Assembly: GCA_001687465.1 (NCBI GenBank)
Contig: LVLI01000346.1
Span: 1-64,000, forward strand
Direction: 5' to 3'
DNA from: Halocafeteria seosinensis
Lineage: Eukaryota; Sar; Bigyra; Bicosoecida
Length of the DNA stretch: 64,000 bases
Shown here: piece after piece, positions 1 through 64,000 of the stretch
Layout: each line of letters starts with the position of its first letter
Numbering within the stretch: the stretch's first letter is position 1
Notes under the pieces: model-generated
Databases searched by the model: none
What the model was told of the DNA's origin: nothing
Seen by the model: only the letters and a program-made list of their open reading frames with translations
Position numbers and translations under genes: made by a program

Positions 1-45
<45 letters not shown>
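1..45. repeat. TA/TG dinucleotide microsatellite
   Basis: The window opens with about 25 bp of alternating TA followed by about 20 bp of alternating TG. One ambiguous base (N) sits at position 48, just after the tract, which suggests an assembly or sequencing problem caused by the repeat. The rest of 49-369 holds no gene I can support; a minus-strand reading frame at 185-373 overlaps the end of the sulfotransferase gene by four bases but has no recognisable content. Confidence 0.9.
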
Positions 46-369
46 TCNGAATATTACTGTTGAAAAAACGTGTAGGTTTGATGTGCGCATTACAGTAGTA
101 TTGCTCCTACCGGAAGACGTGTACTCTACAGGCAACGCTAGACCGCGTGTGGGGTGAACCCTATCCGAAACCGCTGCAACATCTTCACGTTGTGGCGCAA
201 ACTGTCTGTCCGTCATCAGCTTTCGAGAGTTCCGCATCTCCCTTGTTTTTCCTGGCAATTCTCTTGAGGAACTTGATCGCGTTTTCCCTCAAAGCCGCCA
301 ACATGAACATCTGAGTTCTGTGCCTAGCAGAGTTTCCAAGATATTTCCACATGACTTGGATGACTGGGT

Positions 370-1275
370 TCACGGCGATAGATCGTTCAACTGTAACAAC
401 CAGTGATAAATGTCGTACTCCTGGACAAGTAATCGGCCTAAATTCTCTCGGGCTCGTTTGGAAAGCTGCCGTTTAGTTTCACGCTTCACTCCCGAATGTC
501 TCGAGCTGTGGATACGTGTGTCCTTCAGTTCTACTCCGAGAACCGTCCGCACATCATTCTTCAGGTACTCCTGTCTCAGGACGTGAACTTGACAGGGGTG
601 TGTTTCCATCCAATGGCGGATACCGTTGATATAGTGAGCATAGCCTTGCTTGAAATGTTCAATACATCCGTTGATCCACATCGCTCGAGCATCTGAATTC
701 TTATCTAAGTCTTCGGCAAAGGCTTCGAACGACGAGTAGTACACAGAGACGCAGCTTCCAACAGGACACTTCAGGCATCGCCAGAGCGGCTTCTTCTTCA
801 CCTCGTTGAAATAGTAGACGTCCCAATACCAAGCGGAAATCAATCGATCGATGGGATCTCGGACAGTCACGATCAAATGATCATTCGTTTTTGGATGGCG
901 ATACTCCTCAACTGGCATACTGTTTCTTTTCTTGTGCACGTGAACTTGAAAACGGTACTGGAGCAGTGTCTTAATGGTCGCCCCGCCGCATTTTCCGATG
1001 TGAATCAGGACACGATTTGACGGTGCGACGTGGCTTACACTACGCGAACAAGAATTGTTGCGATGGAAGTACACCGAATTTTGTGGAACCGCCGCAATGG
1101 AGCGGTAAGCAGAAAGAGAGCAATTCTTCCCTCGGTTCTCACACGTTTTCACATCCGGTGCTACCTGCCCGGATGTATCAAGAACTGCAGTACCACGGTC
1201 AACGACGACTTTTCCAGCAAACAGTGCAATTGAGGAGATGCAGCCCAAAAGAATGACACTTCTAGCATCATGCAT
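370..1275 (-). CDS. Golgi-type sulfotransferase, single exon
   Basis: Predicted 301-residue type II membrane protein, read from the ATG at 1275; a longer frame begins at a TTG at 1305. A hydrophobic signal anchor lies at about residues 5-22. HIGKCGGATI at about 92-101 is the 5'-phosphosulfate-binding loop typical of carbohydrate sulfotransferases (usually HIPKTGGTS-like). TVRDPIDRLISAWY at about 137-150 is the 3'-phosphate-binding motif, with Arg and Ser in the expected places. These two motifs bind the sulfate donor PAPS. The short tail ends in a helical segment as in the Sulfotransfer_2 group. The substrate cannot be read from sequence; a glycan in the secretory pathway is the likely acceptor by analogy. 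The usual Lys-Thr of the loop is Lys-Cys here. No introns are needed, unlike most genes in the window. Confidence 0.8.
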   Translation of the reverse strand: MHDARSVILLGCISSIALFAGKVVVDRGTAVLDTSGQVAPDVKTCENRGKNCSLSAYRSIAAVPQNSVYFHRNNSCSRSVSHVAPSNRVLIHIGKCGGATIKTLLQYRFQVHVHKKRNSMPVEEYRHPKTNDHLIVTVRDPIDRLISAWYWDVYYFNEVKKKPLWRCLKCPVGSCVSVYYSSFEAFAEDLDKNSDARAMWINGCIEHFKQGYAHYINGIRHWMETHPCQVHVLRQEYLKNDVRTVLGVELKDTRIHSSRHSGVKRETKRQLSKRARENLGRLLVQEYDIYHWLLQLNDLSP

Positions 1276-2321
1276 CTCAAGGCAGCCGAGAGGTAGTACG
1301 GTCAAGCAGCTGGCTCAGCTGCTGGTTCAGCTGACCGGATCCAAGTGCTCATTGACACAAATACCAACAAGGTGAATTCTATCAGTTTCGCTTTCTCGTA
1401 TGCGTGTCAGGGTATTTACTAATTCTCAAACCAAATTCGCATCGGGATAGTGGCATACAATACCAAATTGTACTTGTACCGTCCTTGAAGTTGTCCAAGT
1501 GCTGTTCCATGAATCTGTTCCCTGGAACTTGCTGGCTGTGGTTGTTTGTGAAGGTTGGCAACTGGGCTTCAGTGGTTTCCGAAGTACGAACGCACAGGGC
1601 ATAGGACAGTATCGGAAAGTATGAGCGCCCAGCGCGAGGCACTGTAACACCAACGTGGTATTCTAAGGTACTTCTGGTGTCGGAGGAAACGGGTAGTCAA
1701 CAATTGTGGTAATACAATTGTACAACCATATGTTATGTTGTACATTCCTACCCCACAGAGTCCTTGTGGATCACAGAACACACTGTAGCATGCAATAGTC
1801 TATCGCTTGTATAATATAGCCAGTGTGTTCTGTTGACCACAAGTTGCAGCAGTTCGCGCGGGTGCGACCGGGCTGTCGCAGCTTGCGACCGACCGAATTT
1901 TGCCGCGCGTTCTTTTGGGGTGGGGAAACACAGGATCCCTTTTCCTCTGCATAAGTCACATCCTTCGGCTATGTTTGTTCACGAAGATAGTCTCAGTATC
2001 CTCCTATACTTGAATTCGATCGAGATTGCGTTCTATCACACCAAATAAGGAGCTGTCCGCATTGAGTGGGTTTAGTTTCCGTTGCGTGAGCACCGAGGTC
2101 AACTGAGAAAGGCGCGCTTGAACACAAACGATATATTCACACGAAACAAATACAAACGACTCGGAAGTCCAATTGGGAGATATGATCTCCTAACCTGTTT
2201 AACCACGATCAGTATTAGAGGAAATTATCGTGGAATACGCACACTGCCACCTAGGAAGTACGCCCGCCGTTGACCTAATTACCCGGACTCTTATACGAAC
2301 GAATACTGCAGCAGAAGCATC
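1276..2321. other. Intergenic, divergent between sulfotransferase and SHIPPO gene
   Basis: About 1 kb without a supportable gene. Short frames occur on both strands but none shows a recognisable protein or a plausible splice chain. It contains small AT-rich palindromic pieces around 1695-1735 and should hold the promoters of both flanking genes, which point away from each other. Confidence 0.5.
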
Positions 2322-4070
2322 ATGACCGACCAGTACTGCCTCAACGTTAAGCAAAAGACGTTAGAGGGCTATACAACGGCACAGTCTCCTGGACCGGCGT
2401 ACTCTCCGAACTACGAACCAGCTTATCCGCGGAGCGCAACGTACAAGTTCGGCACCTCATCCAGGGACCCTAGAAGCTGTAAGTGTGATATTCATCTCTA
2501 TAATTTCAGTAGAAAGAGTTGTGACAATGTTCATATTTTCATTGCAGCTGCTTACGATGGGCCATCACCCGGAGAATACGACGTCGCCGGACGCCCAACC
2601 TCCGGCCACATAGTCTACGACAGCACGAAGCGGTCTACCTCCCAAACAAAGTTTGGTTCTTGTGAGTATGGTGGTGCTTGTCTTCTCAGCGAGTAGGCTG
2701 CTTTCATTACTATGAAGAGTGGGTCGTGCTAATGCAGCTGCGAGAGGTGATACGAAGGTCATAGATACTCCAGGGCCAGGGTCATACAATTATGATGGAA
2801 GCAAGGGCGGACGCCCTGTTTCCGCATACTCGCAGTGGCGTACACCTCCTGCCTACTCAATGGGGGGAAGAACGCAGTCTGAATCCCCTCGAAACACTCA
2901 AGGACCAGGCCCGGCGGATTATGGGGCTCGTACGTGTTGGTTTCTCGGTAAAGGGCAATATGTTCTGGTTCATTATCCTTCTGGTTTGCATCGATTCTTC
3001 CACAGCTAATGGTATCGGCAAGCAATCACTTTCCAACCGGCCCTCTTCGGCTCAGTACCGGTTTGGCTCAGGGAGTAGAGAAGGTCCTCCTGAAAGGGCG
3101 CGAAGTCCAGGACCAGTGTACGATGTCCCAGAATCTATTGGGAAGCAGGCTCTCTCTAGCAGGCGCACAAGCCCCCATAGCAAGTTCGGGACGAGCACCC
3201 GTGATGAGAGGAGAATCGAGGTAAGCGGATAGGTATGCCTCTTTCTGTTCACTTTGTTTCAACATCCTGTTTGGCGTGTGGATCCAGCATTCTCCCGCTC
3301 CCGGTGACCATGATTATAGAGAAAAGCCTGGTAAAAGCCTGTTTGGGAAGAATCCTCCATCATGGGGAATAGGCACTTCTAAACGCGGAGCAAACGACCC
3401 TCGTCCACAAAGCCCGGGCCCCAGTTATATGGTTGAAGGAGGAATCGGAAAGCAAGTCACATCAACACGGCCCAGCTCCGCAAACTACCGCTTTGGAACT
3501 TCATCCAGGGACTCTTCTCGTAAAACGTGGGAAACCCCGGGCCCGGGAGCACATATGTATGAAGAGGCCCCAGGAAAGAATTTGAGGGGGCACAATGCCC
3601 CCAACTACCGGTTCGGTTCGTCGAAACGAGATGCTGGTGGCCCACGATCTGAGAGCCCGGGTCCCCGATACAAGATAGACAGTAGACCTTCTTCACCTTC
3701 ATATAAATTTGGCTCCTCTACCCGAGACGAGGCGAAGAAAGCATCGGAGGGTCCAGGACCGGCCTCATACATGTTCGAGGAGCCGCCTGGGAAGAACTTG
3801 AAAGGCCAAAACGCGGCGACATTCCGTTTCGGTACTTCATCTCGTGATGGGCCGCGACGGTCAGATAAGGGCCCTGGTCCAGGAGGCTACGCTACCATGG
3901 CAGGTATAGGGAAACAACCTATTTCCACCAAACGGACCTCCTCGATGTCTAAATTCGGTTCCGCCAACCGGTTTCCTCAAAATAGGTCTTCGGAAACTCC
4001 ATCCCCTGCTGATTACTATCACGTTCCAAAGACTGCTCCGGGTCCAGCTTGGACCATGCTTAGTCGTTAA
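2322..4070 (+). CDS. Sperm-tail PG-rich repeat (SHIPPO/STPG/CIMAP-like) axonemal protein
   Basis: Five exons: 2322-2478, 2548-2661, 2738-2929, 3006-3220, 3288-4070, giving 486 residues. The protein is built almost wholly from SHIPPO repeats: about a dozen PGP-x-x-Y motifs (SPGPAY, TPGPGSY, GPGPADY, SPGPVY, SPGPSY, SPGPRY, GPGPASY and others) alternate with YRFGTSSRD-like blocks. Proteins of this family bind along the inside of ciliary doublet microtubules or cap microtubules in sperm tails and flagella. The product is basic and Pro/Gly/Ser-rich, with no membrane segment. Intron 1 is 69 nt and contains no stop in frame, so retention would give a 23-residue insertion. The stop codon lies 51 bp from the stop of the convergent LRR gene. 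The family call is firm; which STPG/CIMAP orthologue is not. Confidence 0.9.
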
Positions 4071-4121
4071 ATATGCTTCTGAAACATACCAATGGAACAC
4101 TGTGGCTCCTTGCTGCTGAAC

Positions 4122-7100
4122 CTAGTTGTCATTTTTCTGCTGTCCCACGATCTGCTCAATCGCGCTTTTCGGTCTCGCTGTCTCAGTTTCAGCATAAAGA
4201 GGAGAGATATCGTATTTTCCAAATATGGTAGCGCCCTTAAGTAGTTTTGCTGTCGCTTTGGCTCTTTCATCTTTATAAAAGACTTCTCTTGGCTGTCCGA
4301 CAAACTCGAAGATAAGTTTGATTACCCGTGAATGCAGGTGTAAGTAAGAGGCTTCAGGGTGGTAAGGGGGTCTAGCGTTGATGTCTTGCCGCACTATGGA
4401 CAGAGGGTTGGGCCACTCCTTCTTAGAATATTCCCGCGGAATTTGCGATTTCGCAGTAGAAATCGTTCTCTTTAAGTAGTCTGAGACTGACTTTGGTCGA
4501 TCCTCTTGGCGCCAACTACCGGCTGTGACACCTCTGGATTGCGCCTGCGTGTCAGTTGGCTTAGAGACCGAGAATCTACTTGAAGGCTTCTGTTCTGCCG
4601 CAGCCGTCTGGTACTCGTCCTCAGGCCTTTGTACACCAGAGTCACCCGGTTGCTCTTGACCAGCCTCCTCAATTACAACCTCGTCTCGGATCTCTTGAAG
4701 TTTCCCTACCGAGGAAGGGTGCTTCTTGAGGGAGAAAAGATCTCCGGTGCTCCAACTACTTGTCGTAGAAAGCGGACTGCCGCTGTCCTCCTGAATCGCA
4801 CCAGTCTCTCCGTTAGTGCCCAATAAGTTCAATTTTAATGAAGGAATAAGTTTTGGGGGTCTTCGGTACGGTACGCCCGAGAGTGTGTAACTAACGCCTT
4901 CGTTCTGTCCTCTCAGACTGGGAAAACGATCTGAAACTGCCCCATCGGTGAATGCCTGAGCCTGGGAAGCAATTTGAACAGCTTGCGCAAGAGACAAAGG
5001 ACCGTCTGGAATTGATGTTCGGAACACCTTTTCGGGTTGATATTGAGAAAATGGCGTAGCGGAACGAACTCCAGAACGGTTGCTGCCTAGTCTGCTTGTA
5101 GGACGATGGTACGAGAACCCAGATGCAGTGTATCCCGCATTTTGTTTCAGCTGGGACAGTGACTTCTGAGCCTTTCCTAGAACCTCTTTATGTTTCATGG
5201 TCAAAACAGCGTCCCTGAAGTCGCCGCTACCTGGTTTTATGGTTGCAGCGGCTTTCCCAACAAAAGCAACTCGCTCCGACGGGAGAACCATGTTGTCTTT
5301 GGCCTTATCACCGGGGGTCCACCGTTTTCTATATTCTTGATCTAGTTCTTCCAAGTTAGTTGCCTGAGAACGTCCGTGCCTTGAGTTCTGAGGATACCGG
5401 TATGGTGGCAACTCCGGAGTGGTCAGTCTTTCCCAGGTATTATTCCGCTGTTGTGTGACAAATGGATCCTCTTCAGCTCCACCGAAGAGAAATTTTCGAT
5501 TTTCCTCTATGGGGTGGTTTTCGTCAAGCTCGGTATATCCATCTTTTGTATACTCAACTTTTGATCCTGGTTCCACAGGGGGAAACTCGCCTGGATACAC
5601 AGGAAGTGTATCAATTCCAGCTTCCTTGGCCACTTTCTTTTCGCGTTCGATCACTTCCCTTCTCCTCATCCTCCTACCATCTGGGGAGAGACTGAGCTCA
5701 TACTGCTCTTCCAGTTCTTTTACTGTAGGTAGCAGTTCTTGTTTCAGTTCAGTTAAGTAGGATTCTTTTGCAGTACCAGCTATACTTCTGATAGCTTGTT
5801 TGCTAATACGCTTGTTTCCACCGGACGCAGGGTGCACCTCAGACATGGATAACCAGTAGGGGTCGTCATACTGTGGTCTATCGATTTCGATTCGCCTGGT
5901 TCGAGATCTCATCAGATGCTCTAAAGTCATCTCGGCTTCAATCAACTGCCCGAGAGTACCATTTCTATGCTCAAGCATCATTGATATCCACTGAACAACG
6001 TAGTCTTTAACTTCTTTCGCGTATGGGTGTGCTGTCGGAGAGCGGGAAAGAGCCTTGGTAATGGCGTTTTGGCCTGCAGGTCCAATCCAATTGCCTCTTA
6101 TGTCAAGGAAGAGAAGTGATACGTTGCACTCTACGGCGGCGGCAAACTCATAGATGACGTCATTTTGATGCTGCACGAAGGCTAGCGTTTGTGGTATCAA
6201 GCAGTTGTGCGAAATATCGAGGAATCGTAGTGTCATGTTGGAGCTCAGCGCTCGAGCAATATCGATCGCTCCGGCAGGGTTGAGTCCATCGTCGGTTAGT
6301 TGACAACGGCTCACATGAAGCTCTCTCAGTTTAATCAGGTTGCCCCTAAGTGCAGCAGCAATGATGAATGCACCGTCAACCCCCAAACTATTCTTCGAGA
6401 GATCGAGGCTGCATAAGGTACCTACTCGAGTTGCTCTCATTATGGATCTAAGGCCAACAGCCGTTATTCCTGTCTTTGCCAGCGTAAGCTTCCTCAAGTT
6501 GGACGAGTGCGACAAGAATTCAAACAAATACTCTGCACCATCATCACCAAGGGAAGCGTCTTGCAAGTTGAGCTCGATTAGATTCACCGGACTCCTGCCG
6601 TCGTGTCGCCGAGCCTCCATGCCACCTGCTACGGTTGTGTAATTTGAGTGAAGAGAACCAGCTGATTCCGGTCGCTGTGACCTTGACGTTGCAGTAGTGA
6701 CGCCACTCCTTCCAGATCTGTTTCTCTCCAGGGCGGTAAACGACCGCGAAATGTTTTCAGACTCTTCGTTCCCTGGCGGCCAATCTCCAGTGGCCTTCTC
6801 TTGGGCTTCCTCTCTTTGTCGCTCGAGTTTTTTCAATCGGACATAAGGTCTGTTATCACCAGGATACATGTCGGCGTAGAATGTGCCTCCCAGAAAGCCT
6901 GATGGTAACCGCCTTGTTCCGATTTCCATTAGTCGAATCGCAACATCCTTCGTCAACTTGCATCCGGTAAAATCTACGGTTTGAAGCGTTGTGTTCCTGC
7001 TCATTGCTCGAAGTAGTGGTTCGAGAGCTTCCTCTGAACAATCACGTAACAACTAATTGTTTGGTCTTTTTATCAGGAGTAATTGCTGTTTCAGTTCTGC

Positions 7101-8377
7101 AACGTACCATTTACTCTGTTTTTCCCGACCTTAAGGTTTTCCAGCGCACAGCCATTTTGTCTTAAGTACACGGCAATTGCTCGAAATCCTTCTTGTGACA
7201 GAGATCTCGTTGTTTCCTTGGCTTGGATCGAATCGAGTGTTGGGGGCTGAGCAATCTGCAACCACGGGAGATGAACCGTTAGCCTTGTTTAGAGTTCTTA
7301 TGATAAGTGTGTACAAACGCAACTCCCTACCTCTGTTGCTGCTAGATTTAGAATCCTCAGGGGAGCCTCAAAATCAAGCTCTTGCCGAGCTCTCTCGATA
7401 GCTTTACGTTGTGCAATGCTTTCGGTTGTGCTTACCCGTCGCTTACCCTGGGAAGAGCCCATTCTTGAAGCAACCGATTTCTTTGAAGATGAATTCGGCC
7501 GAGAGGTTTTAGCAGTGCTCTTTTTACCGGTAGTCTTTCCCGAACGAGTTGAATGCCGAGACGATCGCCTGGTGTCGGAACCACTTGCAGAGGATCTCCC
7601 CGAATTCACGCTAGAAGAACTGGAAAGTCTCCGAGTTCTGGTGCGTTCACCGCTATCACCTCCGGTTTTTTCAGTGCTCCGTACTTTTACTGATTCATCT
7701 GGTCCAAGATATGTCTCAGCGACGCTTTCCTCATAGGTGTCGTCATCTTCTGGACGGGGAGATGGGATATACTCTTTTCGGATGGCATCAAGCTGCCCTC
7801 GCAAAGCTTTCATGATTATGGTTACTCCTGTCGGACCAAGTGGGTTTCCTTCGAGATTTAATTCTCGCAGTGTGGTATTTTTCACCAACGCTTCCCCTAG
7901 AATAGATGCCTTAAGCTCATTGATGCGGCATCGAGAAAGTGACAGGGATTCCAGTCTGTCAAGGCAAAGGACCAGCATTAAAGTGAAGAAAAGAGGCTAT
8001 GCCGCAAAGGTTGGTAACGTACTGGAAATTGAATACGCCTGGCATAACTTTATTAGGTAAAGCATCGCACAACAATGTAAATTCTTCCTTCGTGAACTTC
8101 GTCCCCGACAAATCCTGTTCCACACCCTTGTTACTTCCGAAGGAAAACATCTGCTAGAAAGCTTCGTGGAGTGATACGTCAAAGAGTCGACTCTGAGTGA
8201 TACTGAACATACCCTTTTCTTTGTTGGAGTGTTGTTCTCCAGTTCCTCCCATCGGATCCACCATTTTCTTGCTGGGTCTGCATACTTTAGTTTCATACGT
8301 CGGAGAGACGCCAAGTGTTTCTGTTTGGTTTCGTCCTTCGAGGAAGTCCCAGAGAAGCTCGACCGAAATGTATCCAT
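4122..8377 (-). CDS. Long leucine-rich-repeat (RNI-type) protein, function unknown
   Basis: Exons on the minus strand: 8377-8213, 8150-8023, 7955-7331, 7255-7115, 7052-4122; 1329 residues. I start at the ATG at 8377, which gives an N-terminal basic/Trp-rich stretch before the first LRR. The LRRs are ribonuclease-inhibitor type (LRELNLEGNPLGPTG, LRKLTLAKTGITAVG, LCSLDLSKNSLGVDG, LLFLDIRGNWIGPAG) and are interrupted by Ser/Arg/Lys-rich spacers at about residues 170-260. They run to about residue 700; the rest is charged, Pro/Ser-rich and probably disordered. The second intron boundary is a tandem TAGCAG acceptor that may add one residue. No enzymatic motif is visible. It is paired tail-to-tail with a flagellar SHIPPO gene, and many RNI-LRR proteins are axonemal, but a ciliary role is inference only. 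Confidence 0.75.
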
Positions 8378-8865
8378 TGTAAGTTTCGTAATATTACCAA
8401 CCAGTTCCTCATTACCCCTTTATGCAAACCCGTTGCACTCAAATCGATTGAGAGGTGCCCAATACTGGCCATACAGGGTTTACCGTTCCAGTTCAAAGCC
8501 TGTGGCTACACACAGTTAGGCTGAACGACTAAGACTCTAGTTCTCTGCTCTAGTCTTTCTCCCTTTCCATTCAGGTACATGCTTTCTGACATGAATAATG
8601 ACCCTCGCAGCATGACAATGACAAACCGGGTACAAACGATTGGCACAAAGCCTTGTGACAAAGGGCGCAACGTTCGTTCGTTGAAGTATGAGCGAACAAT
8701 CTTTGTGGCTACTCCATTTTGTCCCCTACAAGGCCGATTCTTCAGGCTCTATACGAGGCGATGACGGTATGTATTGGAACCAGACTAAGCTAGTCGTGGT
8801 CGTTATTCAACCCTAAAGGTATATCCGTCCTTGGAGTCACGCGGTTTAGCAAAGAAGCGTCTGAA
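8378..8865. other. Divergent promoter region, LRR gene / NAA25
   Basis: Nearly 490 bp between two divergent start codons. I see no convincing exon or structured element; it presumably carries both promoters and 5' untranslated regions. Confidence 0.5.
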
Positions 8866-11800
8866 ATGGCTTCGGAAGCACCTCAGGGCTCCGGGGCAGG
8901 AGTTTCAGGAAGCTCATCTTCCTCTTCCTCTGGTAAAGAGAAGAGAATAAACATGCTACTGAAGGCATTCAATCAGAATGAAAACGATGATTCAGTTTTG
9001 AACATGCTTCAGCGATGGAAAGACCTTCACAGCAATCCTTTAGTGAAAGTAAGTGTCACTGGTATCTTGGAGCCTGGATCATGATATGCACGAATGTATA
9101 ACACCATAACTTTCATTGTTTCTATGTTATTGTAATTGTGTTGCTCCCGTTTTGCCGTGCAGTCAATTCGAGCAGTGACACTGCTTCGCACGAACCAACG
9201 AACTCAGAGTTTGGAAGTTGTCAACCAACTACAAGTAGGAATTCAGCATGCCATTATTTCAACCACTCGTCGCCTCTTATTCTTCCCCCGGTGTTCTTGG
9301 CGGAACTTATGCAGACTGACCAAATCATAGGAGACGACCAAGTCCTAGACAATGTCCTCAGGGTTTATACGTCAACAGGCCACAACACAGAAGCAACTCA
9401 AGTACTAGAGAAAGCGCTAGAAAGCAAACCAAGTATGTACTTCATTCGCAACAACGCAGTGGACCGGAGCCCTGTGCAACAAAAGAAGGCGTGCTATTGC
9501 AGATGATACCCGCCTCTTGAGACAGTTATATTCCTGTCACCTGGCCATGGGAAACTTGCAGCAACAACAAAGGGCAGGTATGAAGCTGTATAAAGCGACG
9601 GAGGACCCGCTTTACATGGTCTGGGCAGCTTTAGCAATAGCGCTCCAATCAAAACGGTTGCATTGGGAAGAAGTTCGTGAAAATGCCCTGGACGATAGGG
9701 TGCTTGATTTGAATACAGGAAGTCCAAAAGCTCAACAGTCCCTGAAATTCTGCGTGGCGATGTTGGAAAAGGCTGTTCCCAATGGCAAAGTTACTCACTC
9801 CGAAGCTGTTGGTTTTTATTTGCATGTTCTTCGGCAGTCTGGAAAGCAGAAAGAAGCTCTGGATGCACTCAAAGGCCCTTGTAGAGAAATAAGGGATATC
9901 AAGAATATGAACTCAAAAAGAGAATCTGCTGATAGCATCCCTTCCATAAAGGAGCCTGTCAAATTTCTGCCCATTGATTACCTTAAAGAAGAAGTGGATC
10001 TCCTATGCTCCAATGCTCAGTGGGAACTGGCTTGGAAGAAGACGTGCCACCTATTGATTTGGCACGACAATGATGATTGGTCATTATTTCAAACGGTGGT
10101 AGAGTGCTGCTTTCAATATCTTCGAATGAATTGCGGCATTGGTGCCCAAGCGTTCCATGATCAGGAAAGGGACGTCATTGAGCAACTGCAACGGGAAGAA
10201 GAGTGTGACCAAAGCACCGTCGAACTGCCTCCAAGCATTGAACGATTGTACCCTTCGATTTCGAATACTAGGGCGGTGTTTACCTGTATCCAGCGCATGA
10301 CGCTACAAGAGAATGGAAAGAGAGCATGTTTAAGGGGTGCTTTTTTAGCGGAAATATTGCTGGAGGCCAGGGTTTTAGAGCATTCCCGGAGTTCCGTGTC
10401 GCAAGTACGAGAATCTTCAGTTTCTATCTGTTTGAAGGACGAAAACTTCTTGGATATTGTTTCTGCTCGCGACTACAAATTAACTTGCGATATGGAGGAT
10501 GCGCCTGAGAGCCAATCACTTTGTCATTTGATTGGCTGGATTAACCGATACCTGTCCCTATTTGGAGCTAAACCGTGTTGTTTCAGCGATCTCAGCAGTT
10601 TTCTTACTCCGTTTGTGGTTCCTGATTCTGGAGTCAGGGAAGAGCAGGGCTCACAACGACCATTGCATCCTCCGTTTCCCGAGTCGGTTCTAAGGCCCGA
10701 TTTTCCCAAGTGCAGTTTCATCAGTACTTCCTTCGCGCCTCTAAGGTTTTTTGATACTCATGGGTTTGGTAAAATCGGTGCCTTCCCAAATTTTGCTGTG
10801 AATCCTTCGAGCAGCAGCTCATTCCCGTGCTCCTTTGATTCTTCAGATACCCTTCGGCTGGAGGCTTCGGAAGCAGAGCGTAATAATTTCGTAGCTTTGC
10901 TGAGGATGCGAGCTGAGGACGTCGATCCAACCAACATCAAGCAGCTTCAACGCTTTATTACAGAGCAAAAGATACTTCAATTTACCAACGTGAACACACT
11001 GCGTGGCACCGGGGAAGACGGTGCCCGGAACCTTGTACGCTCTTACTGTGAGCTTTGGAGAAGGTTTACATCGCAGTCCGTCAATACTTCAGGCAGTTCG
11101 TCGGATTTCAGAGCCGGAGATGATCTTATCTTGCTAGCAACCGGATTGCTGGAGGCATTGGCTGTTCATTCTTATCAATCATCGAAGCGTTCGGAGACCC
11201 ACAGACTCTCTCTTCAGTATATCTTTGACTGTGTGAGGCTTACAGAGGTAGCCTATGCGTCGTCACCCAACAACTTTAATTTATGTCGGAAACTGCTTAA
11301 ACTATACGACTTACTCGGTGCTGTTGAGCCTTTTGGTAGACGATTTGAATGCCTGGGTGTCAAACATATTCAGTGGGAAAGCATGGGCCATCTACTTCTT
11401 TCGACAACTACTCGTCTGGGTTTCCATGATTATTCTCTTTTGGGGGTAGAGGAGATCTGCAAGGTTCATAGGGAAGAAAACCGCGAAACTTCCTTCTATA
11501 TGAAAAGGGCAATCGAGCACAACAACTATTCTACTGTCCTTGATTTACAAAGAATGCAAGAGCGTATGAAATTTTCTCTTTCCCGGAATGAGGCTAGGTC
11601 TTTGCGAGGCTTCTTGTCAAATCCCATGAAGAATGCCGCAGAAGTGCATCGATACCTGCGCTCAGTTCTGCTAGTCGGAGAATACCCGGAGTTATGCCCT
11701 GACATGGATGTGGGGAGAATGGATGCCCTTGCAGTAGACAACAGAGATTTCAGTCTATACATAAACAACTGGAATCCGCCGAACAATCGTCTACTTCACC

Positions 11801-12693
11801 AGCTGAAGAGTTATTACCGCGAAAATACAATTCTTCAAACCAGGCAGGTACAAGCTCTGCATTTCTGTGTTTTGTGGCTTCTAGAAGGAGATGTTAATGC
11901 TGCAACAACGAACATTGGTGTGTTGGAAGACGTTACAAAGCAGCTAGCAGGCATGTGGGGGAAATACCAGAAACTGTTCGAGTGCTCCTCCTCCTTTGTA
12001 CCGTATGAGTTGCTTCCTTTCGAGAACAATCTGGCGTACGTGGGTCGTTCGATGCGGGTGGATATAATGGAATGTATACTATCCTGCAGCCGGTTCGCGT
12101 TAGAGTGCCTCAAATATTCTAAGGACATGGTAGAGTCTAGTACTTTAGAGACGAGTGGAGAAGAGATAATGAGGCAAATATCGGAGATTGTGGAAGACCT
12201 ATCGGGTCATATTCTCACGGCTAACGGAGGCGAAAGCCTTAACTCTCCCAGCAAGTTCTGGGCTAAGTCTGCACTTGTAGTTACCATTCTTTTGCATTAC
12301 TCCGCTTTGTTTCTCTCTGCTGCCGTCCGTGTACTGCCTGTGTCCTCGAAGAAGCAGCAGAAGAAAAAATCGAAGCGCAAAGGGAACAAAGTGGATGATG
12401 CTAACCACGAAGGCAACAGCGCTGATCGAGTTTACAATACGATAAAGAAACTCAGCAGTATGGTGATGCAGGTCAGCAAAACGGTTCGTCGAGCGAAGAA
12501 CCTTTCTGAGCCTTCACTCTCATTTTTGGGAGAATCCCCTATTGTTGAACCCGTTCTACAAGAACATTTGAAAGAGCAACAGATGACAGAGAATGTAAAG
12601 TGTGATATAGCAAGTTCTTTCGAGAAACAGGGAAATGCTCTTCAGGCAATTACGGAAGAAATTGTATCTTACTTGAAAGCGGAGAAGTTATGA
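8866..12693 (+). CDS. NAA25: NatB N-terminal acetyltransferase auxiliary subunit NAA25 (MDM20)
   Basis: Exons 8866-9048, 9163-9234, 9315-9432, 9503-12693; 1187 residues, somewhat longer than human NAA25 (about 970). NAA25 is the ribosome-anchoring, TPR-like scaffold of NatB, which with NAA20 acetylates N-termini beginning Met-Asp, Met-Glu or Met-Asn during translation. The evidence is the family-specific order: an N-terminal helical repeat with ALRAVTLLRT-like sequence (SIRAVTLLRTNQRT), the segment LRQLYSCHLAMGNLQQQQ, then LYMVWAALAIALQ and KQKEALDALKGP, which match the conserved TPR region of plant and animal NAA25. The N-terminus is Ser-rich and the C-terminal region has a short Lys-rich stretch near residue 1095. 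Three introns sit in the first 650 bp, followed by one 3.2-kb exon. Convergent with the CEP20-like gene, 93 bp between stops. Confidence 0.85.
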
Positions 12694-12786
12694 CATATGG
12701 GTATACGATGAAGGAAATGTCGTTTGGCTATACTGTAGTTTTAGTAGTTGTAATAACTTCTTATGCCTCAAATGCCATCTGCACTT

Positions 12787-14277
12787 TCATGCAGACTCGC
12801 TAATCTCTGAAGAAAATGTATCTTCACTATATCCTTGGTGGCCATCCTCAGACGCCTGATCTAGAGAAGCGTCTCCTTGCTGGTACAGTGCGGCATTTCG
12901 ATCGGCGGTTTGCAAAAGCTCACTGATAGCGTTGGAGTTCTCAGCTGTTTGAATTATGGTTTCCTTAGGGCTAGGGTCGACGCGGTTTATTCCCGGTTCT
13001 GGAGCCGCAGCAGTAGAAGATTGCGGTCCCCTCGGATGCGTCTGGTCGGCTTTTTTAGTTGAGGCATCAGGATCTTGCCGGGTATGTCGATTAATTGCAG
13101 GGCTCCTTCCACTCGCTACATCTGAAGAAACAGCGGTGGTACCACGCGTTGACATAGTCTGACGAGAGTGTATTTCCTCTGAGGAACCATGCTGCATCCC
13201 TTGGGTTTCTGGGACCGCATGACCTCTACTACCGGCCACTTTAGCGTATGTGTTAGCCCCATCTAAACTGGTATGTTGCGAGCCTAAATTAGTTGATAGT
13301 GGCTTTTGCTGGGTTTTTGTGGGGCCAGAATAGTGTACTGCTCGATTTTGTATCGAATCAAGCGTTCCGCACTCGTGTGAAGACATGAAACGGGGATTCG
13401 CAACGGCATCGTTGTGAGCAGATGTCGGTCCAATGCTCCGCTTGGGTATGTTCTGCATTCCGCTACTTTGGTGGGTGGTAGATTCGCGGGTTTTCTTCTT
13501 TTGATGGATAACGGGTTCATAGCTCGTGTGCTGAAACTTTGGTCTGTTTTTATATCTTTCGGAAGTTCTCATGGACCCTTGTTCCGGTGAATGATGATTA
13601 GAATCAGAGGTAGAAATCTTTGGATTCTCTGTGTCCACTTGAGATGCCTCTTCGGACTCGTGGATCCTTGGAGCTGAATGTTGGTACTTGCTTTCTTTCA
13701 AAAGGGACAACACAATATACATCAGTGGCAGTCTACGTGAACGAGCTGTATCTTGAATTCCGAGCGTTTCAGTCATGTACTCTCGACTCAGTCCCTGTTT
13801 ATCTTGCTCCTTTCGGCCCGTTTCTGCGTTATCAATCAGGACAACAAAATTCTCTTGTCACAGGTTTATGCTCCTACTAACGTATCCTTAAGTGGTGGTT
13901 TCTTACCTGAGTCAAATACGGACAATGTCCCACGGTAGTCATGCCACGACAGATATTCCCTGAAGAGTTCGTCGGCCAATTCCGTATCATGGGGCTTTTC
14001 AGGCGCCGGGGGTAAATCCTGCAACAGAAGAACAAACAATTATCATTCATTATGCTTCGTTTGCGCCTCTGTATGCTACAGAAAGCCTACTTTATCATCC
14101 ATGGCTTCAAAAATTTCAGCTCGAAGTGTCGATTTCAGTTTATCCAGGACCCCATTGCGCTCCAAGGCGCTATACATAGCTGCAGTAGGGATACATATCA
14201 GCGTCAAACAAGCACCTGTGCAGTCGTATAGCCGATATACAGTGCATACCATCCTCTAGTTCGTCCACGGTTGTCAT
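12787..14277 (-). CDS. CEP20: CEP20/FOPNL-like centriolar protein with long C-terminal tail
   Basis: Exons on the minus strand: 14277-14250, 14179-14091, 14018-13907, 13823-12787; 421 residues. The start MTTVDELEDAMY and the stretch GVLDKLKSTLRAEIFEAMDD closely match the FOP-dimerisation region at the N-terminus of CEP20/FOPNL and CEP43/FOP. Residues about 50-77 (LADELFREYLSWHDYRGT) form the LisH motif used for dimerisation, and LPLMYIVLSLLKE continues the family's folded domain. These proteins sit at centrioles, basal bodies and centriolar satellites and are needed for cilium assembly. CEP20 is usually about 175 residues; here a Ser/Thr/Gln/His-rich, probably disordered tail of about 280 residues follows, so the gene could also be a CEP43-type orthologue. 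The last exon contains the whole tail. Confidence 0.85.
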
Positions 14278-14290
14278 AGTTTATTTTTCG

Positions 14291-14434
14291 GATTGTTTGT
14301 TGATGCCATACACACACACACTCTACTTACAAGACACAGTATTCTGTTTGAAAATGATGGGAACATATATGTCAACACAATCAGTAGCAGTATCTGCATG
14401 GGCTTGATTGATATCCTGGACCAAGTTCAAGCTG
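14291..14434 (+). pseudogene. Decayed partial duplicate of the GH3 gene 5' end
   Basis: This stretch resembles 14608-14752, the leader and signal-peptide region of the GH3 gene just downstream. ATTGTTTGTTGATGCCATAC here pairs with ATTGTTTATTGATCCATAC there, CTGCATGGGCTTG with CTGTATGGGCTG, ATATCCTGG with ATATCCTGG, and AAGTTCAAGCT with AAGTTCAAGCT. The matching blocks keep the same order and nearly the same spacing (131 versus 133 bp between the first and last block). The reading frame is not kept. It reads as a small, diverged tandem duplication lying between the CEP20-like and GH3 start codons. The remainder of 14278-14652 is the divergent promoter region of these two genes. Confidence 0.55.
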
Positions 14435-14652
14435 CTGAGCTCGTCCTCGCCGGACTCATCGGCAAGGCGCCGCAAATTTCGGACGCAAGAAGACGAAGCG
14501 AGTGGACATAAATGGGCCCTGCGAAACGGAGGATAGCGCCATCGGTTGTACCTGTGTCGTGGGGGCAGAACTAGCTTGTGAGCTTACAGCTGCCAGTTGT
14601 CATCGTATTGTTTATTGATCCATACACATGCTCTGCAAAAACTCATTTGGAA

Positions 14653-17600
14653 ATGGGGAAACTTAGTAAGACAAGACAATCTATAGTAGTGCTTGCAGCA
14701 TCATGCTGTATGGGCTGTATATCCTGGGGTACTCCGGCGGAAGTTCAAGCTCATTCTCTCTCCTCGAAGGATGACGATACTGGCCTCCATAGCGCCTCCA
14801 CGGTGTATCTGCGCAAGGATACGAAAGATAAGACACAGGAGATGAAGGGAGACTGGCCGTTCCCGTTCTGGAACCCCAATCTGCCTACCCCTGAGCGCGT
14901 AAATGACTTGGTCGAGCGCCTCACATTGGAAGAAAAAGTTCAGCAAATGAGCTATGGAGGCGCCAATTTGGTACGATTTACGTTCTTCCTTGTGTGTCAA
15001 ATTTAAGCAGACTATAAAGTGTACGCATATATCTTGGGGCTTTTGCAGAATGGACCTGCACCCGCAATTCCTCGTCTGGAAATTAAACCTTACCAGTGGG
15101 GTACAGGTACGGATTATATGAGAACGTTTGTTCTCGTCCCCCTTTTTTCATTGTCCCTTTCTTGTGGTCGCACTTCCTGGCACAGAGTGTCTCACGGGAG
15201 ACGTGGAACCACCTACGGGACCATCGACCGCATTCGGACAAGCGCTAGGATTGGCAGCCGTAAGTCCGCACCAAACCATGGAGGACGTTCTCCGCACTTT
15301 TGTATCATCCTCTGGTAGCTTGCAGTCGTTCAACCGAGTATTGCTCTACGACGTAGCCAGGGCGATTAGCGACGAAGTCCGAGCGAAGCACAATAATTAC
15401 TCTGCCAACCATGAGTATATGTTTCATTCTGGCCTCAGCTGCTGGAGCCCCGTGATCAACATATTTCGTCAGCCACTTTGGGGCCGAGGGCAGGAAACTT
15501 ACGGGGAAGACACTGTATTGACTAGTGTGCTCGCTAAAGCATACGTCACTGGATTGCAGGGAAATAATAGTCGATATGTTGAAGCAATTGCCGGCTGCAA
15601 ACACTTTGACGCATATGCCGGACCGGAAGACATTCCTTCCTCTAGGTTTAGTTTCAGCGCAAACGTTAGCACCAGAGATTGGAGGATGACCTTTCTACCT
15701 GCGTTTCAAGCGTGTGTGGAGGCGAATGTACAAAGCGTGATGTGCAGCTACAATGCTATCAACGGCATACCGGCCTGTGCCCATCAATATATGATCACGG
15801 ATGTACTACGAAAAGAGTGGGGGTTTGACGGCTATGTAGTTAGTGACCAGGGTGCGATTGAAATGATCGATGTCGGGATCACTTTGCATGGTCATCATTA
15901 TGCAGAAGATTGGCTCCACGTAAGAACAAAGACAAGAATGTATTTGATGCTTATTTATATCGGCATCGCTTGGGCGATCTGCAGGCTGCTGTTGACGCTG
16001 TATCAGCCGGTGTAGACTTGGAAGATGCCAATTTTCATGATGTTATTTTATTTCGGAATGCGTTTACTTATCTAAGCGACGCTGTGAATCAGGTAAGCAG
16101 CTTTGGTTTATTTATGACGGCTTGGGTATGCATCGTTCCGGGATGGTTTGCAGGGATTACTGAATGTATCTTACCTCGATGCATCAGTAAAACGTTTGTT
16201 CACGGCTCGGATGCGTCTTGGAGAATTCGATCCCGTCTCAATGAATCCGTACAACAGATTGAATGTAAATAGTTCGGTCGATACCCCACATCATCGTTCG
16301 CTTGCGCGTGAGAGTGCCCGTGAGATGCAAGTCTTGCTGAAGAATCAACCGATAACTTCGGGCTCCGGAGAGCCTATTCTTCCTCTTTCTGTTTCCTCGC
16401 TGAAGTCCCAACATTCCCGAATTCAGTTATTTGGTCCTCAAGGGAATAGCTCGAATTCCTTGTTCGGGGATTACGCGCCCGCTCCGAGTTTCGTGGTGAC
16501 CCCTGTTCAAGGAATTTTCAGTATATTTTCGAAAGGCTACGATCAAAACAGCAATCCCACGAACCCGAAGTTCGCTACCTGGAAGAACGGCACAGGAAGT
16601 TCCTCTACTGAGCTCGGCGATGCTAACTCTACCATTTCATTTACCCAAGGATGTGATTCTGTATATTGCTCTTTCTATGACAATGCTAGTGTAATCAATG
16701 CTTCTCGGAATGCTGATGTCGCCATCCTATTTATGGGATTATCGCAAGATATCGAAGCTGAGGGACATGATAGGTCGACGGTCGAGTACGTTCAACCTTC
16801 TTACAAATTTCTTGCTTTGAGTGCTCGTCACTTTTCTTACACCTGAACGCAGACTACCCGGTCATCAGATGCAGATGATCCAAGACGTGGCCAATAACGT
16901 CCCTGAAGGAACTCCAGTGATATTATATATCTTTACTTGCGGACCGGTAGATGTAACATGGGCTCAAAACATTGACAATGTTCACGCAATCGTTCAAGGC
17001 TTCTATCCCGCGCAAAGCACGGGAGACGCCGTGTCAGATATATTATTCGGTAACACCGATGCAGGCGGTAGACTTCCAGTGACATGGCCGACTAACATGT
17101 CTCAGGTGAGTGTTGTCGTTTTTCATTCTTCGTGTACGCCATACATATTGCGGTTATAATTGCAGGTGCTTCCCATGAGCAATTATTCAATGAGTGGAAG
17201 GACTTATCGCTACTGGTTTGATGACTCTTCTCAGTCTAGTCCCTTGTATCCTTTCGGTTATGGACTCTCCTTCACCGAATGGAAGTATCTCTCTCTCGAT
17301 ATCTCGAAGTCGCAAGTCTCGCCGTGCGAGCAGATCACTGGTAGTATTACATTCACAAACGCCGGTTCATTTAAGGGCGATGAAGTCGCCCAAATATACG
17401 TTCGATGGGGAAATGACCAATTGCCGGTACCTGATGTACAACTGGTCAATTTCACCCGTGTGGTTGGAGTGAATCCCGGAGAGCAGAGCGTATTTGACTT
17501 CACTATTAGCCCTCGGGATCTGGGCTTTTATGCCAATGTAAGCGATTCATCTCCCGCTGGCAAGGACTATGGAGGGTATTGGGAAACCGCGAATGGCACG

Positions 17601-17726
17601 TTGACAATCTACGCTGGAGGCCAACAACCAGATTTCAATGGCCGAGTAAAACCTCGCGTTCCGAGCAACGTCTTGAAGCAGACAGTCAATATCGTCGGCG
17701 AACGGCGACCACTTTCGCACTGCTAA
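14653..17726 (+). CDS. Secreted GH3 glycosidase, plant beta-xylosidase/BXL-like
   Basis: Eight exons: 14653-14970, 15049-15106, 15186-15259, 15326-15919, 15985-16092, 16154-16785, 16853-17105, 17166-17726; 865 residues. A signal peptide (hydrophobic about residues 11-25) is followed by the GH3 barrel: YQWGTECLTGD, WGRGQETYGED, the substrate motif CKHFDAYAGPED, SVMCSYNAINGIPAC and GFDGYVVSDQGAI. The Asp of VSDQG (about residue 324) is the expected catalytic nucleophile. The alpha/beta sandwich domain has LKNQPI and EAEGHDRSTVELPGHQ, and the protein ends in an FnIII-like domain (YPFGYGLSFTEW). The closest family resemblance is the plant BXL group (beta-xylosidase/arabinofuranosidase), suggesting hydrolysis of pentose-containing wall or extracellular polysaccharides; glucosidase activity cannot be excluded. 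Intron 3 is 66 nt, in frame and stop-free. All splice sites agree with the family alignment. Confidence 0.9.
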
Positions 17727-17871
17727 GTCACACCCTGGTGTTCGCGTGTGCAACAAGTCTTCCTGACTTTTTTGTGAAGCAAACAGTAGCTCATGGTTTC
17801 TCATGATTGTAATATACTAGAATTGACAAAAGAGAATGAGAAACAGGATACATATAGAAGGAATCTAAAGT

Positions 17872-19754
17872 ATGAGTCGACTCGTCTTTCGAACCAAATC
17901 TTGCATACAATGTGCCCATAGAGGTCAATTAAGGTGGTGGTGGCGGAGGAAGAGGGGCTCATTCAGGAGCTTTACAAGTGATTTTGACGCTCAGAGATAC
18001 ACAGAGGAGGGTGAACCCTCCTTCTTAGAGTCCATACAAGACTCCAAGGACCCAGATTACGCTCCACCGCACGTAACAGAGACATTCCCTGGGCTGGAGG
18101 AAATGGGGGAATCACTTCGAGCCCCCGGGTACTACCATAGACTCTATGAGACACCTACAGATGAAGCACAACAGAGGAGGGTTATGAATGCGCATATAAG
18201 GAAAGGTATCAGAGATCGGGAGTAAGTACCGCGCGGTTACGGTTTGAATGGGGCATGAAAATGATACTCTTGGAGTTTATGTATTGCAGCTTCGCAATGG
18301 CTTTAGATGGTATGAACCCCAGAAGTAATTAAATGACTAAGTCTTTGGAAAATGGTGAATTTTCGTCCTGATATGCAGTTTACGAAGATATGCCAATGTT
18401 AGGAATTAGTCCTGGCAAGTACACGTATAAAACTTTAATTGGAATGCTGGCTGCACAAGACAAACTTGCTGAGATGGATAGAGTTTACCAGGGTAATCAA
18501 CCACCTTCCCCCATTCATAACATTTATACTTCTCCGTGGATCCTAAACACCGTTTTTGGTCTCGTGCAGACATGAACACAGCAGGATCTGCACCGGATGT
18601 ACGAATGTGTGCTGTTCTCCTTGAAGCGTATGGACGTTGTCGAAACTCTGCTCGAATGTAAGCATGAAGTCGGTACATTGTCTCTGCATAACATATCAAA
18701 TCAACGGGCATACCTTAATGGAGTTCCAGATCGGAAGTATCCTTCCATGTAAAACAGTTGCAACCTAGCTTAAGCGATACCAACGCCTTAGATATGTGGT
18801 CACGCATGGCGTTTGCTGAAATGATGATCGGCAACTTATCCAAAGGGTACGTCAAACAAGAAGTACTATGCTATTTCACCCTAATATGACTCGGGACTAA
18901 AGGTTAATCATTTTGCCCTCTGTCGTTCACTGGCTTGACAGTTTTGAAATTATCGATTGGCTGAGGGAAAGTGAAGTTCCAGTTGCCGACTGCTTGCAGC
19001 AACTCTTCCGGTGCATGCAGGGACGGCACTTTAAACGATACGACTTAAGGACATCTATATTGAAGGTAAACAAATTAAACGTGCATAAGCAGTTTTTCTG
19101 ATTCCTCTATTTACGTTTCGTCAACTACAGAGTTTCGCCAACTATCTCAACGAAAGGGAGGTGACGGAGGATGAAATTTTAGTGTTTTTTGACTACCTGT
19201 GTGATCAGTTCGAAGCCCCAGTGTTGGTTGATGCCGTAAGAGACCAAAAGCTTTTCCTCACCTTAACGCTTGACAGAGTGGAGGTAGTGATGATGCGAGT
19301 GTCTCGAGCTCTTTCAATTCCGAATGAACTGGACGAAGAGGTTAGGCCTGATTCCCTCGAGATCTGTCAGCTTCTCTACTTGCACCTTACCGATGCTGGA
19401 TACGGGCTATCCGAGGCTGCACTGCAAGCTCTTCTCGCTGGAGCTCTTGCTTGCGATAATTATCCGTTATCCTTAAGGGTTGCTCTGGATATGGAAAGGC
19501 GGGAGTATCAAGTAACTCGATGGCAGAGCTTGCTTCAACTCCTAGTCCGTGTTGTTGAGGAAGAAATGTCCGAGCAAGACGCTTTGAAAATCGACGACGA
19601 TGATAATCCTACCGTGGATCCTATTAGTGGCAAAGCTTTAGCTGATAGGCTTGCGAACTCTCTTGTAAATAAAAATATTCTCGAAGACTTTAAAGAGAGT
19701 ATGGAGATGGCCATTTCAGGGAACGAGGTTGTACAGTCCAGTCATGGGCGTTAA
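17872..19754 (+). CDS. Pentatricopeptide-repeat-like protein, probably organellar
   Basis: Seven exons: 17872-18221, 18290-18309, 18379-18492, 18570-18657, 18730-18846, 18942-19065, 19131-19754; 478 residues. The basic, Arg/Trp/Ser-rich N-terminus looks like a mitochondrial or plastid transit peptide. Two degenerate PPR-type helical pairs are visible: FAMALDVYEDMPMLGISPG followed by KYTYKTLIGMLA, and AGSAPDVRMCAVLLEAYGRC. The remaining C-terminal part is alpha-helical and acidic, without recognised motifs. PPR proteins bind organellar RNA and act in processing, stability or translation, but with so few clear repeats a role in an organellar ribosome is equally possible. Exon 2 is only 20 nt. 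The splice at 18657/18730 is the least certain because the downstream exon has no repeat to check against. Confidence 0.65.
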
Positions 19755-19929
19755 ACCTTGAGGCTAGCGGCAGGAGGGAACCACACGATCAGAAAGCATC
19801 CATTAGCGTTTCTCAGGGGTGATGGTGCGATGTAAGCATTACACATTATGTATTGATCGAATTCCTTTCGACGAGAGTTCATATACTGATCATAAGGACA
19901 AGACTTACGTTGTTAAATAGCAGTGGGAG

Positions 19930-20410
19930 CTATCCAATACATCTAAAATAGGCCTGCGTTGATAGTCGCGTGGGATTCCGGGAGAATTTATGATTCTCTG
20001 GTCCGCCGAAGCTTCTGTCCATGACAAGCTTAGCTTTCTCCACAGCATACCATAATTCAAAAACCTTATCGTGAAAACGCGAATAACGTGGATGGTTGTG
20101 TATAGTCCTTTCAAGAATAAAGCGCTCCTGTGGCGTTGGATCAATCCTATGCTCCCCCTCGGCTGGTTCCACTCTGGTTTGATCCCTTCTTGCAGCGGTT
20201 CCCGTACTTGCCGTGCTACGGTTTATGAAGATTTTTTACATTATCACTCTGCTCCTCAGATTCTCCACCTATGGGATTGGCTGGGCCGCTGCCCCCGTCT
20301 TCCTCTCCTTCCCTTGGTGTTTCCCCAAGTCGCTCAGCCTTGGAATCGCGTAGCATCCACAAAACAACTTTTCGCAAGCTATCCTTCAAGAAATGGGGCC
20401 AAATATTCAT
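19930..20410 (-). CDS. Small gene of unknown function, splice unresolved
   Basis: Two protein-like stretches lie on the minus strand in different frames. The first, from the ATG at 20410 to about 20240, encodes 57 residues with a basic amphipathic start (LRKVVLWMLRDSKAE) and an acidic Gly/Glu-rich end. The second, about 20127-19930, encodes FILERTIHNHPRYSRFH and VFELWYAVEKAKLVMD-like helical sequence up to a TAG stop. Joining them with a GTAAAA donor at 20239 and a CACAG acceptor ending at 20128 gives 122 residues in frame, but neither site is strong and other joins are possible. I do not recognise the family. Its compactness and charge suggest a small organellar or complex-assembly protein, which is only a guess. 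Confidence 0.4.
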
Positions 20411-20945
20411 ACAAACTCAGTCAAACTTGAAATACTGGCTACCTTCAACGAAGCGTACCATTTTGCTGAGTGGCAGTGTCATACATTACAATTGTAGTGC
20501 AACTGGTAATAATAATACAGGGGGATCTTGGGGAGGGAAATTAAGCGTATTTGAAACGTAAAAATCATGAAATTACTCTCTGCCTCGAAACTCTTTGCAA
20601 GCGCTAAAGATGGAAGAATTGGATGAATTCCTGCAACCGGGCAAACAACTTGCAGTAGGATTCAAGCGTAACCATTTGCGGGACCATAAGTTAATTTTCA
20701 GGTTTTACCAGAGACTATCATGCATTAGAATGCATAATGTAATTGGTTTCTCCGCCCACCGATGGGCCACCATGATCGACTTGCACAACAACATAACTTG
20801 GAGTTTTCTGGCCGTTAAGAGGTTGAAGTCGTGATTTTCACAGCCCTTGAATCCGGGATATCAAAGCACTTCCACTGGTCTTCCAGGTGTTTGATACGTT
20901 TTACAAGGCTCTCGGAATGCGTATAAGTGTTCATGAGCAGCGATC
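20411..20945. other. Intergenic, divergent between small gene and UFD1
   Basis: About 535 bp. A plus-strand frame at 20595-20834 is open but has no family resemblance and does not join UFD1 in a sensible way. Probably promoter and untranslated sequence. Confidence 0.4.
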
Positions 20946-23193
20946 ATGTCGGCTCGACTGTATCCAGGTATGGGACGCCACAATGACCGAGGTTGCCACC
21001 ACGGCTGTGAAATTCATGTCGATGCGAATAAGTGCAGGTATGGGAGGAGGCGGTGGCCATGCTCGTAATAGGAAAGTGAAGACTAATTTTTCGGCCACAT
21101 ACGAAGTTAGGTCTCTGGATCAATTCAATAGAGATGACTTGGAAGTGGGAGATAAAATCATCTTACCTCAGGTACGTATACGGCTTATCCGAGTAAAAGC
21201 ATAGGAGTTATACTACGATCTGGTCCTACAGAGTGCTTTTAAGGAAATTAAACGACTAGGGTTGCCTTTACCGCTGGTATTCGAGGTGGAAAATGCAAGA
21301 CGACGGAAACCTGTGACGGCACAGAACGGACCCCAATTGCAAAAGCGGGATGTGGGAGGAATGCCGTCCTCCAGTCGAAAGCCGCTGAATAGTACAGGGA
21401 GAAGTGTAGCAACTTCCAGGTCTTCGAAAAGCTCGGCAACATCTAAACAGCCTGTCGTAGGTCCTACGAAAAAGCATCAGTACTGTGGTGTGATGGAATT
21501 TACGGCAACTGAAGGGAAGTGCTTCATGCCACAATGGATGATGCGCAACCTTAAGCTTCGTCAAGGTGGGCAAGCGATCCTTACCACAACACAAGAAGTA
21601 TGTAGCAAGCACCTCTATCTATAGTGAATTCTTACTCAATTATTTCTACGCCCTTCAATGCAGCTGGAGAAGGGTTCTCTTGTCCGTTTTCAGCCACACA
21701 CCACAAACTTCATTGACCTAGCAGCCAATTTTGGTCCAAGAGTGAGTTGCCTCGTATTCAACATATCTCGTTGAATAGATCTTTTCTTATTTTTCCCTAA
21801 CATCTTACAGGAGATCATGGAGCATGCTATGAAGAAATATAGTGCCTTGAGTGACAAGGAGACAATATTGATTGAATGTGCGGGAGAGCGACACTACCTT
21901 GACGTCCTGGAGGTACGCTGATTTGCCATATAAGCTTGCCTTTGGAGTGTCATGTGTGGTTCTTTATAACTGGGAGAAATATTCAGGTGAAACCAAATGG
22001 GGCAGCCGTGCTGTATGGGGATCTTGACCTTGAAGTGGACTTCGCCCTACCGAAGGTAAGAATACCACTAGTAGGAATGCGCACAAGCTAATGTCAACTT
22101 TCGAACGGCCCTTCAGGATCAAGAGAAGAAAGAAGGGGAAGAAGTAAAGGAAGATCTCTTCTGGAAGAACGAATCGGCAGAAGAGGGCAAAAGCGGTCGT
22201 CGCCCTTCTTCAGCCCGAAGACTGCGAGATACTATTGCAGCAGCGAGGAGTGGGGCCACTTCGAGTAAAGTAAGTGTATATTTGGTTTCAACGCTGGAAG
22301 CTGTATTAAAGAGGTGGATTGGTTTCTTTTCATGTTGTTTGCAGCCTTCAACGCAAGCCAGCGACAATACTACTACTATCGGCGAGCTCGCGGGTGACCC
22401 GGATAGGCTTCAGGAAGAGTTGAGCAAACTTGCTGTTTCTGATGGAAGCGTTTGGAAGGGGGTTGATCTAGGCGGAGTCGCTAGTCCCCCAAGAAGTAGG
22501 GGGCCTTCAACGCAAGAGACGGTATCCTCGGCGAGCCAAAGTGAGAGCATTCACTGGAATACCCCTGGTTACACGCTAACTTCCCCCACAAGGACGGAGA
22601 AAGAACTAGTAGCTGCACCCCAAACGGACATGCTTGCTGAGACTTCATCGTCGTTCCAAAACGAATTCCTTGCCCTGCGAGCGAAGGCAGCCGAACGATG
22701 GCAAAAACGTAAGGCTGCTGAAAATGCTGCGCAATCACCAACACACTCACGTGATTCTACGACTAAGTGTAACGCTTCCGGTGTACTTAGTCCACCGAGG
22801 GAACGCAAAGGTTGGTTCTCCGAAGCAGCGGATAAGAGGGCTGCTAAAAGCTCCCCGGTAGGATCGAAGACTATCAACCAGTTGCACATTCCTCAAGGTC
22901 GATTTGTTGGTTCAGGACAAAGTTTGAAACAAGAACAGGCTGAAGAACACTCTCAGAACCATTCCTTCTTCAATCACCCAGGGGCAACAATGAGCAGTGG
23001 TCACTCACAAGAACCGACTGGTATGCGCCTTGGTGGAAGTGAGTCCAAATCCGGGTCGTCGGCAAGGAAGGAAGGTCGGAAGAAGATGAATGTGGGCCAG
23101 AGCACGAAGCCGTTCCTCGGTGGTACTGGTATCTTAGGGCGGGCTGATGCGAGTGGCGTTGAGAACAGCAAATACGAGGAAGAGAAAGAATGA
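20946..23193 (+). CDS. UFD1: UFD1, ubiquitin-binding cofactor of Cdc48/p97
   Basis: Eight exons: 20946-20967, 21038-21171, 21232-21597, 21664-21741, 21811-21912, 21987-22055, 22117-22269, 22345-23193; 590 residues versus about 310 in animals. With NPL4, UFD1 recruits Cdc48/p97 to ubiquitinated proteins in ER-associated and other degradation. Family sequence is clear: FSATYEVRSL, DLEVGDKIILPQSAFKEIKRL, CGVMEFTATEGKCFMPQWMM, then LVRFQPHTTNFIDL and HYLDVLEVKPNGAAVLYGDLD, covering the double-psi barrel and its partner subdomain. RFVGSGQSL in the tail fits the SHP box (F-x-G-x-G-x-x-L) that binds p97. A Ser/Lys/Arg-rich insertion of about 60 residues splits the N domain after VFEVENARRR, and the tail is a long disordered extension. 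The first exon (22 nt) is chosen because it gives MSARLYPGMGGGGG directly before the domain; a start within 20983-21040 is the alternative. Confidence 0.88.
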
Positions 23194-23978
23194 GGAGCCA
23201 CTTGGCAAATGTTCTTCCTCCGTTTCCCGTTTTTCCGATACAATCAGGTTGTATACATCGCTCAGCCGACGAACAAGTTCTATTGAGGCACACTGAAATT
23301 GTGTAGCTTGTGTATTGTTAGTTGGAAGTGTTATTAATGTGTCGTTGGAGCATCGTTGTCCCTGGCGCAATACTCGTAAAGGATATACAGCAAGTCCGCG
23401 TAAAACACCGTGAGTGTTGAAACGCAAGCAAACCTACTACTCTTGCTGCCTAGATTCATTTCGCATTGGCTCTCGGTGCAGTTACTCCCAGTGCGCCGTA
23501 TTTCGGGATGACCACTCTTTAATAAGGAGCAGGACGGGACAAATAGTTACATGCAATAATGACATTGTACTAATCCTAACTTCGTGTGTTTCTCGTGTGC
23601 CAGGAAGCTGTCTGTCAAGCAGCAACCTGCCACAAAACTGAAGCTTCGCGAAAAATCATACTCCGCTGGTAGTCCTTTGACATATCGAATGGTTACTCTT
23701 GTGACTTCGGAACCTGAGCTTCATATATCCTGCACGTTGCAAGTGCTACTCGAAAGTGCTACTTGTGAAGAAGACGGGGTTCAACCGCCAGACATCACAC
23801 TGATGTATCAGTTTACCTGTGGCTATGTATTTGGAAAATCAACATCTTGGCCGTATTACCATACCATTTGTAAAACTCGGGTGCTAGCCATTGAATAGTG
23901 TGAGTAAGACACACGTCATCCCTGACGTAACGGGGTTATTTCCTCCGGAACATTGAATAAGTTCGAAGGTGCTGAACC
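23194..23978. other. Intergenic region
   Basis: About 785 bp between UFD1 and the first four-span gene. A plus-strand frame at 23584-23898 has no recognisable content. I see no repeat or RNA gene. Confidence 0.4.
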
Positions 23979-25019
23979 ATGCCGTATGCTCCTCAAGGCG
24001 GGTATCCTCAGCAATATGGCCAGGGCTCAGCGGTGCCTCAAGGACAAGTGTATCATGTCTATGGGATACCGATAAGGTAAGGAATTCATTCGCTGAACCA
24101 AACGGTGCTGACGTGCCAATGGTAACGAGGTTTTTTGGTGCAGAGACGAGGGTACCGCCAAGCTTACAAGGAAGGTCATGAACATTTCCCTAGGAATGGT
24201 AGCCTTTTCTATGGTAACCTGGATTGTGTCCATTGTTGCCATGACGCAAGATACAGACAATGATGAGGATGACGACACTAGCAGCCGGACGTTCAGCGTC
24301 TCGGTAGTAGCAGCTCTGTGTATTCCATTGTAAGGATACTACAGTATTCGTATTGCCAGCTTAAAGGAACGTGAATATCAATGCTTGCTTGTTTACAGGT
24401 GTGGATATTTTGGAGCCAAGAACAGGAACCCGAATTTACTTAATGCTGTGAGTGCCGAACAGAGAGTCGTTTTATACTGTGGTCGGAAGTCCACCACCGC
24501 TTTGGTTCGCTGGCTAGCTGCAGTTTTGGGTGTGTAATCTGCTCTGTGTGATTGACTTTGTAATTACCCTAATTGTCGTAGTCACTTTACTACAAGAAGG
24601 GGAACTGAATGATGTTGGAACGTCGCGTAAGTACACCATTCCGTTCTACTAGGAGTTTCATGGTGGACACTGATTGCTCCGCCGCAGTGTGGACAACATT
24701 TATCGTGTTTGGCATTGGAGCTGCAATCCTACAGTGCGCTGGTGTCATATATGGAAAGAAACTTGCTAGTGAAGAGTATTGGAATGTCGTAACGCCAGCA
24801 AACATTCCTGTGGCCGCTCCTGTAGCCAGCACCGTTCCCCAGTATGCGCAACCTGTTCACCCTTCCCAACAACCCGCTGGCTATCCCGTGGGATATCCAG
24901 GGGCTCAAGGACAGTATCCCCCAGGAGGGAGTGCACCACAGATGAGTGGACAGCCTTATGGGTATTCGAATTCTTCGTTGGGACAGCCGCACCAGTCCAC
25001 ACAATATCACTACGTTTAG
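23979..25019 (+). CDS. Four-span membrane protein, array member A (novel family)
   Basis: Five exons: 23979-24076, 24144-24329, 24399-24447, 24524-24626, 24688-25019; 255 residues. Order of elements: an N-terminal Pro/Gly/Gln/Tyr-rich tail ending VYGIPIR, the basic motif KLTRKVMN, span 1 (about 45-66), an acidic loop (DTDNDEDDDTSS), span 2 with ALCIPLCGYFGAK, span 3 beginning FWVCNLLCV, a short loop with ELND, span 4 with GIGAAILQCAGVIYGKKLA then EEYW, and a Gly/Pro/Tyr/Gln-rich tail of about 85 residues. With an even number of spans both tails should face the same side, most likely the cytosol. I do not recognise it as tetraspanin, MARVEL, claudin or SCAMP. Intron phases 2, 2, 0, 1 are shared with members B, C and E. 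Confidence 0.8.
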
Positions 25020-26327
25020 ATGTGGGCATGTTTGGACTTATTGTGCTGTGCTTAGATACTTGTTGAAACATCCAAGGATAGTTTTGCCTTCCTTACGTCG
25101 GTTCTTTTTTTTTGTGTGTGCGTGTTTTGCGACGTTCATATTGCATTGCCGGCAGAAGTCTTTTCGTTCATTTGTCTCCCTCTCTTTGGGTGCCCTAAAA
25201 TCCTGCGTAAAATTACAGCAATGACGCTCAGGTACAACACTTGTGCCAAATTACATATACCGTATGTATGGCAGCCTGCTGTCTTAAGACTATGTTGACT
25301 GCTTATTATCCCAAGGATATCCCGCATCCTGTCTAGCAATGACCCTTTCATCCAGCTCGCATGTTTCAGCCGAGGACATGTGACAACTAATGCGAATGTC
25401 AGTGCAGTACAGCAGATAGAGCAAACGTATTGGGTAATAACGATTTACAAAACCCGTAGTTCTCGAACAAAAACTACAAGTGGATTCACAGCAAACCCAA
25501 ATTGGGAAACCTATTTGATTTAACTATGACGACTGTTTCCGACATGCCAAGCAGGAGAATCCTGGTATTCACACAACTGATAGACACACTGTGGGATACG
25601 ATTTGCAGTAGTATAAATAGCGAAGAATCGCGAGATACCAAGTTGTGAATCCTATCAAACTGCCGTCAGTTATCCACCCGTTTCTGGACTAGTAGTAGTG
25701 CATATTATTATGGCCGTGTGGCCTACTGGTTAAGTAGAACTAGCTAGGGGATCTTTATGTGGAAGATCTTCCTAGGGCACCCCTGCATTGCGTACGGCTA
25801 CGCTTATAGACACTAACACCCTTAGGGAATATAGAATTCTTCAAATGTAGTCTGTCGGAGCGTCTTGGGCCAACCGTTTCTAATCTGACGCACAGGTGCG
25901 GGATACAGCATGTCAGTGGACTGCAGTGTACCTGGCAGAGTTGTCGTAGCGGTGAGTTATTCCATGCGCAGGAAAATTCGCAATAAGCATACGATCAAAA
26001 GTTTTGGATGGTGGTGGAATGATGAAAAAACTCCCCGTCAGCCGGCTGGCACACGCTGATATCCCCCCAACATCGAAGCAGAGTCGCAACAAGCGGCTGA
26101 TGTTTTCGAAATTGCGTCACGCTGCGCGGTTGGCGATTCTGAAGCAAAACATAAGTCAAGAGGATTGTTTTGAGTTAAATGATGCGTAGCCCTAAATGGG
26201 TGTAGACGTGTATTGATAGTCTCATTGAAGCGTATATTACATATGTTCGTCCTAAGCTTCACGCACTTGTTAAGGAGCTGGAATTTCGTAGAACCTCGAA
26301 CGAAGAACACCCTGAGGCAGCTGGGGT
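25020..26327. other. Intergenic spacer inside the four-span array
   Basis: About 1.3 kb without a supportable gene. It holds an imperfect hairpin at 25744-25775. I looked for remnants of the neighbouring paralogues (the 49-nt exon and the FW-x-C-NLLC exon) and found none. Confidence 0.4.
25744..25775. other. Imperfect inverted repeat (hairpin)
   Basis: CTAGGGGATCTT faces AAGATCTTCCTAG across a seven-base loop; about twelve pairs form with two wobbles and one bulge. No T-run follows and no gene is close, so its role is unknown. Confidence 0.5.
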
Positions 26328-27344
26328 ATGGCAAGTGACTACCAGCAGCAGCAGTCACTCCAGGGGTACACATCCCTTGAACAAACAAATGCCTACATTG
26401 TTTACGGTATTCCCATCCGGTACGTAAAGGCGATCGCACTCAAACCGGCTAAGAAATTGGCATCCGGTATTTCAAGTTCTCCCTTTTCTTTAAACTTCCA
26501 GAGACGAACCTACAGCGAGGTTAACCAGGAAAGTCATTAGTCTCTCCTTAGCCATTGTTTTATTCAGTGTTTCCGCGTGGATTATATCAATCATAGCATG
26601 GAACGAAGACTCTCTAAAGGCCAAGCACGAGCACGATAGTGACGACGATGACAATGATAGTGTCAGCGTCAGTGTTCCGATAGTGACCGCGATTTGCATC
26701 CCTTGGTAAGTTACTTCTTTCCCACGAGTGATATGGCATCGAAGTACGCCATGAGCGTACTCTGTGATGCAGCTTTGGGTATTACGGAGCTAAAGAACAT
26801 AAAATTAAGTGGCTGAATTGTGTAAGTTTCATTGCGGTGTGTTTGCTTGAACTGAAGCTTCTCAGTCCAAGAAATGACCCGCATGCCAGTTTTGGATTTG
26901 CAACCTGCTGTGTGTGATCAACTTCGTGGCCAGTGTGATAGCAAATTTAGTTGTTCTATCCTCAGGAAAACTGAATGATACCGGCCGCGCACGTAAGTTC
27001 GAGAAGAAGTTCCAATTATCGAGTGTAAACAGTGCTACCCATTAATACAAAATGTTGCATAAGTATGGTATTCTGTTGCAGTGGGATCTTTGTTCGTGAT
27101 CTTCGGGGTATTTGCTGCTTTGTTGCACACGGCTGGAGTGGTATACGGCCGGCAACTCGCTAACCAGGAGTACTGGATGATTCAGTATCCAACTAGTGTT
27201 CCTATTGCCACAGTTGCACAGTATACGCAGCCTAACGGGGAGCAGTATTCCGCCAGTGAACGAGATAGTCATGAGCAGGTACAAAGTCAACGTGAGCTCG
27301 GATCAGGTGAAGATGGTGACGGCGTGCCTCAAAAGCACGTTTAA
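26328..27344 (+). CDS. Four-span membrane protein, array member B (novel family)
   Basis: Five exons: 26328-26419, 26502-26705, 26773-26821, 26890-26992, 27082-27344; 236 residues. It follows member A element by element: a short Gln-rich N-tail ending VYGIPIR, RLTRKVIS, span 1, an acidic/His loop (HEHDSDDDDNDS), span 2 with AICIPCFGYYGAK, span 3 starting FWICNLLCV, KLND, span 4 with HTAGVVYGRQLA then QEYW. Exons 3 and 4 are 49 and 103 nt, exactly as in A and C. The C-terminal tail is shorter and charged (Glu/Ser/Gln) instead of Gly/Pro/Tyr-rich, so the tail is where the copies differ most. Function unknown; expression timing and membrane of residence cannot be read from sequence. Confidence 0.8.
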
Positions 27345-27924
27345 ACTTGGATCATTTGAATCTACTGCTCTTTCCGCTCTTATTAACGTGTGTTGTACAA
27401 TTGTACAGTACGGCGTACTGTCTAGCTTAACATATATATTTAATACTTCAAGTAGCAATGCGCGCATCAACACCTGTATATGGGTACGGGAAACACTCCT
27501 AAAGGCGAATACCGCCTCGTTAAGAGGATTTGATCACCTTACCGGACATATGTGTGTGTGCCAAGCGAAGAGTACACTGTACCTCCTTTGCGTGGACTGT
27601 TGCCTCTTGCTCGAGCGTCAAGAATACACTGTACTAAGACCGTATTTGCTGTGGTCGAATGTTCTTCAAACTGTTATATTCTTACAACCTTCCTCCCGTC
27701 GCTGTACGATTCACATGACAATTTTTACACAAGCATATACGCTTACCCACAGTTGCAAACTTTGCAATTGCATTCTTCAACCACGACAACTTCACAATTG
27801 CCTCGCCCAACGTGTCGCAAAGAAGGAACTATAGCGTGAATTTGATGGTTGCATTTTTCTGGTACCTAGGATTCTTGACTGTGGCTTTTCAAGAATATAG
27901 CGAGGTATAGTACAGTGCTAGACA
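27345..27924. other. Intergenic spacer inside the four-span array
   Basis: About 580 bp between members B and C. Long chance frames occur here (one runs from inside the last exon of B to 27834) but show no protein-like features. Confidence 0.4.
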
Positions 27925-29083
27925 ATGGCGCAGTGCCGGCCGCAGACAACAGTAGTCGGAGCGCCGATGCAACAGCACTATTCTGAGCCACCACAAGCCT
28001 ATCCAGTTTATCAACAGGGGCAGCCGCATGACTCCGAGGTGTATGTCGTGTATGGCATTCCCTTAAGGTACGTCTTGTTCTTGGGGGGCGAGAATTTTTG
28101 CGTCTTACGCAAGTCGCAACCAATTGTCTGTGAGAATGAGTTCTTCAACCAACAATGATGGGAAGCTCGGTTGTGCATGCAGGAGTGAGCATGCGGCCAC
28201 CCTTACAAGGAAAGTCATGAATATATCGATTGCAATGTCAGTCCTTTCGTTCTTTGCGTGGGCAATAATGATTGCCGGAGCTAACACCACCGTACTGGAT
28301 GAGGAGCACCGCGACGAGGAGGACGATTCCGGCGGCGTCAACGTCCCGTTGGTATTCGGGATAGCTGCAGTTTGCATACCGCTGTAAGTCGGAAGAAATA
28401 GTGCTTCTGGTATTTCAATCGTCCCATAAGCTGTAATCTTTCAGCTGCGGATATACTGGAGCCAAGAACGCAAGGTCCAATCTCCTTACTTGTGTAAGTG
28501 GAAGCAGACCTCGTCCATCTATGGATGAACAAAAAAAATGTGAGATATGTCTTTCAGTTTTGGGTATGGAACCTCCTTTGTGTGGCATATTTCTCGATTG
28601 TTGTTATTCTGAACCTGCTGGTACTGGCAAGTGGAGCTCTAAACGACACAGGAACAGCACGTATGTTATCACAGCCTCCACACCTGTCCGTTTATTTGCA
28701 CTGATTCTCTTATCCCTTCTGCAGTGACGGTTTTCTTTTTGCTTTTTGGAATCGCGGCTGTTGTTCTACAAGTGTTTGGCGTGGTGTACGGGAAACGTCT
28801 CGCAGAAGATGAATACTGGTCCCGTATATCGGCTGCAGGAATTCCCACAGCAACTGCCGTACAGACAGTTCCCCAAACAACTCAGTCTGTATCTGGATAC
28901 CCGTCTTATGGATATCCGTACGGATACCCGCAACAGCCTCCTGTGGGCTATCCCACTGATCCCTCAGCATCTCGGTCTGGTCAAGCCTCTAGCGGAGCGT
29001 CATTGAACCCTCCGGCACCTGCGTACGATCCCGAGGTACAAGTGCCGAGCAAACAGTATCGAGGAAACAGCAACCAATACTAA
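27925..29083 (+). CDS. Four-span membrane protein, array member C (novel family)
   Basis: Five exons: 27925-28067, 28183-28383, 28445-28493, 28558-28660, 28725-29083; 284 residues. The N-terminal tail is the longest of the family (about 47 residues, Gln/Pro/Tyr-rich) and ends VVYGIPLR. TLTRKVMN leads into span 1, followed by the acidic loop LDEEHRDEEDDSGG, span 2 with AVCIPLCGYTGAK, span 3 FWVWNLLCV, ALND, and span 4 with VFGVVYGKRLA then DEYW. The C-terminal tail carries repeated YGYP/GYP units (SYGYPYGYPQQPPVGYP), a low-complexity type seen in proteins that self-associate or bind partners through aromatic stickers; that reading is inference. Closest to member A in both tails. Confidence 0.8.
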
Positions 29084-29828
29084 CTGCTATGAGAGTTTAA
29101 GCAAGGCGTAGACTGGTTAGGGAGTTACATATGCAACCCTGGTTGAGTACAACGTCTTACATAGAGAACTGAACTGTAGCATTGTTTGGCGCATTTCACC
29201 TAGAGATAGCCTCCCGTGCACGCGGATTATATGCACATAAACGCAACGGCCTACAGGACTTACAGAATGAAGTTCAGACTCTCAGAGATTCCCCGGACTT
29301 GGGAAGTCGTGGATGCTATGTGATGGCACATGTTGATTGTCTTTTTGGAAATTTGCTTATCAGAAAATCTTGAACGTATTTGCTGCCAAAGCTCAAGCAA
29401 TCAAAGGGATCACCAATTTGTTTAGCACATTCCTTGATTTAATGAATGTCTGCATGAAGCTATTGACAATACGTACAACGCGGTTGAAGTGCCATCTTAT
29501 CTGGCTTCACAAAAATCTAAACTCGCAAATGCTGCAGGGATTCATGCTATTCTGGCACTAGCGAGTCCAACAATTGGGTTAATAAGGTGGTCATTTCCAC
29601 CTGTGGTGTTTTTCATTATTGGGCCAAACATAGTCATACTCTACCTCATGAATGGCTACATTTTGCCTGTAGCTGCCGCACCAGCTAGTTCGGTGGAATG
29701 TCCTCGCACCCTGGGATTTGTGGATTTCGAAGAGAAACCCATAAATTAGCCATAATCCCGATGCAGCATTTTGTCTATTTATGGCAGAGGCTGGCAAATA
29801 CTCTCTATAGGACAATTCCTAAGCGATA
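29084..29828. other. Intergenic spacer inside the four-span array
   Basis: About 745 bp between member C and the intronless gene. Nothing supportable. Confidence 0.4.
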
Positions 29829-30467
29829 ATGGAGGACTCCCAGTACTATCAGGCATTGGATGCTCAGAACCAAATCATCCAAGGAGCGGATGTGGAGGAA
29901 CAGCTTGTCGGTAGATTTCTTGGACTGTCTTTCGACGGAAGAGACCGCAGAAAGGTGATAAAGAAGCTGTTAAACATCTGTCTCATTTCTGGGACACTTT
30001 CAGCAACTGCTGGTGTAATCTCGCTCGCCGCCATGAGCATCCAGGGGACGACAATGACTTGGTACATAGTGTTCAGCGTCTATGTTTTCGGCACTATCTC
30101 GATTGCTGTAATTGGATCCGTCTATGGCCTTTATCCAACTGTCTCAGGGCTCTCTGTTGCCTTCGTCACGATGGTCTTACTTTATATCATAGACCTTAGC
30201 CGGTGCATAGTCTTTTACATCTATGTGGCTTTGAATTCCTCGTATAGCAGAGGCATGAACCAAGCTGCAGTGATTGTTACAGCTTCCGTCTCTATGCTTC
30301 TCTTCCTGGCAACATTGTTGATTCGGAGGGTATATACATGGAATCCAGCTACTTTTGAGTTCATACCTACCGCTCCTCCGGTCCAATGGGCTGTTGAAAA
30401 CCAACAGCCAGAGCAGGAGCAAGAGGAAACCGGCTATCGAACAAACACTGAACCTATACAAGAGTGA
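29829..30467 (+). CDS. Intronless four-span membrane protein D inside the array
   Basis: Single exon, 212 residues. Four hydrophobic spans at about 48-70, 76-98, 104-132 and 140-163, with an acidic Gln/Glu-rich C-tail (QQPEQEQEETGY). The span order, the basic RRKV run just before span 1 and the Tyr/Pro/Gln composition of the tails recall members A, B, C and E. But the diagnostic motifs (GYFGAK, FW-x-C-NLLC, VVYGK-x-LA) are absent, and the acidic loop between spans 1 and 2 is missing. It may be a strongly diverged paralogue that lost its introns, for instance through a reverse-transcribed copy, or an unrelated protein that settled here. Function unknown. Confidence 0.7.
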   Translation: MEDSQYYQALDAQNQIIQGADVEEQLVGRFLGLSFDGRDRRKVIKKLLNICLISGTLSATAGVISLAAMSIQGTTMTWYIVFSVYVFGTISIAVIGSVYGLYPTVSGLSVAFVTMVLLYIIDLSRCIVFYIYVALNSSYSRGMNQAAVIVTASVSMLLFLATLLIRRVYTWNPATFEFIPTAPPVQWAVENQQPEQEQEETGYRTNTEPIQE

Positions 30468-31204
30468 GAGGATATAGCTGAGGTAGTAGAGTTGGAAGAT
30501 CTGCAATGTGATTTTCATCGTATGGTGATAACTTCAGTGACGAGGTGCACTTAGAATTGGAGTTCAGCAAGCAAGAGCTCGCTATGCAGAAACTTTACAT
30601 GGCTAGGGACGTTTTGGCATAAGTGCACGCACCATAAAAATTACTTCATGATCAAGCAGTAGGGATACATAATAGTTGGTCGAGATTAGTTGAATCGGCC
30701 GGTTACAAGTTGACGACGCTCCACTCAAGTATCAAAATACGAGAAGAATCATCTCATTCTGTCATCTTAATAGTGTCAGTTTGGTATCTCATTTGCACTA
30801 ATCATGTGGTATGGCTGCGTCTACTCTACGCTCCCCACTATGCAGAGTGGCACTGCGTCGAGAGACTGCAGCAAGGTTCACAACGAGGTGGTGCCTACTA
30901 GCACTGCCTAGGCCCTAGCTGTAGCCCACAGCTACTTCCAGAGCTTGAATTGTGGCATTGACTTGTCATATTTCACCAAACTCTGTGAGTACAGTCTAGA
31001 CATAAATTTTGGTGGTGCTCGCTTTAGTTTCCTCTCAATTGTCGTTCGGAGTGCTGCTGCTTGCCTCCCGACCATCACAACCTGCGTTCTATGACGTGTA
31101 TGTCGTAAACAGGGAGTTCATACTCCATTCTACTGCACCAAAAGGGGATTCACACCATGGGGGACTAGTCAGCGATAGTGTACGTGAGAGATTGACTTTG
31201 GGAG
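30468..31204. other. Intergenic spacer inside the four-span array
   Basis: About 740 bp; no gene or remnant recognised. Confidence 0.4.
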
Positions 31205-32099
31205 ATGGAGCGCGGAGCAACCACTGCTCTGCGGCTTCCAGCGAATTCGTCGTACATCTATGGACGCCCTGTAACGTGAGTCGTCCAATATCGCTTATTA
31301 CAAGCGTTTTTGGAGATTGCATACCTGTCATTTGCGAGGTTTCGTGCAGCTACTTTAATCTCCCAAAACTACGACGGAAACTAGCGCTGGTGGCGAAGAT
31401 CATGCCATCGGTTCTAGTGTTTGGATGGATCTTCAATTTGGCGGGGTTTTCGGAGATGGATGAATTCGAGACATTCTTGCCACAGAGAATGTTCTTGTCG
31501 CCTGTTATTTTGGCTCTTGTAGTGGCTGCGTACGGTATTTGGCATGTATTGTTTGGAAATTTCATCAAGGAGCGGTCACGTTGAATTTGGGGAATCTGTT
31601 GCAGATACGGGTTCTATGGTGCGAAATTGCAAAATAGGCGGTACATACAAGTTGTAAGTGGTACGCGGGTAGATGGCGTCGTCATCCAACGTACTCGCGA
31701 AGTAAGCCAAATTTGGTGTATTTCATACAGTATACTGTGTGTAACCTTGTATTGGTGCTCCTGTTTCCTCTAAACTTGACGCAATTTATTCTGGTGATTG
31801 TTGATGGTAGCTTTTCAGAAGGAGCAATCGGTTGTATGTATTGCTTGTTGTCGCGCTAGCATTCACCGTCGATGGCCTATCTCTTTCGGCTACGTGCAGA
31901 CTTGACGATTGCATTGCTTTTCAACCTAGCGGCAGCCGTGTTGCAAACGGTTGGCATTGTATATGGAATGCGGTGGCTTCGTATAAGGCCCTCTGAAATT
32001 GCTATTGAGGATGATGTACCGATAGCAGTCCCAGTGGAGTCGGGTACGGTACAGCCGAACCATTCTCAGCCTCCACATGTACAAGTGGAAACTGTGTAG
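31205..32099 (+). CDS. Four-span membrane protein, diverged array member E
   Basis: Five exons: 31205-31275, 31350-31529, 31605-31653, 31731-31830, 31900-32099; 199 residues, the shortest member. The intron phases (2, 2, 0, 1) and the 49-nt third exon match A, B and C, which is what identifies it; protein similarity alone is weak. SYIYGRPVT replaces VYGIPIR, KLRRKLAL replaces LTRKV, YGFYGAK replaces GYFGAK, and LQTVGIVYGMR replaces LQ-x-AGVVYGK. The loop between spans 1 and 2 is only mildly acidic (EMDEFETF), exon 4 is three bases shorter, and both tails are short. It could be a specialised copy or one losing function, although all exons are open and in frame. Confidence 0.7.
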
Positions 32100-32617
32100 G
32101 CGAACTTCTAATACCCAGTTCGACCACACCTGCCCGCTCCAGAGTCCAGATCAGAATGCTTATCTGATGATATATTTGAGTTATTCCTCGAACTTTAAGA
32201 GAATGGATTTAACAGCAGCTTGTTAGTCCTGGATTTCGTTATTGGGAGCCAGTTTCAGCTCGTGCCCAGTTGTACTCTGCCTGGCTTATGGTAGCAGGTT
32301 CGGATTCCAGAGCTCATTTGCACTTCGAAGTTGCAGTCATCACACCGAGACGTACCTGGATTCCACCTGCGAACATTGTCGCATAAGACCTCAAGAGTTA
32401 TTTGTAGTATAGCTGAATAAGATGACATGACTCCACGTACGCTTGCGCAAGGCTTCGCCTGATGGATTAGTAACCAGTCCAGGATTACCTACAAGCTTCA
32501 AGTTGGCAAGTCGTGACTTCCCTTGGCGAGTCGCCACAGTGGGGTATTGTTAGGAATCCCCAATTCTTGTCCCTTGTTGTAATGCTGATACCATAATTTT
32601 GGCGCATTAAAGTAATA
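32100..32617. other. Intergenic region
   Basis: About 520 bp between the array and the hydrolase gene; nothing recognised. Confidence 0.4.
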
Positions 32618-35600
32618 ATGAAAGAAACACTAATCGAGTGGGCGACGCGGTTGGATGACCTATGCATCACCTACAGCGTTCGCTCCGCCGCGTACGCTGC
32701 ATTTTTGGAGATAGAGGATGAAGGACTCAACGAGGAGGAGGAGGAGGAGGAGGAAGAAGAAAATGCATCATGGACGTCCACGCGGCGAGGAAATTTGAGG
32801 ACGGAAGAGGGAAGAAGTCAAGAAGCAGAGGAAGCTGACCAGTCTTCCTTGAGAGGGCTCCTTGGAAGACCGACGGCGCTTTTTTGGGCCTTTTGTCTTA
32901 TTATTACTTTACTAGCCGATATATTAGGGTAAGCACGGAAGGAAAAGTAATGCCGCTTCTGAACACTTGCGAGGCGATCATACTGTCATTCATGTCCTGC
33001 AGAGCAATCATTCAGACAACAATATTCTTATTCACGGGAATCGGTGCTATTGTGATACTGTTGGTGGGAGGCTTCATTGCAGCGCGCTATTTGCTCAGAA
33101 TCATGATGTTTCCTATGAGCTGTAGCATGATTAAGAATGGCGAAGAACCGCAGTTAGGTTCGATGATAGACGATACCCTCCGAACGGCGTTGTGGAGGGT
33201 GTACCGGTACCTGGATTCAGTGGGGCAACGGGACGACCCAGCCTCGTTGTGTGAATTGGATAGAGACTTAATAACAGAAGGCTCCTTACTGATAATATCG
33301 CACTATGCTGGTGTTCTACGTGGAGTCATAGAACAACAGCAACAGATGCGAAGAAACTCGGAGAATGACTGGACAACATTATGGTTCACGGCTTCACCGT
33401 TCCTCTTAAGAGTTCATCACGAATTAGTGTCCCTCCTTGGTGCCGTGCACAGTGTAAGGAGTGAAGTTGTTCGCCAAGCTGGGTTTTTACTCAGAGAATA
33501 CTCACCTCGGGAGTACTTCTGTGGTAAGGAAGAATCAAGCGAACGCTTAGAACTGAACAGTGTTCATGATCGCATATTAGAGAGGATACATCGTGCGATT
33601 GAACAATACCTAGATGAAACGCACGTTGAAAAACGTCCTCACATGCTGCCTTGCTCAATTGAAGCACAGGAATTTATGACGAGCTACATCGTTTCTTCCC
33701 GAGGATTCAGTGACGACAAGGCAGTCGACGAACAGTTCAATCACACCGGACGAACAGAAGAGGCGAGGGCTCTACGGGAGTTTTTTGAAACACATACACG
33801 GAACGACGAACTACCGGGTAAGTAGTACAATTTGCTCGAAAGGAGAGAATACGCTAGTACACATGTTTTTCCTCACGCTCTGCAGCGGCGGACTATTCAG
33901 CTCTTCACGAAAGCACAGTTCCTTGGGTTCCGTCCCATTGTCATTGGTTTACCGCTTATTCTATTGTTTACAGTTACGAGTTGAATTTACGAAAGCGCAT
34001 TCAGCACGCAAAGAAGCATGCTGAGATGGCTTATCAAGTTGCGTCGTGGATCCATGCAACTCCAGCTCCCCTATACCCACACACATTATCGGAATCGTCG
34101 CTTGGACAAACAGTGCATAGCTTACCCACAGGAAGGCACCCACAAGGGATGGGATGGTATCTTGGTCGCAGTGTCTCATATATCGCGCTGGTTTGTGGCC
34201 GCGCGATGAAACACTGTAAAGTATGTCTCCATCGCCTTTGCTGCAGGCTCGTATCGATGTGCCGGCAATTTTTTCGGAGATCGACTAGTGAAGAGGAGAC
34301 TACTGCTGAAAATGGGGATATGCTGGCACCGACATCGCCTAGCTTGTCCGGGTCTCTAGAATCCACCCCTATCGGGCAACAGTATGAAGGATGTCACGGG
34401 TTAGTCTTAAAGCGATTCTCAAAACTTCCGGCTTTGTGGCCAGTACAGCATAGCTTAGAGCAGTGTTCCTCCCACTTAGTCGGGGAATTATACAACGACT
34501 GGAAAGCTGTGGAAAATGGGCAATCGGAAAACAACGAAAGTGCTCCAACTGACGACAATGCTAGTATGAGCGAATCTTTTTTCGCGAAGGACACTTTAAG
34601 AAAAATGCAATCGCTGATTAATTCTAGTGTCATAGATTACTTGCTGGAGCCCCCGAATTTGCATGATTTTCATTGTTTTGACAGTTATGATTTTCTGCGA
34701 CTTGAGATGCACTACTTGTGGCCTAGTTCGGAGTCATTCAATGTTCCCTTTAGCCAGGACAGACCTAGCGTAGCTGAGTCTGTCGGACACCGTTGCAACA
34801 ACTTGTTGTGGAGTTTGAGCAACTCTCTTCGTTCAGTAATGCTTCATTTTTACTCGACGCTCTTACTGTCGAAGTACCGTCGATGTCTTCTAGTTTTCAG
34901 TAACTCCCTGCGGTTTGTTATCTGTTGTACCTGCTGCTGGATGGGGAGACGTCGCATACACAAGGAGACCGATCCCTTAACGGAAACCAGCGGAAATAGT
35001 GGGATCGATGCCGTTTTCATACGTCCCAGAAACAATGAGAAGAGAAGGAGAACTACTGTTCTATTGTGTGAACCTAATGGTTGTATGTACGAGTTTTATG
35101 CTAGAATGACGCAAGACATTCATGATTACACCAACCGAGGCTATAATGTACTGATCTGGAACTATAGGGGGTATGGAAGGAGCGCAGGTTGTCCAAATCT
35201 TGGAACCACATGCAGCGATGTGGAGGCACTGGTGCGCCGCTCCCGGGAGCTATTTGGTGGAGAAATTTCCCGTCTGATTGTGTACGGAACTTCGATCGGT
35301 GGGGTGTCAGCTTGCCACTTGGCAAGACGTGGAAAGGTTGACTACATGATAGGTGACCGCAACTTTAGCGATCTCCCTCGTATTGCTGGTACAGTCGTGG
35401 GAAGCTGGGCCAAGACGGCAGTTCGCTGGATTGTAAGAGAGAGTGACTGGCTAACGTGCAATGTTGATGCGTATCTGGACGCTAAGTGCCCAAGATTGCT
35501 ACTTGTAGCTCCCCTCTACGATGAGGTTATCCATGTTACCAGCTCACTTGTTGGGGGAATTGCCGAAATAGTAGATTGTCATTCCGCTATGTCCCTCGCT

Positions 35601-36893
35601 ATAAGCGAAGCGACAGCTCCTAAATCGCTATACTCTCTGCACAGCCTCCTATTGGACGTTCTGCGATCGGATGATGCTATTCAACCCGAAGCAGAGTATG
35701 CTTCACCTGCAACTTTTATGATGCCGTGCCGCAAGCAGTGTAGCAGGTGCAGATGGTGTGACAAAGAGGAGCGAAGTGCCACGCGGGGTAACACGAGTGA
35801 TACAGCTTCCCCAGAAAGATTAAGTACAGAGAGGAATACATTATCATTACTTCAGACGAAGGCCACCAATCACGTTACTGGAAAACACACAGAACCCCCG
35901 CCTCACTTCGCGTTACTGGCGCACGAGCTCCACATTATGCTCGTACGAGGGTTGACGCGAACAGCATTTTGGATATTAACGCCGTCAACATTACGCCAAT
36001 CAAACGTAATGAGTGGTTTACAAAGAAGCATGCCGCCGAGTTTGGATAATATATCGTCAGATATACCTCATAGCTACATTGATCATGACCTACTAATACG
36101 AGTGCTTTTGAGTTTCTTCAAAACGTCCAGCAAGGTTAAACGGTGTGGAACTCATTCTTCGGCCTTTGAAGAGAAGTACCGTAAAAAGAACCCTGGGCTT
36201 TCTAAGGTCACAATGGTAAACCTCAGTAAGCAATGGGACAAGATAATTGACAATGTAGGGGCGCCCGATGTGTTAGAAGCGCTAAATAACTCAGTGCTTT
36301 TTAGCTTGGCCATATTCCTTATCCTACGGATGGAGAACTGTATCCATTACCCTCTGTATCAGGCGTTCCTTGAGAGCCGCAAGTCCATGTCTCAATTTTT
36401 CAGGGTTGAGTTTACTTGGAAGGATGCAATATTGAGTGGTCTGCCCTCCATGCCTGTTACGACTGCCATCAAGATCGCGCTTCAATGTCTCGGACATCTC
36501 GATTGCTTTGCAGGAATGGACGACGGTGATGAGGTTCGCGTTCGTGATCCAACTCTAGTGCAGCTGGTGGAAAAGGCATGTACTTCAGGTGGATTACGAA
36601 ATTGGCAAGATCTCCTGAATCTTTTGCACGAGCGGCTTAATGGCTGTGTGCCATCAAAGGAAGATTACATTCCAAAGAGTGATATAGCACACGACTCGTT
36701 GAGGTTGATGTACTCATTGGCTTTCATGTTTTCTACACTGTACTTAGTACCGGATTCACGCAACGACCAAATCTCAAAGAGGGGGCATGTGCTGACTATG
36801 TTTTCCACGCATAATTCTCCGTTACCTAGAAGTGTGTTTGATATGGTGCTTTCTAGAGCCGAGCAAGCTGGGCCATCCGCAGCTTCAGAATAG
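32618..36893 (+). CDS. Large membrane-anchored alpha/beta-hydrolase (ABHD/Bem46-like domain)
   Basis: Three exons: 32618-32928, 33003-33817, 33886-36893; 1377 residues. A Glu-run (about residues 39-50, from a GAG repeat) precedes two membrane spans at about 85-103 and 108-130. A long helical Cys/His-rich region follows. Around 770-930 lies an alpha/beta-hydrolase core: VLLCEPNGCMYEF (oxyanion-hole strand), YNVLIWNYRGYGRS, the nucleophile elbow YGTSIGG with Ser about 845, and LLLVAPLYDEVI with the acid Asp about 921. This matches the ABHD17/Bem46 subgroup, which cleaves ester or thioester bonds, including palmitate on proteins. No catalytic His is obvious at the usual distance after the Asp, so activity is uncertain. 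The last 450 residues are helical with no known domain. Its stop is 5 bp from the stop of the reductase gene on the other strand. Confidence 0.75.
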
Positions 36894-36898
36894 CGCCA

Positions 36899-37634
36899 TC
36901 ATTTCTTTTTTGAGGCCATAGATGGAAGAATAAAGACACCTGAAGTCTGCATTCCCCATCCATCGAATAAGAACTGATTAACTATCTTTTGCAAGTATTG
37001 CTGCAAAGCACAAAAACGTAGACGGTAATTCGGTTCACTCCAAGAATCTGCAGTAAGTGTGTCCGTACCTCGTCAGTTTCATCGAATGCCTCGGGCGAAT
37101 TGGAATCGATGTCTAGGACCGAATGTACCTGCGGTAGCCCACCAAAATGGATGTCATACACACTTAGATTCTATACTTATCTGCTCTTACCCTTGTTGAG
37201 GCTGGGTACAAAACAGGAACCACCATTTCAGCTTGCGTGACGTCATCACATGCAATGTAATTTTCGATCTTATTGACATCATCCACTCGTTGAATCGTTT
37301 GCTCCTCCGCTGCGACGCCGCAGACACCTTTACCGAAATCGATAAGCCCACAAGCTATGAGTTCTCCTTGATATGGTCCAATCGACAAACTCTTATCCCC
37401 GCGATGCACGTAGAATCCTACAAACGACATGTATTTGAACGCAAGTTTCAAATACGAGCAGATAGTCGACATGCGTCCCATGCAGTCAACATCATACTTG
37501 TTAAAAAACTTGCTCAATGCTTTGATTATTGTTTCGTATTGTGCTTGTTTCTTTTCTGTATCATGCTTATCGTCCGTCTCCAGTGGCGTAATGGACTTCT
37601 GCCAGAGCCCGCATGCTCCACCTTCCGCCGACAT
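36899..37634 (-). CDS. Free methionine-(R)-sulfoxide reductase (GAF-domain fRMsr)
   Basis: Exons on the minus strand: 37634-37191, 37128-37069, 37000-36899; 201 residues. fRMsr reduces free methionine-R-sulfoxide and protects against oxidation. The GAF fold is recognised by FVGFYV, IGPYQGELIACG, IDFGKGVCGVAAEE, YIACDDVTQAEMVVPV, SVLDIDS and FDETDEQYLQKIV, each matching the yeast and bacterial enzymes. Cysteines expected for catalysis are present in IACG, GVCG and IACDD. The last splice was placed by the C-terminal helix (QYLQKIV), known to end this family. The extra 20 residues after that helix are unusual. Single gene, not in a cluster; divergent from the PP1 inhibitor gene. Confidence 0.88.
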
Positions 37635-38230
37635 TACTGTTTGTTAGAAGTGAGTATTGAGATCCCTATGTCACACTGCACAATCAATAGTTCACCGCCG
37701 TCACCTTTGGCTATACAACCCTTACACTTATGTACCTTGTCATTATACAGTTCTTCGGAGAATCAATCGTTAAGGTGCTTCACATCCATCAATCAGATTT
37801 TCTTCTGAAGTTCTTTAGATTCGGTAAATCGCCCCAAGAGAAACACTGCGACCTCGTAAAATGTCATTTTGCACTAGTCTATGTCTGGTTTACTGGAACA
37901 TTCAATGCATGAATTCAAGCACTCCAAGGAGCCAGGAGAGAGAGTTGTCAGGAACCTATTACTAAAACCTTGCGCCAAAGGCAACTTGCTGAAACGTGAT
38001 GGAAAAGCATGCAAAGTAGGTTTTCTCTCCCAGCTCTTGCATACCTACCGCATACAGTTATATCAGTGGTACCACCATGACTTCTCAAGTCCCTTTCCGC
38101 ACCCAAGTTGAAGTTGGTATAATCTCCATATTGAAGAGCGCTTCTCTGGTCGTTTTCAGATTATTCAGGTGTAATGGGATAGTTGTATCGCATTTGTTTA
38201 GAGCATTACTAGGTAGTGTACCCGTGTAGA
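37635..38230. other. Divergent promoter region, fRMsr / PP1 inhibitor
   Basis: About 600 bp. Nothing beyond short chance frames. Confidence 0.4.
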
Positions 38231-38985
38231 ATGTTTTCTCACCGAAATAGTGCTCCTACGTTTACTACAGTGACTGAACAAGAGAGGCCTGAGCAGCAGC
38301 AGTCCAGACCTTATCACGTGGTGCATAGGAGCAATAATACCCGCCAACAGCAACGAAATCATCGCTACCATGATGATGACGAGGAGGATAAAGTCGTCAG
38401 GTTGAGACTGAGGCCGTACGAGAATAGTGAAGCGACAGCCACTTCAAACCCAGGGGAGTCTTCCAAGAGATCTCAGAGGTCGAAGTCCCTCAACGATAAA
38501 AAGAAACAGGTTAGGTGGTCTGCAGACACCGTTGATAACGAACAGATGGGAAAGAAAAAGTCGAAGAGTACGTGAGATGTGGGGCTTTCACTTTTTCCGA
38601 AGAGAAGCCTTACTTTACACTAACGTGGGTTGCAGGGTGTTGCATTTATCACAAGGAAAAAGGGTTTGGGGAAAGCTCAACAGAGAGCGATACAAGTGAT
38701 GCTAGTACGAACACAGATGAAACAGATTATGATACAGACGACACTAGAGCCAAGAAGAAGCGCAGAGAGAGGGTTCGTCGGAGACGGGAGCGCTATCGCC
38801 GCAAATATCTTGGAGAGCAGTACGGCTCTAGTGAGCAGTCTCACTCGTCCAACACGCTAATGAACGACCCGAAACTGGACAACCAAAGGAGCGTTTTCAC
38901 CAAATGTCAGCGTTGTGGTCATCAACATGAAATGCCCGAAAACGAGGATGATGACACATCTTCTACTTCTTCTAACTCTTCCTAA
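38231..38985 (+). CDS. PPP1R11: Protein phosphatase 1 inhibitor 11 (PPP1R11/YPI1/inhibitor-3)
   Basis: Two exons, 38231-38567 and 38636-38985; 228 residues. The core QVRWSADTVDNEQMGKKKS then RCCIYHKEKGFGESSTESD spans the intron and matches inhibitor-3 of animals and Ypi1 of yeast almost residue for residue. KQVRW at about 92-96 is the RVxF-type docking site for the PP1 catalytic subunit, and the Cys-Cys pair plus the C-terminal CGHQH motif are the other family hallmarks. The protein is otherwise disordered: a Gln/His/Arg-rich N-terminus and a basic Arg/Lys stretch before CGHQH, with an acidic/Ser end. It should regulate nuclear PP1. Longer than the human protein (about 126 residues). The stop is 79 bp from that of SND1. 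Confidence 0.92.
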
Positions 38986-39064
38986 TTAGGTGTTTCGACG
39001 CTTTCACGCGATCAATACTACACACCATCCGATTACATGCCACCGTCTGCATAGGTGTGTCCTA

Positions 39065-42000
39065 TCAAACATCCTCTACATCGCTATCGGCCACATCCCC
39101 ATAACGCCAGATATTGATTCTTTTCTTGGATACCTCATTTTGAGCTGCTTCCAAACTCTCTATAATCTTTAAGTCTTTCTGCAGGGCCTCGGCGTCCGGT
39201 TGCCGTCGAGCAGCATTTTTCGTCGACCGAATCTCTCGCTTGGAAAGGCGGGCAACACCCTCCTGGATCATTTTTTCATTGACACTCATGGGCGAGTTTT
39301 CGTCAAAGAGGGTGACTACGAGCCGGTTGTCGTCATCTCGAGAGTGAATCTTTGCTACCAGATCCTTCCCAAATGAAGATTCTGATAGGCATATACCTGC
39401 TTCACGACCAAATTCTTCATCTAATTGAGGAGACTTGACGAATGCTAAACGACATCCACGTGCCAAGGGAGGTAGCTTTTCCAAATGACTACTAGGAAGA
39501 GGCCTCATTTTGGTAAGGGGAACGCTACCACGATTGCCATAGTCTATGTAAGTCACGGCGTACTCATCTCTACCACTGCCTTTGCCATCTATTCTAGCTC
39601 GGAACCAACTAAGGCCGCTCCCGTCGTCAAACAACGCAGCCACCACCTTCCCTCGACGAGGATCAACCACAGCGTGGGTCTCCCCGTGCTCTTCTTTCAT
39701 TTGCCTCATTTCCTCTTCCACCTTCCGAAGATTCTCCATATCATCTTGGGCGTGAACAAAAAAGCAATTACCGTCCAAAATATCACAAACTCGGAGCTGG
39801 ATAAACTGCTGACTCTCATGAGCAGCCTCCTCAGCCTCCTCCTTTTCTGCAACATGGGTCCATACTCCTCGTTTCGCAGTACGGGCTTCTTCTTCGGCCT
39901 CAAAGAGTTCATCGGCGTAAGGACTGTTTCGGGCAGCCGCAGGAATGATGCTCCCATATCCCTTCTGAAGGAGCGCAACACCAACATTTTGTCTTTGCCC
40001 ACCGCTTCCCACGAACAGAGAGCCCAATATTGTGCCTCTCTGGTCAATTGTGTCCACTTCAATCTCGACTTCTCTCTGTAGAGTGTTCTCTCTCATAAAC
40101 GAGTACGCTTCATCACCAAATGGTTCCGCTTGGCGGCCTGGCCGTTGCTTTCCATCGGGACCCTTCGTAGAAGGCTTCGCTATAGTAGGGCATCGCACGC
40201 CAGAGATCGCAAACATGCAAATGCAGTTCTCGCTTGGAATGATCAGTTTTACTCGGCCTCCAGAAACTACGTAGTCAACGATCGCTCTCATCTTTCCGGC
40301 CCGCTGTAAGAAAGGAAAGAAGTTCTTTGCTTTTTGAGTGTCCATTGTCAAGTTTGTGAGTCGATGCTTTGGAGCAGGCTTTTTCCCCTGCATACCCTTG
40401 CCACTCTCTTTCGCGCGATTTTCCGCTTGGAGTAGTTCATCGTATTGGGAGCTTTTGGGATCGTCAACTCGATGGCGAACAACTTCAGCGTAACCTTCAG
40501 AGACAAGTATAGCTGCCACATTGTACTTTTCGCCTTTCTTGTTGGTAGCATGTACCGTGGCAAAACGTCGTTCCTCCTGCAAAAAAAAAGTCATAGATAA
40601 AAAATACCGTTGCACACGAACAAGGCAGGCTGTCAAGATACTTACGTTAGTTGGGGCATTTTGCGCTGGAGGCCGTGTGTAGTCTACGACAACTTCCACT
40701 TCCTTCCCAACGATTGTGCGACGGAGAAGATCCTTGGCCTCCCACGACCATGGCTCACCTTCTTCGTCTCGTTTTCCAACCCTCGGGGCGCGGATAGAGC
40801 TTAACTGAACGCGGCGTTCTTCGGTCGCACTCCCTCTTTTGACTTGAACAATGATGGTGTCGCCTGACACAATCTCCGTGACCTTTCCAGTATATTCAGA
40901 GTCACCGCTGATTTGCTGTGGTTCCCACTCTTTCCAAATGTTCAGTTTACCATTCTTGGCGGCGTTTTCAGCATTCCTCATTGTGCTCGCGTGAGAAGGA
41001 TCAGTGAAACGGATGCTCCAATCCACCATTCTTCCAAGACCATTCTTCAGTAGCTCTGCGGAAATATCACCAGCAGGATGCTCCACTTTTCCAAAAAAAT
41101 TATTGAATTTATCCGCACCACCAATGTGGAGCACAACATCTCGATTCAGCAAACGTGTTTCAGTGAACAACTTGGCAGGTCCAGCAAATGGTTGTGCCAC
41201 AGTTGTCGTTTCCGCCCCGCCGGAGTTGGTATTTTGCTCTTCCTCACTCTGTTGCTGTTGTTGCATATACCGCGGGGACTGGACACCAGCCAAATTGAAA
41301 TTGATGACTAGCATGTATTCTTTGAGTCCTGTCAGAATGCACCGTAGGGAAGCGCCGTCCTTCACCTGCTCAACAACAGCAGACTGAGGACTGTTTTGCA
41401 ATTGGTTCAGAAGCTCTCTATCTTCAGGGACATTCCATAAGACCTTCCTGATAGCACCTTTAACCGCTTCTGAATTGTCGTTGTAGATGCCTTTCTTTTC
41501 TTCCTCTGCTTTGGCATTCAATTGTTGGAGCTCATCGTAGTCTGCACTTCTTCCATGCTTCGTCATCTCGATTGGAACCACTCTTGCCCAGCCGTTCTCC
41601 ACGACTTTCTTAGAAACGCTTTCACCATTGAGCCAGATGTCAGCAAATTGGCGGTTAATGCTATCTACCTTGTACTGGATTTTGAATTGCACACTTTGCC
41701 CAATCAACATCTTCCGCAGAAATTCTCTGCTCTGCCAGGCGAACGGCTGCAGTAACAGAAATGCAAAAGGCAAAGTTGTATCTGGCGATTCGGTACCAAA
41801 ATTCATCAACGATAATAAAACGCACCTCATCCGTGGCATTGGGGTGCCTTGCCAATCGAGGAGCCTGAAGCGAAGCCAAAGATACTTGCATCTCGGGAGG
41901 TGGATTTCCCCGCCCCATGAGTACGAGGGAGTCGCCTCCGATGACACTCTTGACTACAGCATACCTGTGCACACATACAGGAAACAATAATATCAGTTCG

Positions 42001-42251
42001 CAGAACGAAAGAGGGAAAAATACCCCGTATTAGAGTGAATACTACACAATCTTGGCCACTTCAGAATTCTTCTGCAACTCTCTTTTCTCGTTATTTCCCT
42101 CTTCTTTGCATTGCATCGAGACATTGGAGTCTTCAGTGACCATTTGTGAACCGTGTCTTCTCGAATTTGGGCCCATACGGGGTATACAGGGTTCGTCATA
42201 CAGACAATAAAGGACCGGAATAGTAGAACATGATACGTACCCTTGCGCCAT
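39065..42251 (-). CDS. SND1: Tudor staphylococcal nuclease (SND1/Tudor-SN)
   Basis: Exons on the minus strand: 42251-42241, 41964-41826, 41746-40646, 40576-39065; 920 residues, the normal family length. Four tandem SNase-like domains are followed by a Tudor domain split into a fifth SNase-like fold. Landmarks: GRGNPPPEMQVSLASLQAPRLA (SN1), PFAWQSREFLRKMLIG, YTGKVTEIVSGDTIIV (SN3), FFPFLQRAGKMRAIV (SN4), and the Tudor core WFRARIDGKG with VTYIDYGNRG. Tudor-SN binds and cleaves RNA, acts in RNA silencing, splicing and stress granules. The first exon encodes only MAQ plus part of a codon, and intron 1 (276 nt) is the longest I resolved in the window. Intron 3 (40577-40645) is 69 nt, in frame and stop-free. 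Confidence 0.92.
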
Positions 42252-42598
42252 TTTTCTTCTTATTGCTCTTCTCTCTACTGAACAAAGCACACTCTTTTCC
42301 ACTGAATCGGATCGTTCACACCAACACTATTGCATGAGCTCCTTGAATGGACGATACTGCAAATGGTTTCATCTCTCCATGGACTCTGCAGGGGAAAAAT
42401 GTCCCCCTTCCAGGTGTAGAGGACAATCTTTTCGTCGACTCATGAATGGCTGTACTCGCGTTTATCGTCCAAGGTTTGACGCGTTCGCAGAAGCGTTTTT
42501 AGAGCGTATTCCGTGATACTTTTCGTCCTACAGCCCTCGCATGGGTGTAAACTCTGTTCTCAATCGTTTGGATCCCGGAAAGGTGGCGTATATCAACC
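42252..42598. other. Divergent promoter region, SND1 / trihelix-like gene 1
   Basis: About 350 bp between divergent starts; no further gene seen. Confidence 0.4.
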
Positions 42599-44341
42599 AT
42601 GGCGTACGCACGACAGTATTGGACCGAAGAGGGGTTAACCACTCTCTTACTAACCCGAGCTGACTGGGACAATGAGTTCGAGCGAGTTATGGCACAGGGC
42701 GGGAAGGGAAAGCGAAGGGACGCTGGGCATGAGACACAAAATGCGCTTTGGGATCAAATGACAGAAGAAATGAAAAATAAGTATGTATGGGGTTTATAGG
42801 CTAATGTAATCATAACGTTATCTTGCGAGAGCTTAACTTGTATAAACCTCTATCAAAACTTCATTTTTGGGATCTTGTTAATGCTGCAGCAATCCGGGGC
42901 TAACATTTGTCACGAATTCGCGGGATGAAGCAGAAGATGTATCTGGGTAAGTGCTCGTAACCTGTTGCTACAAAAAGTTTCGGGTGGGAACTGTGAACTT
43001 GGTAACCGAATGATGGATACGACGGGTCAAATGCTACCACAGAGAGCAATGTTCGACTAAATTTTATAACCTACACACACGCATAAGAGTAAGTAGCGTG
43101 CTCTTTGTAGAAAATACAACAATTGTCAAAAAACCGGCAAACTTGTGTACAGAGCATTGGGGAGCAAATAGAAACTAAGGACCGACCGCTCCCGCAGTAT
43201 CTGTTGAAACCGAAGATACTTTTTCATATGCTAAGCCACACTCGAACGGGAGGCTTTTCATCGGATAAGTACGGAACGCCACCAATATATAAGAGTCGGC
43301 CTGGGGCAAAAGCGGTAGTCCAATTTGTTAGAGAGCGAGATTGCCCCGAGATATCGAGTGACTCCACGGAAGAAATAAGCCAAGAACTAGCAAAGAAGGT
43401 GTTTTATCACGTTTTGTACGTAAAGGATCTTATTCATCGCTCTGGCAAACTAGCAGAGGCGGACACTGTCGAGGCCTGGCGTAGCGTGATTGATGAGCTT
43501 AACCCGAATTTTGAAAACGCTTCCATACTTCCCGCTTCGAGTACTACATCGTCTACAAGGAAACGAGAAAGAAAGCCGCGAGCACCAGCAAGCATGGGTG
43601 ACTCGGTGGAACCAAGTTCAGCTCCCAGAATGAAACGCGCTGCATCTGCCAAACGCTATATCAGGGATGAGAACAGCATGTTTTCTTCTGATTCCGAAGG
43701 TGAAGAAGAAATCCAAGCGATAGAAGAAAAAGGCCCTCCAATGAGTTCCGCAGTGACCCCGCAAACGAGACCACTAGGTCAGGCATCTACTTCGCAAAGT
43801 CGTCCATATTATCACGCAAATGTTAACGGATATGCTGGAAGAGAGTCTCCTTCTTCAAGGAAGGCGTTTAGCAATTTGCCCATGTTCTTGATTTTTGAAG
43901 AGAATCCATTCTCTCAAGTTGTTGCCAAGCGTAACTCGTCTGTATATAGTGTCAGTCCTGCTTCGTGGGAGGGCGTAAGGGATCCGGAGTCGTCGTTTGC
44001 GTATCAACTTGAACCCCACAAACGGTAAGTCTTATTCTTAGAAGCGCTCTGTTTATTCTGCAAAATACTATCTTCACTTTGGAACCTTCAGGCTAGCTGA
44101 TGTCCTTCTTTATCTCGTAAAGGATGAATCGCTTAGTGAGCAAGATCGACAGCTGCTTGGTCTGGCACATCTAGCCATGGGTTTCGACAAATACCGGCAT
44201 ATCATGCTGACAGTGGCTCAGTTAGCGTGTCCGGACAATCACTATATGGATGTAGAGCGTTTCCTTGATCTTTTGTCGGACAAAGTGCAACAACTCGGTC
44301 TCTCATATAACAGGTTATCGATGGAGCTAGCGCGTTTATGA
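42599..44341 (+). CDS. Trihelix/SANT-like domain protein, copy 1 of a tandem pair
   Basis: Five exons: 42599-42780, 42890-42946, 43043-43088, 43153-44024, 44092-44341; 468 residues. Residues 1 to about 95 form a helical domain of MADF/trihelix style: QYWTEEGLTTLLLTRADW, ALWDQMTEEM, and C-x-x-KFYNLHTRIR after two small exons; this resembles DNA-binding SANT/trihelix folds, but the match is by pattern only. Next come PQYLLKPKILFHMLSHTRTGG, a Ser/Lys-rich disordered middle with basic stretches, the motif LIFEENPFSQVVAKR, and a C-terminal helical domain with QLACPDNHYMD and QQLGLSYNRLSMELAR. Each conserved block is shared with the next gene. Perhaps a transcription factor or chromatin protein; no nuclease or transposase residues are evident. 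Confidence 0.7.
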
Positions 44342-44854
44342 ACACCTCCCATATGCGTTCCATAAAGTTGCAACCAAAAATGAGCTGGAAACGGTAGATA
44401 TGAACTGTTTGCATGTTGGTGATCCTTGACTACCCACTACGTTAGTTCGTAGGCTTCACCAAGAATCGTGAAGTTCTTAGCGCTCTACATCGGCGGCAAC
44501 AAAATCCACACGTACTCGTAAAACAATGTCTCGTTCATCACGCTAGTACAGGTACGCTGCGGTGCATCTCGGGTACCAACACGTCTTCCTTCTTACCCTG
44601 TGCAACCCAGTCCTCCCATCTCCTGCGGCGGGTCGTTGCACTGCTTCGCTTCGGCGTAGGCAGCAATTGAGCACCTGCGTTGCTCGTTATAGTTTGGCGC
44701 AACCCCATCGTGTGGTAAATTAGACCGTTATCGTGGAATTGACAAGTTGGTAGCATAACTTGCCTTGATTTTTTTTCCCCATCCAAGCCGAAAGCTTATG
44801 CGTGTGATAATAATAATTAATAACTAATAATAAGTATCTTACTAACTGAACGCG
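44342..44854. other. Spacer between the trihelix-like pair
   Basis: About 510 bp with AT-rich sequence (TAATAATAATTAATAACTAATAATAAG) broken by the 44.81-44.83 kb region just before the second start codon, which may be part of the promoter. No gene seen. Confidence 0.4.
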
Positions 44855-46596
44855 ATGGCGGCATCATCATCATCATCATCTGCCTCCCCGAATGATCCCC
44901 CAGCACAGTCCAATCCGGCGGCCGTCAACCGCCAATATTGGACAGATGAGGGTCTAGAGAAGGTCCTCCTCTTACGTGCTGAGCGAGAAGCAGAGTTCGA
45001 ATACGTGCTAGGCCGAGGGAAGGGGAAAAAGAGCCAGGCGAATGAAACACAGAGCACGTTGTGGGATAGAGTGGTGCAAGATCTCCACCAGGAGTACGTC
45101 CAAACTCGGCTCCCTGTTGTTTAGGAGCCAATTGCGCTTCATTCATGACTTCTTTGCAGGTATCCGGACCAAGTCTTTGTCCGAAATCACCTCAATGAGC
45201 CGGAGGAATTGTCGGGGTGAGTGCCATGGTTGGTGGAATTCAGAGTCTTACCACTAGCAAAGATACTGTTGACATGCGATGCAGAACACAATGCTCGAAT
45301 AAATTTTATTACCTTCACTCGAAATTGCGGGTAAGTAGTTGGAGGAGAGTATCCGTGACCGAGATTGACATGGTCTATGTCCGGTGGTTTTTGGTTTTGC
45401 AGACCCAAGCCCAACAAGTGGACCAGAAGGGCAAGGACGTCCCACGCTATCTGTTGATTCCTAAGATCTTGTTCCACTTGTTGTCTCACACTCGGTCGGG
45501 CAATTTTCCAGTAAACCCTGCTCTTGAACACGAGCGGCGTGCAGACAAAAGCAAAGCAGCAACGAAAGCTGTAGCCGAGTACACTAGACAGCAAGTATGT
45601 CCTAATGTAGGTAGCGGGGATACAGAGCCACTCAGTCAAGACCAGGCAAAGAGTGTACTTCTAGGTTGGATGTATGTTATGGACGAATTACTTGCTCACG
45701 AAGAGGTGGCCAATGAGGACACCCAGGAATCTTGGACGGAGTTCATACGGGGACTCAATTTGGACATTAGTCGGGCCATCGAGTGTGGAGTATTCTCGCG
45801 CAAGCGTCAGCGCAGGGAGCCGGATGCAACGGAAACTTCCAGTGAAAATAACATCAACAAGAAAACGAGAGAAGAAACTCCAAACACCCCTACGAGGGAC
45901 AGTCTGGGACAGGGTTCTACTGTTAACCATGAGGGAGACAGGACGGTCGAGTCAATCGAGGATACATATCCACCTATGAGTTCATCCTCGAGTGCCCAAC
46001 CTAAGCAGGGTGCAAAGCCTAGTACTAATAGAACGGGAGGTGTGAAAAGTAGGAAGAAGAATTTTTCGAGCGCTTCAGGTTCACCACGGAAACAATCTTC
46101 TGCGGATCGCCGGAAGTACTTGATATTCGAAGAAGACCCCTTTTCGGATGTGGTAGTAAAGCAGGGCACCTCGGTTTACCCAGCAACTAGCGGTACAGTC
46201 GTCCAGCAGGACCCCCCCGAAACATCGGGCGATTCCAATGTCCCGTGTCACGTTGATCCAAGCGATAGGTGGGTTTACTTACATCCTACTGGTCTTGGAG
46301 TCAGGTGATAGACGAAGCTGTTTTATTGTTTTCGTTCATGCAGACTCAATGATGTCATTTTGTACCATATCAAGGAAGAACAGATAACGGACGAGGTTAG
46401 AAAAACGTTGACACTAGTTTATACGGCTTTGCATTTGGAGAAGTATAAGCCAATCTTCATGGCTGTAGCGTTGCTCGCGTGCCCTGACAACCATTTTATG
46501 GATATGGATACTTTTATCACGCTGATTTCGGAAAAGCTACAGCAATTAGGCTTGACTTTTAATAGGGTATCTATGGAACTTGCCAGAAAATATTGA
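44855..46596 (+). CDS. Trihelix/SANT-like domain protein, copy 2 of a tandem pair
   Basis: Five exons: 44855-45093, 45160-45216, 45285-45330, 45403-46268, 46344-46596; 486 residues. It mirrors the upstream copy: QYWTDEGLEKVLLLRAERE, TLWDRVVQDLHQEYP, C-x-x-KFYYLHSKLR, PRYLLIPKILFHLLSHTRSG, LIFEEDPFSDVVVKQ and the C-terminal LLACPDNHFMD with QQLGLTFNRVSMELARK. Exons 2 and 3 have the same lengths as in copy 1 (57 and 46 nt) and all intron phases match (2, 2, 0, 2). The N-terminus has a Ser run from a CAT repeat and an Ala/Pro leader absent from copy 1. The middle is diverged, acidic and Ser-rich. Intron 3 (72 nt) is in frame and stop-free. The stop lies 43 bp from that of the convergent CFAP43/44-like gene. 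Confidence 0.7.
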
Positions 46597-46639
46597 CTTA
46601 CAGGTCCCTCCAATTGCGTATCTGTCATAAACTTGCTCC

Positions 46640-49600
46640 TCACCTTGTAGATCGTGAGGTAGTCGTTAATCCTCGAGATTTCATTTGGCTACTACGGCCA
46701 TGAGAAGGGCTCTTGCTCTCTGTTTCTACCATGCCTGTAAATGACGGGAAAGTGCGCTCTCTAATCCTCTGTAGCTCTTCTTCTAGCACCTCTATATCCT
46801 CTTTTTGGTACTTGACAATGTCTTGCAACTTCCTATGACGAACTACTGATTGTAGTTTTCGTTCTTTTATCTTGGCGGGATCTGTCTCTTCTGTCCTTCC
46901 AGCAGTTCGTGACTGAACTATACCATCCCTAATTTGAACAGCATTTTTTAGCTCCTTATAACGACGCAGCAGATGTTCATTTTCTCTCTCTTTGGCTTGC
47001 CATTGGGATTTTATTGATGAAAGAAGCCGTTTAATCTTCTGAATATGCCTCTCATGGCTTTGCTGCAATTGGCGACTGCGCGCCTCGATTTTCATCAGAT
47101 CACGACGCTGCTTGTCACCAATGTCCCCACCGCGAATAAAATCTTGCAGCGTTTTTGTTACTCGCAAAAGCTGTAGATCGGTGTAATATTCCGACATATC
47201 TTGACATTTTCCTCGGAGGTATTTTAGTTCCCAGTGAAGGTACGATAACTCTTGTCGAAAATCCCTGTGCTGTTCTAAAATGTTAACCTTGATAGAGCTC
47301 AAGAACTTAATGCGTGCGTTGTCGATTTCTACCGCTTGACGTGGAACCAGAGCTGCATTACCATAATCGGGAATTGGCTCCTCTGATTGAACCTCATCGA
47401 TACCTTGCTTCATGCGAGTAAGGAGGATGAGATCGCAACCAAGCATTTCACGCGCTGTCAGGGTATCACTGAACAAGTTGGTTAGCTTTTCTACTGCAAC
47501 ACCTTGCCTGCTGCATGTATGCAACTGATGCTTCATTTCGATATCCATTGATGATAACAGCCTGTGGATTCTTGCTATCTGGAGTTCAGAAGAAATCTTT
47601 TGCTCTCGCAGCTCCTGAAACTTATGCCAAACGCTATGCTCGATTGTGGAGCCAACCTCCCAATCGTCGGGTACATCTCTGGACGAGACAGGAGCCAGAG
47701 CTTGCTTTTCTTCCTCGGCAATTTTTCCGACTCTCGAGCGTTGTGCGAGAGCGATATCCGCCTTGTGGAAAGGATCCTCCTTGTAGATGTTCACGCCTAA
47801 CCTCTTCTTCGCTCTGGCAAGAGTGTCTGTATTATCGTATACATTTTCGATCGGGTTGTACCACGCCAATTCGACCACACCTCTCGAGTGGGAAGAAATA
47901 TCAACAAGGCTTTGCCCTGCTTGTTCCTCCTCCTCCGGCTGTTGCTGAGGTGCATGAAGGATTTTCAAAATGGCATCCGCAGAACCAGGTAATACTGTCC
48001 TCGATTTCGGGTCCAGAACCTCAGCATCGTGTGTCCGGTGCTTGTATAAATGTGTAAGTACCCGCATCACTTCCGCGTCTAGCGATTGTGTGGAAGCCTC
48101 CCTAACTGAGTCACGAAAGCTCTTTTCAAGGTGCTTATCGAAGTTTTGAAGTTTATTCAGCTCCTCCCGAGTAGCATTCGTGCGAGATTGCATGCTCTCT
48201 GCTGCATCGGCTGCATTAGCCTTTAGGTTATCGAAGGACATATGCTGATCCACAATTCGCCCTTCTAGATCAACATTCGTATCTCTTTCGTGTACATTTT
48301 CCGCTAAACGTACGGCATACAGCTGAAGGGCAATTACCGATTCGTAAAATTCCAGGTATGACTTTCGCAACTCGGCTACTTTTGAATCAAAATTCGCCCG
48401 AGACTCTCGGACATCATTGGTTAGCTTTCGCAACTCATCCTCTAGAGATTGCCTTCGAGCCTCCCGTTGCTCCTCTACTTCTTCGAGTTTCGATTTATAC
48501 TGGTAGTACTTCCGCTTTTGTTCCTCACTCATTTGCTCCTCGGCAACTGCATCCATCCATGGTTCAAACTCATTCTCTAACTCTTTTTCTAGAGCTGCAA
48601 GAGCGTCCTTTTTCTCGAGAGTTCCATACATCATCTCATGCAGGGCTCTCTCGGGTGCATCATCCTTGTTAGCCTCAGCCTCCCGGCGCCTACGTTCTTC
48701 CTCCTCCTTCTGACGTCTGAGTTCCGCTTCAGACACGTAAGGCTTAAATCCCACATCCTCTTCTGACACCTCCAGTATCGAGTGCGGAACATAATCGAGG
48801 GACAGATCTGGTTCAAAGAGTTCAGTATCTGACTTGAGTTCCTTTTGTATCTCTTTGATTCTGGAATTCGCATTCGAAATGCGAGAGGCTTCTTCACCTT
48901 TTGCTTCCCAGAGCTTGTCAAATTTTTGATTATACTCGTGTTGCACACTGCGAAGAAGAGCATTCAAAAATAAGATTTGCATACGCTTTTGGTTGGGTGT
49001 TCTGACAGCAGCAGGATGATACAGCAGCTTCACCACATGACCACCAGCCCAAGTTTTCGCGCTGCCAACCTCTGGAGCTTCTTCTTCATTTTCTTGGCTT
49101 GGTAAAGCCTGAGATTCTCTTAGTACCTCCGTAAAATCCGCGTACGGATCCTCCGAGTGCGATGGGGACTCAGCCTTGGCAGTACTACTAGCCGGGGACA
49201 TCTCCGATCCCTGCTGCTCGGACTTCGTGGGAGTCTTGGAATCAGACCCTTTCCTTTCAGAAGACATCCCCTTCAAGGAGTCTAATTTGCTCCTCTGAAA
49301 ACTAGGATTTAGACTCGGCGGTAGAAGGCCAGCTAGAAAAATCCAATCAGTGTCATGGCGGAAATCCTCCATCAACGAGCTCCAAACAGCAGAATGCAGA
49401 AGGCCATATTCTGTTACTCCTTCTTCCGTAACAGAATCTTGGTTATGCTGCCGCATCGCTGCCTGCTCAAGTCTCCTTAAGTACGTGGCTTTATTTAGAC
49501 TCATTCTTTCTTCATCGGACATTATTGGCAGAGGAAAGTTGCTAATGGACACATCCCCTTTAAAGGAATGCAATGTCGCAAAATGGACCTCCATATTGTC

Positions 49601-52600
49601 CCAAAGCTTCGACACAAGCTGGTCGCGAGTCTCTTGATTGTCTTTAATTGTTTCCGTGGCCTGCGTTTTCACCTCGTCTACCCTTTCTGCCGCCTCATTC
49701 TCGAGTATACGCTCTCCCGCGATGTCAATACTAAATTCTTCTCTGTTAAGTTGCTCCATTTCCGGCGCCCTCGCATTGCTACTTAGAAGGTCATTCAAAC
49801 TCACCTTCAAATCTTCCAACTGCTTCCTAATGCTCTCCCGTTCTCTTTCCGCGTCTCTCTGTTGTTTTCTGGCAACAAGTGCTAGTCTGCGAGCATTCAG
49901 TGGACACAAACGGGAAGACTTCTGCTCCACCTCGATTTCACCGTCAGTGCAAATACCCACGGCCCATTCCATCAAATCCTCGTTATTTCCTTCCTCTTCT
50001 TCCGCGATGCCGGCATTATCCGTTTCATCACCAATCTCCACAGACAGCCGGCGTCCCTTTCCAAACTTACCCCCTGGACTATCAGTTTCTGTCCCTTCTG
50101 ACAGTTTCATCGCAACGATAGAGCCGATTACCCCTCCAACGCTTCCAACTGGGCCAACAAAATCCGCGACGCGCGACGCAAAGGAAAGAGCTCCTTTACT
50201 TCTTGATCCAACTGCCCCTTCCGAATTAAGCCGAAGCCCATTCCCGAGTCTAAGGCAAACAAAATTTGAGCCAAGTGTGCATACCACAACGTAACGTCCA
50301 TCTTCTGTTATATCAACAGCAGTGATGGGACGGGATCCCACCTGGATTCTGCTATACTTCGAGCCCCGGAAATCACATTCAGCAATCGTTGTCGATTTAT
50401 CTGTCATAAAATGCAGATTCCCAAAAACGTCGCCAAAGAGGAGCGATGTACCGTCAGCATGCTCATACACCCGCAATGCAGTTATAGTTGAAGATCCTAA
50501 AGGTGACTGTAAGAGGGTATACTCGGCGTCCTTCAGTTGGTCCGTCACGTACTCTTGTAGCTGGTAGGATGCCAACGTCTCTGCTGCCAACGTGTGCTGA
50601 GGACCTGTGCGTCGTAGTTCGGTGTCGGTATGCTCCGATATACGCACAAACTCAAGTGGGGGCTCTTCCCGAAGATCGTTTTGATCGAACGCCGGGAAAT
50701 TTTCACTTCTCAATACGACTGGGGCCGCACCAGCGGGGCAGTTGAGCAATTCTCTACTTGTACCAACAGAAGCTGTTAAAGGCGTTCCCATAGACACTCG
50801 TGCAATGGCCGTCATTAGGAGAGGAGAAAAGTCCGGCGCCTCTTCCAGAGCCTGGGAAAACTTTGAGGAAGCTGATTGGAAGTCTGGGATTGGAAACGAA
50901 ATGACCGTCCCGTCTGTCCTTACAAGTTCTAGGTCCAACGCCGGTTCGAGGCGATTCCACCTAGGTCCTCCCGAAGATGCGGGCGCCGACACATCAAATG
51001 CCATGCCCTCCTCACCGGCCTCTTGCTGAGGATTTTTCAAACTACCCATCTGCCCAGTGTGTACTGGTCGAAATCGCATGGATACAATCGGGCAGTGGTT
51101 TGGGTTTTCCCTCCGCGGCTGAGAAGCCACGCGAACGACATCACTGGCCAGAGTTGAAAGTTCAGCAGGTACAGCTGACACCGAGTAGCCTGGTAGTTTC
51201 GATATAGCAATGGGAGTAGCGAGAGGATGTTCCATATCTACACCGTGATCAGGATCCCACTCATTCAAGCGGAACACACAAACTATGCCGTCCTGGGCAC
51301 TAAAAGTAGCAAAAACGTGAACATCAGAGCCATCATTGAAAGCAATGTCCGTGATAGCCCCTTCATGAACCCAGTCACTGAACACCGTTGTAGCAAACAA
51401 ATCCGGGGCACCTAACGAACACGACAATTGAGAAACTTCTATTCCTTCAAATTCCGAAGCAAAATCTAACGAGCGCAAATGCTTCTCCGGAGCAGTATCG
51501 TTCGGAGATGCCATCATCTCTTTGTACTTATTTGGAGAGATAAACACAAGGCGCAGCCGTCCACTTCCACTGCCAATAGCAAGTAGCGGCATCGTTGGAT
51601 GCGACGCCATTGATGACAACACGGATAGTCGGGATGTTTCCGATGAGCAAGCACTATGCTCACCATATAGCGTGGGTAAGATAGGATCGTGCTGTTCTCC
51701 TTCCAGGTTATATAAGTTGGCCGAAGCCGATGAGGCGCTGTCGACGAACATCCGTTTACATAGCTGCTTCCCTTCCTGACAGTCCCAAAGGCGCAGCGTA
51801 GCATCCATTCCCGCTGTGGCCACAAGGGAAGATGGGAGGCGCGAGTCCGGATCTGAGCACTCAGTATTCACACGAGCGCAAAGAACAGCAGCCCCACAAT
51901 GCCCATCTAAGATTGTATTCACTTGAAGTTGTTCCAAAGTTGCACCTTCATTAACTGATCCATCCACTCCATATCCGGCTGCGGCATAAGCATATTCATA
52001 GTTGACCACTGTTTTGGCCAGCTTGTTTTGCCCACCGCTAGTTAAATCTTTCTGTGAACCGGAGCTCGCTGGTCGCGAAGCAGGGGCATGACTCTCGGCG
52101 GCGGAAACGCTTTGCGGATCCAGAAGAACTGAAAGAGTTGCTCCGTCCTCTACCGAGACGATTAGCGTCCCATACTCTGGCGAAGGACTCATAGATGAAA
52201 TTGCAGAATAGTACACGTGACCGTAGCAATTCCGCGTAGGTAAAGTCGGAGCCATTCCAACAATCCGTTTGACTGCGGTCGATTCCCATTTCAATTGCCG
52301 CAAAGAGTCTGGTGGATCCAGAAAGCGAACTCGTCCATCGGCGCATCCAGCTGCCAACTGAGTCTCCGAAATCACCACTGATGTACAAATCGACCCTTGC
52401 AAGAGTGTCTGTAGCAATGTTTCTTCGTCTTTTATCCAGCGATATTCGTCCTCATTGGCGACAATATGCTTTGATATAAATTTCCGTGTAAAGTTCCCTC
52501 CCTGGCTGCACACTGAGTAACCGGTTTGCGAATCGAACACAACGAATTCACCAGCAGCGTTACTGCACAGAATGTGCCGCATATCGGGGACCCATGTAAA

Positions 52601-54017
52601 GTCAGTAAACTTTCTTCGGGCGATCCAAACCTCATTGTGTTCATGGAAATCAAACGTTGGGGACGGAGTGGGGGCATTCTCGGTGTCGATATCACCTGAC
52701 TGTAGCAGCTGTAAATTATCCGCTGTTCTTGTTTCTATCGCGGATGTGGGTAGCAAGCCGGTATCAGCAGAAGGATCTAGTAGACCATCTCCTATTTGTC
52801 GGACGAATTCGAAGCTCTTGCTAGCCGACTGAGAGGGCTCAACAAGTCCTGTTTCAGGATCCAACTCCGAAACATCTACTCCTTTTCGTTGAAGATCCTC
52901 AAGAATACCACGCTTTGCCAATTCCTTTTCCAACACGTTCTTCCTCGCTCGTTGATCTAATCCATCAAGTTGAGGTTTGAACTCGGCAGAAACACAGACA
53001 AGCTTACTTCCGTTAACCTTCTCCACTATATGCCAAAAGAAGATGCCGGAATCGGATAAGCAAGCGCAAACATGTGAAGCAGCAGGACAACACGTGGCTT
53101 TGTGCACTTCCGAAGAGAATAAGGAAGCAGCTAGGCAATGGTCTTCGTCCACAATTGGAGTCGATGCCTTATTCACCTGTACAAGGTCCCATACGGAGAC
53201 TAGGAACCCAGGAGAGCTGCCAAAGACAAAACATCTGTCGCCTAGCCTGCGGACGTAACCAATTATCCAGTGCTAGACAAAACAGCTGCAGGAGAGCGTC
53301 AACAGTCCTTCACTCACCTTGAAAGAGCCACCGAGCTTATATGGGAGATGGTCGTATCATGTTCAGTGGTCGTTGCGACGGTCCGTGGGGAGAGAGATGG
53401 CTCCTCTTCGTCCGGCACTCCTTTCTCGTTCCCTAGCTGGAAATTTTGAATGATGCTAACAAGCCTCTTACTAGGGAATTCGAAGACATAGACCCGTGGA
53501 ACGGGAGAATCAACCGCCAACGCGACTCTTCTGAAGGAGCAACATTGACAACGACGATATAACTTAACTCTCGAGTTCACAAACCCTTAACACCACCGAC
53601 ACACGACATACCTCGCCTTGGGAGCAACATCGAAGGCCGTAATTTCCATGGGCTGCGTATGCGCTCCATCCTCTGTACGTAGGTCCTCGCCGGGGAAGTA
53701 TGCGTCATGATATGCTCCAAGGTGAAGGAAATCCTCGCTCGGTCCGCGCCTTTCATCAACGTAGCTATCTTCCCCTTCTGCCTTATCTAGGTATTTGATA
53801 TGCAGTATACCACCAGAAATAGGTGCAACAATTGTACCCTGTATAAATTAGCAGAAAAATCCAACCAAATGGGGTTGTAAACCTTCGAAAGAGCGCCTGT
53901 AGACGATCAGCGTACCTCATCGAGCACCTGGTAGCCCCATGCACTCCCAAAGTTGCGATGGAATGAGAGCGCATGTTGACCCTCCTTTCCACCTTGCTCC
54001 ACCCTGCTATCACCCAT
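46640..54017 (-). CDS. CFAP43/CFAP44-family ciliary WD-repeat, coiled-coil protein
   Basis: Exons on the minus strand: 54017-53916, 53838-53612, 53530-53318, 53246-46640; 2382 residues. The N-terminal half carries degenerate WD repeats (SSVALSRLGDRCFVFG with LVSVWDL, SLVATAGMDATLRLWD, AAGCADGRVRFLD), starting with NFGSAWGYQVLDEGTIV. After about residue 1150 it turns into long charged coiled coils (YNQKFDKLWEAKGEEASR, LQLLRVTKTLQDF). This layout is that of CFAP43 and CFAP44, which form the tether/tetherhead anchoring the inner-arm dynein f motor to doublet microtubules; loss impairs flagellar beating. I cannot separate CFAP43 from CFAP44 by eye; the size favours CFAP44. Three introns cluster in the first 800 bp and then a single 6.6-kb exon follows. 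Longer than human CFAP44 (about 1850 residues). Confidence 0.8.
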
Positions 54018-54519
54018 CTTTCTGTGGAAATTTGGGGAAGGAAGGTGAGGTATACACTTCTAGGACCCCAAACCAAGTGTTTCGTGAATTTGCTGAATTC
54101 CTAACGTTAACGGTCATCAACTGCGCCGGGCCGGTGGCCGGGATATCCGGGCTGGATTCCTCCGGGTACCAGTATACCATGAGATGATCAACATTTTGAT
54201 TCAAGAAGAAGAACTTGTCTAGAGTAACTTTTGTTTGTGTTCATTTTCCTACATGGAAATTTTTAGAAGGAAAAGCTTTAACACCTAGAATCAGCCACAG
54301 CCGGTTGCTGCACACCCAAGAGTTCTTACCAAAGTTTACCAGTACACGTGCTTCCTTCAATTTTCAAACTAACGGATCCCAATCTATTGTTCAACTGACA
54401 TGTTGTACTATCGTTGTATTATGCAATGTCGATTTTCCGGAAAAGGCACCAGCCAGAAACCTCGAGACGCTCTTCTGTCACGAGAGTCTGACGAGACGTA
54501 ACGCTTACACTGTGTACGG
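54018..54519. other. Intergenic region
   Basis: About 500 bp between the CFAP43/44-like start and the end of the GT61 gene, both on the minus strand; no gene recognised. It should carry the CFAP promoter. Confidence 0.4.
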
Positions 54520-57157
54520 TTATCGCTGGTCGCTAAACCTTATTCGCCGCGACTTTAGTAGCGTTTTTTCTTGAGGGACACTACGCAAAACATGATTCTT
54601 GTGCCGGTAACCTCGTTCGGACTGGACCGCTCTCCATTGCTCATTGTCCACCGAGTAAGCGCCGATAAGCTTTACGGCTTCGCTCAGTGCTTGACGCAAT
54701 TGCCGAATGGGTGCGTTGATAGGCATGTTCTTCGTCGGCATGTTGCAATAGAATAGGTTAAGCGTATCTATTGAGGACCTATTTTGCTTGTCGCAATTTT
54801 CGACGAAGTCATCTTGATACAGCAAGTTGTGGTTCGGACCCGAAAGGGAGTCGTCATACGGAGGTTTCTCCTGCGCAACAACTGATAGATAGTTCAGTTG
54901 CATCATCTGAGCCAAATTGGAATAGGTAGTTTTCCGCAATTTATAAGGAAACATCTCTGCAAACAATGTACAGTAAACTATCTACAGCCATTTGACAAAG
55001 TTTCTGTTACTCCACACAACATACCAATAACAACAGCATGCTGCGGAAGAAACATTGCATTCGTTAGTCCAGCTCCGTGAGCACTAAGAAGAATTCCTGA
55101 GTTGGCAATTTTCTTAATTTGATCCTTGAAGGAGATTTTATTCATTTCTCGCACAATTTCGAAAGGAAGCCCTGTTCGCTCGAGCTCCTTGATCACCAGA
55201 TCTCGGTTTATGAAATTGCGATTACCCTGCAAGAAGAGGTCGGTGTAGAATCCGCTGTTCACAACTGCTGTAAACTACAGACGTACTTTACGATCTAAGA
55301 AGAATATTTTACGAGGGGGATGATGCGGGTGGGACAGACTTTGCACTCCAGCATATTGGTAGGCATATTGGCGAAAAATCCATGCATCCGCAGTACCTGC
55401 AGTACGAGAATCTACAAGGTAAGACAACAAATCCACGCTTCTAACAGCGGGATAGCTCGTACCTGTAAAAAATTTGTGCTTCTGTCCTGTTACTACCATT
55501 TTCTCCGCGCAGAGAAGACGAGAAGAACTGGAGGTGTACCTCTGGAAGTCGGGGGGAAACAGAAATTGAGTTCCGGGCGGTGCAGTAATATTGAGGGTGC
55601 CCCGGCTCCATGTTGGTAGATCGCCAATGTTGTACTTAAGCGAAGTCGCAGGACCAACGCCATCCCCATTAAAGGCAACGTAATCCATTGAGGGAAGCGA
55701 CCACTGCGTACCCATGACTACTTGCCCAAGTTTCGAGTTCTCCCGAAACCGTTTATCTAACGTATGATCTTCAGCATATTGAACAGCACGGCGAATATGC
55801 CATCGAGATTTTATTGACGACGGGTGATGCTTCGAAGGACGAATGGGTTGTTTCTTGCTATTGGGTATCGAGTGTTGTGAGGCATCCGTCTCGAAGTTCT
55901 TCACAGCATCCTTTGCAGACTTTAGCGAGCCGCGAAATGGTGGAAGAATGCCGCCACCCGTTCTGTTTGACCGAAGCGCATCATACAACATTAGAACTTT
56001 ACTGGACCAATGAAACGGATTTCGATCCCATCCACCCTCGACCCGGGAAAACCAAAGCGTTCCATCCATCCACTCGGCTGTCACGCTCTGAGAGTCTTTC
56101 AGCGACCCATTGCACCCAATAGCTTCCGTCGCAATTGCCTCCCCACGCCAAAACGTCTCTGCAGTTGTATCGACGGTAGGGTCCAGAGCCCAATTTCCAC
56201 GTTTCCTGAATGGAACACGACAGTGGGCAGCTTCCTTTACTTTGCTTTGTCCATTCTTATCCGCGGACAAAAAGTCCGGATGAAGCTTCTTAAACGGGTA
56301 TTTCCCCCCTAAGGGACCAAAGGCCCGGTTGCTAAAGAGCAGAGGATAATCTATCGTCGGGTCACGCTCCTCAAACGGCAGTGGGTGCGGTCGTTCGAAC
56401 TGAGCACTGAGTATGCACCTCGTATAGTCCGTAGATGAACCCTCGTAGTACCGGAAATCGTAGCACTCACTCTTTTCGCTTCTAACCTCCAGCGTTTTGA
56501 AAGTTTCATCGCGTTGCTGCCGCGTTTCATCATCGTCAGTAAGCACCACGACGGCTTCACCATCAAAGCACGCGTTTGAGTACACGCATAGTTCACTCTC
56601 ATCACTCTGGAGATAACAAGTCTGAATTGTTTCTCGGGGTGCTTCTGCTGGTTTCGTAAACGAGGAGGAAGATGTATTTTGTTTCTTGTTTTCCTTCGAC
56701 CTTAGAACATTCAACGCGTCATCGACGGCCTGAGCAAACTCTTCGGAGTCCTGGCCCTTCTCGTGGGTAAGATAGAAGTGCAAATCTACAAGTCCTCGGC
56801 GCAGCGACTCATCCATCGACTCATGCTTTTCATCGGATATTTCGTCCGCTTCCATATCACCGCCGGCTGCCGAAAACGCAAAGTTGCTCTGCACACAATA
56901 AAACTTCTTATCAACATCCCCCCCCCCGGGGAGCAGTTGCAAGAGTTGCAGACACGTACCCGAAGAAGGTTTCCTAGGTGTCGGTGGCTTCGGAGTTGTG
57001 GATTCCAAGAAATAGCATATAGGTGATGGAAAAGCATCACACATGATGCGCCTACAATAATTCCCAGCATCACCAGATACACGGGTGAAAAATCATGCTT
57101 CTTGGACAATTTGACCGCTGCCAATCCATGTTTGTTCGCTTCAACAGATTGCCTCAT
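54520..57157 (-). CDS. GT61-family (EOGT/DUF563-like) type II glycosyltransferase
   Basis: Exons on the minus strand: 57157-56960, 56888-55287, 55226-55025, 54956-54520; 812 residues. A membrane anchor (about residues 27-48, YLVMLGIIVGASCVML) makes it a type II Golgi protein. A long luminal stem and Cys-containing region lead to the GT61 core near the C-terminus: KIFFLDRKGNRNFINRD, EIVREMNKISFKDQI, the signature SAHGAGLTNAMFLP, then VVIEMFPYKLRKTTYSNLA. GT61 includes plant xylosyl- and arabinosyltransferases and animal EOGT, so transfer of a pentose or GlcNAc to a glycan or protein is likely; the donor cannot be told. All three splices follow the family alignment. Intron 1 contains a run of ten G (minus strand), an assembly-sensitive spot. 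The stem is longer than in typical members. Confidence 0.85.
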
Positions 57158-58455
57158 CGTTCTATCCGAAGGTGAAAACGCTTGCAAGTAAATCTATAAA
57201 GGGATACTGCCGCATACTTGTATGAAAGACAGGGGGCACTTGGCGCGACGTTAATGTCCTCAGCACGCACAGCTACTCTAAGGACCACCAGTGGCCTCAG
57301 CAGCTATCTATGGGCCTTCAACGAACAGTCCTCCCTCAATCCCAACAAATATGTACTATTCAACCAATGTGTCAGATGTTGGTTTTTGTCGTCAAACAGA
57401 GTCCATCGGTCGCAAGTGCGACCTGGACTGCGTTACAGTACTGATTCACCCGGAATCTTGCTGTGGGAAGAGCACAAAGGATTCAAGCCATTCCACCCTC
57501 TCGGATAAAATCACTTCTCCAATGCTTAATTCTTGTTTACCCTAGCAAAACGAAAGATGGAAGGTGGCCACACGGAAGTTGCACCTTTCCTCTTCACGAC
57601 AGTATTGGATACCCATAGATACCAACTCTAAATAGGCCATAAATAATACACACTACTACTAACTCTAATTAGGGAGGCACATTTCCACAACGTAAGCAGT
57701 GTTGACAACCTCGGCAGACGTGATACAGATGGCCAATACGTGTGCATTCTTTGTCGGAGGATAATTGCCCTGTTTTTAGTAGGTAGTGGCATCCTGACCG
57801 TGGCCAGTTGATCTTCGGATCTCGTAGTACTACACGGTTTAGTCAGAGTTCTAAAGTCTTTTGATCCAGCAAGATAGGTACTCATTGGTTCGATATGATC
57901 TGTATTACTGTCATGGTGTCGTTAAACTCGAAACGGAAGCCTATGGGTGTTCGTGTCACTATCTCAGCAAGGCGTTGAGCGTGGTAGCTACCCCACAACT
58001 TAAGGACGCAGTTTATGCAGCGCGTCGACAGGAACCTTCTCTGTGGATGACTATACATTTGCACTTGAGAAAAGTAGTCAGCTTTTAGTTAGAGATAGAC
58101 TGCAATCCATATTTTAGAATGTGTCAAGAATGTACTCCGATTCGCTGGAGCTGCTTACGCATGTTACAGGAATCGTGGAGTTTGCTGAGCATGCGTCCGT
58201 ACTTGATGAGATTTTAAACTTCCAGCGATTGACTGAATTCAACGCTATGGTTAATGGAGGCTCCATTCTTCCTTCACACCCGAACATTCTGTGAACTTGG
58301 ACTCACGCATTACCGTACCAGGTATTTCCAGAGTGTGTAGCCATCTTGCATTATTTGGTCGGCACAGCATTTTCGTATTTGGGTGTCTGACTTACATCCT
58401 TTGGGGGAAAGGGCAGTGAGGAACTGAAAATTTGGTGGCGTTCAGGAGATCGACA
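57158..58455. other. Intergenic, divergent between GT61 and PPIL3
   Basis: About 1.3 kb. Overlapping plus-strand frames at 57218-57545 (one Cys-rich) have no family resemblance and no convincing splice partners. Nothing else seen. Confidence 0.4.
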
Positions 58456-59084
58456 ATGGTATGTCGAGTCGAGCCGAATGGAAGCCTGTGTTTACTCCTC
58501 TTATTAATCCATTCGTGCAGTCACTAACGTTGCACACAAATTTCGGCGACATCAAAATCGAATTAGAATGCTCACTAGTGCCTAACAATTGCGAGGTACG
58601 TGCAGAGGACTAGCCAGAATACGTCCGTAGTCTCGTGTAGACCTCACTGCTGCAGAACTTCCTCGCGCTGGCTGCTAGTGGATATTACACGGACACAAGC
58701 TTCCATCGCAATATAAAGGGATTTCTCATCCAAGGTGGTGATCCACTCGGTACAGGGAAGGGAGGTGCAAGCATTTGGGGAGAAAATGAATATATCCAAG
58801 ACGAATTCACCTCAGAACTCGCTCATGACCGTCGAGGGATCGTGTCAATGGCTAACAATGGCCCAGACACAAACGCGAGTCAATTCTTTATTACGTACGC
58901 TCGGCAGCCACAGTTGAATAATGCGTATACGGTCATTGGAAAAGTAATACATGGTTGGGATACATTGGATGCACTGGAAAGAGTCCCCGTGACAGGGAAA
59001 AAGTATAGACCGACCAAGGAGATAAAGATCGAAGACATTACGATCCATGCCAATCCTATAGCTATGTCTTCAACCGATACATGA
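58456..59084 (+). CDS. PPIL3: Peptidyl-prolyl isomerase, PPIL3-type spliceosomal cyclophilin
   Basis: Exons 58456-58458, 58521-58595, 58656-59084; 168 residues. The first coding exon is only the start codon: ATG is followed at once by a GTATGT donor, and the next exon opens with SLTLHTNFGDIKIEL, matching the human PPIL3 start (MSVTLHT). FHRNIKGFLIQGGDPLGTG, SIWGENEY, MANNGPDTNASQFFITY and YTVIGKVIHGWDTLDALE cover the catalytic core; Arg of FHRN and the QFFIT stretch are active-site residues. DITIHANP closes the protein as in PPIL3. Cyclophilins of this type accompany the spliceosome. The 3' stop is 129 bp from that of the convergent HMG gene. Confidence 0.9.
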
Positions 59085-59213
59085 ATGTACATTCTATTGG
59101 TGCGGCACTATCTGATTATGCAATACTGTCTCAGCCCCAAAGCTGTCTCATACGGTGCGCGCAACACATAAAGAGGTGCACGGCAGACGAACTTGACCGT
59201 CATAACTTAGTTT

Positions 59214-60644
59214 TTAGTGTTTGCCGGTGTTGGACAAGCTACCGTCTGTTTCTTCAGCCTTAGGAGTTTCTTCTCTGTCAGACCGTGATTCAGACGCCGA
59301 GGCGTCGTTGTCTACCTTTCGTTGCTTCGTATCAGTTTCTATCTCTTGCTCTAAAGAGGCGATCCGATGCTTTCGGGCCGTAGTCCGTTTTTGGGGGCTG
59401 GAGCTAGTTTGCTGCTCCCATTCAAGTCGCTCCTGTTCATAACGCAATTTATCTTTTTGAGCCGCCGTTTTCCACTTTTCACACTCCGCTTCAGACAAAG
59501 CCTTCCACCTTCTGGACAGTTCTTTTGTTAGTTCCCCTAGGGGCAACCCCGGCTTCTCTTCACGAATTTCCGGACGCTTTTCTTTTGAAAACCACAAAAA
59601 AGCAGACATAGGTCTCTTAGGCCCGCTTTTCTCAGTTTTTGGCTTCGGGGGGCGACCTCTTGGTTTGGTGTGTCCACGTTGTTCGCTATATTCAGAGCTC
59701 CTGCTACTGCAGCTACCGTCCTCCTGGCCACTCCTCGGTTCTTGCCTTTGTGGGAACAAGTGCATAGATTGAGCAATTCTTTGATTTTCCTGTTCCGCTA
59801 GACCTTCAAACTGAGATTTTACCCCAGGGTGTAAATTGTCCCAAGTGTGCCGAGTGGCATCTATAATCTGCTGGGGACTGAGTCGGGCATTTGCATCCCT
59901 GTAGTATGCTCCCATTTGTTGTGCCAGTATATCTATCCCGGATAGCAACCAGGGGCCTTGGGTTGGCATTCTCCACGCCCCAGAGTATTGCTGCTGAGGG
60001 CCAAGTTGTTGAGGGGGATATCCCTCGAAAGACTGGGGTGTTACAGAACGTTGCGAAGGAGGCATCGCAGTCGCTAGATTGGCGGACATCAGTTCCTGAG
60101 AGCGATGGTTGGGCCCACCATATGAAGTGGAATTCAAGCTAAACCCTAGTCTCCCTGCAGGATTACCACTTGTTGTACATGCAGCGGACGCCACGCCCGT
60201 TAGCTGGTCATTAACAAGAGGCTGGTGGCGTAATCCTGGACGTGGATGGGGGGCACCAAATGAATTGTTCGTATGTACATGCGATCCTGAGACCACACTT
60301 TCGCCGGGACGAGGTTCGAAAGAATGATGACCATCATAGTTCCAAGGAGGTCCTCGGGGAACAGCGAAGTTCAGTGCAGCAGTGGGACTAATCGGGGCAC
60401 CAGTCATGCCGGGTTGTTGCGTCAACCTACCGGGGTCGTGAGGCTGCAGTAAGTGACTTGCCTTCTGCGAATCCGCCGATGAAGGCTGATGCACCGCTTG
60501 TGGCTGTGCCCTTTCCGTGATGATTGGCTCATTATTCACGTTACTCGACGTCATTGGCCGTGCAGATGGGGATGTTTCACTCTCTGCTGTGGACTCTGCT
60601 GCCATTCTGGCCGGCGAAACGGCAGGATGTTGGTCCTTTGACAT
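59214..60644 (-). CDS. HMG-box / AT-hook chromatin protein
   Basis: Single exon, 476 residues, from the ATG at 60644. A canonical HMG box spans about residues 342-411: GPKRPMSAFLWFSKEKRPEIR, LTKELSRRWKALSEAECEKW. Just before it KPRGRPPKPK is an AT-hook. Further upstream, at about 245-300, DANARLSPQQIIDATRHTW with QFEGLAEQENQR resembles a second, degenerate HMG box that lacks the first helix. The N-terminal 230 residues are Pro/Gln/Ser/His-rich and disordered; the C-terminus is acidic. Such proteins bend DNA and act as architectural or transcription factors in the nucleus. The isolated box cannot be assigned to SSRP1, HMGB or a sequence-specific subgroup. No intron is needed, which is uncommon in this window. 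Confidence 0.88.
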   Translation of the reverse strand: MSKDQHPAVSPARMAAESTAESETSPSARPMTSSNVNNEPIITERAQPQAVHQPSSADSQKASHLLQPHDPGRLTQQPGMTGAPISPTAALNFAVPRGPPWNYDGHHSFEPRPGESVVSGSHVHTNNSFGAPHPRPGLRHQPLVNDQLTGVASAACTTSGNPAGRLGFSLNSTSYGGPNHRSQELMSANLATAMPPSQRSVTPQSFEGYPPQQLGPQQQYSGAWRMPTQGPWLLSGIDILAQQMGAYYRDANARLSPQQIIDATRHTWDNLHPGVKSQFEGLAEQENQRIAQSMHLFPQRQEPRSGQEDGSCSSRSSEYSEQRGHTKPRGRPPKPKTEKSGPKRPMSAFLWFSKEKRPEIREEKPGLPLGELTKELSRRWKALSEAECEKWKTAAQKDKLRYEQERLEWEQQTSSSPQKRTTARKHRIASLEQEIETDTKQRKVDNDASASESRSDREETPKAEETDGSLSNTGKH

Positions 60645-63600
60645 GATCCACAACTCGGTTAGCAAACGTCGTGATCGTTATAATAGCCTCCTATACCATC
60701 GGCTGAGAATCTCTCCTTACCGATATAATCCAGCCTGATTATCTGCAGTGCAAGTGCAAGCAGAAAATTGTTTCGCGTCAACAGGCCGACACGCTTACTC
60801 AAAGGAATATAGCTGTTCATGCTACTAGACAACATGCATGTATACACGAATTTAGATGATATTAGGCACTTGAAGATACTTGAACCCCCTGACACAAGCG
60901 ACATATCGGTCTTTTGGCTCCCCTCATATGCCCCTGAGTTGCGGCACCTTTTTCGGTAGAAAGTGAGGTCTTTTCTCCAGTACAGCACTACTCATACATG
61001 CTACGAGGCTTCCCTCCCCGGTTCTCATGAAGAATAAGCCTATTTCTGGTGGGATTCTATATCCCACCATCTCACATGCTGTACCGACCGCTTTTTTCTG
61101 CTGCCGGAGGGCAAATCCAGCCGGAGTTCAGGGCCAAGAACAATCGTTCGGCTCGCTGAACAATGCTACAGGCTGTACCCACAGTCTTAACCCTTGACAT
61201 ATCATGCCCACCTCCCTCATTTCACTGGGAATATAGACCGTCTTCGGGTCCCTGGGCAGTGGATATCACTTACTCGACTCCCACATAGTTCGGCGAGCCC
61301 CAAGTACGCCACACCTTGGCTGGGACTCAGGCAGAGTCAGAGGTTTCATGCGCCAGAATATAAAGACTCAGTACAGAGCGCACGGTTCTTACTTAAACTA
61401 TCAAACCCTTCTCTTTTTCAAACGACACCCTGTACGTAGGAAAACTACCGAAGAACACGGTAGAAATTCGTTAAGGGTAGTCCCTATTTCCGCCCCCACA
61501 GAAAAGTACTCCGTTACCTCCTTGGTAGAACAACTACTAGGGTAGATGGCGATCCGCAAACAAGCCGCATGAGGGTTCCACCCCAAAAATGCCAATGACC
61601 ATTTTGCTCGTGCTATGAAGTTATCCAAAAAAGTGTGCATTTGCTTACCTCTAAGGCCCCAAGCAGGATTTTCGTCCGTGGAGCTCAGCACCCACCAGTC
61701 TTCACTACGTCTTTAACCGGATTCGAAACGAGATGCAGATCACTATTGTCCCAAATTCGTTTTTGTCACACTGATAACATACAATATGCCTACTCACACC
61801 AGCAAGAGGTATTGATGTCGCAACTCTTGACGTTGCTACGTCCTTATTGATGTCGTATCCGGGAGTCTGTCCCTCAATGTTAACCGAATAAACCGTCCTT
61901 AACAGAGGTCAAGTGCCCTGGTGATATGCCTCCTATGAATATCCATGAAAGCATTCAGAGAAATAGTCTTGTTAATAACCAAACAATCTGTATAACTACT
62001 TAAGACTACACCGAGTGCCTGGCCTGCTCAAACCTAAGAAGCAGGTGGAATTACCGAAACGTTTTGTGTATGTGTGTGTGTGGAGCGTGCTGTTGGATGA
62101 TTATCTCAGTAGTTTAAACGGTTATTGTTATAGCAATAGAGGGTTCATTTCATAGTGTTCTAAACTATATCGAACAGATTCTTAAGTCTAATTCCCCAAA
62201 ACCCCGTAGTTTCCGAATAGGTTCGCAGTTATCGATACGCAGTGGTTGCTGGCGCTACATGCGCCTCTTCCTCAAGATAGAGTCACCATACATGTGCTTC
62301 CCTGGAGCATTTAATCATATGGGGGATTCAATCTATCAACACTGTACGCAATGACTGAGGCTTCTGCCAGGTACTTCGGGAGCAAACCAAAGCACCAATT
62401 CCCAGAACAATGTATTCGGACCCAATCAATCCCTTGGAACTGCATAACGTTTTCAATAATTTCAGCATTCACCCAGATATTTTGAGTGCCATAAGAGTGT
62501 TCCAGGGGCTACACAAAGCACACAGAATACTCCCTTCATTATTTGGCCCCCAATGTAACTAGCCTCCAAATAACTAATACGTCAACCGCACTGTTGAAAA
62601 TTTTCATCAGTTAAGATAGTGCATATCCGATAGACTGTGTGCTGTAGCAAGTAGAACACTGAACATTCAGGCTGAAATACTTTTTCAACTCTAAGAAATT
62701 GGCCGAGAAGCGTGGGCTCGAGGAAGAAACCCCAGGAAGTTGTAGCCGACGCTGGAAAATTTCTTGTAGGGCACTCTATCCTGGGGCGGAACAATATGAA
62801 GAATCTCGTGAGAGGGGACGCAGAGGTTACCAACTAGCTTGGTCCAAAGGGTGGTGACGACTCATGATTTAGATAGCATACCACTGAAGCCTCAGGAGTC
62901 GTATCCGGTGTCTTCTAAGACTTTCCTCTACGTGCAGACAAAATCAAACCCGTAGTTCCCCAAAAGCGAGCCGCATTTCGCCTAAGTCGGCTGAAATCTT
63001 AAAAGTTTAGTTATCAACAGTGTCAGTAGTGGACATCCAACCACACCAATCCAATCACATAGCGGTGCGCGATAGACAGCCTCTGAATTAGAAACTTTCC
63101 TTTAAGAGCATGCAATAAACCTTCCAATATTGCTTCGATACCTCATGTAGTGGTCAAAAGTATTGTGCATCATTCCCGATATTCAGCAGAACGCGCACCG
63201 AAGCGATATGGATTCGACCAGCAAGAACCAGTTACGCAGACGTACGCCGGGCTACGTGATTCAAAGTATTTACGCTGGCACATTCCCATGACCATCCAAG
63301 TCATTATTCGATCCCATAATCCAGCTTATAACCGTTCGCTTCAGCGTCATGATCAACCCTTAGGTGTTGCGACATTGGTCGATTTTGCTCCCTCAACTTG
63401 AACTTGGCGTTACACGAGCTCCGTCAGTCAGTGCTTGTTCTATTTTTCTCCAAGTGGAAAAAAGAAGTTGACAGGTTTGAAGTATGTCAGTGACTCTAAA
63501 CTACGCGCACTCTTATTTCGGAGCAACTATGTCTGAATCAGGAGTTCGAGCCGCATATCCAATTGCAACCCGCTCCTGCTGACTCTACCGAAATTTGACA

Positions 63601-64000
63601 GACGTGAAAAGACCTCGCCGAGACTTTAGCTCAAAACAGTTGACCTACAACTGTCCTTACTTATCGGCTAGCCAATTTTGAAAACTGTATTGGGGTATTG
63701 GACGGTTGAAGCGCTGGGATATGAAACAGCTAAACCGAAAGACGTGTTTCTAGCAGTGAATGGTCTGCCGCGTTCCGCAGTCAGCCTGGACAGCAGCGGC
63801 GGCAGCGGCAGGCTACGGCTATCACCCGCGAGAAGATATACGGCGACTCCCCGATGCATTCTCCCTAACGGAGCCTATAGGAAACGACGTATCCTTGGCT
63901 TCTGCGAACTATCAAGGAGACTTGCAATAGTATCACGATCATTCTTGCTAAGGAAGTGATTCGACGCCTCGGTGGAGTGCCGTGTCTTGCTACAAAGGCG
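60645..64000. other. Gene-poor terminal 3.4 kb
   Basis: No protein, RNA or repeat family recognised on either strand. Open frames are short (under 100 codons), carry no motif and do not chain by plausible splicing. Base composition looks like the other spacers. It may be a long 5' region of the HMG gene, decayed sequence or part of a gene continuing beyond the window. Confidence 0.45.

Follow-up and report, generated by a model that had tools for sequence, protein, structure and literature searches.

What are the four-span membrane proteins encoded one behind another at positions 23979..32099 of this DNA, and are they relatives of a named family? The window analysed here is the whole stretch of 64,000 nucleotides (C252:1-64000), part of a eukaryotic assembly of 30.6 Mb in 605 contigs. 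The host, Halocafeteria, is a bicosoecid stramenopile. It reportedly makes ectoine, as Harding is said to have described in 2016, and split ectoine synthase exons are present at two loci in the assembly. The Halocafeteria genome sequence is described under LVLI00000000 (PMC6972860).

The tandem array of four-span protein genes that an earlier note had proposed for this locus was borne out by the gene models. A, B, C and E each gave an intact five-exon model, bounded by GT/AG and encoding a single open protein (Table 1). Exons were placed with a script that took the exon lengths of that note and approximate starts as input, and it returned one GT/AG solution each for A, B and C and four for E. 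In A, B and C all four introns occupy identical alignment columns with phases 2, 2, 0, 1; the first three introns of E share these columns and its fourth lies one column away, and the phases are again 2, 2, 0, 1, as had been claimed for all four genes. When three of the E models were scored with the family profile, the exon 4 given in Table 1 was the best with 54.4 bits, followed by two models with 50.2 and 35.9 bits, exon 4 being shorter in one of these two. The exon 4 donor of the best model, GTTGTATG, is unusual in not being GTAAG-like. B and C, which are themselves in the family profile, scored 206 and 195 bits, and gene E was matched with an E-value of 7.3e-18 among nine sequences by a profile built without it. 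The shared motifs listed in the note recur, slightly altered, in A, B and C and are worn in E, where LND is missing and LTRKV has become LRRKL.

Table 1. Genes and open reading frame of the array; positions refer to the window.
Feature	Exons or extent	Strand	Product	Basis
Gene A	23979-24076, 24144-24329, 24399-24447, 24524-24626, 24688-25019	+	255 aa, four spans	Placement, transcript, AlphaFold model
Gene B	26328-26419, 26502-26705, 26773-26821, 26890-26992, 27082-27344	+	236 aa	Placement, intron columns
Gene C	27925-28067, 28183-28383, 28445-28493, 28558-28660, 28725-29083	+	284 aa	Placement, intron columns
ORF D	29829..30467	+	212 aa, intronless, four predicted spans, between C and E	
Gene E	31205-31275, 31350-31529, 31605-31653, 31731-31830 (best alternative), 31900-32099	+	199 aa, diverged	

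With A as query, a protein search identified EukProt protein P0001 (transcript GECG01015223), the prefix of which we take to denote the Halocafeteria seosinensis transcriptome. Because this transcript-derived protein equals full-length spliced A apart from V131I, the splice model of A is correct and the gene is transcribed; the RNA check suggested for the splice models thus agrees with the model for this gene. B, C and E had no transcript among the matches listed in the search with profile A2, which contains B and C, so these three models are read from the DNA sequence.

Searches of the own genome with A, C, D and the relative P0006 matched the array and one weak place outside it, C76:57870-58196 (E 0.092 with query A); P0006 gave a single weak match, inside the array (E 0.064). 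The C76 open reading frame is probably a diverged family member because it matches the family profile with an E-value of 4.4e-10 among nine sequences, and a genome search with it found nothing beyond itself. ORF D aligns over most of the A/B/C profile, weakly: its E-value is 1.1e-4 when nine sequences are searched, and a six-frame scan of the window gives a sequence E-value of 0.023 and a domain E-value of 0.083. With the wider family profile it reached 0.069 among nine sequences and was not listed in the six-frame window scan. After span 4, D retains IPTAPPV, the equivalents of which are IPVAAPV in A, IPTATAV in C, VPIAVPV in E and VPTAQPV in the relative P0002. D is a possible, highly diverged member of the array, and a genome search with D found no further copy of it.

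The degree of divergence along the proteins was examined by pairwise comparison of A, B and C. The juxtamembrane stretch VYGIP...LTRKV is the most conserved part (identity 0.68-0.84), and identities are 0.50-0.75 in the short loop 3, 0.32-0.60 in the spans, 0.33-0.39 in the N-tail, 0.22-0.49 in the C-tail and 0.19-0.31 in loop 1. The contrast between kept spans and strongly varying tails drawn in the note is present, but it is milder than claimed (0.32-0.60 against 0.22-0.49). Divergence of loop 1 and the tails suits relaxed constraint equally well as a diversification of binding partners. Low-constraint segments show a similar pattern, and in the database searched a transcript was present for A alone; partner diversification is thus a candidate reading of the divergence.

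The view that the family is lineage-specific could not be maintained, since profile matches occur in Triparma columacea and in an MMETSP transcriptome; only the A/B/C expansion is local. Profile A2, built from four rows, matched at least 34 proteins at E ≤ 0.01 among 7,999 scored candidates, the transcript of A included, and profile A3, with 24 rows, matched at least 20 proteins at E ≤ 0.001 among 8,000 scored, of which five were new. Relatives from a named source are P0007 from Triparma columacea, the MMETSP transcript P0031 and the COSAG record P0034, for which the match is weak (E 8.8e-3). Alignments of 24 (A3), 27 (A5) and 26 rows (A7) were drawn from 39 proteins and the window genes, omitting fragments and gene predictions on unspliced DNA. 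The family core, PxCGYFGAK, sits between spans 2 and 3, and six of its residues (P, G, Y, G, A, K) together with M1 are the seven invariant columns of the 24-row alignment; GYFGAK is present in 35 of 38 relatives. For these protist membrane proteins no Pfam domain is listed in the database, and a profile for them is now available. A, B and C group together with support 96/87 in a tree of 29 rows, consistent with local expansion, and the branches of D, E and C76 are too long for placement.

By hydropathy, each of the proteins A to E has four predicted spans, as do 17 of 22 relatives, with three spans in the other five and five in C76. The AlphaFold model, run on P0001, is a four-helix bundle with helices at residues 35-69, 78-103, 106-135 and 144-173 of A. 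Inner loop 2 of A, B, C and E carries on average 2.5 K+R and 0.25 D+E, and loop 1 carries 1.25 K+R and 7 D+E; because of these loop charges, a cytosolic position of the tails and of loop 2 is favoured. Loop 3 has 8-9 residues and no cysteine in A, B, C and E, and likewise no cysteine in four of the 17 four-span relatives. In the other 13 it bears cysteines, the number of which is always even (4, 4, 4, 2, 4, 4, 2, 18, 6, 8, 4, 4 and 4). With a second loop definition, by which 30 of 44 sequences could be anchored, 16 of 17 cysteine-bearing loops had an even number, and the single odd case, P0036, has its loop clipped by the anchor and contains 4 cysteines under the hydropathy definition. Even counts fit disulphides outside the cytosol, in proteins that are related and not independent. 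Long and short loops intermix in the tree: P0010 (long) stands beside P0011, P0012, P0014 and P0016 (short) with support 93/86, and P0007 and P0032 (short) stand beside P0023 and others (long) with 87/92. This suggests repeated loss or gain of loop 3.

In contrast to the earlier statement that tetraspanin gave no match, tetraspanin is the nearest named family by Pfam, by profile comparison and by fold, with no match significant on its own. The Pfam profile PF00335 matches eight of 24 members when E-values up to 1 are admitted, the lowest being 3.6e-5, and its scores for A, B, C and E (22.3, 24.0, 10.0 and 10.5 bits) are all below the curated threshold of 32.1. A gapless 54-column hhalign match of TM2-TM3 to solved tetraspanins has a probability of 4%, and its score was higher than that of 200 out of 200 shuffles in which hydrophobic and other columns were permuted separately. 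The top structural matches of the AlphaFold model are Tspan15, CD53 and CD9, and the tetraspanin arrangement of four helices, a small first outer loop and a short inner loop is present. Tetraspanin hallmarks, as described in PMC2278132, are four spans, two outer loops, the second of which contains a CCG motif and two additional cysteines, and intracellular tails. CCG was found in loop 3 of none of 30 scored proteins (of 44 examined, 14 could not be anchored), and over whole sequences in 6 of 44, where it is located in spans or in the TM2 turn. Because CCG is absent from the scored loops and a large loop is missing from the products of genes A, B, C and E, the array was not filed under tetraspanins. 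Ancestral animal tetraspanin introns are described as phase 0 (PMC2650405), so the intron phases of the array give no support for tetraspanin ancestry. On balance, shared ancestry of the family and true tetraspanins appears likelier than separate origins.

A serious but unlikely alternative is that the proteins form an independent four-helix membrane family, or are relatives of MS4A/CD20 (presumably the family of IgE-receptor chain B) or JAGN1, and that the tetraspanin-like TM2-TM3 turn arose from packing of small residues. MS4A/CD20 and JAGN1 are also four-helix membrane bundles and come near in VIA and Foldseek scores. Profile support for MS4A/CD20 is almost nil, however, as PF04103 matches one of 24 members (0.026) against the eight matched by tetraspanin, and the outcome of the shuffling, in which hydrophobic columns were handled separately from the rest, argues against independent packing.

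Loop 1 contains 7 acidic residues in A, 9 in B, 8 in C and 4 in E, compared to a mean of 0.94 in the 17 four-span relatives, the maximum of which is 4, the count of E. The C76 relative has 8 acidic residues in a 16-residue stretch at the loop 1 site, and D has none, so that an acidic loop 1 appears to mark the members in the own genome, D excepted. These counts would be expected if loop 1 served to bind or screen cations on the outer side and growth in brine had favoured keeping the copies, and gene duplicates of Halocafeteria are described as enriched for salt response in PMC5447177, the main text of which has no word starting with tetraspan. Such an adaptation to salt is nevertheless improbable as the explanation of the array, because acidic outer loops may be the usual composition of exposed segments in halophiles, D has no acidic loop 1, and P0002, for which no habitat is given, carries 14 acidic residues in a different loop, loop 3.

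YAELK, of the YxxPhi type, stands at the C-terminal end of five of 38 relatives, YWNV and YWMI follow span 4 in A and B, and C and E have no YxxPhi motif. Tails rich in Tyr, Gly, Pro and Gln, present in A, C, P0002, P0007 and P0032, would suit vesicle proteins of the synaptophysin/SCAMP type, in which four spans carry such a cytosolic tail for vesicle cycling, but this is very improbable: the tails are of low complexity, as found in unrelated proteins too, the SCAMP profile matched one of 24 members (0.13), and neither a MARVEL family nor claudin was among the matches listed (25 of 34 Pfam families, E ≤ 1).

The reading we prefer, with a probability of about one half, is that the array encodes tetraspanin-like membrane organisers or cargo adaptors without the large loop, which expanded locally in tandem; the organiser role suggested in the earlier note is plausible. 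Both tails would be cytosolic, with loops 1 and 3, the chemistry of which varies, directed toward the outside or an organelle lumen. The four-helix core would pack laterally with sister copies and partner membrane proteins, and Tyr/Pro/Gln-rich or YxxPhi tails may pass the assembly on to sorting or scaffold proteins, by analogy with tetraspanins. In the presumed halophile, the outer contribution would come from the short acidic loop 1; the larger cysteine-bearing loop would have disappeared or never arisen. It is possible, if tentative, that the family represents a deep tetraspanin-superfamily branch, so far undescribed, of stramenopiles and other protists, where a cysteine-bridged large loop comes and goes, and that the presumed halophile has a minimal form without this loop, its outward chemistry shifted to acidic loop 1. 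In tetraspanin research, attention goes mainly to the large outer loop, regarded as the site where partners bind. If that loop was lost, or absent from the start, this family, which keeps the four-helix core and the tails, is a natural one in which to ask what the core does alone. No description of the family was found in literature on Halocafeteria, stramenopile and protist tetraspanins, tetraspanin gene structure and halophile signatures, a body of work with few subscription journals.

The closest systems are the protist proteins with PxCGYFGAK (P0002, P0006, P0007 and others), which share the core motif and four spans with the array and mostly show a VYG-like juxtamembrane motif and G-x-x-L after span 4. 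They differ in the two outer loops, by their mostly cysteine-bearing loop 3 and because none of the 17 exceeds four acidic residues in loop 1. With the tetraspanins CD9, CD53, CD81 and Tspan15, the array has in common four spans, predicted cytosolic tails, a size of 200-300 aa (199 in E) and a short TM2-TM3 turn with G-x-x-G-A-x6-L-L-x-x-F. The large loop of tetraspanins, given as 69-132 aa in PMC2650405, compares with 8-9 residues in the four array genes A, B, C and E, and the array further differs by the absence of CCG from loop 3, Pfam scores below the cut-off and introns that are mostly not phase 0. Fungal Tpl1 is likewise tetraspanin-like without the typical CCG cysteine pattern; compared by its description, it retains a pair of cysteines in its second outer loop, whereas the corresponding loop of A, B, C and E is free of cysteine, and it is a published precedent for tetraspanin-like proteins that lack the CCG pattern (PMC2278132).

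The array probably has a diverged relative outside the window, to judge from the sequence of locus L014 on another contig (C76) of the same assembly. Its loop 1 is acidic, and an IPTAPV motif follows the last span. Within the window, an open frame between gene C and the intronless ORF D may be a worn remnant of the family's span 4 and tail; it was absent from the profile matches in the window scan. The array is surrounded by ordinary eukaryotic genes (CFAP43-like, SNase/Tudor, NatB non-catalytic subunit and HMG-box).

Coordinates of the features (G000, genome; C, contig; L, locus)
Feature	Position	Strand	Remark
Array relative L014	G000:C76:57588-58280	-	
Open frame	window 29494-29748	+	contains VVFFIIGPNIVILYLMNGYILPVAAAPASS
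NatB non-catalytic subunit	window 9517-12693	+	
SNase/Tudor protein	window 39065-41947	-	
CFAP43-like protein	window 46640-53176	-	
HMG-box protein	window 59214-60665	-	
Tetraspanin-profile match L015	G000:C282:8742-9050		43.9 bits, over cut-off
Repeated genes L016, L018-L024, L026	G000:C400:55833-76359 and C291:42015-47374		
Ectoine synthase	G000:C33:55312-55779		
Ectoine synthase	G000:C93:18298-18788		

Ectoine synthase was matched at both of its loci in three distinct segments, consistent with a halophile making compatible solutes.

The tetraspanin-profile match on C282 is enclosed by a 694-residue open frame, which runs on into a long stretch with no domain named here. The repeated loci on C400 and C291 hold four-span units of tetraspanin-like type, singly or in pairs, and several of these units exceed the Pfam PF00335 cut-off. 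Each set is preceded by a cysteine-rich stretch reading GGQEHC...CRCF...GLCYRANCFR...GGVSWYKCP, which may be leishmanolysin-like. Should each locus prove to be one gene, its product would combine a protease-like ectodomain with tetraspanin-like units, which would be unusual.
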